Below are positions 1 to 57,506 of a stretch of DNA of 57,506 bases, piece by piece (positions within the stretch are counted from its first letter, which is position 1; each line of letters opens with the position of its first letter). Both the position numbers and the translations under genes were made by a program. A model generated the notes under the pieces. That model was given only the letters and a program-made list of their open reading frames with translations. It did no database searches and had not been told where the DNA came from. Source of the stretch: a virus; IMG/VR virus record IMGVR_UViG_3300032322_001172, positions 1 to 57,506 of that record; one strand, given 5' to 3'.

Positions 1-1537
1 CTGGTGGTGGCGGTGGTGGCGGTGGTGGCGGTGGTGGCGGTGGTGGCGGTGGTGGCGGTGCTGGTGGCACTGTTACCGAATTAGCTGTCCATGACCCGTA
101 TGTTACAGAGGGAGACTCTACTACAACATTCCCAAGTGATGCAGGAATCAATGAGCCGGATGCTTCTAAGGTTGAAACTGCTATTCCAAAAGTTCCGTCT
201 ACTAGATCTCCCGGAGATGGAGGACCAGGATCAGTATAATTATCAATATATTCTATTAAAAATTCTATTGATTTCGAAGTTCCTAAACTATTGTTACTAA
301 CATCAGTACATCTTGCAGAAATTCTAAAACTATTAGAACCGTATGGACTACTTCCAGATAGACTATACCATTGATCAAAAGTACTTCTTAATCTATAAAA
401 ATTCTGCCCGTTAGTTGGAGATAAACCAGTTCCCGGTGTATTTGCTCCAAACGCTGGTAAAGCTGAAGTTACAGAAGTTAAAAGATTGGACCAACTTAAA
501 TTTTGTGAAGTGGAAACTCCTCCGGTTCTACTCGAAGTGAATCTAATTTTTCCACCAGTGTTAAAAAAATATCTAGCTTGATTTGCTGTTGAAAAAGTAA
601 CATTAATCCTTGTCGACAACGAACTGTTCCAAGATATTGCTACTCCTGGAAATGTAATCGATGAAGAACTTTTATTAACTGTTATTGCTCGACTAACTGT
701 ATCTATGAGAAACCTATTCGAAGGTTGAGATAATAATGTAACTTCGTTTAAGTAATTTGTTTTTGGATAATTTGCTGAAGAAGTCGTAGATGTTATTGCA
801 GTAGAAGAAACTGTCTGATTGGTACTAACATTCCATACACTTAGACCCCAGGGATCGTTAAATCTAGCTGTCAATGTTGTCGTTCCGGTTCCATAAGTTC
901 CGGGATCGTTCAAATACTGAAAAGTTACAGTAGTAGTTGTTGCTGAAATTACTTTTACATTACCATTATAAGAAGGATTTGAATTTCCAGAAATTACAAA
1001 ACCCTGTCCTGTAGAAAAACTTTGAGGCTGTGTAGGAATATTAAAAACTACATTACATGTTCCATCTGCATTAGCGGTCTTAGAAGAAAATCCTGTTAAA
1101 TTTATTGAAAAAAGAGGACCTTGACCTGTTATACTAGTTGAAGGTGTAACACCGCTACCTGTTATAACTTGTCCTATAGCTACCATCCCAGAGCTTACTC
1201 CGGTTACAGTTAATCTATTTCCAGAAATTGACCCTGTAAAATTTACTGTGCCTGCCGACTTTACAGTTTCGTTATCAATTAATCCAATTAACGATGAAGA
1301 TGGTACCCCGGTTTGATGCCGATTTATATTATTAATATCGTTAGAGAGTTTACTCCAATCTGATTTTTTAATTTGTGTACCTTCTGATAGAATTACACTA
1401 TTTCTCAACTGTCCGTAACCGTAAGAAGGATCAACTGTTGTAGTTCCGGGAACAAATCCGCCCGGTCCCATAACAGCAGTTATATAATCAACAATTGCGT
1501 TATAATCTGCTACTGAAATTTTAGAATTTACAGTCAT
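1..1537 (-). CDS. tail fibre/adhesin-like structural protein, C-terminus beyond the window
   Basis: The reading frame stays open from an ATG at 1537 to the left edge (512 codons seen), so the gene is truncated by the window. Its N-terminal domain is paralogous to the starts of the genes at 2984-6910 and 6965-7873. Shared signs are an N-terminal YGYGQ-like motif, a W..L..D.nn...HQTG motif (about residues 55-80), and an ARYFFNTGGKIRFTSSRTGG segment followed by QN..W.N (about residues 320-360). Between HQTG and the FFN motif there is an extra stretch of roughly 150 residues (about 88-240), rich in Thr/Ser/Gly and beta-strand-like, which the two paralogues lack. The visible C-terminal end is a run of about 16 prolines. 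The family recurs in T4-like phages of aquatic bacteria as virion structural or fibre protein. A role in host recognition is inferred from this and from its position at the end of the fibre block. Confidence 0.75.
   Translation of the reverse strand, partial: MTVNSKISVADYNAIVDYITAVMGPGGFVPGTTTVDPSYGYGQLRNSVILSEGTQIKKSDWSKLSNDINNINRHQTGVPSSSLIGLIDNETVKSAGTVNFTGSISGNRLTVTGVSSGMVAIGQVITGSGVTPSTSITGQGPLFSINLTGFSSKTANADGTCNVVFNIPTQPQSFSTGQGFVISGNSNPSYNGNVKVISATTTTVTFQYLNDPGTYGTGTTTLTARFNDPWGLSVWNVSTNQTVSSTAITSTTSSANYPKTNYLNEVTLLSQPSNRFLIDTVSRAITVNKSSSSITFPGVAISWNSSLSTRINVTFSTANQARYFFNTGGKIRFTSSRTGGVSTSQNLSWSNLLTSVTSALPAFGANTPGTGLSPTNGQNFYRLRSTFDQWYSLSGSSPYGSNSFRISARCTDVSNNSLGTSKSIEFLIEYIDNYTDPGPPSPGDLVDGTFGIAVSTLEASGSLIPASLGNVVVESPSVTYGSWTANSVTVPPAPPPPPPPPPPPPPPPPPPP
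3..56. repeat. 9-bp minisatellite (six copies) encoding polyproline
   Basis: Six perfect tandem copies of GGTGGTGGC lie next to the window edge and may continue outside it. Read on the minus strand they give CCA/CCG codons only, a polyproline run in the partial fibre gene. Such a tract can gain or lose copies by replication slippage without shifting the frame, because the unit is three codons. Confidence 0.9.
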
Positions 1538-1557
1538 ATATTATCTAATCTTTGAGT

Positions 1558-1565
1558 TATTTATG
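1558..1565 (-). promoter_or_regulatory. putative T4-type late promoter box (CATAAATA)
   Basis: Seven of eight bases match the T4 late -10 consensus TATAAATA. The box lies 20 bases before the ATG of the partial fibre gene, in the short gap after the preceding gene. A gp55 late sigma factor is encoded in this window. The assignment is by motif and position only. Confidence 0.5.
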
Positions 1566-1589
1566 ATGAAAAAAATCTTAAAAAATATT

Positions 1590-2984
1590 TCATCCTTCCC
1601 AACTTATTCTAGCATAACCGTCGGCACCCGGGGATCCATTTGGATTATTTGTTCTATGGTCTCCGCCGGCTCCCCCTCCGGATCCGTCGCCGCCGACAGC
1701 AGTTTTGGGTGTAAAAGGATACTTATCATTACCGCCAGTGACTCCCCCGCCTCCGCCTTCGGCAGAAACAGATACCGATAAACCAGTAGTTTGAGATTTT
1801 ACTGTTGTCATGCTACCTTTAATTCCGGATCGGGCTGATGCGACATTGTTATTGTATTTTCCACCGCTACCGCCAACCCCTACTGATATACTTAAATTTA
1901 TATCTGTATTTCTTAAGTTTGCAGGAACGCTATATGTTTTGGACGATGTATACCCATTTCCTCCGCTGCCTCCGGGGTGCCCGGTGAGTTGTTTGCATCC
2001 AGCATGATAAGAACCGCCTCCGCCTCCGCCACCAGATACTGTTACTGTAAAAGAAGTTATACCCACAGGTAATGTAAAATTTGTACTAGAAGTAAACACT
2101 CGGCTACCGGAAACTGGATCTTTCGAAGTATCATTGATAGTTACAGCCAAACTACTAGCAAGCTCTGTAGTGTTTCCGGTTATTCGATTTTTAGATTTTA
2201 CAACTACTTTAAATTGTTCTAATCCGCTCTCGGTCGATCTATCAGCCTTTACTGTGATAACCCTCGTATCCTGACTAGCAAATATTGTTCCTTGAAATAA
2301 TTCTCCGGTTAACGGAGAAGAAAAATCGTTCGATGTAACATCGCCTGCTATTCCAACTATTTCGTAAATATAATCTACTGTTGAAGTAATAGTGCTTAAA
2401 GTAAAATTTCTTCTGAAAGAAAAAGTAACCGAACCGCCCTCATCAACAGTTGTAATGCTCGGAGTTATAGATATACCAGGATCCACTGGTGCTACTGTTT
2501 TGCTGGTATCTACTACTACAACCGCATCTGATGTTGCTACTACTGGTCCTGAAACTGAATTTTTTCTTAATTCTAAAATTATAGTTTCGTTGTTCTCGGT
2601 TAATTGATCATTAGTTAAGGTTTTCGAAATTGACCCTCTTCCGGAACTAATAGCAATCGATCCACTGTTTTCACCGTCTGCAAAATCTTTAGCTGTAGTT
2701 GTTCCTTTATTGGTATAATATAAAAACCCAGAAGATATTTCAGATGAAGATACCGACCAGGTAACTGTTTGACCTTCAGATACCGTTGTGATATTTGGCG
2801 TTATTTTACTAATCCCCACAGGAACAGGAACTATGATTGGTTCAGGAACTGGTACTGGTATTGGTACTGGTACTGGACTTGGAATTGGATTTGGAACTGG
2901 CACTGGAGTTGTTGGCAATATCAAACTCACAGTCTGACTAGATTGTCCATTATTCAAGCTGATGGTAAAATTTTTAGTAGACAT
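1590..2984 (-). CDS. adhesin-like protein: Pro-Val linker, Calx-beta domains, Gly-rich tip
   Basis: This 464-residue protein has a short N-terminus, a Pro-Val linker (about residues 24-55), two Calx-beta-like domains (about 62-165 and 170-290; ITTVSEG and ITTVDEG entries) and a C-terminal Gly-rich domain (about 300-464) with runs of Gly. The ATG at 2984 overlaps the stop of the preceding gene as TAATG, so I prefer it to the GTG at 2996. It lacks the N-terminal paralogous domain of its neighbours but carries the same linker as the 1308-residue protein just upstream. Gly-rich tips of this sort occur in phage receptor-binding adhesins such as the gp38 family, where glycine-rich loops contact the receptor. 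A role as a distal adhesin is inferred. Confidence 0.72.
   Translation of the reverse strand: MSTKNFTISLNNGQSSQTVSLILPTTPVPVPNPIPSPVPVPIPVPVPEPIIVPVPVGISKITPNITTVSEGQTVTWSVSSSEISSGFLYYTNKGTTTAKDFADGENSGSIAISSGRGSISKTLTNDQLTENNETIILELRKNSVSGPVVATSDAVVVVDTSKTVAPVDPGISITPSITTVDEGGSVTFSFRRNFTLSTITSTVDYIYEIVGIAGDVTSNDFSSPLTGELFQGTIFASQDTRVITVKADRSTESGLEQFKVVVKSKNRITGNTTELASSLAVTINDTSKDPVSGSRVFTSSTNFTLPVGITSFTVTVSGGGGGGGSYHAGCKQLTGHPGGSGGNGYTSSKTYSVPANLRNTDINLSISVGVGGSGGKYNNNVASARSGIKGSMTTVKSQTTGLSVSVSAEGGGGGVTGGNDKYPFTPKTAVGGDGSGGGAGGDHRTNNPNGSPGADGYARISWEG
2821..2909. repeat. Pro-Val linker coding repeat (period about 6-12 bp)
   Basis: A degenerate ACTGGTACTGG-type repeat encodes alternating Pro with Val/Ile/Asn on the minus strand. 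A closely related tract occurs at 5711-5790 in the neighbouring gene. Both give a PVPNPIPSP motif, so the two linkers share ancestry. Confidence 0.75.
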
Positions 2985-5900
2985 TATTCTTCCCACTCAA
3001 TCTTAATATATCCATTGGTTCCTGCTCCGCCGCCGCCTTGAGGGGGTGATCCTCCGCTTTGTCCGAACCCGCCGCCACCACCTGCGCCGTATCCCGATCC
3101 AGCTTGGCCATTATTTTGGCTAACTGTTCCCTCTGCTCCTCCTGTGCCGTATCCAGGAATTCCGCCTCCGCGGCCACCAGAAGTAACCACTGAACCTAGT
3201 TTACCAGCCGAACCTTTCACTACCTGACCGTCGGTTCCAGAAATACCGCCTTCTGGGGCTAAACCTCGTTGATTAAAATGATTAGAATATCCTGTATTTG
3301 GTGGATTTCCTCCGGCAGCTACTACAGTACCGAAACTAGTTCTTGCACCGGCTGACCCATTTTTAACAGAACCGCCTGTAGTTTTGGCAGCACCTGCCCC
3401 GCCTTTTCCTACTGAGTAAGAAATTTTCTGACCAGGTGTTACTGAAATAGTTCTTTGATTAAATCCTCCAGAAGATCCGCCACCACCACCGGAAACATAC
3501 GGGTTGGCTTCTGAACCAGAAGCACCCCCGGCTCCGCCGCCGATAGCTGTTACAGATACACTAGTAACTCCTGCCGGAACTGTCCATGTTCCCGATCCTG
3601 AGGACCAGCTTTGTTCTTTTTTCTGTTTTGGAATTACTCTTTCTGGAATTTGTAAAGTTTTTGTATATGGTGTAAGACCCTCTCTAGTGACTGTTGCTGT
3701 GACATTAAATGCTTTATGGGGCGCCTTAACTCTAAATGTTGCTCTAGTATTATTACCTGATATTACAGACCATACAAGATTTCCACCGGCAGGATTGTCA
3801 AAAGTTCCTGTGGTATCAAAATTCTGATTAGGTGCAGAGTTGAGAGCGTACCTATATGTTCCGTATCCTGGCCCTGTAACTGTTAATTTAAATTCAGTAT
3901 AATTTGTCGTGCCATTATACTCTGTAGTAAAATCTGCAGAAATTGCCTGTGTCGGAACAGGGGCCGGTTTAGTCGAAGTGTCGTAAAGAGTTACCGACGG
4001 ACTTCTTGCTACTACGGTACCGGTCGTTGAGTTCTCTCTCAATTCCATAAAGAACAGCGCATCGCCTTCTGTAATTTTATCTTCCTTAAAGCTAAGAGTA
4101 AAAGTTCCTCTATCGTTAAGTATATCTACCGTATACGATGTTGTGCCTGTAGTAAAGTCTGCCGAGGTTACTGTTGATGAATTTAATGTAGCGTACAACT
4201 TGCCGGTGCCAAATCCCTGTGCTGTAACATCAAAAACTAAACTACTTCCTTCATTTACAGTTAATGATCTTGGACAAATTTTAAAAACAGTTCTTACTGG
4301 TAACACACTTTTTGGTTTACCTTTAATAGTGGTCATTGCCCAAGTATCTGCTTTTTTCGCTGAACCTTGATTGCCCTTCTGATAATATCTCAAATATATA
4401 CTCTGAGAAGGAGATCCAGATATTTGATATGTAATAGTCATAGACCCGTTGGTTCCATTACCACCGCTGGTTCTACCCGCAATACCTCCAGATCCACCGC
4501 CGCCAACATCTTGAGTAAATTGGCCGCCGGAAGGAATAAGATTAGTTCCCCTACTACCTCGATATCCACCAGGATCACCGTTTCCACCACTGGCTCCGCC
4601 TAATCCACCTTGGGATCCGCCACCCCCGCCGCCACTGCCGCCACCGTCAACTCCGGCTAAATTTCCTCTATCAAAACCGTCTCCACCTTTGGTACTTTGA
4701 GTACTTGTTCTGTATGTAGTTTCAGGATTATGAGTTTGTGGAGAACTTGCGCCGGCGCCTGCTCCACCACCACCGCCCCCTGCTATTGCTGTAATTACAT
4801 TATTTTTTAGAAGAACAGTTGCACCGCCACCGCCACCTGCAGCCCCCGATGCACCGTACGACCCCGGACGGCCGCCTTGGCCTCCTTCATACCCAGGATA
4901 AGATTTTCCCCCTTGTGCGGTTAAAAATCTAGCTCCGCCAGATCGTATTACTTCTGATGTATTTCTAATACCGGCAACCTGAGATTCTCCGCCTTCGCCA
5001 CCGCCTCCGGTGTATACAGAAATTATATCTAAAGGAGTTACTGGTAGTGTAAAAGTTATTTTTTGACGACCCTGACCATCTTGGCCGTTAGGAGTATTAT
5101 AGCCACCACCTCCGCCTGCACCGGAATACATGGTAATGTCTAAACTAGTTACTCTGTCCGGAACTACAAAAGTTTGAATTCCCTCAGCATAAGGAAATTC
5201 TCTTACTATAGTTGTAATTGTGCTTGCAGACGGAACATTAACACTTTTTTCTATCCATACATCGTTAGGAATCTCACTGACTGTATATCTTTCTAATGTT
5301 ATCCAATTTCTGTTATCTGAAGAATATTGTAGTTCTAAAGCCTCATCTTCTGCTGTGCCGCTGTTCTTTTCTGGAACTTGACCCCATCCACTTTCTGTTC
5401 CTTTGTTTATTTTAAAAACAAATTGACTTATGTCGGAAACATTAACAGGATTTTTTGTTGCTATAAATCTTTCGTAGTTTGTAGCAGATGCTATTGTAGA
5501 AACTGATGCATTTATTCCAAAAACCGACACTGGGTGCGTATCTTCAGTTTTTGGATCTAGCATTCCTGGATAATTAAAATATCTCGCAACGCTTTGATGG
5601 TTAGGTAATCCTATAGTCCATGCTGCCGAATTAGAAAGATCTAAAACATTTGTCCAATTGTTTCTATCATTGATATCTTGTCTAATTACAACAAATTCTT
5701 GACAAACATCAACTGGAACTGGAATAGGATTCGGAACTGGTACTGGCACCGGTATTGGTGAAGGAATAGGATTTGGAACCGGAACTGGTTGAGGAATATA
5801 ATTAGGTACGCCAACATAATCGCTGCTAGTAGTTGCAAAAGTTTTAGTAGCTTGATTATCAAAAACTACAAAACTGGATGTCAACGGACTGTTGCCAATT

Positions 5901-6910
5901 TCGTTGCTATTAACTCCCGTAATCGTATAAGGTACTGCTTCACCGTCAGGAACATTTATCGTATTAAGTGTAATTGTAAACGAATCATTTACTGCACTGG
6001 CCGACAATTTATTCTTTGTCAAAGAATATACTTTGTTAGGCTGACCGGTTAAAGTTATATTCTGTAAATTATAATCTGGTTCAGAAATAGTAAAAAATCT
6101 ATCATTGTTTAAAGGTCCCGATGGGAGTAACTGAGAAACATCTATTTGTAATCTACCATCTACTTTATCTGATACTCCTGCAAAAGAATCTTCCCAAGTA
6201 ATCCTAAAAGTTATCTGGCTGGCTGACCCTGTAGAGTTATCATTAGTATTAACTGTAGCTTCTATTCTATAGTAATTTGAAGAATATGGAGTAGAAAGAT
6301 TTTTTTGATAAACGGTTTTATATTGATTGTTTAAGTTATAAAATCCTGCAAAGAGAGAATTATATGCTTTAAAATCTACACTTGCCGCTGAATTTAATAT
6401 ATTAGTCCATGCGCCATTTTGAGGTGTATCTGTTCCGCCGGATCTAGAACTAGAAAATCTGATCAATCCGCCGCTGTTAAAAAAATGTCTAGCTCGATCG
6501 CTGGTTTCAAAAGTAATTGTAAGTATGGCTTGAGCTCTTTGAGACCAAGGAATAGATATACTTTTTACAGCTTTGGCCGAAATTACTGATCTTCCCGTTC
6601 CGATAAAAAATCTATTACTATCTAAAGTATTAACAAGAGTTTCTATCTGATTTAAATCAGAAAGAGTAATAGTTGTATTGCTATCAAAATTTGGGACTGA
6701 AGGGATCGAACCTGTTTGATGTATTAGAGTATTTGATAAATCTTCAGTTAATTCTTTCCATTGATTTATCGAAATTACTGATCCTTCTTGTGCTTCTAAA
6801 CTTACTAATGTTTGACCGTATCCTCTATCCGAAAACCCGTTACCTAAGATATTTGCTATCTTAGTTCTTAACTGATTATAATCATTTTCATCAACGCTTC
6901 GTTCGGACAT
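2984..6910 (-). CDS. large modular tail fibre/adhesin-like protein
   Basis: This is a 1308-residue modular protein. Residues 1 to about 300 are the paralogous N-terminal domain (RGYGQ, HQTG, HFFNSGG, SSRSGG, QN.aW.N). A Pro-Val linker follows (about 371-402), then a beta-rich region. Next come a first Gly-rich domain (about 585-825, many GGGGG runs), a Calx-beta-like domain (about 880-975, LTVNEGSS), an Ig-like stretch and a second Gly-rich domain reaching the C-terminus (about 1108-1308). The order of a conserved attachment domain first and variable adhesive modules last fits a fibre whose N-terminus docks on the virion. The gene sits between a short paralogue containing only the N-terminal domain and the overlapping 464-residue adhesin-like gene. 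No enzyme motif was recognised. Function is inferred from architecture. Confidence 0.78.
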   Translation of the reverse strand: MSERSVDENDYNQLRTKIANILGNGFSDRGYGQTLVSLEAQEGSVISINQWKELTEDLSNTLIHQTGSIPSVPNFDSNTTITLSDLNQIETLVNTLDSNRFFIGTGRSVISAKAVKSISIPWSQRAQAILTITFETSDRARHFFNSGGLIRFSSSRSGGTDTPQNGAWTNILNSAASVDFKAYNSLFAGFYNLNNQYKTVYQKNLSTPYSSNYYRIEATVNTNDNSTGSASQITFRITWEDSFAGVSDKVDGRLQIDVSQLLPSGPLNNDRFFTISEPDYNLQNITLTGQPNKVYSLTKNKLSASAVNDSFTITLNTINVPDGEAVPYTITGVNSNEIGNSPLTSSFVVFDNQATKTFATTSSDYVGVPNYIPQPVPVPNPIPSPIPVPVPVPNPIPVPVDVCQEFVVIRQDINDRNNWTNVLDLSNSAAWTIGLPNHQSVARYFNYPGMLDPKTEDTHPVSVFGINASVSTIASATNYERFIATKNPVNVSDISQFVFKINKGTESGWGQVPEKNSGTAEDEALELQYSSDNRNWITLERYTVSEIPNDVWIEKSVNVPSASTITTIVREFPYAEGIQTFVVPDRVTSLDITMYSGAGGGGGYNTPNGQDGQGRQKITFTLPVTPLDIISVYTGGGGEGGESQVAGIRNTSEVIRSGGARFLTAQGGKSYPGYEGGQGGRPGSYGASGAAGGGGGATVLLKNNVITAIAGGGGGGAGAGASSPQTHNPETTYRTSTQSTKGGDGFDRGNLAGVDGGGSGGGGGGSQGGLGGASGGNGDPGGYRGSRGTNLIPSGGQFTQDVGGGGSGGIAGRTSGGNGTNGSMTITYQISGSPSQSIYLRYYQKGNQGSAKKADTWAMTTIKGKPKSVLPVRTVFKICPRSLTVNEGSSLVFDVTAQGFGTGKLYATLNSSTVTSADFTTGTTSYTVDILNDRGTFTLSFKEDKITEGDALFFMELRENSTTGTVVARSPSVTLYDTSTKPAPVPTQAISADFTTEYNGTTNYTEFKLTVTGPGYGTYRYALNSAPNQNFDTTGTFDNPAGGNLVWSVISGNNTRATFRVKAPHKAFNVTATVTREGLTPYTKTLQIPERVIPKQKKEQSWSSGSGTWTVPAGVTSVSVTAIGGGAGGASGSEANPYVSGGGGGSSGGFNQRTISVTPGQKISYSVGKGGAGAAKTTGGSVKNGSAGARTSFGTVVAAGGNPPNTGYSNHFNQRGLAPEGGISGTDGQVVKGSAGKLGSVVTSGGRGGGIPGYGTGGAEGTVSQNNGQAGSGYGAGGGGGFGQSGGSPPQGGGGAGTNGYIKIEWEE
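5711..5790. repeat. Pro-Val linker coding repeat, copy in the 1308-residue gene
   Basis: A degenerate hexamer repeat encodes a PVPNPIPSP-type linker on the minus strand, joining the N-terminal attachment domain to the adhesive modules. It is closely related to the tract at 2821-2909. Confidence 0.75.
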
Positions 6911-6964
6911 ATCATCATTCGATTAAAATTTGGTCTTATGCAAGTAGAAGGAGCATTAGTGTAT

Positions 6965-7873
6965 CTACGGTGTTATACTCGAAATAGTATAACTAGGCCC
7001 TACGACCGAAAAAGCACCAAACCCATCGGGTTTCAATAAACCACTAGCTCGTTGCTCTTCAACACTAAAACTTATTTCTCCGTCTACTTGATCATTAGGT
7101 AGGGAAGGTTTCAGATCTACATAATTATCAGCCCAGGTCAATCTTAGAGTTACCTGTGTTGCTGTTCCTTCACTGTTGTTTACAACATTTGATCTAGCTT
7201 CAATTCTATATGTATTCGCCGAGTACAGATAATATCCAGAACCAGTATAAAGAGCCACGGTCTGATAGGTATCAGTTAAAGTGTAAAAATTTACACTAGA
7301 CGAAGTTCCTGCTCCAAATTGAACTACTCCTGCTGCGGTCAACATATTGGTCCAAGATGTATTTTGTGCCGAAACCGAACCGCCTGTTCTCGAACTGCTT
7401 ATTCTTACTTTCCCGCCACTATTAAAGAACCATCTAGCTTCGTTGGCTGTGGAAAAAGATAAAGTAATTGTAGCTTGTATTTGATTGCTCCAAGGCACCG
7501 CATAAGTTTGTGAACCTTTGCCTTCTATGACACTTTGTCCTAGAGCAAGATTAAATCTATTTGCATCTGCTGTGGTCAGAGCACTTTCATACGAAGATAA
7601 TGGATAAGAAGCTCCTAGTCGTACAACCTGTCCCGAATCAACATTAGGCAATATGGGAATTACACCTGTTTGATGAATAAGAATATTAAGTAAATCAAAA
7701 TATAAAGCATCCCATTGTTCGTCTTGAACCACCACCGGAGTAGGGGGATCCGGAAGAGCCACACTGCCTAATGCCTGACCGTATCCTCTCGATCCTGTGC
7801 CAGCGCCTAGAAGAGAATTTATCGTAGATCTAATTATGTTATAATCAGTTCGAGTAATAGTACGAGTGGTCAT
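6965..7873 (-). CDS. short fibre-family protein, N-terminal domain only
   Basis: This 302-residue protein consists almost entirely of the paralogous N-terminal domain found in the 1308-residue gene downstream and in the partial gene at the left edge. The shared motifs are RGYGQ near residue 30, LIHQTG near 70, RWFFNSGGKVRISSSRTGG near 145-165 and QN.sW.N after it. It has no linker, Calx-beta or Gly-rich module. It may be a base or connector subunit on which longer fibres assemble, or a fibre gene that lost its distal part. The 54-base gap to the next gene downstream shows no clear late-promoter box. Confidence 0.72.
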   Translation of the reverse strand: MTTRTITRTDYNIIRSTINSLLGAGTGSRGYGQALGSVALPDPPTPVVVQDEQWDALYFDLLNILIHQTGVIPILPNVDSGQVVRLGASYPLSSYESALTTADANRFNLALGQSVIEGKGSQTYAVPWSNQIQATITLSFSTANEARWFFNSGGKVRISSSRTGGSVSAQNTSWTNMLTAAGVVQFGAGTSSSVNFYTLTDTYQTVALYTGSGYYLYSANTYRIEARSNVVNNSEGTATQVTLRLTWADNYVDLKPSLPNDQVDGEISFSVEEQRASGLLKPDGFGAFSVVGPSYTISSITP

Positions 7874-7874
7874 T

Positions 7875-9710
7875 TTATAATATCACCGATTCAATCAATT
7901 TAATTCCTGTGTCATCGCTCGATTCTAATGCTATTGCAAATACATCAGCGAATTGATGGAATGAAGCATGTACCGCGCAGCCATTATCTGAAGCTACTAA
8001 TCGATCTCCCTTCTTTATACTACCTACTACTTTGACTGGTACACGACCTTTCAAAGCTACTGCTTGACCTTCTGCTTCGCTATTCATTAGATAGGCTGGT
8101 TTTTCTGATATAGCACCGATAGCACGATCACCAAATACAGATGCACGAACTTCTTTTTCACCGCCTACTGTAACTACTGTACCTACAGAATAATAAGTAT
8201 CTGTATTGTATATCTCTGCTAAGTCAGCGTATCTTGCTGCTGTAGCTGTTCCTTGGAATAAATTAGCTGTTATGTTACCGCCAGAGTCTCTAGCAGCTAT
8301 TGTATTAGCTGTTGCTGTTAGAGCAGTAGATCTGTATTCGGTTCCAACTAATAATTGATCAGATTTTTCTGCTATTCCTTTAAAAATTCTTGCTGTGATA
8401 TCGCCATTAGGATCTCTAATAGGAACTGAGGATTTATCTCCTAGTTCTGTAATACCGTCTTCAGCTAATGGAAATCCTATCGATGGTTTATAAACTGTTA
8501 ATCTATCAGCTGTAGTCGATGAGTTAGCGGATCCTGTACAATCTCCTTGCAATGTTCCAATAATACTTGCACCGGTGTAACCGATAGTTTTAGTACTACC
8601 GTCGATCACTACTGTACCGTCGTCTGTTTGGTAAGTACCTTTGAATATTGTGATAGGCTGAGATACATCAACTACCGGCGAAGTTGGAGTAGCTGAATTT
8701 AGATTTAAAACAACTCCAGATAAAGAGCCGTAAAATCTATCGGCATAGACATTTCTCCAAATAATTGTTTCTGTTCCGATATCGTATTGATTCGTTTCTC
8801 CAGGTTCTATACTGATTCTTCGAATCTTTAATACACTTCTAGGAGTAAGGCCACCCTCTGTGATTCTAAAGGTAATGTCGTTGCCTAATCTATTTTCAAA
8901 AACTAAATTTTCATTGTTTTCAACACGAACTCGTAGGTCGTTGTCGTTGCCTAATGTAAATCCAGAATCTCTAAAACTAACTTCTTGCTCAAAACTTTGA
9001 TTTCCTTTCTGTAGGAAATTAGTAGCAGGAACACCTCCTAAGAAATCAGCATTTCTAGCTGTTCCCCAGAATCTATGATTAGTTGTAGTAATTCCTGATT
9101 CAGACGAAATTAATGTGATACCTTGTTTTATTAGAGTAAAGTCTGTAGGTGATTCAGGATTTAAAGGATTTAATACTGTATTAAGAGTAAAATCTTCAGA
9201 AGCTCCACTTACTACTGCTATGGTTCTTCCGTTGGATACAAACTTAGCAATGGTTCTAGAAACATTGTTTATGTCTTTTACAGTCTGAGGAATAACTGCC
9301 GAGGTTGATAAGTCGGGACCGGTCTCCGGACCCACTAATACATAATCAGCTCCAGACCAAACATAGACCTGTTTGGCAGTAGAATCGTACCATAAATCGC
9401 CTACTTGCAATCCTGACGGTGCAGTAGAACTTACTTCAGCACCGCTGGCAGTTCTAAATTTAGTTCCGTCATAAAACTTGAGTTTTTTTACACCTGGTGT
9501 ACTATCAAACCATAGTTGACCGGATACTGCTTTTGGAGGAGGGCTTGTATTAGCAAAATTTTCTAATAAATGCAGGAAGTTTTCGTTTTGAGTTTCGCCG
9601 TATCCTGCGTAATTTTTTCCGATTAACCGTAAATCTGAAGTAGTATCTACAGTTCCATCTTCAATTGATGTAAAAAATGTTCCGTTATATCGATCAACCT
9701 GATAGGCCAT
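7875..9710 (-). CDS. tail fibre-like structural protein, paralogue 4 of 4
   Basis: This 611-residue protein is the last-transcribed member of four tandem paralogues. The first roughly 130 residues carry the family signature: DGT.DT..DL.L.GKNYAGYGE.qNENF.hLLENFAN, a vsGQLWFD motif, and a second GDLWYDST motif ending in LVGPE. The middle is variable and beta-rich. The C-terminal part has an ARYADLAEIY motif, then PAYLMN, then a GRVPVKVVGSIKKGD motif, a module shared with the neighbouring 708-residue paralogue. The GGAG in its leader is a plausible ribosome-binding site, and a late-promoter-like box lies 22 bases before the ATG. This type is known as a virion structural protein in T4-like phages of aquatic hosts. 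The exact placement on the tail is not known. Confidence 0.75.
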   Translation of the reverse strand: MAYQVDRYNGTFFTSIEDGTVDTTSDLRLIGKNYAGYGETQNENFLHLLENFANTSPPPKAVSGQLWFDSTPGVKKLKFYDGTKFRTASGAEVSSTAPSGLQVGDLWYDSTAKQVYVWSGADYVLVGPETGPDLSTSAVIPQTVKDINNVSRTIAKFVSNGRTIAVVSGASEDFTLNTVLNPLNPESPTDFTLIKQGITLISSESGITTTNHRFWGTARNADFLGGVPATNFLQKGNQSFEQEVSFRDSGFTLGNDNDLRVRVENNENLVFENRLGNDITFRITEGGLTPRSVLKIRRISIEPGETNQYDIGTETIIWRNVYADRFYGSLSGVVLNLNSATPTSPVVDVSQPITIFKGTYQTDDGTVVIDGSTKTIGYTGASIIGTLQGDCTGSANSSTTADRLTVYKPSIGFPLAEDGITELGDKSSVPIRDPNGDITARIFKGIAEKSDQLLVGTEYRSTALTATANTIAARDSGGNITANLFQGTATAARYADLAEIYNTDTYYSVGTVVTVGGEKEVRASVFGDRAIGAISEKPAYLMNSEAEGQAVALKGRVPVKVVGSIKKGDRLVASDNGCAVHASFHQFADVFAIALESSDDTGIKLIESVIL

Positions 9711-9732
9711 TATCTTGCTCCATTAATTCATA

Positions 9733-9740
9733 TATTTACC
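9733..9740 (-). promoter_or_regulatory. putative late promoter box (GGTAAATA)
   Basis: This is a TAAATA-core box in the 44-base gap, 22 bases before the ATG of the 611-residue fibre gene. The same GGTAAATA variant occurs before gp6 at 34712-34719. Two of eight positions differ from TATAAATA. Confidence 0.4.
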
Positions 9741-9754
9741 GTTTTATCGATATA

Positions 9755-11881
9755 TTATAAACGCCCTACTACAACCTCTATAATGCCTTCGGAACCTTCG
9801 AAATCTTGCAGAGCTTTACCGATAACTGTGCCTAATTTAGGATCTAAAGTAGGTCTAGCGTATCCATCGCCGCCACTAACTAGCATATCTCCTTTGCGAA
9901 TTTTTCCACGGACTTTACAAGGTACTCTGCCCTGTAGAGCTATTGCTACAACATGTTTTCCTTGTAGTGTGCTATTCATTAAATATGCAGGAAGAGTAGA
10001 AACTATACCTGCTACTCTGCGAGTTTCGTCTTCTGCTAAAGTTACTTCAAATTCACCGCCGAACTCTAAAACTGTTCCAGGAAGATATTCATTATCTGCT
10101 TGATAATTTTCAGCTAAGTCTGCATATCTAGCAGACGTTGCAGTTCCTTCAAAAAGTCCAGTAGTAAAAATACTGCTCGAACCCATGTCCAATGGCTTAT
10201 TCATAGTCCACTTATCGCCGGATACAGAATATAATAAAGATGCATTCGCAGCATCGACTAAAATACCTGCACCATCGGCTGCGGCTGCGCTTACACTTCC
10301 GCTGGCAATAGTTAAAGTTTTATCTTTTACTATTGTTTCTGTAGTATTGATAGCTAACACACTACCTTGTACTGTTAGATCTCCAGTGACTACTAGACTA
10401 CCATTAAGGGTAGTTGTTGTTCCTGACATCGGAGTTATTGAATCCGAATATACCGAACTGGAGTAAGTTTCATTTGTATAGAATTTATTCCATCTTCTGG
10501 AAAACATTCCTAAATTTACTTCGCCTGCACCTTCTTTAGTTAAAGTCGGAATCGATTCTCCTCCTAGATCAGAAGCTATAGTAGAAGGCAAAAATCTAAT
10601 TCTAGGATTAGGATTAATATAGGATGTATCTGTAAGTTCAATATCAATTGATCTTCCAGTTATTTGTGATTTAAAATAAGGATTAGAAGATCTAAATCCT
10701 ATTTTAATGTCATCGCCATCGCCGATAACAACGCCGGCACTGGCTACTGAAAGATCTAATAGTTTTCCTACTTGAACTAGCGAAGAAGATAAAACATTAT
10801 TTGCTAAAAAATTTCCAGTTAACGTAGTTGCACTAGCACCAACAGTAATATTTCGTGTACCGTCAAAATCTACACCATTAATCTGTCTTGCTGTTTCTAA
10901 TTTTGTAGCAGATCCTGCATTACCAGTTAGACTGGCGCCAATAAATTTTGCAGCTCGTACTTCATTGAAAGTACTAAATCCGGTAGTAATCTGCACATTA
11001 CCAACAACATTACCTACTAAGTTAGCAGTTATTTGGTTAGCTCTAAAATTACCTATAGTGTCTCTAGCTACAATCGATCCGTTGACGACATCTGAAGATG
11101 CATTGATCGACCATGTAGTATTGCCGGCACCATTAAAATTGTCTCCTAGTATATAATCACCGCGAATTAAAGAGCCGGGAGTAGTCGCAGTAATAGTAAT
11201 ATTGCTGCTACCGTCAAATCCAACACCATTTATAGTTCTTTTTGTTTCTAATTTTGTTGCTGTTTCTGCATTGCCTTTAAGCGGACCGTGAAAAAATACC
11301 TGACTATTAAGGGTAACTCCGTTGTAAATCTTAGTGAAACCTGAAATGATATTTTCTGTGGCCGGTGTGAATTCTCGTCCAGATATAATAGCAATGGGTG
11401 TTCCGTCAATTGTCAATTGTACTATTGGATTATCAACAGATTCTGTGTCTTTTATAACTACAGTTTTAGCTTTAGTTTCTCCGAATCCAGGAGCTACTTC
11501 CGGAGCTATGGCTTTCCACTCTTGACCATTATATAAATTCAATACTCCCAAGTCGGTTCTATACCAAAGCGAACCCGGAGCCGGAGTTTCAGGGGCTGTT
11601 GCCGAAACTGCTGAAGCACCTACTAATACCCATTTCTTTTCGGAATCGTATACATATACTAAATTCAATTCAGAATTGAACCATAGCTGTCCTGATACGG
11701 GTCCTCGAGGTGGTTTATTGTTGGCAAAGTTTTCTAGAAGATAAACGAAATTTTCATTTTGAATTTCGCCGTAGCCAACATAGTTTCTTCCTACTAAGGA
11801 TAAACTAGTAGTAGTATCTAAAGTCCCATCTTCTAATACTACTAACTCTTGACCATTGTATCTGTTTATAATGTATGGCAT
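9755..11881 (-). CDS. tail fibre-like structural protein, paralogue 3 of 4
   Basis: This 708-residue protein has the family N-terminus (LVGRNYVGYGEIQNENF, ENFANN, vsGQLWFNSE, GSLWYRTDLG). It has internal repeats of the type ETATKLETKRTINGV/ETARQINGVDFDG followed by a DGS/DGTRNIT motif, common in phage fibres. The C-terminal module matches the 611-residue neighbour (SARYADLAENY, PAYLMN, GRVPCKVRGKIRKGD). A clear AGGAG lies just before the ATG. The module resembles the C-terminal chaperone or processing regions of some phage fibres, but I see no convincing catalytic motif, so cleavage is not claimed. Confidence 0.75.
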   Translation of the reverse strand: MPYIINRYNGQELVVLEDGTLDTTTSLSLVGRNYVGYGEIQNENFVYLLENFANNKPPRGPVSGQLWFNSELNLVYVYDSEKKWVLVGASAVSATAPETPAPGSLWYRTDLGVLNLYNGQEWKAIAPEVAPGFGETKAKTVVIKDTESVDNPIVQLTIDGTPIAIISGREFTPATENIISGFTKIYNGVTLNSQVFFHGPLKGNAETATKLETKRTINGVGFDGSSNITITATTPGSLIRGDYILGDNFNGAGNTTWSINASSDVVNGSIVARDTIGNFRANQITANLVGNVVGNVQITTGFSTFNEVRAAKFIGASLTGNAGSATKLETARQINGVDFDGTRNITVGASATTLTGNFLANNVLSSSLVQVGKLLDLSVASAGVVIGDGDDIKIGFRSSNPYFKSQITGRSIDIELTDTSYINPNPRIRFLPSTIASDLGGESIPTLTKEGAGEVNLGMFSRRWNKFYTNETYSSSVYSDSITPMSGTTTTLNGSLVVTGDLTVQGSVLAINTTETIVKDKTLTIASGSVSAAAADGAGILVDAANASLLYSVSGDKWTMNKPLDMGSSSIFTTGLFEGTATSARYADLAENYQADNEYLPGTVLEFGGEFEVTLAEDETRRVAGIVSTLPAYLMNSTLQGKHVVAIALQGRVPCKVRGKIRKGDMLVSGGDGYARPTLDPKLGTVIGKALQDFEGSEGIIEVVVGRL

Positions 11882-11902
11882 TTTTTGCTCCTACCTATCC
11901 AA

Positions 11903-13864
11903 TTATGGTGGTAATAATGTATCTGAAATATGTGACCAAGCTCCTCCAGAAATTTGAAATCTTTTAATAACTCTAGTAAGACTAATACTTGGTGCTGAAA
12001 CTGTTGCTACGCCGATAGACGAATTAATTACAGCTGGGCCTGTTCCTGTTGGGGTATTAAATGTTCCGAATGTGAGTCCAGCGGATAATAACGGATTTAA
12101 ATCAAGACTAGTTGTAGAATTACTTGCAATAGTACATAAAATTGTAGCCCTGGTTCCGTTTCTATATCTTGGTGTTCTATTTCTAGCTGTTGCTGTATTG
12201 GGGTCTTCTGCCAATCCTTGATCTAGATAAAGAGGCGCGGTTCCGCCTGGACCATTTAAAATATTTTGAATAATGTAGTTGTTAGGCTTACCATCAGAAA
12301 GATCCATACTAAAAACTATCTCTCGAGTTTCTATGGTATCATCAACATATTCTTTAGTAGCTGCATCTTGTGCGCTGGTAGGATCAGCTAATCCTGTTAT
12401 TTTAGGACTACCGATTAATGCAATATTTCCTGTTCCGTTTGGTGCTAATTCTATGTTGCCGTTAAAATTTAATGATGATAATCTGTTACCATCTAAAAAT
12501 AAATTGTCTACTGTAAATTCATTCTGAATACCAAACACACTAAGACCGTTAGCTTGTGTTACAGCATTTGTTAATCTAAATGTACTGCCAATTTGTTCGA
12601 GCAGAGGTATTCCGTCAATAGCATAGTATTTTCCGTTAGATAGATTAATACTTTCAGTACTGTTCCACGAACCACTCATTAATGCCGGTAATGCATCATT
12701 ATATCCTTCAGCGATAGCTTCGGGAGAATTAGATGTGGCTGCTTGACCGAGACTTGACCAAACAAATGCATGTGATGTTGCACCTTGTAAAATTATTCCG
12801 CCTGTATCTGCATTTACATCTGTAGGAGTAACACCAGTTTGTTTAGCTAGAATAATATTTTTATCTTCCACTATTAAAGTTGAAGCATTTATTGTCACTG
12901 CATTACCCTGAACGGTTAGGTCTCCAGCAATCGTAACCGATCCACCGATTCTAACCTGACTCGAAGAAAATAACGGACTGTCATATATTCCTACTGTTCT
13001 AGATGATGCATCAATTAATAAAGCATTTTCTAAGTTAATACCTCTACGAGCAGCTAAACTTAATGTCTTAGAATCAGCATTATTAGAAATAGTAACATTA
13101 CTGTTCGATATACGGATGTTACATTGGTCACTCGAGCCTATGTCAACACCGAGGTCTGTTTTAACTTTAAAAGTTCCAGAAACTTCGTTGGCTGTATCTT
13201 TTCTAAGATATGTAGTTGCCGGTGTATTTCCTAAGTTCTCAGAATTAGTAGCTGTAACATTAAATTTATAAGTTGATAACGGTGTATCGCTTGCAGCATT
13301 AAATCCGGGATTAATAACTCCCGAATAACCAACAATTGGAATTTTAGGAGTAAAGCTATCTTTTGAGAAAATTCCTAATAAAACTCCACTATTGTATAAT
13401 AATGTTATAACTCGTGTTTGGTTCAATGTATCGAGCAAAGTCTTTACCTGAAATCCGCTCAGTCCCTGACTAGTGGAATAGGAAGGTCCTAATAAAATTG
13501 ACTGAGTGCCATCATAAAAATATAACTGCTTGTCAGTATTGTTGAACCATAGATCGCCAGTACCTAATGTAGTTGGCTGTGTGCCTGATATTGTTGCCGA
13601 ACTTACAGGAAGAAATTCAGTACCACTATAAACTTTTAATTTCAATTCAGTTGTATCAAACCATAACTGTCCTCTAATAGGTCTAGTCGGTTTAACAGTG
13701 CTGGCAAAATTTTCTAGTAGCTTGATAAAATTTTCATTAAGAGATTCACCGAATCCGCTGTAATTTCTACCTATCAAAGTTAAATCGGTACTGAGTGTAT
13801 CAATTTGTCCGTCTGGGACTGTTGATACTATGGTTCCGTCTGTTTTATTAATTTGATATGTCAT
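11903..13864 (-). CDS. tail fibre-like structural protein, paralogue 2 of 4
   Basis: This 653-residue protein has the family N-terminus (LIGRNYSGFGESLNENF, ENFAST, irGQLWFDT, GDLWFNNTDKQLYFYDG, LLGPS). The middle carries a VTIAGDLTVQGNAVTIN motif, which the 708-residue paralogue shares as a GDLTVQGS-type sequence. It also has a GLADPTSAQDAATKEYVDD motif around residue 510, which recurs in long tail fibres of many myophages. Its C-terminus differs from both neighbours and has neither the PAYLMN/GRVP module nor a collar domain. The set therefore looks like a common attachment head with exchanged tails. Confidence 0.75.
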   Translation of the reverse strand: MTYQINKTDGTIVSTVPDGQIDTLSTDLTLIGRNYSGFGESLNENFIKLLENFASTVKPTRPIRGQLWFDTTELKLKVYSGTEFLPVSSATISGTQPTTLGTGDLWFNNTDKQLYFYDGTQSILLGPSYSTSQGLSGFQVKTLLDTLNQTRVITLLYNSGVLLGIFSKDSFTPKIPIVGYSGVINPGFNAASDTPLSTYKFNVTATNSENLGNTPATTYLRKDTANEVSGTFKVKTDLGVDIGSSDQCNIRISNSNVTISNNADSKTLSLAARRGINLENALLIDASSRTVGIYDSPLFSSSQVRIGGSVTIAGDLTVQGNAVTINASTLIVEDKNIILAKQTGVTPTDVNADTGGIILQGATSHAFVWSSLGQAATSNSPEAIAEGYNDALPALMSGSWNSTESINLSNGKYYAIDGIPLLEQIGSTFRLTNAVTQANGLSVFGIQNEFTVDNLFLDGNRLSSLNFNGNIELAPNGTGNIALIGSPKITGLADPTSAQDAATKEYVDDTIETREIVFSMDLSDGKPNNYIIQNILNGPGGTAPLYLDQGLAEDPNTATARNRTPRYRNGTRATILCTIASNSTTSLDLNPLLSAGLTFGTFNTPTGTGPAVINSSIGVATVSAPSISLTRVIKRFQISGGAWSHISDTLLPP

Positions 13865-13880
13865 CTTTCGCTACCTAAAA

Positions 13881-16028
13881 TTATGATAAACTTGTTGTTG
13901 TGAAAGCAGGCGGACCGGATCTTATGATATAGTTAAAAGTCACATAAGGATTCATCAATGAAAAAGGTTGACTGAGCAGTGTGCTTTCGTTTGGTTTTTT
14001 CACTGGGCCTGCTTCTGAAAAATACTGTGCTGTACCAGGTGCGGTGGGTCCTGCTCCAGGAACCGCTGGTAAATTAACTGCTGTATCTAATCTCACTGCA
14101 GAATACTGTCTACCAGCATTGCTTAAAGTATGGGTGTGCTCTGGAATGTTTACTAATTGTAATCCATATGTAGACTGCCCTGCAGTTCCTCCGATAGTAA
14201 TCGCCTCGTTACCTTGTACTCGTCTAGGATTGGTTTCACCGCCGCCAGCTGAAGGATTACCGCCTGTTACATTTGGTACTGTAAGTCCGTTGAACATATT
14301 GTCAGCACCCAGCGGGAATCGTCCTCTTAAATCTGGTAATCTAAATGTATTGAATCCAGCATAAGGAGCAGTTCCTTTAAATTTTTCACCTACTACATCA
14401 AATAATAATGGGTATTGAACAATCTGTAATTCAGATCCGTCGCATAACAAAAATCCGTATGGAGCAGTAGATCCGGCGTAAGGAATTATTGATCCGATAG
14501 GTAATCCAAGATCGCCTATAAACCTATCCCTAGACATTTTTAACAATCCAGAAGATCCAGATGTTTCTGCCGATTGTCTATAAACTAAAACAAAGTCGTC
14601 CGACACAGACCTATTCGGAGTGGGTTCATTTCTATTTTTAATTAGGTTTGAAGTAAGCTGAGTATTAAATTGCTTATTGACTGTGCCTATTTGACCGTCG
14701 AACTGTATAGATTGTGAAATAACATCGCCAACTAACTGGAATGTGGTAACTGACTTTAAACTTGTTGCGGTATTTGCATTTCCGTTAATATTGCCGGCTA
14801 GTGTACCTACTAATTCGTCTGCAAATATCTTTTTAGTATAAATGTTTCTCCATCGTGTTGTAGAATCACCAAGATCATGGATATTAGCTTGTCGTGGTCT
14901 AATATCAGCCATCTGAGAAGTTCCAACAACACTAAATTGTGTTCCTACAGATAGATTCTTATCAACCCATAATCCTCCCGCTGTTCTAATACTACCAGTA
15001 TTAATATTTGTTGCTTCGTTAGTATTGGTAACAATTAACGAACCAGTAGCAGCAACAGATCCATCTACATCTAAAGCATATTCAGGAGATGCTCGATTAA
15101 TACCGATTTTATTGTCTAAAATTCTTAGTACAGTAGTAGCTACTCCATTTCTATTAACTTGAAGATCTAAACTCGAACCCGAAGATTTATTATAGATTTT
15201 TGCAGAGGTACTTGTATTAGAAATTTCAAAACTGTCATCTGCTCCGATAGTCAGTCCGGCATTATTTCTTATGTTCATTCCGTATTCTAGAATGTTCACA
15301 ATATCAGTTCTTAAAAACTTACTAGCATTGATCTCCGAACCCGAAATGGTTAACGAATCTGCTGATGATGCGGTTCCGAATAATTTAGGTTTCGCCGAAC
15401 CGCCAAATTGTGCCAACTCTTCTGCCGATCCTGGGGAATTAAGATTAATACCGGGCCGAATCGTTCTAAAACCAGGTATTGTAATTTTTGGTACAAAGGT
15501 GTCCTTACTAAAAACTGCAACAGGAATATCTGCAATATAAAAAATTAAAATACTTCTATTAACGTTATTTGTATCTGCTATGGTCTCTGTAACCGTTCCG
15601 TATCTTAATCCATCAATCGAACTTTCTGTAGGTCCTACTAACAGCCATCTTGTTCCTGTATAGATTCTCAACTGCTGATTAGTTGTATCTACCCAAAGCT
15701 CGCCGGTCGATGGATCTCTTAAACTTTCTTCAGATGGGCCTCTTTGAATTCCGCTAGCAGGTTTCCAACCGTTAGGTCCAGTTCCGTCATTGATTTGTAA
15801 ATTTTTAGTAGCAGAATCATACCATAATTGACCTTCTACTGCATTTAAAGGTTTATCAGCTCCGGCAAAATTTTCTAACAAGTGTATGAAATTCTCTGCT
15901 ATGATTCTTCCATAACCGGTTACATTTCTACCAGGAAGTACTAAACTAGTATCTGTACTAGAGGTATTGTCAAAAACCGTAATCGGGCTTTTGTTATTTT
16001 TATCTGTAAAATTAACTGTATATGGCAT
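13881..16028 (-). CDS. tail fibre-like protein with phage tail collar domain, paralogue 1 of 4
   Basis: This 715-residue protein is the first-transcribed of the four paralogues. The N-terminus carries LPGRNVTGYGRIIAENF, ENFAGA, veGQLWYDS and GELWVDTTNQQLRIYTG. Near residues 506-580 lies a phage tail collar domain: PIGSIIPYAGSTAPYGFLLCDG, then YPLLFDVVG and FRLPDLRGRFPLGAD. It is followed by IPEHTHTLSN and a C-terminal NPYVTFNYIIRSG. This is the classic collar/short-tail-fibre arrangement (as in T4 gp12 and microcystin-dependent proteins). It is the best candidate among the four for a short-tail-fibre-like receptor-contacting protein, which is an inference. Confidence 0.8.
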   Translation of the reverse strand: MPYTVNFTDKNNKSPITVFDNTSSTDTSLVLPGRNVTGYGRIIAENFIHLLENFAGADKPLNAVEGQLWYDSATKNLQINDGTGPNGWKPASGIQRGPSEESLRDPSTGELWVDTTNQQLRIYTGTRWLLVGPTESSIDGLRYGTVTETIADTNNVNRSILIFYIADIPVAVFSKDTFVPKITIPGFRTIRPGINLNSPGSAEELAQFGGSAKPKLFGTASSADSLTISGSEINASKFLRTDIVNILEYGMNIRNNAGLTIGADDSFEISNTSTSAKIYNKSSGSSLDLQVNRNGVATTVLRILDNKIGINRASPEYALDVDGSVAATGSLIVTNTNEATNINTGSIRTAGGLWVDKNLSVGTQFSVVGTSQMADIRPRQANIHDLGDSTTRWRNIYTKKIFADELVGTLAGNINGNANTATSLKSVTTFQLVGDVISQSIQFDGQIGTVNKQFNTQLTSNLIKNRNEPTPNRSVSDDFVLVYRQSAETSGSSGLLKMSRDRFIGDLGLPIGSIIPYAGSTAPYGFLLCDGSELQIVQYPLLFDVVGEKFKGTAPYAGFNTFRLPDLRGRFPLGADNMFNGLTVPNVTGGNPSAGGGETNPRRVQGNEAITIGGTAGQSTYGLQLVNIPEHTHTLSNAGRQYSAVRLDTAVNLPAVPGAGPTAPGTAQYFSEAGPVKKPNESTLLSQPFSLMNPYVTFNYIIRSGPPAFTTTSLS

Positions 16029-16031
16029 CTA

Positions 16032-16697
16032 TTATACCTCTGTAAATCCAGTTAAGCTCTGTATACGAATTGTATAATCTATCTGTAATAATCTATTCAA
16101 TGATTTTTGTACAGGATGGAACACAACATGAGTTAACAGTTTGCCTTCACCGTTGGGGTTATAACTCTTTAGTCCTAATTCATCAAAAATAAAATTACTG
16201 TCTAAGTCTTGACTATTGTCAAATGCTTCTTGATCAGCAATTTCACCGTAGTCTAAAGTACAGGAAATAAGAATATCACTATAGGTAGCTCCGCTGATAT
16301 GTCTTACTTCCATTTTATTTCTAGTAGGATCTAAGTTTTCAGCGGCATTTTGATCAACAACCTTAGCGTAAGTTTGATTATACAAACTGCTATTAATTCC
16401 TATAGTATTAGGAGTTAGATATGTAATTAACCCGGTAGGATCAACTATTGTTCCGCCGGTACCAAAAACCATTTGATAAATTGTTCCTACCCCCTGGCTC
16501 GATAAAGAATTAGCCATAGCCACTGACATATTCTCGTAATGAATAGCGTTTCTTTTATCGATGAAAACTTCTCCGTTTTCGGGATCAAATATTTTAATAT
16601 GCCCTTCAAAGTGGAAACCTCCGGTTTCGTTGGGCTTTGAATCCTCCGGAATTGACTGTTTTATAGGTTCATTCATATCGTTCTCTTTGTTTTCCAT
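16032..16697 (-). CDS. conserved virion structural protein of T4-like phages
   Basis: This protein has 221 residues from the ATG at 16697. It contains FEGHIKIFDPENGEVFIDKR followed by an NAIHYENMS motif (about residues 28-55), a segment I recognise only as typical of virion proteins in T4-like phages of aquatic bacteria. No enzymatic motif is visible. It lies between the giant structural gene (7 bases away) and the fibre paralogues, so a linker or baseplate role is likely. A late-promoter-like AATAAATA ends only 4 bases before the annotated ATG. If that box is used, the in-frame ATG at 16676 (residue 8, preceded by GAGAA) would be the better start. Confidence 0.65.
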   Translation of the reverse strand: MENKENDMNEPIKQSIPEDSKPNETGGFHFEGHIKIFDPENGEVFIDKRNAIHYENMSVAMANSLSSQGVGTIYQMVFGTGGTIVDPTGLITYLTPNTIGINSSLYNQTYAKVVDQNAAENLDPTRNKMEVRHISGATYSDILISCTLDYGEIADQEAFDNSQDLDSNFIFDELGLKSYNPNGEGKLLTHVVFHPVQKSLNRLLQIDYTIRIQSLTGFTEV

Positions 16698-16701
16698 AGT
16701 G

Positions 16702-16709
16702 TATTTATT
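16702..16709 (-). promoter_or_regulatory. putative late promoter box (AATAAATA), too close to the first ATG
   Basis: Seven of eight bases match TATAAATA. The box overlaps the end of the giant gene and lies 4 bases before the first ATG of the 221-residue gene. It would suit a start at the internal ATG (16676) better. It could equally be a chance match in AT-rich DNA. Confidence 0.3.
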
Positions 16710-19700
16710 CTGGCAGTTTCGTGGACTTTTGAGCTATGAATTTAGCCACAGGGGTATTATTGTCCAGTAACGAAGCTCCGGATTGTATTGTTGTAGTACC
16801 CCTATCTTTCCAAATTTTTCCTAATTTTCTTATTACTGAAATTCGTGTACCAGCTGGAACTGGTTTAGTTAATCTTATGGTTGGAGATTCTCCATCGACT
16901 GTGAACTCAGCTTCTACTACTTTATCTCCATCAACGCTGCTTGACGAAATTTCTTCTTCGTACATAGATGCTGGATTCTTCCTTAGTCTTCTTCCTGCTA
17001 CAAAAACTTCTATCATGTCGCAAGGACCGTAGTTTTCTGGAATAGTAATTGGTTCCCACAATGATGTTGCCGTGTCGTTTGGCAATACTCCTTGACTGGG
17101 TTTAACATTTACATAATAAGAAGAATTATAAGAAACTAAATCTTTAGTTGAATAGGAAGTATTAATATCAAAAACTCCGCGATCTCTATATAATCCCGAG
17201 GCATACCATCTAGATTTGTCAGCTAATTGAGGTACAAAATCTAAAGATCCAACTATTAATGTACTTCCATCACTAACAAAATCGTTTCTAGATTGTTCTT
17301 CGTTATAAGGAAGAGTGTCGTTAGGTCCTACATCAACAACTTTAGACCCAGAAGCGTGTAATACACCTATCGGTGTTCCATAGCTACCTCTTCTTAACTG
17401 TTTTAAAATATTGCCATTTTTTTGTAGATATTCAATTCTTTCTCCGTTTATATAAACTACACCCGGAATATTTTTTGTCAATATAGGTTCTGCTAGTTCA
17501 CTAGCATCGTTGACTTCCATTTCATTATCGAAATAGTTTAAATCTTTAACTAATTCTACTTCATTTACAGACCATCTCTTGAACTGATAAATGTTCAACA
17601 TGTCTTTGTAAATTTCAAATCCTGAAGGCAATCTAAAAATACTAGATCCAAAGACTATAATTTTAATAATATCTTGTTGAGTTGAATGAACTACAAAATT
17701 CACCGTAGATCTAGGTAGAGAAACTGTGTAATCTACATCTTGTGTTAGTCTCGTTCCGTTTTTATAAACCCAAACATAGGTCGCCGATACTGGGGATATA
17801 GGTAACTTGTAAACAACTTTTCCTCCTATAAACTCGTCAGCAATAATTTTCATCGACGGATATTCGTCGAACCAAGTAATATCTAGAATATCATTTTCAT
17901 CTAATGATACTGTCGATCTTACAACAAGATTATTATTAATAATATCGTATTCACTTTCAAGATCATTTTCTATTTTAACAATATCGCCTGTGTTTAATTT
18001 TTCTTGATTTATAATAATCTTTTTAGTAACACCATCATAGACATAATCTGTAATAAATTCTGCAAGACTATCATTAAAAAATACTTTTAAATTATTAGCT
18101 AATATTGAACCCGGAGGCTGTGAAGGATCTGTACCGATTGACAATTCATATACTGTTTCGAAGCCGATGAAAGTACTAACTATTGTAAGATATTTGTCTT
18201 CTATAACATAATAATTAGTATCAACACCTCTTAAATATCTACCGTTTAATTCGACGATAAAGGAAGAATTTGCAGATGCTCTGTTTAGATTTTGAAAATT
18301 TTCTATCTCAATACTTCTAGTGCTTCCATCATATAATGATACTTGATTGTTTAATCTTACCAATGTTAATTTAGTAATGTCAGTATTAGGATTGGCACCT
18401 AAAACTAAAATTTTCACTCGGGCTAATCGAGGAGGACTCTGTCCAAATTCTACTAAGGTCTTGCCCGCAGGCAATCCTTGAACCTCGGAACTATTTAAGA
18501 ATCCAGAATCTGTAGCTATACCATTTACAGTAGTTACCACTGCGGTAGTAGAACTATAATTTGCCGCTGTAAGGAAACGATTTTCGTTTCCGTCAACAAC
18601 TTGTTCTTGATAATCTAATATTGAAACTCCGCCTATACCAATGCTTATTATTTCAATAATCGAGTATAAAGGTGGCGGATTAAAGAATTCTATTTGATTT
18701 GTTCTAAAGTTTATGGAATACAATAAAGTGCTATCTGTATTTTCTGTGTCGCACAAAACTTTGTTTACATAAACTCGAAGACTCTTTGATTCAAATATTG
18801 TTGCCTTAATATCAAAAATTTGTGTAACACCGTCACCGTAGAGTATTCTAGTTTGTACTGGCGCTACGCTAGATATCGAACTCTGAAAAACTCTTATACT
18901 TAAACTATCCAATACTTGTCCTGGAACATTTTCTTCTGGGGCAGGTACTTGGTCAGGGCTAACAAATTTTTCACCGTCAATTAAAATTTCTTCGGCTGCT
19001 ATTCCTCTAGCTGTGGTATAAATTCCATTTATTGTATTATTTGCAACCTGCTGACCTGTTGTAGTGCTTTCTAAAGATCCGCCGGATAATTTAGTATCTA
19101 ATAGATTAGTATCTGTAATAGTTACTGAACCGTCGCTCTCAACAGGCCTAAAAATTAAAATATCTCCGGCAAAAGTTTGAATGTATCTACCAATTTCTAA
19201 AGTATTGGTAATGCCGTCACCTATAAAAGTTGGCATTTCGGCGTTAGGATTTGCGGATGTTGACGAATCATCTAATTGATTATAGAAAGGATCGTCTATT
19301 CTAATCGCGGGAGGCTCTGCTATTTCTCCGCTGTAAGTTACTCGACCTGTTATTTCGTTTGTGTCGTATGATCCTGGTTTATAATTGCCTAATCTCTTAA
19401 TATAGATATTAATTTCTTGTCCGTCGGCCGGAGTATAAGGTAGTGTAACATCTAAAGTATCTCCGTCGCAGACATGATAATAATCAGCCGATGCTTCTAC
19501 GCTGTCCCAGTTATCAGTAAACCACGGTAACGCATCCCATCCACCGGTTACATCGAAAGTAGTTCCTTGTATCTGAACTCCGCCAAAGTCGATTCCTGTC
19601 ATTAGCTGACTTGGTTCTTTGTTTGCCATTCCGGCAGCTGGCGCATAAAATTTGTTGATTCTCGAAACAGCATCAAATAGTTCCGAGTTCTTTTCATAAG

Positions 19701-22700
19701 AAACAACAATTCGATCGTCTTTATCCGGCACAGTGTTAAAAGAAATTTTTCCCTTTAATAAACTATAAGATTCTAATTCGGATATAAACAATGAAATGTT
19801 AAAATCACTCGACAACACTATCTGATCATTTTTATAAACTGTGATCTGACTCTTATCAAATGTAGGAGCGTAGTTTAGTTCGAAAACAGATGTAAATCCG
19901 GATGCTATAAAAGTTTGAGTGTAATTATAGTTTTTAACTGATCCGTCTTTGGTAATTCTATCAAATTTAATTTTCAAATTAAATGTTCTAGCTTTTCCGT
20001 CTCCGAGGATAACTGCGGCTTTGGCCTGTCTTTCTAATGTTCCTCCGATAATAGTAACATTAGGAGCTTGAGTAAAGCCCGATCCCCGAGTCAATACTTC
20101 AATTCCGGAAACAATGCCATTAGATATAAAAGCTCGAGCCGTTGCACCTACGCCGTCACCGTCAACTGAAACTTTAGGAATTGTGGTATATCCAGATCCT
20201 CCGTCATATACCTGGATGCTTACAACCGAGTATCCTTTGTTATCCGACCACCACTTCCACGGATAATCAGTGATAATCGAATTTCTAGGAGAAACATTGA
20301 TTATAGTATTAGTTACTGACGAATAAGTCGGGGGAAGATCGAAGTCTGTAGTTCCTGCATTTTGTACATCGGTTTTATTATACTTACTGAGATATTCTCT
20401 TACAGTAGTTCTATAAGGTTTAACCTCATCAATATATTCTTGATAGCTAGACAAATTATCATTCTTATAATTAAATTTTTCTTCTAATTCACCTACACTA
20501 TGAGATGCTTTTAAGAAGCTAGTCTTAAATGCCCAATCAACATAATCTTGTTCAGAAAACACCTGTCTTAGACAAGTAAAAAATAATCTGTTCCACTCTA
20601 TATCATATTCATTAATAAAAATATTTTCTTTTACTGCTCTAAAAATATTTCTTAATTCTTTAGAATTATCAATATCATAAAAAGCGGTATCAAAGGTTTG
20701 TGTGTTATCATATCCAACACCTTCAATTGACGGATCATATAATGATTCTAAGAATCTTATAGTTCCCTGTTGTCTTCCTACTAATTGATATCTATCAGTA
20801 AATTCAATTCCGGTATCTGATATTTTTTCAAATATTGCCCAGCCGCCGTTGCTATATTCTTTGATTCTTATTAAATCGCCTACAAGAACTTTAATGGACG
20901 GTTCTAGAGAAATATTAGATATTTCTCTAACTATTCGATCATTATCACTATACCCTGTTTTCCACCAGTCAGCATAGGTCCAATATCTACTGGTGTTAAA
21001 CGCCTGAGATCTTGTTCTGAAAAAAGACTTTCTAGTACTATCCCAAGAATAAATTGACCAGAAATTATTCAAAGTCTCGTCATTGACAACCAGCACTGAG
21101 AAATTTCTTACCTTAGCGTTAGCTGTAGAATATTTTTTACCTTTGAATATTACAATAACTTCAGTGATAATTCCTTGAGAATTAATTAAAGATATTGCCG
21201 ATGCACCTGTTCCGTTACCTTCAATTTCAACTGGAGGGCCTTTGAACAAACCTCTTTGCTGATCATAAATCTCTTTAGATTTATAACCGAATCCACCGTC
21301 AATCACATCTATGGATTCTATTTGTCCATTAATAATATTTGCTCTAAGAACTCCGGGCTTTAATCTAGTTACACCAACTGTAGATAAATCATTATAGGTA
21401 TCTACAATCTGATCATATTCTCTTAGCACTTCACTAGGAGCTTCGTCTTTAGAATTTAAAATAGCAAAATCGATTAAATCTGCAAAAGGCTGATCCTGTA
21501 ATATTAGATTAATTCTATCGATGGCTATTCTAAGTGCTAATAATCTATCTACAAACATGCCTTGTCTTGGTCTATACTCTATACCGTATTTCTGTTTAGG
21601 ATGTAGATAAGGATCAGGAATTCTATTACCTGCCTGGTCGTAACCAATCAAACTGTCTATCCATTTAACTTCTAATTTCTCAGGAGGAATACTAGATGCC
21701 ACATTTTCTGTCATTAAGAAATATTCGTTATGAGTTTCGTTGGCTTCTGTTCTATTTTTAAATTTCTGTATATTGAGATAAAACTTATCGCTAGAAATTA
21801 CAGAATTAAAATTATAGGCAGCTATCGAATTAGATGAAGTAAATGCAATAAAGGCATTTCCCGATCCCAACGGATTAGAAATATATGAAGTAATATTCGC
21901 TAATGATAGTTTTCTATTAGAAGTTTCAGGAAGAGTTACTTTTCCTTTTACCCAATAGAAATACTTGGTTCCAGTTGTCTCACCAGTTGTTGTATTAAAT
22001 AATTCTTTTATAGTATATACATCATCATTAGGATGTAATGGTTGTCCAGAAATTCCTGCCGCTAATCCCTCGTTAGTATCGGCTAATGCAGCCCATTCGC
22101 TAGGTAAAAATACTGTCTCGACCCATTCGCAGACAACAATTTCTGCTCCTTCTGCTAAGGTTCCCCAATTGCCTGATCTATAATCTAAATCTCCTTGCTC
22201 ATAGTATAACCACTTAGCTTTTGATGTATCCCACCAGACTTCTCCTACATGTTTTTCTGCCCACGATAATGAAGGATCTATAATTTTTTCTTCTGTTCCT
22301 ACATTATAAATCGCAGGATCGTATGGTGTCTTGTATTGTATTTCTTGTTCGGCCGCGGCAAGAATTTTTAGTTTGGCCGGATCAATGAAATCAATATCTT
22401 GTATCTTTACATCCTTCTCTGCATCGTATAAAGAGATGCTTTGAATCTTAGAAATTTCTACTACAGGAGATCTTGTTGTTAGTACTTCCCAAGAACTAAC
22501 ACCTTCTTTCTTAGTAAATAGGCGAGCAGTACCTGTTATCGGTCCGTCGTAGGCTAATATAGCTAAATGAGGTGCTGGTTGAATATAGCCTGGTGATCCG
22601 ACCAGAATAGCATTAGATCCGCAATCTACACTGTTACCAAAAGATTCATTCGGTGATAACTGAGTATCTATTTTTTCTGTTAAGAAATATTTTGTATCTT

Positions 22701-25700
22701 TTAATTCAAATACATAAACAGCACCAGCGAAACCTGGTTGATCAATGAATTTTGTTTTTCCTTGATCGAAAATAGTTGGAGAAATTGCTAGTTCTTCCGT
22801 AGCTGGAATATACTCGGCATAATACGCTCCGTTGTCTCGTGCATCAACATAGTCCTGGTAGGTGTTTAAAATAGTTGGCAACGAATACTTTGTATTCTTC
22901 GCTCCTACAACAATTTTTTCAGTATACGGACTAATAGATACATCTTGACCAAAATATTCATTAGGATAAACTTCGAAGCTGGCTAATTTTTGTTTGAGTC
23001 TATAATTAACATTAGCCAGTCCGTTGGTGTTGAACACATACACCGAGCCCTGATTGGTAAAGTTTTTATCTGCTTTAGGGCTGGTTACTACTAAGGTGGT
23101 TCCTGAGTAATCAAGATCTATTGCATAACCAAACTCATCGCCAACATTGATGTTAATATCTTCGACTAAATCATTAAGATCAGCTAGATTTGCCGAGGTT
23201 ATTGTTTGTCTTAATTTGTAAACACCGCCGTCATTTCTTTGATAGATATAAACTTTTCCAACAGATTCGTCGGTGCTATCGCCGATTCTATCCCACAAGA
23301 AACCATTAGCCGACGAATGGTCTCCCGGTTTGACTCCGTAACTTCTTACTGTAGAATCAACTGTTTGATCTGCTCTATCATCTACTAAACGATAGTATCC
23401 CCAACTATTTGTTAGATCGTCATCAAAATATTTTACTACCTGTCCTTCTACATATTCAACATCCGGTCTCCATATTCCTTTGTAATTTACAAAGTATTGG
23501 CCGTCGCTGAGCGGAGCACCTACAGCTAATATACTACCGTCTCTAGACATAGCTAGACTAGTTCCGAAAGAATCTCCTTCTTTTACTAATTCGCTGTATT
23601 GATTTTCTTCTAATAACCCTTGTGCTAAGGTACTATGGTCGTTACCTAAATAAAGATTAAATGGTAGCGAGCAACTAGTTGAGATATTGCTAACTTCTAA
23701 CCAATCGTTAGATTCTATCGACAGAGTACTACCATCTTCGAATGTATCTGTTTGTGCTTCCCATAGCTTTCCGTTAGAATAAACTATTGATCCTTTAGGA
23801 TAAAAAGCCGGCTGTAATGATAAAGATCCATATGTCGGACTTCTTGGAATTTCTCCGTATATTCCTCGATAATTATGATTTTCTAAAATCTTCCATTCGC
23901 TTTGACGAACTTCTCTAATTAAGGTATGCGAGCTGCTGTCATCGATACCGATATCTAAAAGATTTATAGGTAAATTATCTCTAGCATCTTGTATAGATGA
24001 TGCTAGCTGAATTCGAAGAGTATCAACAGCAATTACATAAAACTCTGTGTTATCCTCCGGTGGAGGCGGTTGATCCTGGGTAGAAACATTAACACCGTCC
24101 GGTGTTCCATTAAAGTAAAAAACTTTTTGACCGGTAAAATAGCTGTGCGGATCTCCGAAGTCGATAGTATTGGTGTTGTAATTGCATAGAGATCCAAAGA
24201 ACGATTCCACAGCCGATTGGTTTTGTTGATAGTTGAATAGATACACTCTTCCTGTATTCTGCAGACTACCTACAGCAGATACTGCCATATAATAATCTAA
24301 ACCATTCGATCCGATAGTAACCTTAGATCCGAATTCTTCTCCGGGACTAGGTCTAGGACTCAACAATGCGTTTCTAAATTCCCATTGTAAATTTCTATAT
24401 TCGTATATAAAAATTACACCTTGCTGCTCATAACCAGGATTGGTTCCTGTGATATTCATAGGAATAAATTCTGCCGGTTCCCAATCTTCAGTGTACACAT
24501 CTATTTTAGTACTACCGTCAAAAATTATATTCTGAGCTGTTTTTGCCCTCCACAGTTTTCCTCTATATAGATATATGTCATTAGGGAATATATCTAGATC
24601 AGCAAAAGGAGGCGGATTTGTTAACGGATCGTTATCGCCGTCATCAAAAAGAACTTTATCTAAATCACCTTTAAAGTTGCTAGGAATCCCACTGGCCTTG
24701 GGTGCAGAAATTACTAAGAATCTATTGTCGGGACTTATTGAAATCTCGTTTCCGAAACTATTTTTCACAGCACTGTCTAAGCCAAATGGTGGTGTTACTA
24801 CCTGTTTGACATTGAGATTATTTCCTACTTCGGAATAAATTAGCACTACTCCGGAACCGGGATCACTGACGAACGATTGTTTTAACGATTCGTTGTAAAC
24901 AACTTTGGTTCCTAAAGACTTAGGAACAGCTATTCCAGATTCTGATATAGTCTTAGAAGAGTATTGTTTTTTCTTTTTTATAACTTCCCAGGTTCCGTCA
25001 CCGTTATTATCGATCCACAATCTCGAATTATTTTTTAACAATGCCGCTGATTCTTCATCTATGTCATTGTAATTTCCGAATCTAACAGGAGTTAAAATTC
25101 TTAAATTGTTTGCAATCTTTGTGCTGAGTTTTGGATCAGGCCCGGTAGCAGTATTAACTATCTGGAAGGTATTAAGAGTAGAAGCCAACTCATTATTTGT
25201 AACTTTAAAGAAGCCTTTTAGATTTTCAACATCTATACCAACAATATCACCCACTTCAAGATTATGTCTTCTTGCAGTTGTTATAGTGAATGTGGTTCCA
25301 TCTTTTATTATTTCTTCGATGGTTAAAATAGGCGATTCGTTAAATCTTAATACAGTCCAACTAGTTTTATCAAATGTTATCCAAATATGATCATTTTCTT
25401 TTACTTTGGTGATGTCATATTCTAATAGTGCATCTCTCGACGATACAATATGTTCTACTTGATCTAATTTTACATAACCAGGTGTATGTTTTGGTTCTTC
25501 CTCTAAAGAAGTTTTGTTAATATTTCTTGTAAATGTACCGTTGAAGAATCTTGTAAAATTAGATTGATTAATATTATAATTTTGATTAGCAGTATTACCT
25601 GTTGGCAAAACAACAATATTTTGAGGATTTAATTTAAAATTATCTTTGGCCAATTCCATTTCAAGTTCTTGGAATTCATCTATGCCGCCCATACGACCTA

Positions 25701-28700
25701 TTCTAAAGGCCCATTCCTCGTTGAGTTTAATACTGTCTGTACCGGATCTACTTAATTTGTCAAAAACTTTTGTTATGGCATTTTTAGTGCCTTTTTCTCT
25801 AATAAATCCTTGATAAATTCTAAACTGAGTTACTTGATCTTCTGCCATGTTTTGCAGATAATCTCTAGTTTGATATCCTATCGCATGTCTGGCCAACATT
25901 CTTTGGCTGGCACCTAGACCTTCAGAGGCTACATCGTAATAATCATCGATTTGATTAATTCTATAATCAAAATTCGCAATTAGTTGTTTTTCTGGTTTAC
26001 TATCTAATTTGGTCCACTTAGTATCGTCGAAAGTTTCAACGCCTACTTGATTTTCTAAGCTAGTCCAATTATAAGATCTATAAGCAACAATATCACCTAG
26101 TCTATAATCTTTAAAAGGTTGCCAAACTTGAATGTTAACATTGTCAAATAAGAATCCCGGGCTAGTGTAGTCTCCATCCCAATCAACTGTTCTATATCCC
26201 TGAACACGCATTCTTTCTTGTCGGTATCCAGTAGTTTTATCATAGATAATATCATTGAATACTGTCCTATCTTCAAATACTGTAACATGTTCTTTTAAAA
26301 CATAATGTGTTCGGAAAAAATAAATTCCATCAGTTGTATTAGCATTTGTAGATAGTGTTAATGATTGAAATTCTCTATAAACATTTATCAGATCAGGACT
26401 TAAAATTTGTCCGTCATCGCGTAATATTCTATATTCATAAAATCCATCTAAAAGATTATCCGACACACCAATTGGTATAGTAACTGCAATTTTTTTAGAT
26501 ATCGGAGAAAGTGCGATTATCGATCCGTCTGCCCAATTTTGTCTTGTCCAGAACATAAATTCTTTACAGCTTGTAGTCCAATCATATGACTGGGCTAGAT
26601 CTCTGTCGTAACCGTCAAATATAAATCCTTGAGATTTCAGATACTGCTCGTAGCCTAAAAGAAAATCTACAACATCTTGTATCTTTGTAAGAACAGTTCC
26701 ATAATATAGCTGTTTAACAAACATCTCGTTAAATGCTCTTCTTCTATAAGCATCAACACTGCCTACTAACGGAACTTTAGGAACTTTTTTCCAATTCACA
26801 ATTTCGAAAGTTTCTGTACTAGTATGTGTCTTAATCGCTCTATAAAAATCTGTTCTATATCTTATTAGCTGTCCATTACTATATAGAGTATCTGAACTCC
26901 AATCTTTAAACTGTTCGCTGATTCCACCAACTTGTATTAACGGATCTTTTTGGCTAGGTACCGCTTCAAAGTAATTAAAGTAAGGTTTTAAATCGTCATA
27001 ACCTCGTAGTATCCAACCTTTATTTGTTTTTTCTATTACTACACCACTATAAGACAAAGAAAAAATTGGCGCACTGACATTAAAAATTATATCGTAGTTT
27101 TCGCCGGGTATGAAAATACTACTAGTCGAGGACTTAGGACTCTTGCTGTCTAACAGATATTTCTGCTGATCTTTATCAACAAATCCTGACAATCGATGAG
27201 ATAGATTGACATCGATGCCAAGCAGTTTATTATCTAACACAGAGGTTGAGATTTCTTTTGATCTTAGATAAGCTCTAATATATTGAACTATGCCGCTAGA
27301 TAAACTAGAATTTTCGTTTGAAACTAAATCTTCTATTTTAACAAATGAATTTGTTTTATTAGAAATTACTTGACCTATTTTGTTAAATTTACTCTTCGAA
27401 TTATCGTAATTTCTAGAAATAAATTCAAACGGTCTTAATAAGCACATGGCAATTGTAAATGCGAATGGCCACTCGGAGGTTACTCTCCATGCATATTCAA
27501 CTGGTCCTTCGTCACCTAATGCAAAAGGTCCAGAATTATTAATCAAACTAAAATTAGTAGCGACATTTGAAGCGAGCGGGTTAATTAACTCTCCGGAATC
27601 ATTTACAGGAATATGCGATAACAAGGACGGTCTTTGATATCTTTCATATCTTCCTGCTCTAGGCCCTTGTCTAATAACACCGTCTCTTAGATCTTCCCAT
27701 AATAGCAAGTTTTGATTTGTATAGGGAGGCGCTCCGTATTCTTCTTCCCACCAATCAGGTTTTTCACTAAATCCTAACATTTCCCACGGTCTAGTATGAG
27801 GCTTGTCCGTGTCAAAGAACCAATGATAGACTCCTCTCCAATATCCAGGCAGTCTTCTGGTTTGTGTTGGATCTGTCATCCTATTATAGGTATAGGTAAA
27901 TGCATTTTCAGAATCATAAAACCCATTATCAATATAATTGATATTGGTATTCTGCACCCATTTTAAAAATTCTTGTGTTACTATTTTGTCTATTTGAGAT
28001 TTATCATAAACACTATTGCCAAAATAACCGCCAGCAATCTTATCTGTGTCATTAAATTGATAATCGTATTTTGATTTAATATTGTTATAGATTCTAAATT
28101 CGAGTTCTAGAATAGCATCGTCTCTATAATCGCCGAATGTATCAATAAGGCTACCGTCGTGACCCTGTATTACTTCTTTTGGACTTTGATAAGTATCGTC
28201 TACGAATTTAAAAGGCGTGTACTTTTTGTATAACCCAAGAGATGTAGGAGTTGGAGGAATATAGTTAAATGCTGTCGATACATATTCTCTAATTTCTACA
28301 AGATCTTTTTCGACTAATGGGTGTAGTATTCTAACAAAGCCAAAATTATTATCGAATACATAATCTTTTTCATTTATTAATTGCTTTTTGTTTATGTAAA
28401 CATAAACTGCTCTCTTGCTTAATTCATTGAGAGTAAACTTCTCAGATAAGGCATAAGTTGTTATTCCTTCATCTTCAACTTCATAAGATATTGTAGTGTA
28501 GGCTCCGCTACCTATCATGTCTGATGAAGAATAAGGGCTAGCAGAATTTTTAGTTTTCGACCATGCTTCAATAATGTCATCGACGAAATCAACCGGATTT
28601 CCGGGATATTCTAATTCTGCTGCTAGTGTAAGAAACGCATTTTTAAATTCAGTATACGATTTTTTGGCGAATTGAATAGATTTAATTACATTGATTTCTT

Positions 28701-31290
28701 TATCGCAGGTTAATGCTAATCCCATAGGTGCTGGGAAAGAATGTTTTAAAAATCTATTGGCATAATTTTGATAACCAGAAATATCTCTTAAATTAGAAAC
28801 TCCAGGTAATTTTCCTTTGAAATCAAAATTAAATTCTATAGCAGATGAAATATGGTCTACTGCCTGTCCTAGAGTAAATGTTTGCAAATCATTATTAAGA
28901 GGATTTTTTTCTAATCCTAGGGGTATTTCATAATATCCTTGATCAGGAGGAAGTTCTGTAATAATTTTTATAGATACTATATCATCCTTTTGAAAAGAAG
29001 TTTCAAAAGTAAATGTTTCTCTATTTCTAGTATACGGCGAAGATAATTTTCTACCGTTAAGATAAAAATTAACTATAGATGTCTTTTCATCAAAATAATC
29101 CCAGTTAACAGTATACAAATTTATTGAATTAGTTTGTTCATCAATTGTTAAGCTATCTACTATTGGTTGATTAAACTTTTCATTTAATGTAGTCCAACCG
29201 TTTGCAAAACTATTATCATTGAAAAGTTGATAATAACCAGTTTTCACATTTATAGAATAAGGAACTCGATCGATAGAATAATCAAATTTATCTTGTTCCC
29301 AATTCCAATCAAACTGTATATCTCCCACATTATCAATGTTGAGATAACTTATAGGAAATCCTAGCTCTGTATCTTTTGGTCCGTTTCCGAGTTTATAAGA
29401 TAAAATTTTAGTTCCGGCGAACGAAGAATTTGGATACTTGTCTAAATCTGAAAAACTAATACCTTGCTCATCAAAAGCATTAAACAACGGAGATTGATTC
29501 ACCTTGGTTTTTCTTTGGCTTAATTTCCATTGACTTCCATCGTAGTGATACATCAGTCCTCTATTGCCGCTAGCTTGAGGTAAATTTCCTCTTCTAACTA
29601 AAACAGATTCTCCTTCTATCGGGTCTGAATCTTCAGTTGGGATTAACGAAATTTGTCTTCGATTATTATGCTGAATGAATTTAACTTTATAAATTTTATT
29701 ATTAACTAAACTATCCTCGTCTGCTATAATCAATAATCTTGCGCCGTCGAATAATGGTTCTCCCTCAACTGTGAATCCGAGGCTTCCTTCTATCTTAGAA
29801 AAAACATCTGTGGTAAATTTGTCGATAAAATCAACCGGAGTTTTAGATCTAAATCCATGATTATAAAGTTTTATAGACTTTGTAAATTCTATAATCGGAC
29901 GACGGGCTCTTACTGATTCGTCTGCGGTAAAATCTTGCCCTCGCAATTTATAAGCATATTCAAGAACTGATCTATGGAACCATCTATTATATCTACTCCA
30001 CGGGTTATTGTCTCCGCTATCTCGAGCAATGGTGATATAATCTTTATATTTGGCTACTTCAGTTGCATCGTCAAATGGCTGCATATCAAATCCCGAGCCA
30101 TCAAATACAACTTCTTCTTCTGCATTTTGTATTCCTGTAGGAACAAGTCCTTGAACATTAGTTAAAGTAATTGCTGTACCAACACCTTCAACTAACCAAC
30201 TACCGTGGGAATAGATAGAAGGTGTAACCTGACCGATAAATTCTACTACTAGTCCATTAGTAAAAACTATACCGTTACTACTGGTATAAGATTCTTTTCC
30301 TAATACTTCTAGTTCAATATTAATTTTTGTACTTTCTTCTATATTGGCGATAATAAATTTGCCGAATCTGTCAGGATTTATTTTACTTTGATAAAATAAA
30401 ACATCAGGAGCATCATAGGGAACTTCAAATGTCAATATCCCGTTCTCTATCCCGTTGTTGGTTATTCCCTGATCATAATTCAAAACACTTGCGCCAGACA
30501 CTTCGTCTATAAATTCCCAGTTTTCAGAATCAAGATCGATCGTACTTCCGTCTGGACTGATTGCAACCCTAGCTCTCCATAGCTTGTTGTCAAATACCAC
30601 TAAGGATCCGGGTGCATATGGTAGAATAGGATTATACAATAATGAGCCGGTATCATAATTTGTTCTTATTAATAATCCTTCGTAAGGAGCATTTATTTTA
30701 AATTTATATGTTTGGCCCCTATATAAAGTAATCGTAGGATTATTTGTAAAAGCATCGGGTGTAAAAATATAGGTACTACCTACTCCTAGTTTAACTGAAT
30801 ATGTGCTTTCAATTGTTGAAGTTTGTCCAAGAACAGTGACTGGTGGGGGACATAATGCCTCCCAGTAATATTCTCTATAGTTAACAAACTTATCCCAGTC
30901 AATTGGCGGATTCCAAGAGTAATGAACTTGCTCTGTGATCTTATCGTCTTTCTCGTCTTCGTTTCCGAAAAATTTTATTTGATTTTTAAAATCTAGATAG
31001 TCATAAAATGCTTGTATTTTATCGTCAGATTTAACAGTTACGCCAACTTCTAACTGATATCTACTTCTTAGAGTTTCATCAGTATCGATGTAAACATCAG
31101 ATCCTTTATAGGTTTTTCCGTATCTTTTTCCTATGTAACCTACAGTTTTTTCTAATGTACCCGGCTGGGTTAACGCATCTAAAGTAGATGATAAAAATTT
31201 ATCGTTAGTTTCTGTCTGAAAAACTCGTGGTAAGAGTTCGACTGTCTTTCTAATAGGAATCTGGCTTACTGGAAAAATCTTTTTACTCAT
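16705..31290 (-). CDS. giant baseplate-associated structural protein (4861 residues)
   Basis: A single uninterrupted 14.6-kb frame, the largest gene here. It directly follows gp6 (1-base gap), the place of the gp7/gp10 wedge genes in T4. The N-terminus (about 1-150) is hydrophilic, with a PRVFQTETNDKF motif and Trp-rich WNPPIDW.kfvNYREYYW. At least seven CBM5/12-like segments of the form Y..G..V.Y....W.a.....W occur near residues 230, 1470, 1740, 2240, 2510, 2615 and 4720. About six FG-GAP/integrin-type blades (GDSFGTSLAMSRDG..lAVGAP and similar) lie between about 2170 and 2900, which suggests a beta-propeller. Two GG.GY..iP.V...G.G.GA.A motifs lie near 3335 and 3700. The C-terminal third repeats fibre-like DG.t..F.l...V.VNG...DY.. 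units. A role as a large tail or baseplate appendage that binds surface glycans is inferred. Confidence 0.75.
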   Translation of the reverse strand: MSKKIFPVSQIPIRKTVELLPRVFQTETNDKFLSSTLDALTQPGTLEKTVGYIGKRYGKTYKGSDVYIDTDETLRSRYQLEVGVTVKSDDKIQAFYDYLDFKNQIKFFGNEDEKDDKITEQVHYSWNPPIDWDKFVNYREYYWEALCPPPVTVLGQTSTIESTYSVKLGVGSTYIFTPDAFTNNPTITLYRGQTYKFKINAPYEGLLIRTNYDTGSLLYNPILPYAPGSLVVFDNKLWRARVAISPDGSTIDLDSENWEFIDEVSGASVLNYDQGITNNGIENGILTFEVPYDAPDVLFYQSKINPDRFGKFIIANIEESTKINIELEVLGKESYTSSNGIVFTNGLVVEFIGQVTPSIYSHGSWLVEGVGTAITLTNVQGLVPTGIQNAEEEVVFDGSGFDMQPFDDATEVAKYKDYITIARDSGDNNPWSRYNRWFHRSVLEYAYKLRGQDFTADESVRARRPIIEFTKSIKLYNHGFRSKTPVDFIDKFTTDVFSKIEGSLGFTVEGEPLFDGARLLIIADEDSLVNNKIYKVKFIQHNNRRQISLIPTEDSDPIEGESVLVRRGNLPQASGNRGLMYHYDGSQWKLSQRKTKVNQSPLFNAFDEQGISFSDLDKYPNSSFAGTKILSYKLGNGPKDTELGFPISYLNIDNVGDIQFDWNWEQDKFDYSIDRVPYSINVKTGYYQLFNDNSFANGWTTLNEKFNQPIVDSLTIDEQTNSINLYTVNWDYFDEKTSIVNFYLNGRKLSSPYTRNRETFTFETSFQKDDIVSIKIITELPPDQGYYEIPLGLEKNPLNNDLQTFTLGQAVDHISSAIEFNFDFKGKLPGVSNLRDISGYQNYANRFLKHSFPAPMGLALTCDKEINVIKSIQFAKKSYTEFKNAFLTLAAELEYPGNPVDFVDDIIEAWSKTKNSASPYSSSDMIGSGAYTTISYEVEDEGITTYALSEKFTLNELSKRAVYVYINKKQLINEKDYVFDNNFGFVRILHPLVEKDLVEIREYVSTAFNYIPPTPTSLGLYKKYTPFKFVDDTYQSPKEVIQGHDGSLIDTFGDYRDDAILELEFRIYNNIKSKYDYQFNDTDKIAGGYFGNSVYDKSQIDKIVTQEFLKWVQNTNINYIDNGFYDSENAFTYTYNRMTDPTQTRRLPGYWRGVYHWFFDTDKPHTRPWEMLGFSEKPDWWEEEYGAPPYTNQNLLLWEDLRDGVIRQGPRAGRYERYQRPSLLSHIPVNDSGELINPLASNVATNFSLINNSGPFALGDEGPVEYAWRVTSEWPFAFTIAMCLLRPFEFISRNYDNSKSKFNKIGQVISNKTNSFVKIEDLVSNENSSLSSGIVQYIRAYLRSKEISTSVLDNKLLGIDVNLSHRLSGFVDKDQQKYLLDSKSPKSSTSSIFIPGENYDIIFNVSAPIFSLSYSGVVIEKTNKGWILRGYDDLKPYFNYFEAVPSQKDPLIQVGGISEQFKDWSSDTLYSNGQLIRYRTDFYRAIKTHTSTETFEIVNWKKVPKVPLVGSVDAYRRRAFNEMFVKQLYYGTVLTKIQDVVDFLLGYEQYLKSQGFIFDGYDRDLAQSYDWTTSCKEFMFWTRQNWADGSIIALSPISKKIAVTIPIGVSDNLLDGFYEYRILRDDGQILSPDLINVYREFQSLTLSTNANTTDGIYFFRTHYVLKEHVTVFEDRTVFNDIIYDKTTGYRQERMRVQGYRTVDWDGDYTSPGFLFDNVNIQVWQPFKDYRLGDIVAYRSYNWTSLENQVGVETFDDTKWTKLDSKPEKQLIANFDYRINQIDDYYDVASEGLGASQRMLARHAIGYQTRDYLQNMAEDQVTQFRIYQGFIREKGTKNAITKVFDKLSRSGTDSIKLNEEWAFRIGRMGGIDEFQELEMELAKDNFKLNPQNIVVLPTGNTANQNYNINQSNFTRFFNGTFTRNINKTSLEEEPKHTPGYVKLDQVEHIVSSRDALLEYDITKVKENDHIWITFDKTSWTVLRFNESPILTIEEIIKDGTTFTITTARRHNLEVGDIVGIDVENLKGFFKVTNNELASTLNTFQIVNTATGPDPKLSTKIANNLRILTPVRFGNYNDIDEESAALLKNNSRLWIDNNGDGTWEVIKKKKQYSSKTISESGIAVPKSLGTKVVYNESLKQSFVSDPGSGVVLIYSEVGNNLNVKQVVTPPFGLDSAVKNSFGNEISISPDNRFLVISAPKASGIPSNFKGDLDKVLFDDGDNDPLTNPPPFADLDIFPNDIYLYRGKLWRAKTAQNIIFDGSTKIDVYTEDWEPAEFIPMNITGTNPGYEQQGVIFIYEYRNLQWEFRNALLSPRPSPGEEFGSKVTIGSNGLDYYMAVSAVGSLQNTGRVYLFNYQQNQSAVESFFGSLCNYNTNTIDFGDPHSYFTGQKVFYFNGTPDGVNVSTQDQPPPPEDNTEFYVIAVDTLRIQLASSIQDARDNLPINLLDIGIDDSSSHTLIREVRQSEWKILENHNYRGIYGEIPRSPTYGSLSLQPAFYPKGSIVYSNGKLWEAQTDTFEDGSTLSIESNDWLEVSNISTSCSLPFNLYLGNDHSTLAQGLLEENQYSELVKEGDSFGTSLAMSRDGSILAVGAPLSDGQYFVNYKGIWRPDVEYVEGQVVKYFDDDLTNSWGYYRLVDDRADQTVDSTVRSYGVKPGDHSSANGFLWDRIGDSTDESVGKVYIYQRNDGGVYKLRQTITSANLADLNDLVEDININVGDEFGYAIDLDYSGTTLVVTSPKADKNFTNQGSVYVFNTNGLANVNYRLKQKLASFEVYPNEYFGQDVSISPYTEKIVVGAKNTKYSLPTILNTYQDYVDARDNGAYYAEYIPATEELAISPTIFDQGKTKFIDQPGFAGAVYVFELKDTKYFLTEKIDTQLSPNESFGNSVDCGSNAILVGSPGYIQPAPHLAILAYDGPITGTARLFTKKEGVSSWEVLTTRSPVVEISKIQSISLYDAEKDVKIQDIDFIDPAKLKILAAAEQEIQYKTPYDPAIYNVGTEEKIIDPSLSWAEKHVGEVWWDTSKAKWLYYEQGDLDYRSGNWGTLAEGAEIVVCEWVETVFLPSEWAALADTNEGLAAGISGQPLHPNDDVYTIKELFNTTTGETTGTKYFYWVKGKVTLPETSNRKLSLANITSYISNPLGSGNAFIAFTSSNSIAAYNFNSVISSDKFYLNIQKFKNRTEANETHNEYFLMTENVASSIPPEKLEVKWIDSLIGYDQAGNRIPDPYLHPKQKYGIEYRPRQGMFVDRLLALRIAIDRINLILQDQPFADLIDFAILNSKDEAPSEVLREYDQIVDTYNDLSTVGVTRLKPGVLRANIINGQIESIDVIDGGFGYKSKEIYDQQRGLFKGPPVEIEGNGTGASAISLINSQGIITEVIVIFKGKKYSTANAKVRNFSVLVVNDETLNNFWSIYSWDSTRKSFFRTRSQAFNTSRYWTYADWWKTGYSDNDRIVREISNISLEPSIKVLVGDLIRIKEYSNGGWAIFEKISDTGIEFTDRYQLVGRQQGTIRFLESLYDPSIEGVGYDNTQTFDTAFYDIDNSKELRNIFRAVKENIFINEYDIEWNRLFFTCLRQVFSEQDYVDWAFKTSFLKASHSVGELEEKFNYKNDNLSSYQEYIDEVKPYRTTVREYLSKYNKTDVQNAGTTDFDLPPTYSSVTNTIINVSPRNSIITDYPWKWWSDNKGYSVVSIQVYDGGSGYTTIPKVSVDGDGVGATARAFISNGIVSGIEVLTRGSGFTQAPNVTIIGGTLERQAKAAVILGDGKARTFNLKIKFDRITKDGSVKNYNYTQTFIASGFTSVFELNYAPTFDKSQITVYKNDQIVLSSDFNISLFISELESYSLLKGKISFNTVPDKDDRIVVSYEKNSELFDAVSRINKFYAPAAGMANKEPSQLMTGIDFGGVQIQGTTFDVTGGWDALPWFTDNWDSVEASADYYHVCDGDTLDVTLPYTPADGQEINIYIKRLGNYKPGSYDTNEITGRVTYSGEIAEPPAIRIDDPFYNQLDDSSTSANPNAEMPTFIGDGITNTLEIGRYIQTFAGDILIFRPVESDGSVTITDTNLLDTKLSGGSLESTTTGQQVANNTINGIYTTARGIAAEEILIDGEKFVSPDQVPAPEENVPGQVLDSLSIRVFQSSISSVAPVQTRILYGDGVTQIFDIKATIFESKSLRVYVNKVLCDTENTDSTLLYSINFRTNQIEFFNPPPLYSIIEIISIGIGGVSILDYQEQVVDGNENRFLTAANYSSTTAVVTTVNGIATDSGFLNSSEVQGLPAGKTLVEFGQSPPRLARVKILVLGANPNTDITKLTLVRLNNQVSLYDGSTRSIEIENFQNLNRASANSSFIVELNGRYLRGVDTNYYVIEDKYLTIVSTFIGFETVYELSIGTDPSQPPGSILANNLKVFFNDSLAEFITDYVYDGVTKKIIINQEKLNTGDIVKIENDLESEYDIINNNLVVRSTVSLDENDILDITWFDEYPSMKIIADEFIGGKVVYKLPISPVSATYVWVYKNGTRLTQDVDYTVSLPRSTVNFVVHSTQQDIIKIIVFGSSIFRLPSGFEIYKDMLNIYQFKRWSVNEVELVKDLNYFDNEMEVNDASELAEPILTKNIPGVVYINGERIEYLQKNGNILKQLRRGSYGTPIGVLHASGSKVVDVGPNDTLPYNEEQSRNDFVSDGSTLIVGSLDFVPQLADKSRWYASGLYRDRGVFDINTSYSTKDLVSYNSSYYVNVKPSQGVLPNDTATSLWEPITIPENYGPCDMIEVFVAGRRLRKNPASMYEEEISSSSVDGDKVVEAEFTVDGESPTIRLTKPVPAGTRISVIRKLGKIWKDRGTTTIQSGASLLDNNTPVAKFIAQKSTKLPE

Positions 31291-31291
31291 A

Positions 31292-34200
31292 TTATGTTGT
31301 GCTTATAATAGAATTAGGATTAGCTCTAACCTCATAGGCTGTTAAGGCAGGAACTATAATAATGTCATCAACGGTTGCGCCACTCACTAATATTTCATCT
31401 GGCTTACTTTGAATCTCAAATAAACTTCCAAAAGATTGACCCGCTTGTGTTGGGACAATTACTATATTACTGATATCAGGAGCGACTGAATTAGTAATGT
31501 AGGCAATCAATTCTCCGAGATAAAACCTATCTCCAAAATCCCAATTATTAACATCAAAAAATTCATTAATTGCGATAATAATCTTTACCTTCAATTCGTT
31601 ATCATTGATACTCTTGTTGGGATTTTTAACTACCTTAAACTGTGCTCTTAACTTTTCTTCGGCTTTACTGCCAAACAAAACCTTATATCTCACAGGATGA
31701 TAAATTATTTCGTCGCTGATAGATTTAATAGAATCTAATTTAGATCCGTAAGTAAGTTTGAGATCTTCACTAGTTGGCGGCTCGGGTTCTTGAGCTAATC
31801 CGCCGGCTAACCAGATTCTATACAAACTATCATAAGATCTTGGTAAAAGAAAAATGTCTATGATGTTACTTACACTCGGATCAATTCTTCTATCTTCGCT
31901 GGCATTGTGAATATATTGAAACTTGATCCTGTCTCTTCCTATGTTTGCTCGGTACTGGCTTTGTAAAGACAAACTGTTATTAGATCTATTCACCTGTTTT
32001 ACTCGATCCTCGTCTGGATCATAAAAATATATCAGCTGACCGTCATTGAAGTCTGAGACATTTATTTCCGACTCTTTTTGTCTTACTAATATTAATTCAT
32101 TTGAATTATCAACTAAATCAAACACTTCATATCCATTGGCATCAACTATTTCTACAAAAAACAAATAGTTATTCTGTACATCTTCGCCGGCAATTATTTC
32201 AAAAGACTCTGGATTATCGATTACTCCATCGAAGTCTTTATCAGAAAAAGTGACTTTAATTTGAGAGGCTATTTCGTAGCCGTCATCAAACTTTATAGTA
32301 TCATTTACCTCAAATGGGATGTCTCTTTTTAAATTGTTGATAAAGTTCGAATCAGTATTGATTCCTAAAATTTTAACTTGATCAACTACTACTTTTCCTG
32401 CTGCATCATTAAATCGTTTTTTCGCTGCATCAAGATAAAATCTATTTTGTTCTCTGCTACCAAAAATATATTCTAAAGTTCTTATTCTCACAACATATCT
32501 GTCAGGTTCTTTCACAAACGCAATTATCCACGAGCTGTCGAGATTTGTATTAGTAATATCTCCGGCTTTACCTAAAGTAAAATCATCAACTAAATTTAAA
32601 TTTGAAGCTGTGATAATCTTCCACGAAAACGACTGTGTGTCGTATCGTAGGCCGAAATTTAAATTTTGAAATGCTTGATTAACAATTTCTATTTCTAAAG
32701 CAGTAGGCAAATCATTTACAAATTTAGGAACGACTCGTGTAATAATTGCACCGCTGGGAATTTCATCTGTGATAGATATAGCACCAAATCCCGAATTCAA
32801 TACTCCTTGACCTAGAGCTGTTCCGTCGCCGACAACATTAATAATCTTAGTCCAGAGTCTATCGACCTGATCTGGATCATTGGGATCTATATCTACTATC
32901 TTTCCTCTTCTAAATGCTTTGCCTGTAGGCGGTGAAAATTTAACTAAACTGTTTCCAACTACATACCTTAAGTTGTTGGTAGAAAAAGATCCGGTTTTTA
33001 AAACTTCATCTCCGTTGGTATTTTTAAAATACCCAGTGTTTCTATTCAACTCCGAGGTGATATTTTCCCAAACAATATTTCTATCAACAAATGGAATTTT
33101 ATCAAATTTAGTAAGATAAAAATTATAGACATCTGTAGAAGTAAAAATTGGTTCTATCTGTTCTCTAACAAAGTTAAAAATTTCTAAACGATTAAGGAAC
33201 TTAGCCGATATAGTTCTTTCTGATTCCTGTTTATAGATATAACCGTCATCACCAAATACATTTACAGAACTGTATTTTCCAGATGCATCAATAATTTCAA
33301 AATTTCTGCTGATGCCGCTAGAGCTTCTATTAATAGATTTTATTTTTAAGATGTCTTGAGAGCTAGAAAGAGGTGCTAGATTATAGTCTTCCCCAGTGAT
33401 CATTCTATTTTGTGTATAGTAAACCGCTGGAGCATTTTTTCTAATAGTATCTATATCTTCTGTCGTTGTCGCTGTTGTTACTGTAGATTGCAAGGACAAA
33501 GACATGTTTAAAGTGTAGACTTCTCCTTTTTTATTAATATATGGAAGACCTATATTAATACCTTTCATCTCAACAGGAGCGATAGCGTAAGATAAACCAT
33601 TACTTACTCTATAATAAACTCTAAAAGCTCCTCTAGGCAAGTTACCATAAATTCCATCTGAAAATAGAAGATCCACTTGATCGTTTTCTTTGGTTATGAC
33701 AGAATATATGTTTCTTATATTTTCGCTGACACTGTTATAGGCAATGTTGTTTCCAATAAGATTAGAAACCTGTGTCCACTCAGATACTTGATTTTCTGCG
33801 GCATCTAAACTAAAGAGCCAAACATCATCATTGTTAATGTTTCTTGAATTTACAGAAACAATTTCATTTACAGTAGGAACATCTATAGTAAATTGTGCTT
33901 GCTCTAAACTTCCTTGTTTGAACAATATAAAAAATCCTGTATTAGAACTTCCTGGTCCTTTGCTGTCATTTCTATAAATGAAACCTAATTGATTTCCTGG
34001 GGCAGGAGGTTCTTCTATAATTCTTTGATCTTTACTGACTCCTGTGCTCAGTATCTCAAATACAGTACTTCTGCTAGCTACATTCTTTGAAAAAGAATAA
34101 ACAGGCACATCATTATTATTAGTTCTGAATCTATATTGTTCAGTTAAAATTCCCTGAATATTAAAAGATCCCTGGCTTCTTCCAAACTCTACGCTGTCGG

Positions 34201-34693
34201 CCATTGCAGAATTTAAAATTAAAATAAATTGTTCTAGCCAGTTAGGATTAGTAGGATCGTTCCAAGAAATTATCTGGCTAGATAGATTCTTTCCGTTACT
34301 GTCTAAAATAGGTTCGTTGGTACTTGCTGTTACTAGTTTTAAGAGGCCTTGAGCTGCAACATTTCTTTTTGCATTGTAGCTGAGCATACGGGCAAGGCGA
34401 AGAACACTTTCTTTTCTTTCAGCTAACTCAATGAAATTTTCTCTAGATGCTAAGTCTATGCGGAAAGCTAGGCTTTGTCCTAAAAAAGAGATGGCATCAA
34501 TCAATGCCATATACTCAGAACTTTCAATGTAGTCATTGAAATCTTCTGGGTAATTTTCTCTTAGATATTCAATAATAACTCTTCGAAGATTTTCAAAGTC
34601 GTAAGATTTAAAATCAGCACTCTTAAATGTCTGATATATTCTTTTCCAATCTTCGTTTAGAAGCAAATTATTCTGTCTGCTTGTAGTGGTCAT
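31292..34693 (-). CDS. gp6: baseplate wedge subunit, gp6-like
   Basis: This 1133-residue protein starts with a region typical of gp6 homologues in T4-like phages of aquatic hosts: NEDWKRIYQTFKSADFKSYDFENLRRVIIEYLRENYPEDF, then SEYMALIDAISFLGQSLAFR and ARMLSYNAKRN (about residues 14-115). Towards the C-terminus it has a baseplate_J-like segment ending in ELIAYITNSVAPDISNIV. In T4, gp6 dimers join neighbouring wedges to form the inner baseplate ring. The gp25-gp6 order matches other T4-like phages. It is much longer than T4 gp6 (660 residues), with the extra length in the middle, for which I recognise no domain. A GGTAAATA box lies 18 bases before the ATG. Confidence 0.85.
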   Translation of the reverse strand: MTTTSRQNNLLLNEDWKRIYQTFKSADFKSYDFENLRRVIIEYLRENYPEDFNDYIESSEYMALIDAISFLGQSLAFRIDLASRENFIELAERKESVLRLARMLSYNAKRNVAAQGLLKLVTASTNEPILDSNGKNLSSQIISWNDPTNPNWLEQFILILNSAMADSVEFGRSQGSFNIQGILTEQYRFRTNNNDVPVYSFSKNVASRSTVFEILSTGVSKDQRIIEEPPAPGNQLGFIYRNDSKGPGSSNTGFFILFKQGSLEQAQFTIDVPTVNEIVSVNSRNINNDDVWLFSLDAAENQVSEWTQVSNLIGNNIAYNSVSENIRNIYSVITKENDQVDLLFSDGIYGNLPRGAFRVYYRVSNGLSYAIAPVEMKGINIGLPYINKKGEVYTLNMSLSLQSTVTTATTTEDIDTIRKNAPAVYYTQNRMITGEDYNLAPLSSSQDILKIKSINRSSSGISRNFEIIDASGKYSSVNVFGDDGYIYKQESERTISAKFLNRLEIFNFVREQIEPIFTSTDVYNFYLTKFDKIPFVDRNIVWENITSELNRNTGYFKNTNGDEVLKTGSFSTNNLRYVVGNSLVKFSPPTGKAFRRGKIVDIDPNDPDQVDRLWTKIINVVGDGTALGQGVLNSGFGAISITDEIPSGAIITRVVPKFVNDLPTALEIEIVNQAFQNLNFGLRYDTQSFSWKIITASNLNLVDDFTLGKAGDITNTNLDSSWIIAFVKEPDRYVVRIRTLEYIFGSREQNRFYLDAAKKRFNDAAGKVVVDQVKILGINTDSNFINNLKRDIPFEVNDTIKFDDGYEIASQIKVTFSDKDFDGVIDNPESFEIIAGEDVQNNYLFFVEIVDANGYEVFDLVDNSNELILVRQKESEINVSDFNDGQLIYFYDPDEDRVKQVNRSNNSLSLQSQYRANIGRDRIKFQYIHNASEDRRIDPSVSNIIDIFLLPRSYDSLYRIWLAGGLAQEPEPPTSEDLKLTYGSKLDSIKSISDEIIYHPVRYKVLFGSKAEEKLRAQFKVVKNPNKSINDNELKVKIIIAINEFFDVNNWDFGDRFYLGELIAYITNSVAPDISNIVIVPTQAGQSFGSLFEIQSKPDEILVSGATVDDIIIVPALTAYEVRANPNSIISTT

Positions 34694-34711
34694 TATTTGA
34701 TCCTTATTCGA

Positions 34712-34719
34712 TATTTACC
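34712..34719 (-). promoter_or_regulatory. putative late promoter box (GGTAAATA)
   Basis: This TAAATA-core box lies in the 42-base gap between gp25 and gp6, 18 bases before the gp6 ATG. The identical octamer precedes the fibre gene at 9710. Support is motif, spacing and recurrence. Confidence 0.4.
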
Positions 34720-34735
34720 TTAAAAAATTAAATGC

Positions 34736-35176
34736 TCAGTTAATGATTCCGTTATTGCGATCAAAATCAAAGGTCATTCTTTCATTGATGTCAAATGGAA
34801 TATAGGTTACATCCATTTCTATTCTTATACCAAAATCTGTTGAGTCAACGGCTACAGCATTAACTGATACCCTAGGATCATAATTTACAATGGCTTCAAC
34901 ATCGTCAGCTATGCGGTTTTTTACTTCTTCTGTAAATTGTTCAAACAGCATATCCCATATAATTGTTCCAAATTCTGGATTTTCTAGTTTTTCTCCTTTG
35001 CGGATATAGAAATGATTAACGATATCCTGTTTTACTATGTCGATATCAAATAACTTAAATTTTTTATTAGAGTTACTAGAACTAAAACCTTTATAGGTAA
35101 ATTTGCCTCGATCTTGATTAACAGATGTATATTGATTTAAGGCAACAGATTTTTGATTATAAAGTCTGCTGGTCAT
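34736..35176 (-). CDS. gp25: baseplate wedge subunit, gp25-like
   Basis: This 146-residue protein matches the GPW/gp25 family along most of its length: DIVKQDIVNHFYIRKGEKLENPEFGTIIWDMLFE, then DDVEAIVNYDPRVSV and a C-terminal MTFDFDR. The family is conserved in contractile injection systems, where it nucleates the sheath on the baseplate. T4 gp25 has 132 residues. The start ATG overlaps the gp5 stop as ATGA, so the two are translationally coupled. Despite the old 'lysozyme' label of the family, no catalytic activity is expected. Confidence 0.92.
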   Translation of the reverse strand: MTSRLYNQKSVALNQYTSVNQDRGKFTYKGFSSSNSNKKFKLFDIDIVKQDIVNHFYIRKGEKLENPEFGTIIWDMLFEQFTEEVKNRIADDVEAIVNYDPRVSVNAVAVDSTDFGIRIEMDVTYIPFDINERMTFDFDRNNGIIN

Positions 35177-36942
35177 TTTAAATCTCCTTCCCTATCTGTG
35201 AACTTAGGAGTCAGCTGATCCGGAGCTTGGTTCTCGTGTAAGGCCCAAGGTTCGTGCATAGGTATTCTTCTCATAATACTGTTTAATTTTTTATCTTTTA
35301 CTAGATATTTTGTTTCATCCCATTTTAAAGTTTTATCTGTTATTAGATTTTCATACTTTTGTAAAGGTCTAATTTTATCAGCAATTTCTGCATCTTGTGC
35401 AGGAGGTCCATTCATATGAATTTGTGCGGCTGTTTCGTGATGATTTCCGCCGCTCTTGATGTCAGTTTGTTTTGCTGTGGTTATTCTTGTATTTTCATAG
35501 GATTTGATATGCAGACCTTTTACTGCTTCGGGCTGGTCTTCTAATATAGATTTTTCATCTTTAACATTAGTATTAGTCGGAGCTGCATCCTTATCTTGGA
35601 CACTTACTCTCATATTTCCCATAACTTTAATATCTAGATTGCCCTGTTTCTTTTCATCGTTTCTTACATGGATCTTTCCATTTCTTCCGATCAATATATC
35701 CATGTTCTGAACACTTTCAATGTAAACCCTACCATTTTCGAAACCGTTTGCGTCGAACATTTTTTTATCTTCATAGAGTTTGGCAGGATCGTCGCTGGTA
35801 GTTCCTTGATATTCGCCTGTGGCTTTTATATTGACATTTCTGCCGGCTTCCATATTAATGTCTCTGTCTGCACGAATATTGAGATCATTTTTTGTATGAA
35901 TGCTTATACTATCTTCGGCAAAAATATCTATTTTTCCGTTGCTGGTTAATTCAACCCATGCAGTTCCTCTAGCATTAGCTATGTAAATCACATCTTCGGT
36001 ATTATGAAATAACAGTTGATGTCCTGTTCTAGTTCTTACACGGAAATATTCATTAACTGGAATTGTAGGATCGCCCTTCTCTCCAGACAGCACATCCATA
36101 TACTTTACTGGACCGTCGCTTGCTGGTTTTTCACGAACATATCTGTCATCGCCGTCATCCATGACTAGCGTGGTTCCGCCTAATCTACTAACTGGTACCG
36201 TGGCAACTGTTTGTTTTTCGTTAATACCTATTTTAGATTTTTTTGCTCCTGCCCTTTTATCTAGAGGTCCGGGTGTAGAAATTCCAAATACCATACTAGG
36301 AGTTTCTCGTCTAGCAGTGGTGGTAGTTACTCCTCTAACATCATCTTCAATTAACCCTTGTTCTAAAAATCTATCTGCTATAGGATGTACAGGTTTTTTA
36401 ATTTTATCAACATTTAGTTGTTGATCACTTTTTGCATTTTTTCTTCTATTAACTTCAGCAACCGGCAAAGGCAAATCTGTTTTATATTTTTTCTTATCGT
36501 CTGGATCTAAATCAACTAGAGTAGTTCCTGCTATAGCCGGAACCATATGATTGGCGAATTTGTCTGGTACACATCCCATCCAGTATCCCTGTGCAGGATC
36601 TCCGTTAATAAAAAATACCAACACTGTTACACCAACATCGGGGGGTATCATCCACATACCGTAGCTTTTTTGAGTATCGCTAAAACCATCAAGAGAAGAT
36701 TTTGACGAATCATTCTCTCCCATGAATTCGAATGGTGTGTACCCAAAGAAAGGCATGGCGCATTTCACTATAAATGTTTGAGCATTATCTCCCATAATAT
36801 TAGATTGCTCTCGCAATAGTGTTACTTCGAGGGCGCCATTAAAGGAAGGATCTAAGTGGCTAATAATTTTCGCTAGGTAAGGACCAGTTCCTATATTAGA
36901 CTGATTGGTTATTTCGGTAGAAGTTCTAGTATGTTGTGCCAT
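35173..36942 (-). CDS. gp5: baseplate hub/needle protein, gp5-like without lysozyme domain
   Basis: This 589-residue protein begins with an OB-fold-like domain (about residues 15-130): GTGPYLAKIISHLDP, GALEVTLLREQ, GYTPFEF and PPDVGVTVLVFFINGDPAQGYW. After a linker comes an RVRTRTGHQLLFHNTED segment and then short strand repeats (about 325-400: GKIDIFAEDSISIHTKNDLN, INMEAGRNVNIKA) typical of the gp5/VgrG beta-helical needle. The T4 gp5 lysozyme domain, which sits between these parts, is missing. I see none of its catalytic-site motifs. A wall hydrolase is instead fused to the tape measure at 49897-53223. The gene lies between a putative hub protein (17-base gap) and gp25. Confidence 0.86.
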   Translation of the reverse strand: MAQHTRTSTEITNQSNIGTGPYLAKIISHLDPSFNGALEVTLLREQSNIMGDNAQTFIVKCAMPFFGYTPFEFMGENDSSKSSLDGFSDTQKSYGMWMIPPDVGVTVLVFFINGDPAQGYWMGCVPDKFANHMVPAIAGTTLVDLDPDDKKKYKTDLPLPVAEVNRRKNAKSDQQLNVDKIKKPVHPIADRFLEQGLIEDDVRGVTTTTARRETPSMVFGISTPGPLDKRAGAKKSKIGINEKQTVATVPVSRLGGTTLVMDDGDDRYVREKPASDGPVKYMDVLSGEKGDPTIPVNEYFRVRTRTGHQLLFHNTEDVIYIANARGTAWVELTSNGKIDIFAEDSISIHTKNDLNIRADRDINMEAGRNVNIKATGEYQGTTSDDPAKLYEDKKMFDANGFENGRVYIESVQNMDILIGRNGKIHVRNDEKKQGNLDIKVMGNMRVSVQDKDAAPTNTNVKDEKSILEDQPEAVKGLHIKSYENTRITTAKQTDIKSGGNHHETAAQIHMNGPPAQDAEIADKIRPLQKYENLITDKTLKWDETKYLVKDKKLNSIMRRIPMHEPWALHENQAPDQLTPKFTDREGDLK

Positions 36943-36959
36943 AAATTATATTCTCAATA

Positions 36960-39173
36960 TCAAATAGTAAAAGTTCCAGAAGCTGCTTCGTCGTCGTTAG
37001 GAGATGTTGACGGAGGTTCGGGATCTCCCGGTCTTCTTGGCATAACATCTTCAGTTTGCTGTTCTGTTAGGCCGCCAATTGGTTGGCCGCCAACAATATA
37101 ATCTGTACTCTGTCCCACCATTCTTACACATTGTAAAATCTGTTTCCATACACCCTGGCTGAAGACATTCTCGCATTGTATAACTTTGTATATGCCGCTG
37201 AATGCACTGTCTCGACCGCCTTTTGCAAATTCGTACAGGCCTTGTTTTTCGTTGATGTCAACAGGATTTCTGAAAGTCAAATAAACAAAGACATCGCCGC
37301 CCTCATAATTCATAGTTCCGTCACTAGTGACTTGAGATGTCGGAGCAGCCTTAGCAAAATAATTACCTATACCGCTGTCAACTAACCAATATGGATCGCC
37401 TAATACTTCTAAATTAACTTTAACCATGTCAACTCCGGCCTTACCGGTTAACGCTGCATGGAATGATTCTGCAATAATTTGTTCTGTATTTTTGTCGTCG
37501 GCTCCACCTACTGGTTTTATAAGAAGATTAGGATCTCTTTTTGGTCTCGGTCTTCCTATTGTAGTTTCTTGAGCTTGAGGTGTTGAAGAAGTTCCTCCCT
37601 CAACACTAGCTATCTTTGGTTCGGCTGGTCCTTTTTGACCTAGGTTATTTACTTGGGCGCTTTGAGATTCTAAAGACGGATTGACTCCGGTAAAGAACAT
37701 AGTGTTGATTTCGATATCAAATTTTAAAATGTCTGTGTTTTGGCCTGTATAAATGTAGCTGTACTGTTTTACAATTCTTTTTTCTAACGAGTTATATCCT
37801 AAAGGCACAGTATTTGGGTCTGTAAAAACTGAATGATGAACTAACCAAGGAACTACTCTAAAAATCATTCTCTTAGCATAATCGCCGACTTGAGTATCAA
37901 AGTCTAGTAGTTCTACCTGCATGTCAATACGCCACCATTTGACAAACCCGTCTATTAAATTGTTTGCGTCTAGTGCCTTCTTTGCATATTCAGAACTTAA
38001 AATTAGCTGATTAATCATTGCAGTAATTTTTTGTCCTTGAGCAAATTGAAACGCTCTATTTTTAGGATCAACGGTCATGTTATCTCGTTGAACTAATCCT
38101 GTCTTTTCGTCTACAACATCACCGTGCTTAGAAAAAGGAACATTACCTCCGCTGCCCGAAGTAAATCCTAAACTGGATTTACCGATGGGATTTACGCCGC
38201 TGCCGCCGAGACCGCTGCTAAGAACTCCTGTTCCGCCCACTGCTTTAGCAGCAGGTGCATTTGGATTTGAAGATGCTTTGTTCGAAGACGGCGGCGGGGT
38301 GTTTCTTGCAAAGTCTCCTGCATTTTCAGGAAACTGTATAACATACTCGTCTTTAATTTTGATTAATTTTTCTTTTTGTAATTTTTCTTCAATGTCGTTT
38401 AACACTCTTGACAAACTCTGATTTCCTGTAGAAAGAATTTCTTCTACTGTTCCTGCCGATCCTGCTGTAATTTTTATATCACTATAGGTAGTATTGTTAA
38501 CATCAGAAAATCCTTGATGATTATAAGGAATAGCTTCTACTTGATATTGACTTCCGGATTCTGTAACTTTAAAAGTTACCTTTGTTAATTTTAAAGTAAA
38601 ATATTTAGAATTGATGTTTACTGTTTTTTTACCTTTTTCGTCCCATCCTTCAATATCCATTTTAAGGCAATAAGGTGCGTTGTCTAGATAGTTAATGAAT
38701 CCGGCTTTTTTAGCAGCGACCTGTAAGCTCTGTAATAGCAATCCCATCGAGTAAGGTTCGTAGATATCAAATTCAAATTTAAATGCATTTGAATTTCCGG
38801 ATTTTGAATTTGCAGCAATAAGTGTTTTCATCTTAAAATTGTCGATGAAATACTCGGGCGATCCGTAAAAAGTTTTTGTTCTAAATGCATCGCCTCGACC
38901 GGCTGATGAAAAAACCACACTTCCTGCTCCTGCAAATCCCACACCTGCGGCTCGATAAGAACTAGGATCATTAAATTGATTTTTATTTAAAACAGACAGC
39001 GTCCATAGGACAGTGTAAGAAGCAAACTGTTCCATTGGATTGGGAATTATTGCAGGAAGGTATTTTGTTGCACCTGGTTTCTGGGCTGCGCCGCCTGCTG
39101 CAATAATTCCTTGTTTAAGACCTTCAACATTAAAACTGCTTGAGGCTACTGTTGCATTACCTTGAGCGACCAT
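36960..39173 (-). CDS. putative baseplate hub structural protein (gp27-like position)
   Basis: This 737-residue protein has no motif I can name with certainty. The first half (about 40-250) is beta-rich and includes NPMEQFASYTVLWTLSVL and a YSMGLLLQSLQVAAKKAGF helix. The second half has WWRIDMQVELLDFD and YAKRMIFRVVPWLVHHSVF, then a QYSYIYTGQNTDILKFDIE segment, which resembles domains of tail-hub proteins. Low-complexity Gly/Ser/Pro stretches separate the parts, and the C-terminus is Pro/acidic. It lies between the gp53-like gene (3-base gap) and gp5. A hub ring on which gp5 sits, as T4 gp27 does, is therefore the most likely role. This is a positional inference. Confidence 0.5.
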   Translation of the reverse strand: MVAQGNATVASSSFNVEGLKQGIIAAGGAAQKPGATKYLPAIIPNPMEQFASYTVLWTLSVLNKNQFNDPSSYRAAGVGFAGAGSVVFSSAGRGDAFRTKTFYGSPEYFIDNFKMKTLIAANSKSGNSNAFKFEFDIYEPYSMGLLLQSLQVAAKKAGFINYLDNAPYCLKMDIEGWDEKGKKTVNINSKYFTLKLTKVTFKVTESGSQYQVEAIPYNHQGFSDVNNTTYSDIKITAGSAGTVEEILSTGNQSLSRVLNDIEEKLQKEKLIKIKDEYVIQFPENAGDFARNTPPPSSNKASSNPNAPAAKAVGGTGVLSSGLGGSGVNPIGKSSLGFTSGSGGNVPFSKHGDVVDEKTGLVQRDNMTVDPKNRAFQFAQGQKITAMINQLILSSEYAKKALDANNLIDGFVKWWRIDMQVELLDFDTQVGDYAKRMIFRVVPWLVHHSVFTDPNTVPLGYNSLEKRIVKQYSYIYTGQNTDILKFDIEINTMFFTGVNPSLESQSAQVNNLGQKGPAEPKIASVEGGTSSTPQAQETTIGRPRPKRDPNLLIKPVGGADDKNTEQIIAESFHAALTGKAGVDMVKVNLEVLGDPYWLVDSGIGNYFAKAAPTSQVTSDGTMNYEGGDVFVYLTFRNPVDINEKQGLYEFAKGGRDSAFSGIYKVIQCENVFSQGVWKQILQCVRMVGQSTDYIVGGQPIGGLTEQQTEDVMPRRPGDPEPPSTSPNDDEAASGTFTI

Positions 39174-39176
39174 TGA

Positions 39177-39476
39177 TTAGATTCCTAAAAATTTAAAAAG
39201 ATTAGTTTTTTTAGGGATATAAATTTGTACTCCTGGAAGAAAATCATAAATTGGATCTTTTAAAACTTCCATGTTTCGTTGAACAAATACCCACCATAAT
39301 TTTGGTGTTCCGTAGATCATAAATGATAATAAATCCGGTCTATGTTTAAATTGATTTTCTATCACATATAAAAAATCATCAGTTTCTGCTGGCACTGGTC
39401 TAATGTTCAATAGCTCTAGATATAAATTGTTCTGAGGAGTATTTGCATACGGTGATGCTACTGTATATGTCGCCAT
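39177..39476 (-). CDS. gp53: baseplate wedge protein, gp53-like
   Basis: This 99-residue protein contains FKHRPDLLSFMIYGTPKLWW followed by VFVQRN, and a C-terminal DPIYDFLPGVQIYIP segment. The pattern YG...LWWV...N.i.DP..df..G..i.iP is that of the gp53 wedge family and of LysM-like tail proteins. T4 gp53 has 196 residues, so this is a short version holding only the core. It is the second gene of the baseplate operon, one base from its upstream neighbour. In T4, gp53 lies just before gene 5, and a similar order is kept here with one hub gene between. An alternative is a generic LysM-type tail protein. Confidence 0.65.
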   Translation of the reverse strand: MATYTVASPYANTPQNNLYLELLNIRPVPAETDDFLYVIENQFKHRPDLLSFMIYGTPKLWWVFVQRNMEVLKDPIYDFLPGVQIYIPKKTNLFKFLGI

Positions 39477-39477
39477 T

Positions 39478-40563
39478 TTAGATGTATCCTACTCCGTCAC
39501 CCGATACCATTTTTCCAGATGCATATTGAGTTAGACTAAACTGTCTTAGTCTTGATCTATTGTATATCGGTGATACTGTTACGCTGATATTACTTACTAC
39601 CGGAACCCAAGTATTAGAAGGAGTATATCTAATGTAATTTACATCGTCTTTTAATTCAACTGTAAATGATTTTATCACTACCGGAACCTTGTCAAATACA
39701 CTCGAACCATACCCTGTTAAGAAACAGATTATCGGAGGAGAACCGGCATTAGGTCCTGATCCAAAAAACATTTTAGTCGCTGTTTTAAAAAATACAGTAG
39801 CCGCTACCCAATAAGCAGCTTCCGTTTCGTTCTCGCAGGTAAATTCTCCAGAAATAGTTATATCATCTATTTGACTATTTTTATATGCCTGGAACGGATA
39901 TATCGAATGGACATTGTCTGGGTTAGTGTAATTTGCTTTAGAAGTTATTGAAATATTTGGCAGATAGGGCCAAACTACTCCGCCGGTATTTTTTAATGGC
40001 TGAAACAGGGGTGAATTAAACACTTCCCATGCACAAGAAATTTTTACACGCCAATCGTCCTTGGCGCCCGAACTTAATTTTAATGCCGTGCCTTGTGCAG
40101 CGAACGATTCTCCTCCAGGAGGCACTGCTGCACCTTTAAAAATACTCGATAAGTTGTTAAGGGTTCCTGCTACTCCGGAAATACCTGCCGCTAGATTTTG
40201 TAATCCTCCTAAGATATTTCCTGCCCCTAACTTTCCTACTGCACCGGCAATGTCTGCTGCTATGTTACTGGTAGATCCTGCCACCGATTGTAGACTTGAT
40301 AGAACTCCGCCTACTTTGCTTTGTATAGCATTTCCTATACCGCCTAGTGCTGTTCCGCCTCCGCCGGGGGCAGCCGTAAAACCATTTAATCCCGATCCTA
40401 CTGCTCCGGACAATGTATTGACTTTTGCTTCAAGATTAGCTTTTGCTAGAGCATTTCCTTCTGCTCCTCCGGCTGCGGCGCCACCGGCCGCATTGGTTGC
40501 TGAGCTTATCGATTCAGATACTCCTGCTACTAATTTTGCAAGAGGATTTGTTGATCTGGACAT
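39478..40563 (-). CDS. tail/baseplate structural protein, Ala/Gly-rich N-terminus
   Basis: This is a 361-residue protein. The first half (about 25-160) is low-complexity Ala/Gly/Ser with glycine-zipper-like helices. The second half is a conserved-looking beta domain: DDWRVKISCAWEVFNSPLF, then VVWPYLPNISIT, HSIYPFQAYKNSQIDDITIS, AAYWVAATVFFKTATKMFFG and a VTVSPIYNRSRLRQFSL tail. It is the first gene of the minus-strand baseplate operon, with AATAAATA 27 bases before its ATG. The position and YPF..YK...I.dI motif suggest a tail-tube cap or initiator (a gp48/gp54-like role), but I cannot assign it firmly. Confidence 0.5.
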   Translation of the reverse strand: MSRSTNPLAKLVAGVSESISSATNAAGGAAAGGAEGNALAKANLEAKVNTLSGAVGSGLNGFTAAPGGGGTALGGIGNAIQSKVGGVLSSLQSVAGSTSNIAADIAGAVGKLGAGNILGGLQNLAAGISGVAGTLNNLSSIFKGAAVPPGGESFAAQGTALKLSSGAKDDWRVKISCAWEVFNSPLFQPLKNTGGVVWPYLPNISITSKANYTNPDNVHSIYPFQAYKNSQIDDITISGEFTCENETEAAYWVAATVFFKTATKMFFGSGPNAGSPPIICFLTGYGSSVFDKVPVVIKSFTVELKDDVNYIRYTPSNTWVPVVSNISVTVSPIYNRSRLRQFSLTQYASGKMVSGDGVGYI

Positions 40564-40590
40564 TTTGGCATTATTCCTTGGTTATAACTC

Positions 40591-40598
40591 TATTTATT
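40591..40598 (-). promoter_or_regulatory. putative late promoter box (AATAAATA) for the baseplate operon
   Basis: Seven of eight bases match TATAAATA. The box is 27 bases before the ATG at 40563, in the 84-base divergent gap. It is suited to drive the whole minus-strand structural block. Confidence 0.5.
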
Positions 40599-40616
40599 AT
40601 TACAAAAATGTGCTAT

Positions 40617-40622
40617 TATAAT
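40617..40622 (+). promoter_or_regulatory. possible sigma70-type -10 element (TATAAT) before gp55
   Basis: A perfect TATAAT lies 25 bases before the gp55 ATG. Seventeen bases further upstream is TTATTA (40594-40599), which matches TTGACA at only three positions. T4-like middle promoters often keep only the -10 element, so early or middle expression of gp55 is plausible. A strong ribosome-binding site (AGGAGAAA) follows at 40632-40639. Confidence 0.35.
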
Positions 40623-40647
40623 AAGTAGAATAGGAGAAATTCATTGA

Positions 40648-41493
40648 ATGACTGTACCTAAAATCAAATATCTAACCAACAAAGATCTACTCAAAGAAAT
40701 ACATTTAAGCAAAAATACATACTGTGCATATTCAGATCCGAAATATTCTGACTATGATCTAATAGTACCTAATCTTGAAAAACTTAATGTAAGAACTATT
40801 GCCGAAGCTAAACGAAATAGAGCAACTAAGCTATCAAAGGAAGCCTATGAAAAAGCACAATTAGCAGGTGGTAAAAAGCTCAGTGCCAAAGACTTCGAGA
40901 TTGATTATAAAAAAATAAACAAAAACGATGTTGTGTTTCGTGTAATGACTTTCGAACATGTTCCTCTTGCTCCGGGTCGTAAGAAAACATTAAAAAACAC
41001 AGCGGATAGTCACGAAAAAGTAAACTTCCCACCATTCCAACATTGGAAGTTTGATGACAACGATAACCTTATCTGTGTAGGCAAGAGTCATTGGAAAGGC
41101 ACTTTGGCAAAAGGAGTGTTTTCTAAGGATCATGGACAGATAACCAATAATCTTGCTCGTATGTTTTTAAAGCTCTGCGAAAGATATGCCACTCGAGGCA
41201 ATGTTCGTGGTTACACATACAACGACGAAATGCGTGGTCAGGCAATTTTACAGTTAACGCAGATTGGCCTTCAGTTCGACGAGAGCAAAAGCGATAATCC
41301 GTTTGCCTATTATACTGCTGCGGTTACTAATTCGTTCGTTAGAATTATCAACATTGAAAAACGAAATCAAAATATCAGAGACGATATATTAGAAATGAAC
41401 GGTATGAATCCAAGTTGGACTCGTCAAAACGGTGGAAGCAGTGGCCCGTCTAGCGGTCCTGTATCTTCGTCCGACGGCGGCGATTGGGATTGA
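40648..41493 (+). CDS. gp55: late-transcription sigma factor, gp55-like
   Basis: This 281-residue protein begins with LTNKDLLKEIHLSKNTYC (about residues 9-26). A sigma-region-2-like core follows at about 165-250: NNLARMFLKLCERYATRGNV, then RGYTYNDEMRGQAILQLTQI and NPFAYYTAAVTNSFVRIIN. These are signatures of gp55, which recruits RNA polymerase to TATAAATA late promoters together with the sliding clamp. T4 gp55 has 185 residues. This one has an extended, charged segment between the N-terminal motif and the core, and a Ser/Gly/Pro tail ending in GGDWD. Several late-promoter boxes occur in the window. It heads the plus-strand gp47-gp46 operon and is divergent from the structural genes it should activate. 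Confidence 0.88.
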   Translation: MTVPKIKYLTNKDLLKEIHLSKNTYCAYSDPKYSDYDLIVPNLEKLNVRTIAEAKRNRATKLSKEAYEKAQLAGGKKLSAKDFEIDYKKINKNDVVFRVMTFEHVPLAPGRKKTLKNTADSHEKVNFPPFQHWKFDDNDNLICVGKSHWKGTLAKGVFSKDHGQITNNLARMFLKLCERYATRGNVRGYTYNDEMRGQAILQLTQIGLQFDESKSDNPFAYYTAAVTNSFVRIINIEKRNQNIRDDILEMNGMNPSWTRQNGGSSGPSSGPVSSSDGGDWD

Positions 41494-41524
41494 CATTTAG
41501 ATTCTATTAATATAAAATAACCCT

Positions 41525-42535
41525 ATGAGTCTATTCAAAAAAGTTGCATGTTTTACAGACATACATTTTGGTTTAAAGTCTGGTAGTAGAACCCACAACA
41601 TGGATTGTGAGGAATTTGTCAAGTGGTTTTGTGAAACTGCTAAAAAAGAAGGTTGCGAAACTGCAATCTTCCTAGGAGATTGGCACCATAATCGTAGTAC
41701 TACAGATGTTAGTACTATGAATTATACCCTTTCGAATCTAGAACGCCTTAGCGACAACTTTGAAAAAGTTTATTTCATATTAGGCAACCACGATTTATTC
41801 TACAAAGACAAGCGAGAAATCAACTCTGTTGAGTTTATGCGCCTCTTTCCTAATGTTGTGCCTATTAAAGAACCCTTTACATCGGGCGATGTAACTATTC
41901 TACCCTGGCTAGTTGCCGACGAATGGAAGAATATTCCTAATATTAAGAGTCGTTATATATTCGGTCACTTAGAATTGCCTAGCTTTTATATGAATGCTAT
42001 GGTACAGATGCCCGACCACGGGCAGTTACAGAGATCGCATTTTGTAAATCAAGAATATGTATTCACTGGTCACTTTCATAAGCGTCAGCAGGCTAATAAT
42101 ATTGTCTACATAGGCAATGCATTTCCGCACAATTACGCAGATGCAGGTGACGACGATCGCGGTATGATGATTTTAGAATGGGGCAGTAAACCAGAATATC
42201 GTACTTGGCCGGGGCAACCTGTTTATAGAACTTATAAACTAAGTCAGATTATTGATAGCCCGGATAAACTGCTTCGTGAAAAAATGCATTGTCGTGTGAC
42301 CATAGACTTGCCTATTACATTCGAAGAAGCAAATTTTATCAAAGAACAGTTTATTCCGCAGTTTAATCTACGAGAACTGATGCTAATACCTGAAAAGGTC
42401 GAAGTAGAAACCAATCAAACTCCTATTGATATACAGTTTGAAAGTGTTGATACTATTGTAATGAATCAGATCAATGCTATAGAAAGCGATACTTACGATA
42501 AAGGTCTTCTATTAGACATTTACAAAGAATTATGA
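41525..42535 (+). CDS. gp47: recombination endonuclease subunit, gp47-like (Mre11/SbcD family)
   Basis: This 336-residue protein has all the metallophosphoesterase motifs in order: D12-I-H14, GDWHH at 51-55, GNHD at 87-90, GH at 147-148 and GHFH at 182-185. Length and motifs match T4 gp47 (339 residues). With gp46 it forms the nuclease complex that resects DNA ends for recombination-dependent replication and degrades host DNA. The stop overlaps the gp46 start as ATGA, so the two subunits are translationally coupled. Confidence 0.95.
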   Translation: MSLFKKVACFTDIHFGLKSGSRTHNMDCEEFVKWFCETAKKEGCETAIFLGDWHHNRSTTDVSTMNYTLSNLERLSDNFEKVYFILGNHDLFYKDKREINSVEFMRLFPNVVPIKEPFTSGDVTILPWLVADEWKNIPNIKSRYIFGHLELPSFYMNAMVQMPDHGQLQRSHFVNQEYVFTGHFHKRQQANNIVYIGNAFPHNYADAGDDDRGMMILEWGSKPEYRTWPGQPVYRTYKLSQIIDSPDKLLREKMHCRVTIDLPITFEEANFIKEQFIPQFNLRELMLIPEKVEVETNQTPIDIQFESVDTIVMNQINAIESDTYDKGLLLDIYKEL

Positions 42536-44310
42536 TCAAAATAAAAAACTTAACTGTAAGAAATTTTATGAGCGTGGGTAATCAAACCCAGGCTATCGAC
42601 TTTGATCGTGGACAGTTGACCTTGGTCTTAGGTGAAAATCTAGATCTAGGAGGTGATGACTCTGGCGCCCGTAACGGAACAGGCAAAACTACAATCATCA
42701 ACGGACTAAGCTATGCTATCTACGGTCAAGCCCTAACCAACATCAAGCGTGATAATCTTATCAACAAGATTAACAGCAAAGGTATGTTGGTCACTGTGAC
42801 CTTTGAAAAAGACGGTATTGAATATCATATCGAACGAGGACGCAAACCTAATCTTTTAAAGTTTAGTATTAACGGCGAAGAACAAGAGCTTAAAGATTTA
42901 GACGAAAGTCAAGGCGACAGCAGAGAGACACAAAAAGCCATTGACGAGATGATTGGTATGAGTCACGAAATGTTTAAACATCTTGTTGCTCTCAATACCT
43001 ATACAGAACCGTTCCTTTCAATGAAAGCTGCTGATCAACGCAGTATCATCGAGCAACTGTTAGGTATTACTCAACTATCGGAAAAGGCAGAGGCTCTCAA
43101 AGAGCAGATTAAATTTACCAAAGATGCTATTGCTACAGAAAATACCCGAATTGAAACTGTAAAGGCATCTAATGATCGCATACAACAAAGCATCCAAGCT
43201 CTTGAGCGCAAACAGAAACTATGGGAAGAGCAGAAAGAAACTGCTCTAGATAATCTTAGAAAGAGCATAGATAAGCTCAGTAACATTGACATTGATCAAG
43301 AGATCGTTAATCAACGAGCTCTTACTGAGTGGGCTGAAACTAAGAAAGAGCGAGATAGTGTTACTGCATTAATTGCCAAACAAACTTCTGCTTTGGAAAA
43401 GGAACAAAAAGTTCTGGTCAAGCTAGAAAAAGAACTGGTTAGCCTAGCAGATCACAAGTGTCATGCCTGTGGTCAGGAAATCCACGATAATAAACACGAA
43501 GAAATGGTAACTTCTAAGGCTAGACAAGTAGAAGATAGTCAAAATCTAATCACCGAACATCTAGAGGAACTGGCTACTCTTAATGAATCACTGAGTCTAT
43601 TAGGGGATCTAGGAGACTGCCCCAAGGTACACTATGATAATCTGGAACAAGCTCTTAATCATAAAAATACATTAGACGGCTTAGAAAAAGATCTGGTCAC
43701 TAAAGAAACCGAACTAAACCCCTATGGAGAGCAAATAGAGGAACTTCGAAATACTGCTGTACAAGAAATCGACTGGGAAGCTGTTAACGAACTAACTCGT
43801 GTCAAAGATCATCAAGAATTCTTGTACAAGTTATTAACTAACAAGGATAGTTTTGTTCGTAAGCGTATCATTGATCAAAACCTGGCCTTCTTGAATCAAA
43901 GATTAACATATTATCTAGACAGAATTGGTCTTCCACATATAGTAGAATTCCAGAACGACCTGACAGTAATTATTACTCAACTAGGACAAGATCTAGATTT
44001 TGACAATCTAAGCCGAGGAGAACGCAATAGGCTGATTCTATCAATGTCGTGGGCGTTCCGTGATGTATGGGAAAATCTATATCACAGCATTAATCTGCTG
44101 TTCATCGACGAACTAGTTGACAGTGGTATGGATGCCAGTGGCGTTGAGAGCTCTATTGCTGTGCTAAAACGCATGACTAGAGAGCGTGATAAGAATGTAT
44201 TCTTGATTTCGCACAGAGACGATCTCACTAGCAGAGTAAATCATGTGTTGAAAGTTATTAAAGAAAATGGTTTTACTAGTTATTCTACAGATATTGAAAT
44301 AGTTGCTTAA
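42532..44310 (+). CDS. gp46: recombination endonuclease subunit, gp46-like (Rad50/SbcC ATPase)
   Basis: This 592-residue ABC-type ATPase has a Walker A GARNGTGKT at residues 45-53. Coiled-coil arms flank a zinc-hook motif, CHAC at 310-313. The ABC signature LSRGERNR is near 493, Walker B (LLFIDEL) near 522 and the switch His in FLISHRD near 560. T4 gp46 has 560 residues. It partners gp47 in end resection. A MutS-like or generic SMC identity is unlikely because of the hook and the adjacent gp47. It overlaps gp47 by 4 bases and the next gene by 1 base (TAATG). Confidence 0.95.
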   Translation: MIKIKNLTVRNFMSVGNQTQAIDFDRGQLTLVLGENLDLGGDDSGARNGTGKTTIINGLSYAIYGQALTNIKRDNLINKINSKGMLVTVTFEKDGIEYHIERGRKPNLLKFSINGEEQELKDLDESQGDSRETQKAIDEMIGMSHEMFKHLVALNTYTEPFLSMKAADQRSIIEQLLGITQLSEKAEALKEQIKFTKDAIATENTRIETVKASNDRIQQSIQALERKQKLWEEQKETALDNLRKSIDKLSNIDIDQEIVNQRALTEWAETKKERDSVTALIAKQTSALEKEQKVLVKLEKELVSLADHKCHACGQEIHDNKHEEMVTSKARQVEDSQNLITEHLEELATLNESLSLLGDLGDCPKVHYDNLEQALNHKNTLDGLEKDLVTKETELNPYGEQIEELRNTAVQEIDWEAVNELTRVKDHQEFLYKLLTNKDSFVRKRIIDQNLAFLNQRLTYYLDRIGLPHIVEFQNDLTVIITQLGQDLDFDNLSRGERNRLILSMSWAFRDVWENLYHSINLLFIDELVDSGMDASGVESSIAVLKRMTRERDKNVFLISHRDDLTSRVNHVLKVIKENGFTSYSTDIEIVA

Positions 44311-44846
44311 TGTTATACGATTGGTATTTTATTAAAAATCTATATACTCCTGATCAATGTCAGGAAATTGTAGATCTATGTAGAAAAAATGTCAGCGCCG
44401 ATATCAAAGATATACATCCTGAAAGAAAAAATCTAGATGTACTGTCTGTAGAAACAAATTCTCTAAGACCAACTATAGATAAATTTTTTGATTATACTAA
44501 AAAACTCAATAGAAGAATGTTTGGATTGGACCTATGGGACGATTTACCCTTAGCAATGAATGTAAACATTTATAATAAAAATCAAGAATATCCGTATCAT
44601 AGAGATAAAAATACTGCTGGCGAATCGTCAGATGTTAAATTAACTGCGATTCTAAACATTTCTCAAGAAAGTTATACAGGCGGACAGTTTAGTTTATTTT
44701 TAGGCGAAGAAAAAACTATTCCGGAAATCGACGAAGTAGGAACGATGTTAATATTTCCTTCTTATTTGTATCACAGAGTCAGTCCAGTTACACAAGGACA
44801 ACGAATTACTATAAGTGCTTGGTTAGAAGGACCTAATTGGAAATGA
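44310..44846 (+). CDS. 2OG-Fe(II) oxygenase (prolyl 4-hydroxylase-like)
   Basis: This 178-residue protein shows the double-stranded beta-helix iron motif: H97-R-D99 (in YPYHRDKN), H155 (in LYHRVSP) and the 2-oxoglutarate-binding R165 ten residues later (QGQRITISAWL). A YTGGQFSLFLG strand lies between them. Length fits the single-domain oxygenases frequent in phages of aquatic bacteria. Its substrate cannot be read from the sequence. Protein hydroxylation or nucleic-acid demethylation/modification are the options. Its ATG overlaps the gp46 stop (TAATG), so it is made together with the recombination nuclease. Confidence 0.85.
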   Translation: MLYDWYFIKNLYTPDQCQEIVDLCRKNVSADIKDIHPERKNLDVLSVETNSLRPTIDKFFDYTKKLNRRMFGLDLWDDLPLAMNVNIYNKNQEYPYHRDKNTAGESSDVKLTAILNISQESYTGGQFSLFLGEEKTIPEIDEVGTMLIFPSYLYHRVSPVTQGQRITISAWLEGPNWK

Positions 44847-45073
44847 GCACAGATAGTCATGACCGAATGATCAAGGCATTTCAAGAATACTTTAAGTGGC
44901 AAGAACGCTTTGAGTATCGAGGTTCGGACGAGGCAGGTATTAAGGCACGATTTTGGCTATCAGAAATACGCAACGAGGCAAGCATTAGGCGCAAAGAAAT
45001 ACAGGACAAAAGAGAAATTCGTAAAGAATCCAGAAAAGGCATGATAGGAAGACCGCCCAAGCTAACTAAGTGA
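44843..45073 (+). CDS. small conserved basic protein of unknown function
   Basis: This protein has 76 residues from the ATG at 44843, which overlaps the upstream stop as ATGA. A TTG two codons earlier would also be possible but is less likely. It is helical and highly charged: AFQEYFKWQERFEYRG near the N-terminus, then ARFWLSEIRNEASIRRKEIQ and a basic tail ending in GRPPKLTK, an AT-hook-like GRP core. It resembles small proteins near gp46/gp47 in related phages, but no function is known to me. DNA association is only a guess from the basic C-terminus. Confidence 0.7.
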   Translation: MSTDSHDRMIKAFQEYFKWQERFEYRGSDEAGIKARFWLSEIRNEASIRRKEIQDKREIRKESRKGMIGRPPKLTK

Positions 45074-45508
45074 GTGCTGTGGACTTATCAAAATCAAATC
45101 GTAGAAGAAATACCCGAAGGCTACATTGGCTTTGTTTATCTTATCACCAATCTACAGACCGGACAGAAGTACATAGGCAAGAAACTAGCACAATTCAAGC
45201 GTACTAAACCACCACTCAAAGGCAAAAAACTTAAAAGAAGAAGCACAGTAGAAAGCGATTGGCGCGATTACTGGGGTTCTTCTGATAGGCTCAACGCAGA
45301 TGTCCAAGCACTAGGTCCGGAAAAATTCACTAGAGAAATACTTTATCTTTGTAAATCCAAGGCAGAAATGTCGTATTTAGAGGCAAGAGAACAGTTTGAA
45401 CGCCGAGTTTTAGAAACAGATGACTATTATAATGGCATTATAAATGTCAGAGTAGGCGGATCAAACATACTTAGACAGCGTCTAGAAGAACATAAAAAGG
45501 CAAAATAA
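45074..45508 (+). CDS. GIY-YIG domain nuclease (SegE-like)
   Basis: This 144-residue protein starts at a GTG immediately after the preceding TGA. The GIY-YIG motifs are GFVYLITN (about residues 16-23) and KYIGKK (about 30-35), followed by SDWRDYWGSS and a conserved FTREILYLC..KAEMSYLEA helix carrying the catalytic-type Glu, then YYNGIINVR. This layout matches the SegE-type putative endonucleases of T4-like phages, which are free-standing homing-endonuclease relatives. No separate DNA-binding domain is obvious. It directly precedes the 507-base non-coding region. Cleavage activity has not been shown for this subgroup as far as I know. Confidence 0.8.
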   Translation: MLWTYQNQIVEEIPEGYIGFVYLITNLQTGQKYIGKKLAQFKRTKPPLKGKKLKRRSTVESDWRDYWGSSDRLNADVQALGPEKFTREILYLCKSKAEMSYLEAREQFERRVLETDDYYNGIINVRVGGSNILRQRLEEHKKAK

Positions 45509-45813
45509 GGCGGTTTTTTGGCTGGCGCAGGCCTTAATTTCTTGCGCTCTATACCTGGTCAATCGTGGTCACAGGGACGGAAATCCACGCCGCAGTGGTA
45601 CTCAGCAACTACCCGTATATGGATGAAGATCGCTTAAAACCTGCGATTTTGCTGTTTGAAAAGGATAAGCAAAGGTAAAATGAGGGGAGAAAAACCCCAC
45701 GGCTACAAGTTGGATAGCGTCAATTTGTAGACCAGCCGTCGTAAAAGACTGAGCTCGAGGTACCGGACGACCGCCTCTGTAATGCTCTAACGCTGTGTGA
45801 CATTGTTCGACTC

Positions 45814-45872
45814 GGATAATGCTACTTGGCCCTTGTCTGGGCTAAGTGTGACGGAACGATCTGGATAATGCT
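45814..45872. repeat. imperfect direct repeat around GGATAATGCT
   Basis: GGATAATGCT occurs exactly at 45814-45823 and 45863-45872, flanking the 9-pair hairpin. Each copy is preceded by a related GTGTGAC (at 45795 and 45846), so the unit is about 49-51 bases long. A related GTAATGCT lies at 45779-45786. The arrangement suggests an internal duplication within the RNA. Confidence 0.6.
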
Positions 45873-45876
45873 TAAA

Positions 45877-45900
45877 TTGCGCTTCGCGCAAAAATTTTTT
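45877..45900 (+). terminator. internal hairpin followed by an A5T6 tract
   Basis: TTGCGC-TTC-GCGCAA forms a 6-pair stem (45877-45891), followed by AAA and six T. It may be a weaker intrinsic terminator within the candidate RNA, or a processing hairpin. The A-tract before the T-run weakens the case. Confidence 0.4.
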
Positions 45901-45957
45901 GCACATCTCGCAAAAAATTAAAAAAGAAAAAAATGCGTTGAGCGTAAGCGAAAACGC

Positions 45958-45979
45958 AAACGAGCGTTAGCTCGTTTTT
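45958..45979 (+). terminator. rho-independent terminator
   Basis: AAACGAGC-GTTA-GCTCGTTT gives an 8-pair perfect stem with a 4-base loop. The T-run finishes at 45979 and is followed by AAATAAATA. It ends transcription of the upstream region just before the late promoter of the next operon. Confidence 0.8.
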
Positions 45980-45980
45980 A

Positions 45981-45988
45981 AATAAATA
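45981..45988 (+). promoter_or_regulatory. putative late promoter box (AATAAATA)
   Basis: Seven of eight bases match TATAAATA. The box starts one base after the terminator and lies 27 bases before the ATG at 46016. The terminator-promoter arrangement separates the internal-protein operon from the genes upstream. Confidence 0.5.
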
Positions 45989-46015
45989 AAAGATAATTCT
46001 GATAAATGAGTTTAA

Positions 46016-47491
46016 ATGAAACTATCCACCTTATCTGATCCCATATTGTTATTAGAGCAACACATGACTCTAAGTGGTTCGATCCTTAGAGAAAGCTGTA
46101 GTGGGCTGACTATTGAGCAGAGAACTGTTGTAGAAGGAATTTATACCGAACTACGACCTTTAATTGAAGCCAGTCTCACAGCACAACAGATACAATCGTT
46201 GTTTGGCGAAATCGAAAAGACAGCCACAGCAGGTGGTGGTAATAGAACACTGATAGGCAAGGGCGTGGATGTTGCCCGTGCCGCAGACGAAACTGTCAAC
46301 AAAATTGGTCGTTGGCTACAGGATACAACACCAGTTAAGAACTTTGATCAAAAGTTCGAAAATCTCAAAAACACCATTAACAAGAAGTTTCCAGATTCTA
46401 AGATACTAGATGCCATTTCTGAAATGGGCATGTGGGCAGAACGCAATCCTGGCAAGACTGCTGCCATAGTAGGTGTACTTACTGCCATTGCTGGCCTAGC
46501 TGGCGGTCCCATTGGAGGTGCCATTGCTGGTCAGATACTTAGAGGTTCTGTAGAACTGCTCAAAGGTGAAAAACTATCCACTGCCATAGGCAAAGGTATT
46601 AAGACTGCGGCCTATGGCTTCATTGCAGGAAAAACTTTTGAGCTGATCGGTGATGCACTCAGCAGCGGCGCACAGTTGGTCAAAGATACCATGTTCCCGG
46701 GTGCTGTAAGATTGAATATGACACAGATATTTAATGAAGTGGGCGGAGAGATGGGCAGCAGATATGCTGCATTTGAAGTCAAAGGTTTGATTATCAAACC
46801 CGAAGATGCTGCTGATGTCAAGACCTTGTTCAACGATGCTGCTTCTGCATGGAAAGCCGGCGACTATGATCAAAGCGCCAAGGTATGGTCAGCACTCAAC
46901 GACTACATTGAAGGCACACTTAAGAGTCCAGAGTATGTGGCACAGATTGCCGCTGATGCCGACAAGCGACAGATAATCACTCAGGCGGCCAGTGCTGCTC
47001 AACAGGTATTCAAGTTCCTTGGTGCTGCTGCACAAGGTGCTGTGGCTGCTGGCGGAGTTAAAGGATCTTTGGACAAAGGCAAAAAAGAAAGTTATTATCT
47101 ACAGACTAGGCCACTCAGCGAAGGACAGGTTTACCTGCTGTTCAAACGCATCGACGAAGGTGCCATGGATTGGATCAAAACCAAAGCAGGTAACCTTGCC
47201 AATAAGATCACTGTAGACAAACTCAACACTGCATGGAACAACGCAGGCAATCCCACAGATGCTGACGATCTTTACAATGTACTCACTGGTGCTGGCAATG
47301 TACCAGATGATATAGTTGCACAGGCTTACAAGAGTATGAAGATTCCCTATACAGGTGCTCCTGGCGAGCCTCCTGCAGATGGCGGTGCACCGGCGGATAT
47401 CAAAACAGTAATACAAATGGTAGAAAAATTGCCTAAATCTAGAAAGCAGAGACTGCTAAAATACATGGAAAAACAACTAGGGGTAGCCTAA
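46016..47491 (+). CDS. candidate internal/ejected capsid protein with glycine-zipper segment
   Basis: This is a 491-residue protein of no family I recognise. The N-terminus has LLE at 12-14 and, near 20-27, GSILRES. LRE-S fits the T4 prohead protease rule (I/L)-X-E before a small residue. Residues about 140-185 form a hydrophobic Gly/Ala segment (TAAIVGVLTAIAGLAGGPIG and continuing) flanked by charged helices, like the membrane-active zippers of ejected virion proteins. The C-terminus (about 461-491) is a VIQMVEKLPKSRKQRLLKYM helix pair, closely matched inside the next gene. It heads a three-gene operon behind its own late-promoter box. A virion protein delivered with the DNA is inferred. A plain tail protein is the alternative. 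Confidence 0.6.
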   Translation: MKLSTLSDPILLLEQHMTLSGSILRESCSGLTIEQRTVVEGIYTELRPLIEASLTAQQIQSLFGEIEKTATAGGGNRTLIGKGVDVARAADETVNKIGRWLQDTTPVKNFDQKFENLKNTINKKFPDSKILDAISEMGMWAERNPGKTAAIVGVLTAIAGLAGGPIGGAIAGQILRGSVELLKGEKLSTAIGKGIKTAAYGFIAGKTFELIGDALSSGAQLVKDTMFPGAVRLNMTQIFNEVGGEMGSRYAAFEVKGLIIKPEDAADVKTLFNDAASAWKAGDYDQSAKVWSALNDYIEGTLKSPEYVAQIAADADKRQIITQAASAAQQVFKFLGAAAQGAVAAGGVKGSLDKGKKESYYLQTRPLSEGQVYLLFKRIDEGAMDWIKTKAGNLANKITVDKLNTAWNNAGNPTDADDLYNVLTGAGNVPDDIVAQAYKSMKIPYTGAPGEPPADGGAPADIKTVIQMVEKLPKSRKQRLLKYMEKQLGVA

Positions 47492-47493
47492 AA

Positions 47494-48378
47494 ATGAGAA
47501 TACAAGAATTTATCACTGAATCACAGCACACTGAAATCCAACAGCTACAAGAAGGTCCGATCATGAACAAGATTGGTTCTGCTGTGGGCAAAGGTGTTGG
47601 CACATTGGCCAAAGGCGTAGGTGCCGTGGCAGGCGGTGTAGCAGGTCTAGGCAAAGCTATCAAGAAAGGTTATCAAGCTGGTAAAGCACAGGTAGCCACA
47701 GGCGGTGACGACGAAGCTCCAGCACCCGCAGCCAAAGGCACTGGTGCAGGCACACAGGCAGCTCCGCAGGCTGGCGCAGCAGGTGCAGCACCAGGTACTC
47801 CTGATTATCAAGCACCAGCAGCAGCGCCTTCTGCACAGGATATCAATAAACAAGGTCCTGCAGGCACAGCACCTGCTAAAGCACAGACAGGTCAAGCTGG
47901 TATAGCCATGCAGAAAACTGCACAGGCTATGGCTGGTCAAGACAGCGACAAGGCAGGTCAAACACTGTATGCTCAGGTTAAAGCCAATATTGACAAGCTA
48001 GACAAAAAAGGCAAACAGCGTATTCTACAACTGCTACAGAAAAGTGTTGCACAGGCTCCTGCACAACCAGCAGCGGCACCGGCAGCAGCACCGGCAGCAC
48101 CTGCGGCTAAAACAGAACCTGCCACAGGTCCTGGATCTAAAACAGTTCCAGCAGCACCAGGCACAGCACCAAGAACTGAACCAGACTTAAATGCACCAGC
48201 TGCTCCGGAACAGAAACCTGCGGCTGCTGGTAAGAAATCAGCAACACCTAAAAAGAAAGTAGCACCAAGTCAAGCTGAAATTGACAAAGACAGAGAAAGA
48301 TTGATGGGACCAACATCAGATTCTGTGATCCGTACTGGCCCTGTGATTGCCGAAGGATTTACTCTGTTTAGGAGATAA
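47494..48378 (+). CDS. candidate internal capsid protein with capsid-targeting sequence
   Basis: This is a 294-residue Ala/Pro/Gln-rich protein. It starts MRIQEFITES, strikingly like the T4 internal-protein targeting peptide (MKTYQEFIAEA), with ITE-S at 7-10 and a second site LQE-G at 18-21. Both fit gp21-type cleavage. A Gly/Ala/Lys segment follows (about 25-70, IGSAVGKGVGTLAKGVGAVA). Next comes a long disordered Ala/Pro/Gln region, interrupted at about 157-187 by VKANIDKLDKKGKQRILQLL, which matches the C-terminus of the preceding protein, and then a basic Pro/Ala/Lys tail. It lies two bases after its neighbour. The role as a packaged protein comes from this N-terminal match and is an inference. 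Confidence 0.62.
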   Translation: MRIQEFITESQHTEIQQLQEGPIMNKIGSAVGKGVGTLAKGVGAVAGGVAGLGKAIKKGYQAGKAQVATGGDDEAPAPAAKGTGAGTQAAPQAGAAGAAPGTPDYQAPAAAPSAQDINKQGPAGTAPAKAQTGQAGIAMQKTAQAMAGQDSDKAGQTLYAQVKANIDKLDKKGKQRILQLLQKSVAQAPAQPAAAPAAAPAAPAAKTEPATGPGSKTVPAAPGTAPRTEPDLNAPAAPEQKPAAAGKKSATPKKKVAPSQAEIDKDRERLMGPTSDSVIRTGPVIAEGFTLFRR

Positions 48379-48379
48379 G

Positions 48380-48757
48380 ATGAGAATTAATGAACTGATC
48401 AACGAAGCAGGTCTTATTGGAAAATTAGGCAGTGCTGTAGGCAAAGCTGCTGGTGCCGCACAAGGTGCGGTTAGCAAGATTGGCAGTACTGTAGGTAAAG
48501 CCGGGCAAGCTGTAGGCAAGACTGCTGGAGTAGCTGTCGGTTTAGGTCAAGAATTCAAAAAAGGTGCTGAGAAATGGCAGGGCACCGGAGCTAGTTTAGC
48601 TCCTAATCAGCAAGGCGGTAATAAAGCTGCTGCACAGAAACTTCCCGGTGATGTTGACGAAAACGAACTAAGAGATTTATTAAATGCTGTGTTGACAGGC
48701 AAACAATTAAATCCAGAACAGCAAAAAGTCGCACAGCGAATGAGAAACGAAGTTTAA
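48380..48757 (+). CDS. small candidate internal capsid protein, paralogue of the preceding gene
   Basis: This protein has 125 residues from the ATG at 48380, one base after the previous stop and preceded by AGGAGA, which decides against the in-frame GTG at 48347. The N-terminus MRINELINEAG again has a targeting-peptide look, with INE-A at 7-10 as a probable prohead-protease site. A Gly/Ala/Lys region follows (IGKLGSAVGKAAGAAQGAVS, then VGLGQEFKKGAEKW), parallel to that of the 294-residue protein. A C-terminal helix (ENELRDLLNAVLTGKQLNPE) follows. It ends convergently against the minus-strand tail gene, overlapping by 4 bases. Confidence 0.6.
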   Translation: MRINELINEAGLIGKLGSAVGKAAGAAQGAVSKIGSTVGKAGQAVGKTAGVAVGLGQEFKKGAEKWQGTGASLAPNQQGGNKAAAQKLPGDVDENELRDLLNAVLTGKQLNPEQQKVAQRMRNEV

Positions 48758-48957
48758 AAGAAAGGCAAGCCTGTTTTCTTAGTAGTTTCAAGATTTTCTT
48801 TGATTATCTCGCCAACAAGTTCTCGTTCTTCGTAACTAAGATTCATGCCTTCGGCAAAAGAAAGACCTCTCATATACCAACACATTTTAAGAACATCTTT
48901 CTTAATCTCCCTAGCCTCTTTGTCCATCTTTTGAGAAAGCTGTAAGATCTCCGGCAC
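48754..48957 (-). CDS. small tail/baseplate-hub assembly-type protein
   Basis: This protein has 67 residues from a GTG start. The C-terminal half is distinctive: KMCWYMRGLSFAEGMNLSYE, then EREL, IIKENLETTKKTGLPFF. The WYMRG...LS..ER..i..IIKEN.E.TKK.G pattern resembles small hub or tail-assembly proteins encoded next to gp26 in T4-like phages. It follows the gp26-like gene by 8 bases on the same strand. No ribosome-binding site is obvious before the GTG. An internal ATG at residue 11 is an alternative. The product is probably an assembly factor rather than a virion component, which is an inference. Confidence 0.65.
   Translation of the reverse strand: MPEILQLSQKMDKEAREIKKDVLKMCWYMRGLSFAEGMNLSYEERELVGEIIKENLETTKKTGLPFF
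48758..48780. terminator. possible bidirectional terminator between convergent genes
   Basis: AAGAAAGG-CAAG-CC(TG)TTTTCTT can fold into a hairpin with A- and T-rich arms at the convergent gene ends. It lies within the last codons of the minus-strand gene, so the pairing may be coincidental. Confidence 0.3.
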
Positions 48958-48965
48958 TGGGAGAT

Positions 48966-49829
48966 TTAAGATCTTACTGCGAAAAAATTTGCTTGATCAA
49001 TAGTCACTGCAATATCATAGGCATGTTCGCATGATTCACATTTGACATGAACATCCTTCATATCGATGGATTCTTTGATTTTAGCGATATGATCTGATAT
49101 TTTTTCAAAAACTTCTTTAGGCGAGTTGTCAATAAATTCTCTAATAAACTTAGGATCATCAGTTGAACCGTCAGGTGTATCAATTCTAGCAATACAACCT
49201 GCAATAATTTCCACAGTTAATTCTGATAATTTAACAAAACTTTCTCCAAACTGTTTGATCTTATCTTCGTCGGATATAGATTCGTCGTTGACAATGTTTA
49301 AAATTCGTTGCTGTTCAAAAGTTTTTAAACTGGCCTTGGTCATTTCTTGATAAGTGTAAGGACGAATATGCACAATCAATGGACCATTTTGTATTTGAGA
49401 TTGGTATTCAAAACCTGATAATTCATGGAGACGGCCTGTTAGGCTAACTTCATAGGTATTTTCTGCACCGCAGGCTGTGCAATTAGCAGTTACATCTAGA
49501 TTTTCGCCGTAGGTTGCAATTCTAATAGCCATTAGTACTGCATCAACATCAATACTGGGCATCTGCCATGGATCTAAGATAGCAGGCATACAACTTTTAA
49601 TTACTTCTACAGTGCTTTGTCCTGAAAGCAGTGCATCTGGAGTTTTAAACATTAGTTCGTCTTTGGCAGTCATTGCAAAAACTGGATATTCTCCGTTCTG
49701 ACTCAGATCTAAGGAACCCTCTGGATAGAATTCACCGTTAGAAGGTAGCTTGATATAAATCTTAGGTTGACGGAACCAATTAGCCAATGGATTGACTTTT
49801 GATTGCATCTTTGTTTCAATTTCTGCCAT
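48966..49829 (-). CDS. gp26: baseplate hub protein, gp26-like
   Basis: This 287-residue protein matches the T4 baseplate-protein family seen as gp26 in T4-like phages. Signs are PKIYIKLPSNGEFYPEGSLD, then VFAMTAKDELMFKTPDALLS, a VIKSCMPAILDPW motif and MAIRIATYGE (about residues 24-112). Two CxxC pairs occur, CTAC in the middle (about residues 111-114) and CESC near the C-terminus (about residue 264). Together they could bind one zinc ion. The gene and its small neighbour form a minus-strand pair between plus-strand operons, driven by an exact TATAAATA 33 bases before the ATG. Confidence 0.75.
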   Translation of the reverse strand: MAEIETKMQSKVNPLANWFRQPKIYIKLPSNGEFYPEGSLDLSQNGEYPVFAMTAKDELMFKTPDALLSGQSTVEVIKSCMPAILDPWQMPSIDVDAVLMAIRIATYGENLDVTANCTACGAENTYEVSLTGRLHELSGFEYQSQIQNGPLIVHIRPYTYQEMTKASLKTFEQQRILNIVNDESISDEDKIKQFGESFVKLSELTVEIIAGCIARIDTPDGSTDDPKFIREFIDNSPKEVFEKISDHIAKIKESIDMKDVHVKCESCEHAYDIAVTIDQANFFAVRS

Positions 49830-49840
49830 ATTTTATCTCC

Positions 49841-49848
49841 AATAAATA
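49841..49848 (+). promoter_or_regulatory. putative late promoter box (AATAAATA) for the tape-measure gene
   Basis: Seven of eight bases match TATAAATA, in the 67-base divergent gap, 48 bases before the ATG at 49897. It faces away from the box at 49863-49870 and crosses it, so the two promoters point through one another. Confidence 0.45.
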
Positions 49849-49862
49849 CAAATAGCGAAAAG

Positions 49863-49870
49863 TATTTATA
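49863..49870 (-). promoter_or_regulatory. late promoter box, exact TATAAATA
   Basis: This is an exact match on the minus strand to the T4 late promoter consensus, 33 bases before the ATG of the gp26-like gene. It is the best promoter match in the window and supports gp55-dependent late transcription. Confidence 0.65.
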
Positions 49871-49896
49871 TGCGCAGATTTCTGGAAAAATAATAT

Positions 49897-52800
49897 ATGG
49901 CCAATCCTGTAATAATTGATATACCCGGCGTAGGACCAGTCGAAGCTACCAATGCGGCCACTGAACAAACACTTAGAGATATATTAAAAGCTATTCAAAA
50001 AGGTGGGTTAAACAAAGGCGGTGGAGGTGCGGGCGGTGCTGCTGGATTGCCTGGTAATCTTTCTGGCGGTCTAAGCGGTGTAGGAAAATCTTCTACAGCC
50101 GTAGGCAAAGCTATGGGTGGTCTGGTTGGCAAACTTGGTCTGGTTGCTAATGTAGCTGGACAGGTAGCTATGAAGTTTCTAGAAGTTGGTGCTGCATCTG
50201 CAAAACTTATCAAAGAGTTTTCGAATGTAGGAGACGATCTAGAAGCCGCAGCAGGAACATTTAAGATGATTCCTATAGTAGGCGGAGTTCTAGCAGACAG
50301 CTTCGGAGCTGTTGCACAAGCCTCACAGAAAACCGCTAGAGCTTATCAAAGTGCTGCATCTGCTGGCGCAAGTTTTAATGGTAGCATGAATCTATTTGTA
50401 AAAACTGCCAGTCAAGCAGGTCTTACTATGGATCAGTTTGGTGCATTGGTTGCCAAAGGCGGAGAAGGCCTTTTAGCACTAGGTCCTACAGTAGAAGAAG
50501 GTGCTAAAAGATTTGGAGCAGTGTCTAAGCAACTAAGAGCCACAGGCAAAGACTTGTACGCTCTGGGCTATTCTACAGAACAAATTAACGAAGGCATTGT
50601 TTCTTACGGAAAATTATTGCGAGCACAAGGTCTAGCAAGAGGTCAATCGGATGCACAATTAGCTGCTGGTGCAAGAAATTATCTTAAAGAAATGGATGCA
50701 CTGGCCAAAGTTACAGGCATGTCAAGACAAGAAGCCGAGCAGGCTTTGTTACAACAACAACAAGATGCTCAATTTCATTCTTACATGTCAAATAAGAATA
50801 AAGATGTACGAGATTCATTTGCAACATTATTAACAACTGCTAATAAAGCTTCTCCTGAATTAGCAGCAATGATGAAAGACTATGTCACTACTGGTAGCTT
50901 TACCAATGCAGAACATGCAAAAACTGCATCATTGATGGGAGAAGGTGCTCTGTCTGCACTACAAGAGCTACGAAGAATGTCAGAGTCTGGAGAAAAAATA
51001 AGTGCAGCAAAACAAGACGCTATCTTTAGACAACTGGCTGCCGCCGGCAAACAAATGCAGTCAAATTTCGGTGAAACTTTAGCAGCCACCGGAGGAGAAT
51101 TTGATCATGCTATCAAGGCTCAAATTGGTCTAAACAAATTAGAAGAACAGTCTTTAGAAGCAGCTAGAAAATCTCAAGACAAGGCTGCACAGAATCAGGA
51201 AAAGTTAAATCAACAAATTGAACAGGCTAAACAACGATTAGCTGCACTTTCTAACTCGTTTACTATGACTCTAGTCAACAGTGGCATGTTAGACAAATTA
51301 TTAAAAGGGTTTGAATCGTTAGCTGAGTTTGTCAATACTGTAGTAACACCAATTTTCCATGCATTTATGGGAATAGTAGGACCTCTGGTAACTTTTCTTG
51401 CTAATGTCTTTACACCTATTTTTAAAACATTAAGCAACTTAGTAGAAACGATATTGATGCCGTTTAAGTATCTTGGCTACCTATTTGACAGTGTAGCCGG
51501 AGATACCAGTCTTGTAAAGCTAGCAATGGAAGCATTGCTATTCCCTCTCAATGTTCTTATTGGCACAGTTAGACTAGCATTTACAGCTATGATGAAAATC
51601 TATGATACTATAGAAGATTTTCTAAGTCCTATGTTTTCTTTTCTTGGTAGAATGATTGACAGTGTAGGCAGAACCATTAAAGATTTTTTCAAACCTGTCA
51701 TCGAAGATGGTGCAACATTTTTTAAGAAAATAATGAATGCATTAGGATCAGTATTGAATCCAGTAATTGAAGTTTTTAGATCAGTTAAAAAAGCAGTAGG
51801 TGATGTTTTTAATTCATTTAATTCGTTTGGAGAAATAATCACAGGAATTAAATTAGCCTTTAAGAGTCTTGGATTAAACATCAAAGAAATGTGGTATGCT
51901 ATTAGAGATACTATACCGGGTCTAACTGATACATCTAAAGAAGAACGAGATGCACTAGAAAAAGAAAAACAAGCCCTTGTAGATGAAAAAGCAGCCTTCG
52001 GTAGCCAATTAGAAAGAAATAGAATAGAAAACCAAAAGAAAGAAGAAGAAAAACAAAGAGACAGAGATCGTAGAAGAGATGAACGAGATAAAACTTGGAA
52101 TGATCTTAGAACTCAGAGAGAAACAGGCTACTATAATGATAGAGTGGCGCATGCCAAAGCAGAAGCTGATGCTAAAAAGTCAGTAGATTGGAACGATTCG
52201 TTATCGGTATTGAAATACCATCAAGGTCTACAAGGCCAGCCAGGCTCTTCGTTGCCAGGTGCTCCGGGTGCAGCAACTACTCCTGCACAAATAAGTCAGA
52301 GCACAGCACAAAACATGGAATTGATCAAAGCAGCCTTGCAAAAACAAGGTATAACTGATCCTAAGTATATTGCCGCTACATTAGGCAATGTAATGAAAGA
52401 AACAGGCGGCAAGTCGATTTCAGAAAACATGAATTATGGTGGTACTCAGAATTCTCGTATTAGAGATATTTTTGGATCTAGAGCAGCCAAATATTCAGAT
52501 GCTGAACTTGATGTAATCAAAAAAGATCCCACAAAGATGGGAGAATTAATGTACGGTTCAGGAACAGCTATGGGCAAAGCTCTGGGCAACACCGAACCAG
52601 GAGATGGGTGGAAATATCGCGGTCGAGGATTCATTCAGCTTACAGGAAAAACAAATTATGCCGCAGCTTCGAGAGCTATCTACGGTGACAATAGATTAGT
52701 TGATAATCCAGACCTAGTAAACAATCCTCAAGTCGCAGCCGAAGTTAGTGCTTGGTACATGAAAAAAGGACAGTCTAGCATGGCTGGCAAATTGGGCATT

Positions 52801-53223
52801 AATACTGCTAACATGACTCAAGCTGAAGCCAACTTGTTAGCAACCTCTCAGATTGCTGGCGGAGACATTAGAAAGAAAGGCAAGATTGGTGCAGAGATCT
52901 CTGCCAAAGTAGACACATATTCTGCTCAGATGGCTAACATTGCAGGAGCACCTGTAAACACTCAAGTAGCATCATCGAGAACTGATATGGAAAATTCCAT
53001 TGCTGCTCAAAAACAAGCTGCACAACAAACTGCTCCTAGTGGAAAGAAAGACGACACAACCGCTTCCCCAGGTCCTAGAACAACTCAAGAATCAGCAGAA
53101 TCGTTGTTAAGTAGCTTAAATACTAAGATGGATATGCTTATTAGAGTCACTTCAGATCTCAACAGAGTAAATGAACGACAATTATCAGTACAACAAGGTC
53201 TCAGCGGTAACCTGTTTGCATAA
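49897..53223 (+). CDS. tail tape-measure-like protein with C-terminal GH19-type peptidoglycan hydrolase
   Basis: This is a 1108-residue protein. The N-terminal two thirds have tape-measure traits: Gly/Ala-rich hydrophobic helices (about 60-150), long helical Gln/Lys/Glu stretches (about 270-450), several hydrophobic segments (about 460-600) and a charged coiled coil (about 684-745). After a Pro/Gly/Ala linker comes a hydrolase domain (about 805-1030) with GNVMKETGGK (putative catalytic E835) and YRGRGFIQLTGKTNY (909-917 core), the signature of GH19 chitinase/endolysin enzymes. A short helical tail (MDMLIRVTSDLNRVNERQLS) ends the protein. The hydrolase would open the cell wall locally during DNA entry, a job T4 gives to gp5. 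It follows the divergent promoter gap and precedes the portal gene by 16 bases. Confidence 0.8.
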   Translation: MANPVIIDIPGVGPVEATNAATEQTLRDILKAIQKGGLNKGGGGAGGAAGLPGNLSGGLSGVGKSSTAVGKAMGGLVGKLGLVANVAGQVAMKFLEVGAASAKLIKEFSNVGDDLEAAAGTFKMIPIVGGVLADSFGAVAQASQKTARAYQSAASAGASFNGSMNLFVKTASQAGLTMDQFGALVAKGGEGLLALGPTVEEGAKRFGAVSKQLRATGKDLYALGYSTEQINEGIVSYGKLLRAQGLARGQSDAQLAAGARNYLKEMDALAKVTGMSRQEAEQALLQQQQDAQFHSYMSNKNKDVRDSFATLLTTANKASPELAAMMKDYVTTGSFTNAEHAKTASLMGEGALSALQELRRMSESGEKISAAKQDAIFRQLAAAGKQMQSNFGETLAATGGEFDHAIKAQIGLNKLEEQSLEAARKSQDKAAQNQEKLNQQIEQAKQRLAALSNSFTMTLVNSGMLDKLLKGFESLAEFVNTVVTPIFHAFMGIVGPLVTFLANVFTPIFKTLSNLVETILMPFKYLGYLFDSVAGDTSLVKLAMEALLFPLNVLIGTVRLAFTAMMKIYDTIEDFLSPMFSFLGRMIDSVGRTIKDFFKPVIEDGATFFKKIMNALGSVLNPVIEVFRSVKKAVGDVFNSFNSFGEIITGIKLAFKSLGLNIKEMWYAIRDTIPGLTDTSKEERDALEKEKQALVDEKAAFGSQLERNRIENQKKEEEKQRDRDRRRDERDKTWNDLRTQRETGYYNDRVAHAKAEADAKKSVDWNDSLSVLKYHQGLQGQPGSSLPGAPGAATTPAQISQSTAQNMELIKAALQKQGITDPKYIAATLGNVMKETGGKSISENMNYGGTQNSRIRDIFGSRAAKYSDAELDVIKKDPTKMGELMYGSGTAMGKALGNTEPGDGWKYRGRGFIQLTGKTNYAAASRAIYGDNRLVDNPDLVNNPQVAAEVSAWYMKKGQSSMAGKLGINTANMTQAEANLLATSQIAGGDIRKKGKIGAEISAKVDTYSAQMANIAGAPVNTQVASSRTDMENSIAAQKQAAQQTAPSGKKDDTTASPGPRTTQESAESLLSSLNTKMDMLIRVTSDLNRVNERQLSVQQGLSGNLFA

Positions 53224-53239
53224 GTCTAAGGAAAAATAA

Positions 53240-54955
53240 ATGTCTTGGAAAAAGTATTTCACACCAGTAACTGTAGACAATCAAGCAGGTGGTATCAGCG
53301 TACTCAGCGGTAGACAAGGTCGTCCGGGTCCTGCTAGAGCACATTATTCATCATTTCTTCCAGATGTCTATGCAGGCGCACCAAATCGTGTTGAGCGTTA
53401 CATGCAGTACGACACTATGGACATGGACAGCGAAGTTAATGCCGCATTGGATATTCTTGCAGAGTTTTGTACTCAAAAAGATAAAGAAAACTCAACACCG
53501 TTTCATGTTTCCTTTAGAGGAAAACCCACAGCTACAGAAGTAAAATTACTCAAAGATAGTTTACAAAAATGGAGTAAACAACAGCAGTTTGAAACAAGAA
53601 TTTTCCGTATAGTGCGTAATGCATTCAAATATGGAGACTGTTTTTTCATTCGAGATCCAGAAACTAAAAAATGGCTTTTTGTTGATGCAGCCAAAGTTTC
53701 AAAAATTATTGTAAATGAAAGTGAAGGCAAGATTCCAGAGCAATATGTTGTTCGTGATATTAATTTCAATTTCAAAGATTTAATTGCAGTAACTCCTCAC
53801 GGTACAACTAACACAGCACCTAGCGGCACAAGCTCATATACCAGCGGTGGCGGATTTGGCAGAGGTATGGTGGGTTCAGCAGCTCAGCCCCCAGGCACAC
53901 GATTTTCAAATCAAACTAACGAAGTTACAGTTGATGCAAAGAACATTGTACATATTAGTTTAAGCGAAGGATTAGATAATAACTATCCTTTTGGTAATTC
54001 GTTATTAGAATCAGTATTCAAAGTCTATAAACAAAAAGAACTGCTCGAAGATGCTATTATTATCTATAGAATTCAGCGAGCACCAGAGCGTAGAATTTTC
54101 TATGTTGATGTAGGAAACATGCCAGCACACATGGCTATGAGTTTCGTTGAGCGTGTAAAAAATGAAATTCAGCAGCGCCGCATTCCTAGTTCAACAGGTG
54201 GCGGTACTAGTGTTATTGATTCCAGCTATAATCCATTGTCAACTAACGAAGATTACTTCTTCCCACAAACTGCAGAAGGCAGAGGCAGTAAAGTTGAAAC
54301 ACTACCAGGCGGTACTAATCTAGGTGAAATTACTGACTTGCGTTATTTTACCAACAAGTTATTCCGTGCTCTGCGTATACCAGCTAGCTATTTGCCTACA
54401 GCTATTGATGAACAGCCAAACACTGTTGCTGATGGAAAAGTAGGAACAGCCTACATCCAAGAATTGCGTTTTAATGAATACTGTAAGAGACTACAATCTA
54501 ACATTGTAGAAACATTTGATCAAGAATTCAAAATGTGGCTAAACTGGCAAGGTATCAATATTGATTCTAGCCTATTTGAATTAAAATTCAATCAACCACA
54601 GAACTTTGCTGCCTATCGTCAATCAGAACTTGACACCGCAAGAGCAGCAACATTTAGTCAAGTGGTACAAATTCCTCACTTGAGCAAGCGGTTTGCTCTA
54701 AAGAGATTCTTAGGATTAACTGAAGAAGAGATCAAAGAAAACGAACAATTATGGCGAGAGGAAAACGGAGCAAACCTCAGACCTCCTACAGATGATGCAC
54801 AAAGCCAAATGAGATCTGCAGGAATTACACCAGCAGGGATCGCCGGCGATGCAGCAGGTCAAACTGCAGAAGCTCCTCCGGATATGGCAGCAGCAGCTGA
54901 ACAAGGTGCAGCAGGCGAAGAAGTTGCCGCACCAGCCGAACAGCCCGCACAATAA
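53240..54955 (+). CDS. gp20: portal vertex protein, gp20-like
   Basis: This 571-residue protein has a portal N-terminus typical of T4-like phages: RVERYMQYDTMDMDSEVNAA followed by LDILAEF, FRIVRNAFKYGDCFFIRD, a HISLSEGLDNNYPFGNSLLE motif, AIIIYRIQRAPERRIFYVDV and KLFRALRIPASYLP. T4 gp20 has 524 residues; here a Gly/Ser/Thr-rich insert lies near 190-225 and an Ala/Pro/Glu-rich tail ends the protein. The dodecameric portal is the DNA gate and starts prohead assembly. AAGGA precedes the ATG. Downstream come the core and protease genes, the usual T4-like head operon. Confidence 0.95.
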   Translation: MSWKKYFTPVTVDNQAGGISVLSGRQGRPGPARAHYSSFLPDVYAGAPNRVERYMQYDTMDMDSEVNAALDILAEFCTQKDKENSTPFHVSFRGKPTATEVKLLKDSLQKWSKQQQFETRIFRIVRNAFKYGDCFFIRDPETKKWLFVDAAKVSKIIVNESEGKIPEQYVVRDINFNFKDLIAVTPHGTTNTAPSGTSSYTSGGGFGRGMVGSAAQPPGTRFSNQTNEVTVDAKNIVHISLSEGLDNNYPFGNSLLESVFKVYKQKELLEDAIIIYRIQRAPERRIFYVDVGNMPAHMAMSFVERVKNEIQQRRIPSSTGGGTSVIDSSYNPLSTNEDYFFPQTAEGRGSKVETLPGGTNLGEITDLRYFTNKLFRALRIPASYLPTAIDEQPNTVADGKVGTAYIQELRFNEYCKRLQSNIVETFDQEFKMWLNWQGINIDSSLFELKFNQPQNFAAYRQSELDTARAATFSQVVQIPHLSKRFALKRFLGLTEEEIKENEQLWREENGANLRPPTDDAQSQMRSAGITPAGIAGDAAGQTAEAPPDMAAAAEQGAAGEEVAAPAEQPAQ

Positions 54956-54965
54956 TAAATACAGT

Positions 54966-55211
54966 ATGCTTCTAAAAGAATTTTTTTATTTTAGCGATAA
55001 AAACAATGACTTTGCTACGGATCGCAGGTACGATGCCGGCAGAGATCAATCTGTGGTCAAAAAAGAAGATACTCGAAAAATAAGGCTGACACTCCGCCAA
55101 ATTAATCAACTAAGACTAGCTGCTGAAGCGCATGAGGTCGAACAGCAATCAGAGCTAGATTTTATTAGACAAATGTACGGAACTCCAGTTGAAGCCGCAT
55201 CAACCGAATAA
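54966..55211 (+). CDS. small conserved head-operon protein (gp20-gp21 interval)
   Basis: This protein has 81 residues from the ATG at 54966, chosen over an earlier in-frame start that would overlap the portal gene by more than 100 bases. It begins MLLKEFFYFS and has a conserved-looking KIRLTLRQINQLRLAAEAHE helix, then ELDFIRQMYGTP. Similar small genes directly follow gp20 in related phages. Its place corresponds to the T4 gp67/gp68 prohead-core genes, but it lacks their acidic character. There is no clear ribosome-binding site. Coupling to portal translation is likely. An AATAAATA at 54954-54961 is too close to serve it. Confidence 0.65.
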   Translation: MLLKEFFYFSDKNNDFATDRRYDAGRDQSVVKKEDTRKIRLTLRQINQLRLAAEAHEVEQQSELDFIRQMYGTPVEAASTE

Positions 55212-55827
55212 CCCCGCGTTCGTTCTAGGTAACGGAAAAAGCAGATTAACAGTAGATCTAAACTCATTATTAAGTTTAGGCACAGTCTACGGATGTAATG
55301 CTATCTATAGAGAAGTTGATCCCCATTTTCTAATAGCAGTAGATGTAAAAATGATCAACGAAATCATTGCAGCCGGCTATCATAAAACACATTCTGTCTG
55401 GACAAATCCAAATAAAGGTGTCAGCAGTAAAGCACATATAAACTTTTTTAATCCCCATAAAGGCTGGAGTTCCGGACCAACAGCATTATGGTTTGCCTGC
55501 ACTCAAGGACATAAAGAAGTGTATATTTTTGGCTTTGACTACATGGGTCATAATGGCAAATTCAACAATGTGTACGCTGATACCTATAACTATAAAAAGA
55601 GTACAGACACAGCTACATTCTACGGAAATTGGTTAAATCAAACAGAAAAAGTTATTAAAGAATTTAGAAAAATTAAATTCTATAGAGTAATTAATCGAGG
55701 CGATTTTATGCCAGATAAATTGGGACCTTTGTTGCCTAACCTCGAGCATATCACTTATGACGAACTAGCAAAAAAATTTCCAATTATTATATATTCCGCA
55801 GAAAACGATCAAAAAACTACCATTTAA
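55189..55827 (+). CDS. MptE-like/glycosyltransferase-like protein of unknown substrate
   Basis: This protein has 212 residues from a TTG at 55189 that overlaps the preceding gene by 23 bases; the next in-frame ATG is only at residue 55. It has a nucleotide-binding-like FVLGNGKSR (11-19), YGCNAIYRE (34-42), FLIAVDVKM (47-55), a GWSSGPTALWFACTQGHKEV run (92-111) and YIFGFDYMG (112-120). The GNG.S... S(G)PTA....G...i.l.GFD pattern is that of MptE-like/DUF115 proteins and GT42-type sialyltransferases. It could modify capsid or cell-surface glycans. No such gene sits in the T4 head operon, so it is an accessory insertion here. The substrate cannot be read from the sequence. Confidence 0.6.
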   Translation: MKPHQPNNPAFVLGNGKSRLTVDLNSLLSLGTVYGCNAIYREVDPHFLIAVDVKMINEIIAAGYHKTHSVWTNPNKGVSSKAHINFFNPHKGWSSGPTALWFACTQGHKEVYIFGFDYMGHNGKFNNVYADTYNYKKSTDTATFYGNWLNQTEKVIKEFRKIKFYRVINRGDFMPDKLGPLLPNLEHITYDELAKKFPIIIYSAENDQKTTI

Positions 55828-55847
55828 CCCTTATTTAATCTATTTGT

Positions 55848-55855
55848 AGTAAATA
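55848..55855 (+). promoter_or_regulatory. putative late promoter box (AGTAAATA)
   Basis: This TAAATA-core box lies in the 64-base gap, 36 bases before the ATG of the acidic core gene. A strong AAGGAGA ribosome-binding site follows near 55878-55884. Six of eight positions match TATAAATA. Confidence 0.4.
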
Positions 55856-55891
55856 AAACGACAGCCTAACCATCTTTAAGGAGAATATAAC

Positions 55892-56737
55892 ATGGCCGAT
55901 AACAAGATTCTAGAGCAAATGCTTGAGCATTTGGTCAACGACGAAAAAGAGAAAGCTGAAGAGCTTTTCCACGAGTATGTAGTTTCTAAATCACGCGAAA
56001 TTTATGAAACACTCATCGAAGACGAAATCGAAGAAGAAAAAGACGAAGACGAAGATGATGAGGAAGTAAAAGAAGCTTCCGACGAAGAAAAAGACGACGA
56101 AGACGAGGAAGTAAAAGAAGCTTCCGACGACGAAGACATGGACGAAGGTTTTGAAGATATCGCTATCGAAGCCGACGACGAAGAAGGTGACATGGGTGGT
56201 ATGGGCGGAGACGCTACTGACGATCTAGAAGCAGAACTAGGTGACGAAGGCGAAGAAGATCTAGCCGACAAAGAGCCAGAAGAACTATTCCAAGACCTAG
56301 ACGCTATTGTAGACGAACTACAAGCTAAATTTGACGCAATGGGCGGAGAAGAAGGCGGTGAAATGAAAGACGCTTTTGATCCAGAACTAGAAACAGTTCG
56401 TGAATATGTAGAAAAAGTTGCCCCAGCAAAAATGGGTGACAACGGTGTAAACACCAAGTCTATCGTTGCTGGTAAGAATGATATGGGCGGTACAACTGCT
56501 AACATTCTAAGCGGTCGTAACGGTCAGGATGCAGGTACAGTTGGTGCCGGAAACAAAATTAAAGGTTCCGCACTAAATGACCAAAATCCAAAAGAAGATA
56601 ATGCTGGTAATATCAATGTTCCAGGCGGCAAAGCAGGCAATGCTTTTAGCAAGAAAGAGCCAGGACATGGTGCTGAGAAGAAAGGCACTGCTGAACAAGC
56701 TGATAACAAGCAAAGCCTTTTCCGTGGTCGTAGATAA
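55892..56737 (+). CDS. acidic prohead core protein (gp67/gp68-like role)
   Basis: This is a 281-residue protein. Residues 1-45 form a helix (MADNKILEQMLEHLVNDEKE, LFHEYVVSKSREIYETLIED). A very acidic Asp/Glu stretch follows to about residue 135, with two copies of EEVKEASD, then a helix (FQDLDAIVDELQAKFDAMGG), then a Gly/Asn/Lys-rich tail ending in LFRGRR. The position just before gp21, the strong acidity and the helical head suit a prohead core component, like the acidic T4 gp67. It is not a clear sequence match to it. It has its own ribosome-binding site (AAGGAGA) and a late-promoter-like box. Confidence 0.65.
   Translation: MADNKILEQMLEHLVNDEKEKAEELFHEYVVSKSREIYETLIEDEIEEEKDEDEDDEEVKEASDEEKDDEDEEVKEASDDEDMDEGFEDIAIEADDEEGDMGGMGGDATDDLEAELGDEGEEDLADKEPEELFQDLDAIVDELQAKFDAMGGEEGGEMKDAFDPELETVREYVEKVAPAKMGDNGVNTKSIVAGKNDMGGTTANILSGRNGQDAGTVGAGNKIKGSALNDQNPKEDNAGNINVPGGKAGNAFSKKEPGHGAEKKGTAEQADNKQSLFRGRR
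56060..56130. repeat. 26-bp direct repeat, 45-bp period, in the acidic core gene
   Basis: The same 26 bases occur exactly at 56060-56085 and 56105-56130, encoding two copies of EEVKEASD. The period is 45 bases (15 codons), so the frame is kept. A recent tandem duplication is the simplest reading. Confidence 0.85.
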
Positions 56738-56750
56738 TAGGACTATATAG

Positions 56751-57380
56751 GTGAAAACTACTCTATCAGAACACTTGAGTTTTGACCAGGCTAAGATTGT
56801 CTTGGAGCGAGATGAAGGCAGCGACGGTAAAAAGTCGATGCATTTAAATGGCATTTGCATTCAAGGAGACATCCGAAATGCAAATCAACGCATTTATTCT
56901 TCTCAAGAAATTGGCAGGGCTGTCAAGACGCTCAACGAACAGATCTCTGGCGGATACTCTGTTCTTGGAGAAGTTGATCATCCTCAGGATTTAAAAATCA
57001 ATCTTGATCGTGTTTCACACATGATTACCAAGATGTGGATGGACGGTCCTAACGGCTACGGAAAACTTAAAATCCTTCCAACTCCAATGGGTCAACTAGT
57101 ACAGACTATGTTGGAGTCGGGAGTAAAACTAGGAGTTTCAAGCAGGGGCAGCGGCGAAGTTGACGGCAGCGGTAATGTCCAAGGTTTTGAAATTATCACT
57201 GTTGATGTAGTAGCACAACCATCAGCCCCGGGAGCTTATCCTACACCAGTTTATGAACATCTAATGAATAATACAGGCGGCTATCAGGCATATAGAATAG
57301 CACAAGAAGTCAAAGGCGATCCAAAGGCACAGAAATACTTAGCAGAGAGTCTTAAGAGAATTATCTCTGGACTCAAATAA
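56751..57380 (+). CDS. gp21: prohead core protease, gp21-like
   Basis: This 209-residue protein from a GTG is close to T4 gp21 (212 residues). The family's catalytic regions are visible: GEVDHP with H77, and GVSSRGSGEV with S130/S131. Other family signs are GDIRNANQRIY and the VDVVAQPSAPGAY segment. The enzyme cleaves scaffold and other prohead proteins after (I/L)-X-E, and would be the enzyme acting on the candidate internal proteins at 46016-48757. It lies 13 bases after the acidic core gene and 15 bases before gp22. The ribosome-binding site is weak. Confidence 0.93.
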   Translation: MKTTLSEHLSFDQAKIVLERDEGSDGKKSMHLNGICIQGDIRNANQRIYSSQEIGRAVKTLNEQISGGYSVLGEVDHPQDLKINLDRVSHMITKMWMDGPNGYGKLKILPTPMGQLVQTMLESGVKLGVSSRGSGEVDGSGNVQGFEIITVDVVAQPSAPGAYPTPVYEHLMNNTGGYQAYRIAQEVKGDPKAQKYLAESLKRIISGLK

Positions 57381-57395
57381 CAGAGGAGAATCACA

Positions 57396-57506
57396 ATGTT
57401 AGATATAGTAAAACAGTTGTTTGAAAACAATGTGATTTCCGAAGAGATCAAATCGGAAATTGAAAATGCTTGGCAAAGCAGAATTCAAGAAAACCGTGAT
57501 CAAGTC
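57396..57506 (+). CDS. gp22: prohead core scaffold protein, gp22-like, cut by the window edge
   Basis: The first 37 codons of an open frame run from an ATG preceded by a strong AGAGGAGAA. The residues start MLDIVKQLFENNVISEEIKS and continue as a charged helix, in keeping with gp22 N-termini of T4-like phages (MLeglk.LFEnd.l.eE.k). It directly follows gp21, the standard order, and gp23 is expected beyond the edge. gp22 forms the bulk of the internal scaffold that is later degraded by gp21. Confidence 0.82.
   Translation, partial: MLDIVKQLFENNVISEEIKSEIENAWQSRIQENRDQV

Follow-up and report, generated by a model that had tools for sequence, protein, structure and literature searches.

The 507-base gap behind the GIY-YIG gene of a T4-like phage was found to hold a structured RNA gene of about 470 nt (45509..45985, + strand, 5' end unmapped), recognised by an nhmmer profile, its fold z-score and covariation. 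The RNA occurs in T4-like phages and in a putative mobile element of Burkholderiales. As judged from sequence comparison, it probably acts in trans, as a single RNA shared by these phages and by Burkholderiales islands tuned to them. Only its first third is represented in databases, by an Rfam entry.

Genomic setting and conservation among phages

The window (the whole 57,506-base stretch of a virus record analysed here) carries T4-type genes, and its source is a T4-like phage of lake or freshwater origin. Two of its genes are presumably gp47 and gp46, names that we assigned from their sequences and gene order. They are followed by a 2OG-Fe(II) oxygenase gene, a SegE-type GIY-YIG gene (45074..45508, + strand; PF19835, E-value 3.7e-36) lying directly 5' of the RNA, the 507-base gap and structural genes. 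The gap extends from the GIY-YIG stop codon (45508) to an ATG at 46016. It had been described in a sequence-only reading as gene-free, dense in hairpins and richer in GC than its flanks. The first two points hold: the longest ORFs in the gap are of 39 aa, ruling out a protein-coding role, and 45509-46015 folds at -158.6 kcal/mol compared with -130.9 +/- 5.9 kcal/mol for 100 dinucleotide shuffles (z = -4.7), the native sequence outperforming all 100. The GC content of 45509-45880 (0.49; whole window, 0.38) is clearly above that of the upstream flank (0.365), but only slightly above that of the downstream flank (0.459).

BLAST searches of INPHARED phages and PLSDB plasmids gave no match. Vector contamination, considered on account of a SacI/XhoI/KpnI-like string (GAGCTCGAGGTACC), was rejected as the string is mostly conserved across phage relatives, among which the GAGC and GAGG that it contains form strands of a covarying helix. 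Elsewhere in the window, 55189-55827 encodes a 212-aa protein with a match to phrog_30607 and a weak sialyltransferase-like match.

Related viral loci were retrieved by RNA pattern, GIY-YIG protein or downstream ORF (210 in total). The nhmmer profile of the gap matched 192 of them, near full length in 165, and this conservation, together with the covariation described below, bears out the proposal of a non-coding RNA. Among the 80 loci retrieved via GIY-YIG alone, without use of the RNA, 74 possess it; of the six lacking it, four end within 80 nt of the GIY-YIG gene. GIY-YIG locus L209 has a weak 3'-domain match (22.7 bits) at the expected place, and the gap profile detected no RNA in GIY-YIG locus L207. 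The GIY-YIG gene lies directly 5' of the RNA in 181 of the 192 loci. Eight of the other 11 begin too near a contig end, the gene is farther off in L041 and L048, and it was not found in L088. A deviant 5' start (CGCCAAAAAAGCCCGCACCGGCGA...) of the phage RNA, apparently a second type of 5' domain, was observed in L122, L132, L138, L141, L144, L146, L160, L165, L183 and L191.

The Rfam family and the extent of the RNA

The 5' domain (45520..45657, + strand) is Rfam family RF01718 (Polynucleobacter-1), comprising helices P1-P5; it matches the full model (positions 1-141) with 99 bits against a gathering cut-off of 37. The earlier statement that no known RNA family was recognisable is consequently wrong for the first third of the RNA; the Rfam search that it suggested recovered this match, which it had missed along with two pseudoknots. 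The end of the family at position 141 was not upheld, with conservation and covariation running on to a terminator at 45977; at ~470 nt against 141 positions, the RNA has roughly three times the length of the entry. This bears on how far the entry reaches and leaves membership of the family untouched. A model of the 3' domain scores the window, itself part of the training set, at 126 bits; RNAalifold gave just three base pairs for it, so that it works as a sequence profile. The RF01718 motif has been reported from Burkholderiales and from fresh water and estuary (Weinberg et al. 2010, PMC2864571).

Secondary structure and pseudoknots

Covariation was analysed in 76 non-redundant phage sequences using a custom script modelled on R-scape, with a null of substitutions evolved along an inferred tree; E-values are coarse, being based on 30 simulations. 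The top covarying pairs are mostly Watson-Crick and spread over the full length of the RNA, and slid registers score lower for all helices counted. Hairpin P6 (45684..45698; all elements here are on the + strand) is formed by GGGG/CCCC; it is 96% paired, and double changes were seen in 4/4 of its pairs. P7 (45703..45730) is a 10-bp hairpin, 97% paired (25-29% in slid register). It corresponds to the inner part of a 14-pair hairpin that had been proposed at 45699-45739: the inner ten pairs (45703-45712 with 45721-45730) show double changes at 10/10, while the outer four are not conserved.

The loop of P7 holds the 5' strand of pseudoknot PK1 (AUAGCGU, 45714..45720), which pairs with ACGCUGU at 45790..45796 (99% paired in the phage alignment, double changes at 5/7 pairs). 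Two further helices lie between these strands. S1 pairs GUCGU (45738..45742) with ACGAC (45767..45771) and covaries as C-G/U-A, G-C/A-U and U-A/G-C, a count resting on other phages, the window sequence being aligned out of register there. S2 pairs GAGC and GAGG (within 45751..45760) with GCUC at 45784-45787 and CCUC at 45774-45777, respectively (3' strands within 45774..45787), and is 97-100% paired, 5/8 of its pairs showing double changes. As S1 crosses S2, the RNA contains, with PK1, two pseudoknots, both 3' of the RF01718 part.

Three elements of the 3' part noted in the sequence-only reading proved to be real and conserved across phages. These are the nine-pair hairpin P8 (45824..45847; 90% paired), P9 (45934..45958, together with its outer helix), a hairpin with tandem G-A mismatches and a GUAA loop of the GNRA type that is 88% paired and shows double changes in 6/6 of the outer pairs, and the intrinsic terminator hairpin (45958..45977; 96% paired, double changes at 5/8), which is followed by a T run. 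The layout of the 3' domain and terminator is common to phage and bacterial copies of the RNA. In the latter, the counterpart of P9, read by eye, is GUGUGAGCGAGAGCGAUACAC, and PK1 has counterparts in other letters (CCACUUA/UAAGUGG, GCACUUCGG/CCGAAGUGC and UCAAUACA/UGUAUUGA), although the automatic search chose another or shorter word in 9/27 copies.

Concerted motifs R1 and R2

P8 is situated between two motifs, R1 (GACUCGGAUAAU, 45809..45820, + strand) and R2 (GAUCUGGAUAAU, 45858..45869, + strand). Positions 45809, 45814 and 45815 co-vary with 45858, 45863 and 45864, respectively, nearly always as an identical letter (A/A or G/G; G/G or A/A; G/G or C/C). The letter at 45814 equals that at 45863 in 76/76 phage sequences and has weak mutual information with all other columns; 45815 additionally tracks lineage-specific columns. 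No base-pairing partner of either motif was found inside the RNA. Matched pairs are also present in most bacterial copies (AGCGAAA, AUCAAAAG, AGAGAAAG, GGAGAAAG and AACAAAAG). The motif search recovered no matching first motif in L284, L335 and L338, and the alignment shows unmatched motifs in L284 (AGC/UGC) and L335 (AAC/UCC). The natural reading of this sequence pattern is that R1 and R2 are two sites for one external partner.

Bacterial copies and their putative integrative element

Of 186 genomes from a single Burkholderiales genus, which appears to be Polynucleobacter, 19-20 contain RF01718, as do a few other genomes. Examination of 29 Burkholderiales copies showed the full RNA and not just its RF01718 part; these copies are related to each other and counts over them are not independent. 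In all 29, a DUF6641 gene (PF20346) is located 150-240 bp away, divergent from the RNA. Most copies with room have a tyrosine recombinase of ~200 aa (Int200) 0.75-3.4 kb 3' of the RNA; in most of them, p267/p257-like proteins, an AAA protein and also a second recombinase, of ~430 aa (Int430), follow or flank it. The majority of the copies thereby lie inside a putative integrative element, which has two tyrosine recombinases and a patchy presence, with two copies in five genomes. Some of its loci encode ZorC and ZorD (Zorya) or a type II methyltransferase, and some have genes reading as a type III restriction pair; in L290, the Zorya-type ZorC and ZorD genes (8262-13738) stand beside the DUF6641/RNA element. 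The 3'-domain model finds two copies (L325 and L339) that were not used in building it; over 399 sampled genomes of the phylum it gave two matches, both at loci found before. A DNA-pattern search flagged 61 genome contigs, with L245 alone being a real copy.

The AAA protein of the islands has as its best PHROGs match the phage clamp-loader family phrog_168 (3e-21), and resembles cellular DnaX and RFC too. Its matches to ORFs of ~310-327 aa from RNA-bearing phages are better (up to 26.3 bits) than those to the host's other AAA proteins (18.2), though weak in absolute terms. DUF6641 was not found in 18 long viral records, nor p257 in phages, and the predicted fold of DUF6641 (mean pLDDT 80.7) has no PDB match at E <= 0.001. 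DUF6641 genes are also known without a detected RNA (L343, L344 and L282). Those at L343:906-1364 and L344:1061-1525 are on viral contigs of other lineages, so the family is broader than the RNA-bearing element. A distant DUF6641 gene, again with no RNA detected, lies beside a site-specific integrase on Azospirillum plasmid pAB510d (L279). In a midpoint-rooted tree of the RNA, the phage and bacterial groups are separate clades (support 0.95); the sharing hence looks old, with no sign of recent exchange.

Promoter-like boxes

The hexamer TAAATA is found 5' of the RNA in 29/29 bacterial copies and 5' of Int200 in 24/24; for Int200, the antisense count is 0/24 and that of the gene body 2/24. TAAATA also lies beyond DUF6641, on the opposite strand, in 24/29. 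Permuted hexamers are rarer than TAAATA at these sites. Six bacterial copies have ATAAATA and most others CTAAATA. Late promoters of this kind are TATAAATA in T4, NATAAATA in S-PM2 and CTAAATA in the T4-like phage Aeh1 (PMC1524935, PMC2984593). The island boxes resemble these T4-type late promoters and may be active as such.

Boxes of this type are seen in the window phage too: ATAAATA occurs seven times where 27.7 would be expected, a fourfold depletion, and six of the seven are 10-54 nt 5' of a gene. The late-promoter box that had been noticed behind the RNA is indeed present (TAAATAAATA, 45979..45988, + strand, late-promoter-like); it would serve the next ORF. No ATAAATA box was found 5' of the phage RNA in 84 loci, and a TATAAAT inside the GIY-YIG gene of the window, tried as the late promoter of the RNA, is not conserved (6/84). 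The RNA has its own terminator, as had been suggested, but that it is a separate transcription unit is doubtful. With the RNA on the same strand behind gp47, gp46 and GIY-YIG, operon read-through is the simplest reading.

Proposed role of the RNA

In the reading that we prefer, an RNA consisting of the RF01718 5' domain, a pseudoknotted middle, R1 and R2 around P8 and a terminator would be made in freshwater T4-like phages, probably when transcription of the gp47/gp46 recombination-replication operon reads through into it. Within an RNP, R1 and R2 would serve as equivalent sites for binding the same single partner. The location of the island RNAs behind phage-type-looking boxes, in the phage's likely hosts, suggests islands tuned to these phages, and on this genomic evidence the elements probably respond to, or parasitise, T4-like phages. 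They would be induced by infection, and the island's own copy of the RNA would then compete for, or borrow, the common partner in the manner of a satellite, which is the mechanism we favour. The separate RNA clades, the absence of a 5' ATAAATA box from the phage copies and boxes that could suit a host sigma factor count against this model. Tentatively, the RNA might even be a common currency of T4-like phages and a T4-late-induced satellite family, with matched motifs in both copies, deciding replication, packaging or interference through a co-evolving partner.

It is conceivable, if somewhat unlikely, that the islands are ordinary integrative elements with a host-sigma promoter before the RNA, linked to T4-like phages by an old shared RNA alone. 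The separate clades and scattered presence (19-20/186 genomes of one genus) agree with this, and AT-rich boxes arise by chance too. However, two or three corresponding sites consistently bear TAAATA even in L291 and L293 (62-64% GC), where ~0.7 per 10 kb would be expected, TATAAT is absent 5' of the RNA and of Int200 in element copies, and a clamp-loader-like ATPase is present.

A cis-acting role, as the 3' UTR of the GIY-YIG/gp46 operon or the 5' leader of the next gene, is unlikely. It would account for the position directly 3' of GIY-YIG in 181/192 loci, and RF01718 is scored 'y' in the cis-regulatory column of the table of Weinberg et al. (2010), as we read it (PMC2864571). Against it, the RNA is ended by its own terminator ahead of the next ORF, and that ORF has a separate late-type box; the RNA does not adjoin GIY-YIG in L041, L048 and L088; it is much larger than a typical leader; and in bacteria it is intergenic, divergent from DUF6641 and 0.75-3.4 kb from the recombinase.

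We consider it improbable that the tyrosine recombinase uses the RNA as a guide or cofactor, R1 and R2 denoting two DNA sites that have a core in common, even though the motifs change identically, like a bispecific guide, and the element has two recombinases: T4-like phages keep the RNA with no adjoining recombinase, and the motif cores mostly occur once per fetched element stretch and nowhere else, for which reason they were also rejected as attachment cores. That the RNA is what remains of a group I intron or homing element beside the GIY-YIG endonuclease, which has a weak, below-cut-off intron-endonuclease match, is scarcely credible, as no intron family was found at Rfam thresholds and bacterial copies exist without GIY-YIG; coding gene (ORFs <=39 aa), known intron and vector (GAGCTCGAGGTACC being conserved) are all dismissed as origins of the region.

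Comparison with known systems

The window region matches the full RF01718 model at 99 bits, and that family is likewise seen in Burkholderiales and fresh water. The ~470-nt RNA differs from the 141-position entry in having two pseudoknots, concerted motifs and a terminator, and it is at home in T4-like phages and in a putative mobile element. What Rfam lists as a short orphan would become part of a large, pseudoknotted RNA that occurs naturally in two settings and has, in DUF6641, a candidate protein neighbour; the concerted motifs make the question of its partner directly testable. GOLLD and ROOL are also large structured phage RNAs of unknown function (PMC12286853). The RNA described here is smaller and is shared with DUF6641 elements; the GOLLD and ROOL models gave no match to the region at gathering thresholds or at E up to 10, and, in contrast with these RNAs, a tRNA scan of the window found none.

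Tycheposons, as presented in the available part of their description (PMC10872708), are similarly tyrosine-recombinase integrative elements of aquatic bacteria that carry cargo; that part does not mention the RNA or DUF6641, and a tRNA was found in just 3/20 Burkholderiales element loci scanned. PLE of ICP1, the PICMIs of vibriophages and similar phage satellites are integrative elements with an integrase, as the Burkholderiales element probably is, and for PLE and ICP1, phage-triggered transcription and abundant ncRNA are known (PMC7567579). The Burkholderiales element differs in holding DUF6641, the RNA, two tyrosine recombinases and a clamp-loader-like ATPase. It may represent a family of satellites of T4-like phages that resides in freshwater bacteria and has defence genes as cargo.

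Follow-up and report, generated by a model that had tools for sequence, protein, structure and literature searches.

Three consecutive plus-strand genes, here called p1, p2 and p3, stand in the interval that separates gp46 from the head-tail genes gp26, gp20 and gp21 in a virus record of 57.5 kb (57,506 nt), the whole of which was analysed and is referred to as the window (Table 1). The genes of this region follow the order sigma gp55, gp47, gp46, a 2OG oxygenase, a SegE-like gene, p1, p2 and p3, and then gp26 (on the minus strand), a tape-measure-like gene, the gp20 portal gene, a small protein, a transferase-like ORF, an acidic core protein and gp21. Given that this is the gene order of a T4-like phage, we consider the virus to be one. 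The closest cultured matches of the portal protein are found in Pseudomonas phage PA5oct and its relatives (50% identity), followed by Sinorhizobium phage Phosso and others. PA5oct and Serratia phage BF have the same backbone genes, and the p1-p3 slot is absent from both. A first-pass annotation of the window had described p1-p3 as probable ejected internal capsid proteins encoded near a gp21 prohead protease. The three ORFs are indeed present where it placed them, with products of 491, 294 and 125 aa, and the protease gene is about 8 kb downstream.

Other genes of the window include a single minus-strand ORF of 4861 aa in the baseplate/tail region (16705-31290). The tape-measure-like protein (1108 aa, 49897-53223) carries a GH19/endolysin-type domain (phrog_181, PF00182), that is, a lysin within a tail protein. 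Between the portal and the protease, the ORF at 55189-55827 strongly matches an uncharacterised family and weakly (E 0.004) an alpha-2,3-sialyltransferase PHROG, and its position is kept in relatives.

Table 1. Features of the p1-p3 locus and of the downstream head genes (window coordinates; an arrow marks a predicted cut).
Feature	Position	Strand	Evidence
Hairpin AACGAGC-GTTA-GCTCGTT, terminator-like	45959..45976	+	Most freshwater-type relatives have a comparable hairpin before p1
AATAAATA, T4-type late promoter-like -10 element	45981..45988	+	27 nt before the p1 ATG
p1, probable internal head protein precursor, 491 aa	46016..47491	+	Four conserved gp21-type sites, after residues 26, 51, 369 and 381
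p1 residues 1-26, predicted N-terminal propeptide ending LRE↓S	46016..46093	+	(L/I)xE↓(S/G) kept in 30/33 homologues
p1 E51 codon, candidate site LIE↓A	46166..46168	+	E in 33/33; L/I at P3 in all
p1 residues 145-167, hydrophobic Gly/Ala-rich stretch	46448..46516	+	Hydropathy peak in 33 homologues
p1 E381 codon, candidate internal site IDE↓G	47156..47158	+	27/33 homologues; PA5oct gp257 aligns here with INE↓GPLD
p2, Ala/Pro/Gly/Gln-rich basic probable internal head protein, 294 aa	47494..48378	+	
p2 residues 1-9, putative capsid-targeting peptide (CTS) MRIQEFITE	47494..47520	+	All 32 distinct homologues have (L/I)xE at 7-9
p2 residues 10-20, ending at second site LQE↓G	47521..47553	+	(L/I/V)xE↓G at 14-20 in 30/32
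p2 C-terminal IAE↓GFTLFRR (site at 287)	48346..48375	+	Tail motif in 24/32 homologues; genome-wide C-terminal scan
p3, basic probable internal head protein, 125 aa, putative CTS MRINELINE↓A	48380..48757	+	16 third-slot members aligned
Acidic core protein ending SLFRGRR, just before gp21	55892..56737	+	C-terminus conserved in 26 distinct homologues
gp21-like prohead protease	56751..57380	+	phrog_207, E 8e-57; own C-terminal LAE↓S site

The p1 family is represented in IMG/VR by 124 confirmed encoding stretches (80 kept), at about 25% to 66% identity, and is kept across distant contigs of freshwater and marine type. p1 has no classical CTS ending at residue 9; its first site is the LRE↓S at residues 24-27 that had already been pointed out near residue 26, followed by LIE↓A at 51, LSE↓G at 369 and IDE↓G at 381. 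Among 33 diverse homologues, six glutamate columns are at least 70% conserved, and in four of them (E26, E51, E369 and E381) most members have L or I two residues before the glutamate and a small residue after it, which is not true of the other two. Sites within a few residues of positions 26, 51, 369 and 381 are found in 30, 33, 23 and 27 of the 33 homologues. With gp21-type sites at four of its six conserved glutamates, p1 resembles a precursor that is cut at several places. E26 and E381, which stand in variable surroundings, are the best candidates for cuts. E51 and E369 are embedded in well conserved sequence, six homologues have V instead of A at P1' of E51, and one group has LSED at E369, so a structural (fold) reason for these two glutamates is possible. 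A cut at E381 would release a basic C-terminal domain of 110 aa. The fragment after residue 381 would start G-(P)-x-D, a form like that of p2 after its second site (GPIMNKIGSAVGKG) and of p3 (AGLIGKLGSAVGK). A 19-residue hydropathy peak, mostly of 1.6-2.2, falls at the same Gly/Ala-rich place (about residues 140-170) in all 33 homologues, and we consider the stretch a candidate membrane-contact segment.

The start of p2 is MRIQEFITES in the window. All 32 distinct homologues have E at residue 9 and either L or I at residue 7, with S at residue 10 in 22 of them and N, D or Q in the other 10. The residues of T4 IPIII that count for targeting are 4 and 7, and those that count for processing are 8 and 10 (PMC9026906). 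Taking these roles together with the conservation in p2, we read residues 1-9 as a probable docking peptide and E20↓G21 as the more reliable predicted cut. The mature N-terminus is therefore likelier to be Gly21 than the Ser10 first proposed: homologues frequently carry N, D or Q at residue 10, whereas they retain the second site. The sites listed in the first pass all stand, but they were an undercount, as LQE↓G (residue 20) and IAE↓G (residue 287) are further sites in p2, and p1 has the sites at 51, 369 and 381. The body of p2 is low-complexity, and p2 and p3 both contain GxxxG-type repeats. At its C-terminus p2 ends TLFRR or SLFRK(R) (48355-48375 in the window), and the tail [ST]xhF[RK] is present in 24 of the 32 homologues. 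The acidic core protein has its SLFRGRR end in nearly all of 26 distinct forms, and a C-terminal scan of the window and three relatives returned p2, the acidic core protein and at most one other protein per genome. Possibly, this LFR-type tail is a shared C-terminal core-docking signal. The positional counterpart of the acidic core protein in PA5oct, gp332, is flagged as detected by ESI-MS/MS.

For p3, the ATG at 48380 stands behind AGGAG and gives the start MRINELINEA (the mechanical ORF begins upstream, at 48347). Across the 16 members of this third slot, residues 1-9 have a mean identity of 50% and the bodies one of 28%, and a hydrophobic residue followed by E occurs near residues 8-9 in 15 of them. 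The T4-like targeting starts claimed for p2 and p3 are thus confirmed at the level of conservation, (L/I)xE being found in 32/32 forms of p2 and its counterpart in 15/16 of the third slot. The third-slot proteins have a pI of 8.0-9.9, and the predicted mature fragments of the window's own p1-p3 are basic as well (pI about 8.8-9.9). Upstream of p1, 26 of 49 regions contain a sequence within one mismatch of TATAAATA, compared with 7% of random 80-mers, and this promoter-like motif suggests that p1-p3 may be expressed late.

How often such a start arises by chance was assessed with the pattern M[KR].{1,3}[EDQNH][FILV][ILVM].E[AGSNQ], scanned over the window and three relatives (281, 147 and 111 kb). 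It occurred at none of 2,833 internal methionines and at eight gene starts. Six of these belong to p1, p2 or p3 genes, and the remaining two to small unknown ORFs of the 147-kb relative. These (L194:7867-8253 and L195:8942-9184) start MRIKDVISE↓G and MKINEIIRE↓S, have no PHROG match, and are further candidate head cargo. Site counts per protein are on their own only modestly significant (P about 0.005 for p2 and 0.03 for p1), and for this reason our argument rests on positional conservation.

The sites also agree with what may be deduced about the protease. In T4, internal proteins (IPs) enter the head via a CTS of about 10 aa that gp21 removes at L/I-X-E (PMC9026906; PMC7697877), and the other expected substrates are gp22, gp23 and gp21 itself, including C-terminal processing of gp21 (PMC9026906). 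In relatives whose gp21 is 91-97% identical, gp22 carries six to eight [LI]xE[AGS] sites and the major capsid protein gp23 reads MSQLLE↓SRW...LLE↓GLQ...YLAE↓SA; a C-terminal (L/I)AE↓S is present in gp21 of five relatives. The sites of p1-p3 have the same form, [LI]xE[SGA]. Given this identical site grammar in gp22, gp23 and gp21 of the clade, the specificity of gp21 fits the p1-p3 sites.

To see how the slot evolves, we surveyed 19 loci that had been selected solely for a close gp21 (89-97% identical) and that extended sufficiently far upstream. BLAST recognises p2 in 17 of them. The exceptions are L155 and L167, whose slot genes have no BLAST homology to p2 and yet start with the peptide, reading MRLNQILTED...MLQE↓GP and MRINDILLENKKITE↓AP, respectively. 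In L103 the gene start is cut off, which leaves 18 loci assessable for the peptide, and the slot is occupied in all 18. Where matched over at least 0.2 of its length, p2 is 30-59% identical, against 89-97% for gp21; the few matches confined to the N-terminal quarter reach 68-77%. The constant tag on a variable body follows the T4 pattern. The constant occupancy points to a general role in the head or in delivery more than to an inhibitor aimed at one host, and it suits a general head role no less well than an effector specific to a host. T4 IPs are of variable occurrence, unlike this constantly occupied slot (PMC9026906).

Searches of p1-p3 against PHROG, Pfam, NCBIfam, PADLOC and PDB sequences gave nothing beyond weak, low-complexity or sub-threshold matches, of which one is a low-complexity match of p3 to a tape-measure PHROG (E 0.004). 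This fits the earlier statement that the three are not obvious homologues of T4 internal proteins. One GTDB genome scan found no relative, and no ADP-ribosyltransferase signature was found in p1-p3. The AlphaFold model of p1, built with 33 sequences, has a mean pLDDT of 59 (49 for the C-terminal domain), and Foldseek returned no match at E<=0.001 in PDB or BFVD. The top PDB row, the MakB cytotoxin (E 0.27), was rejected as a generic helix match. So was the VIA-align match of p1 residues 262-351 to MIT-type three-helix bundles (Z 10.7), which is below the level of trust that the tool advises for helical bundles.

A homologue of p1 does occur in a cultured phage. Although tblastn with p1 and four p1 relatives found no match in 50,697 cultured phage records, a p1 profile picked out a single protein of the PA5oct proteome, gp257 (149240-150439), at 36.8 bits, compared with 6.9 bits for the second-ranked protein; the top-scoring reversed sequence reached 11.4 bits, and the highest score among 500 shuffles was 9.9. 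An independent profile search also recovered gp257 (E 1.1e-6) and nothing in five other cultured jumbo phages. gp257 is a remote homologue with sites at aligned places: the alignment to p1 retains IIE↓A and INE↓GPLD, and an LYE↓S at 27 lies just upstream. It differs from p1 in its length of 399 aa and in its location at 149 kb, not between gp46 and gp26. By eye, its neighbours (a nucleotidyltransferase-like protein and small structural proteins) resemble the setting of p1 in the marine-type contigs L005 and L012. The adjoining gp258 has no detectable homology to p2, no recognisable homologue of p2 or p3 stands beside gp257, and no remote match of p2 or p3 was found in cultured phages.

According to its record note, gp257 (YP_010678957.1, 'structural protein') was detected by ESI-MS/MS, a flag that places it in the virion and not specifically in the head. 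The record of gp330, the gp22 counterpart of PA5oct, carries no such flag. This is what would be expected if the scaffold is removed and the cargo kept. Across PA5oct, early sites are enriched in MS-flagged proteins (9/93 versus 13/403 of the other ORFs; Fisher P 0.012), and the full CTS pattern occurs in 2/93 flagged proteins versus 1/403 other called ORFs, too few to prove a rule. The small protein beside the portal is a separate case. In the window (54966-55211) it starts MLLKEFFYFSDKN, and its PA5oct counterpart gp333, detected by ESI-MS/MS, starts MKINDIITE↓G, which suggests that a targeting-like start has persisted in the clade of the window although its cut site has gone.

Taken together, we suspect, with a probability of about 0.8, that p1-p3 form a late operon of probable internal head proteins that are targeted to the prohead and trimmed by gp21, and whose basic products are kept with the DNA. 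We infer targeting, actual cleavage, ejection and, for p2 and p3, a location in the head. Capsid targeting and gp21 processing, as first suggested, are well supported by the conservation of peptide and sites, by the shared grammar of the clade's gp22, gp23 and gp21, and by the MS flag of the p1 homologue in PA5oct. In this scenario, late transcription of p1-p3 would come first. The N-terminal peptide of about 10 residues would then dock p2 and p3 on the gp22/acidic core of the prohead; p1 has a longer propeptide. At maturation, activated gp21 would cut after (L/I)xE, in p2 at 20 (and/or 9) and probably at 287, in p3 at 9, and in p1 at 26 (perhaps also 51) and internally at about 381. The basic fragments would stay with the packaged DNA and, as seems likely, pass into the host with the genome. 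As for their downstream function, DNA condensation or genome delivery is, tentatively, the most likely; our guess would place host takeover second.

T4 gp67 and gp68 are accessory prohead core proteins that shape the head, and p1-p3 could be scaffold of the same sort, chopped up and lost rather than carried in the mature virion. The multiple cut sites of p1 and p2 resemble those of gp22, the C-terminal LFR(K/R) motif of p2 is common to the acidic core protein, and the relatives examined all have a gene in the slot, in contrast to T4 IPs, which vary (PMC9026906). However, the mature parts of p1-p3 are basic, unlike the acidic core protein, and it is the p1 homologue, not the gp22 counterpart, that is MS-flagged in PA5oct virions, which makes this role unlikely. 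We are also doubtful that p1-p3 are ejected host-takeover or anti-defence effectors; the first-pass annotation is partly supported, in its targeting and gp21-processing reading but not in its suggestion of host-takeover effectors. The precedent for effectors is IPI and Alt of T4 (PMC9026906), and fast-evolving bodies behind a constant tag, most pronounced in p3, would suit them. Nevertheless, no defence, anti-defence or fold match supports such a role: PADLOC, Pfam, PHROGs, NCBIfam, PDB-sequence and Foldseek searches yielded nothing significant, p2 is low-complexity, and p1 persists in distant contigs of both freshwater and marine type, which would not be typical of an inhibitor specific to one host, in a clade whose slot is filled in every assessable relative of the gp21-selected set.

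Podovirus ejection proteins insert in the host membrane and help DNA to cross the envelope. A comparable delivery protein could be made of p1, perhaps with p2 and p3, the Gly/Ala-rich stretch being inserted in the host membrane. This would account for a hydrophobic peak that keeps its place in 33/33 homologues, for the GxxxG-type repeats of p2 and p3 and for the conserved presence of the genes. The idea nevertheless appears improbable to us, given that the hydropathy of p1 is only moderate, that its structure model is poor and without a significant Foldseek match, and that contractile-tailed phages are not known to require proteins of this sort. More speculative still is the suggestion that p1 is a head-packaged polyprotein that gp21 would divide into the propeptide, a hydrophobic domain rich in Gly and Ala, and a basic domain at the C-terminus. 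These parts, delivered along with p2 and p3, would build a host membrane/DNA-conduit complex; if true, that complex would be a delivery apparatus in T4-like phages. Finally, the resemblance to T4 might be chance, p1-p3 being tail- or tape-measure-like proteins of low complexity in which glutamates stand at these positions by coincidence. Apart from the weak tape-measure match of p3, the data speak against it: the CTS pattern has a background of 0/2,833, conservation is position-specific, and an N-terminal peptide conserved among divergent homologues refutes an explanation that we find barely credible.

If p1-p3 are indeed internal head proteins, the T4 rule of a short N-terminal tag cut by gp21 would extend to a large group of uncultured T4-like viruses. 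Given that the tag can be read from sequence alone, internal head proteins could be listed in viruses that were never grown. New families can be named as likely head contents, including p1, which occurs in more than 100 viral contigs and whose tested members have no library match. PA5oct provides a cultured phage in which this main family can be tested.

With IPI, IPII and IPIII of T4, p1-p3 share basic mature bodies, a gp21-type protease, a late-promoter-like element and an N-terminal peptide of about 10 residues that ends in (L/I)xE before a small residue, with a constant tag and a variable body (p3 above all). They differ in that the family libraries detect no relation between the bodies, that the p2 propeptide usually has two cut-like sites, that p1 is large, with four conserved sites of which one would release a C-terminal domain, and that the clade keeps the cassette in one fixed slot. 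In T4, Alt is processed at both termini (PMC9026906; PMC7697877), and p2 likewise has candidate sites at both ends, whereas the ADP-ribosyltransferase signature of Alt was not found in p1-p3. The inner-body and ejection proteins of phiKZ and SPN3US are similar in being head proteins trimmed by a prohead protease, with redundant sites in their propeptides (PMC9026906, PMC10052503). These phages belong to a different lineage, and the SPN3US propeptides are mostly much longer (111-254 residues). Compared with these systems, p1-p3 are probably new families within a known kind, that of tagged internal head proteins processed by gp21.
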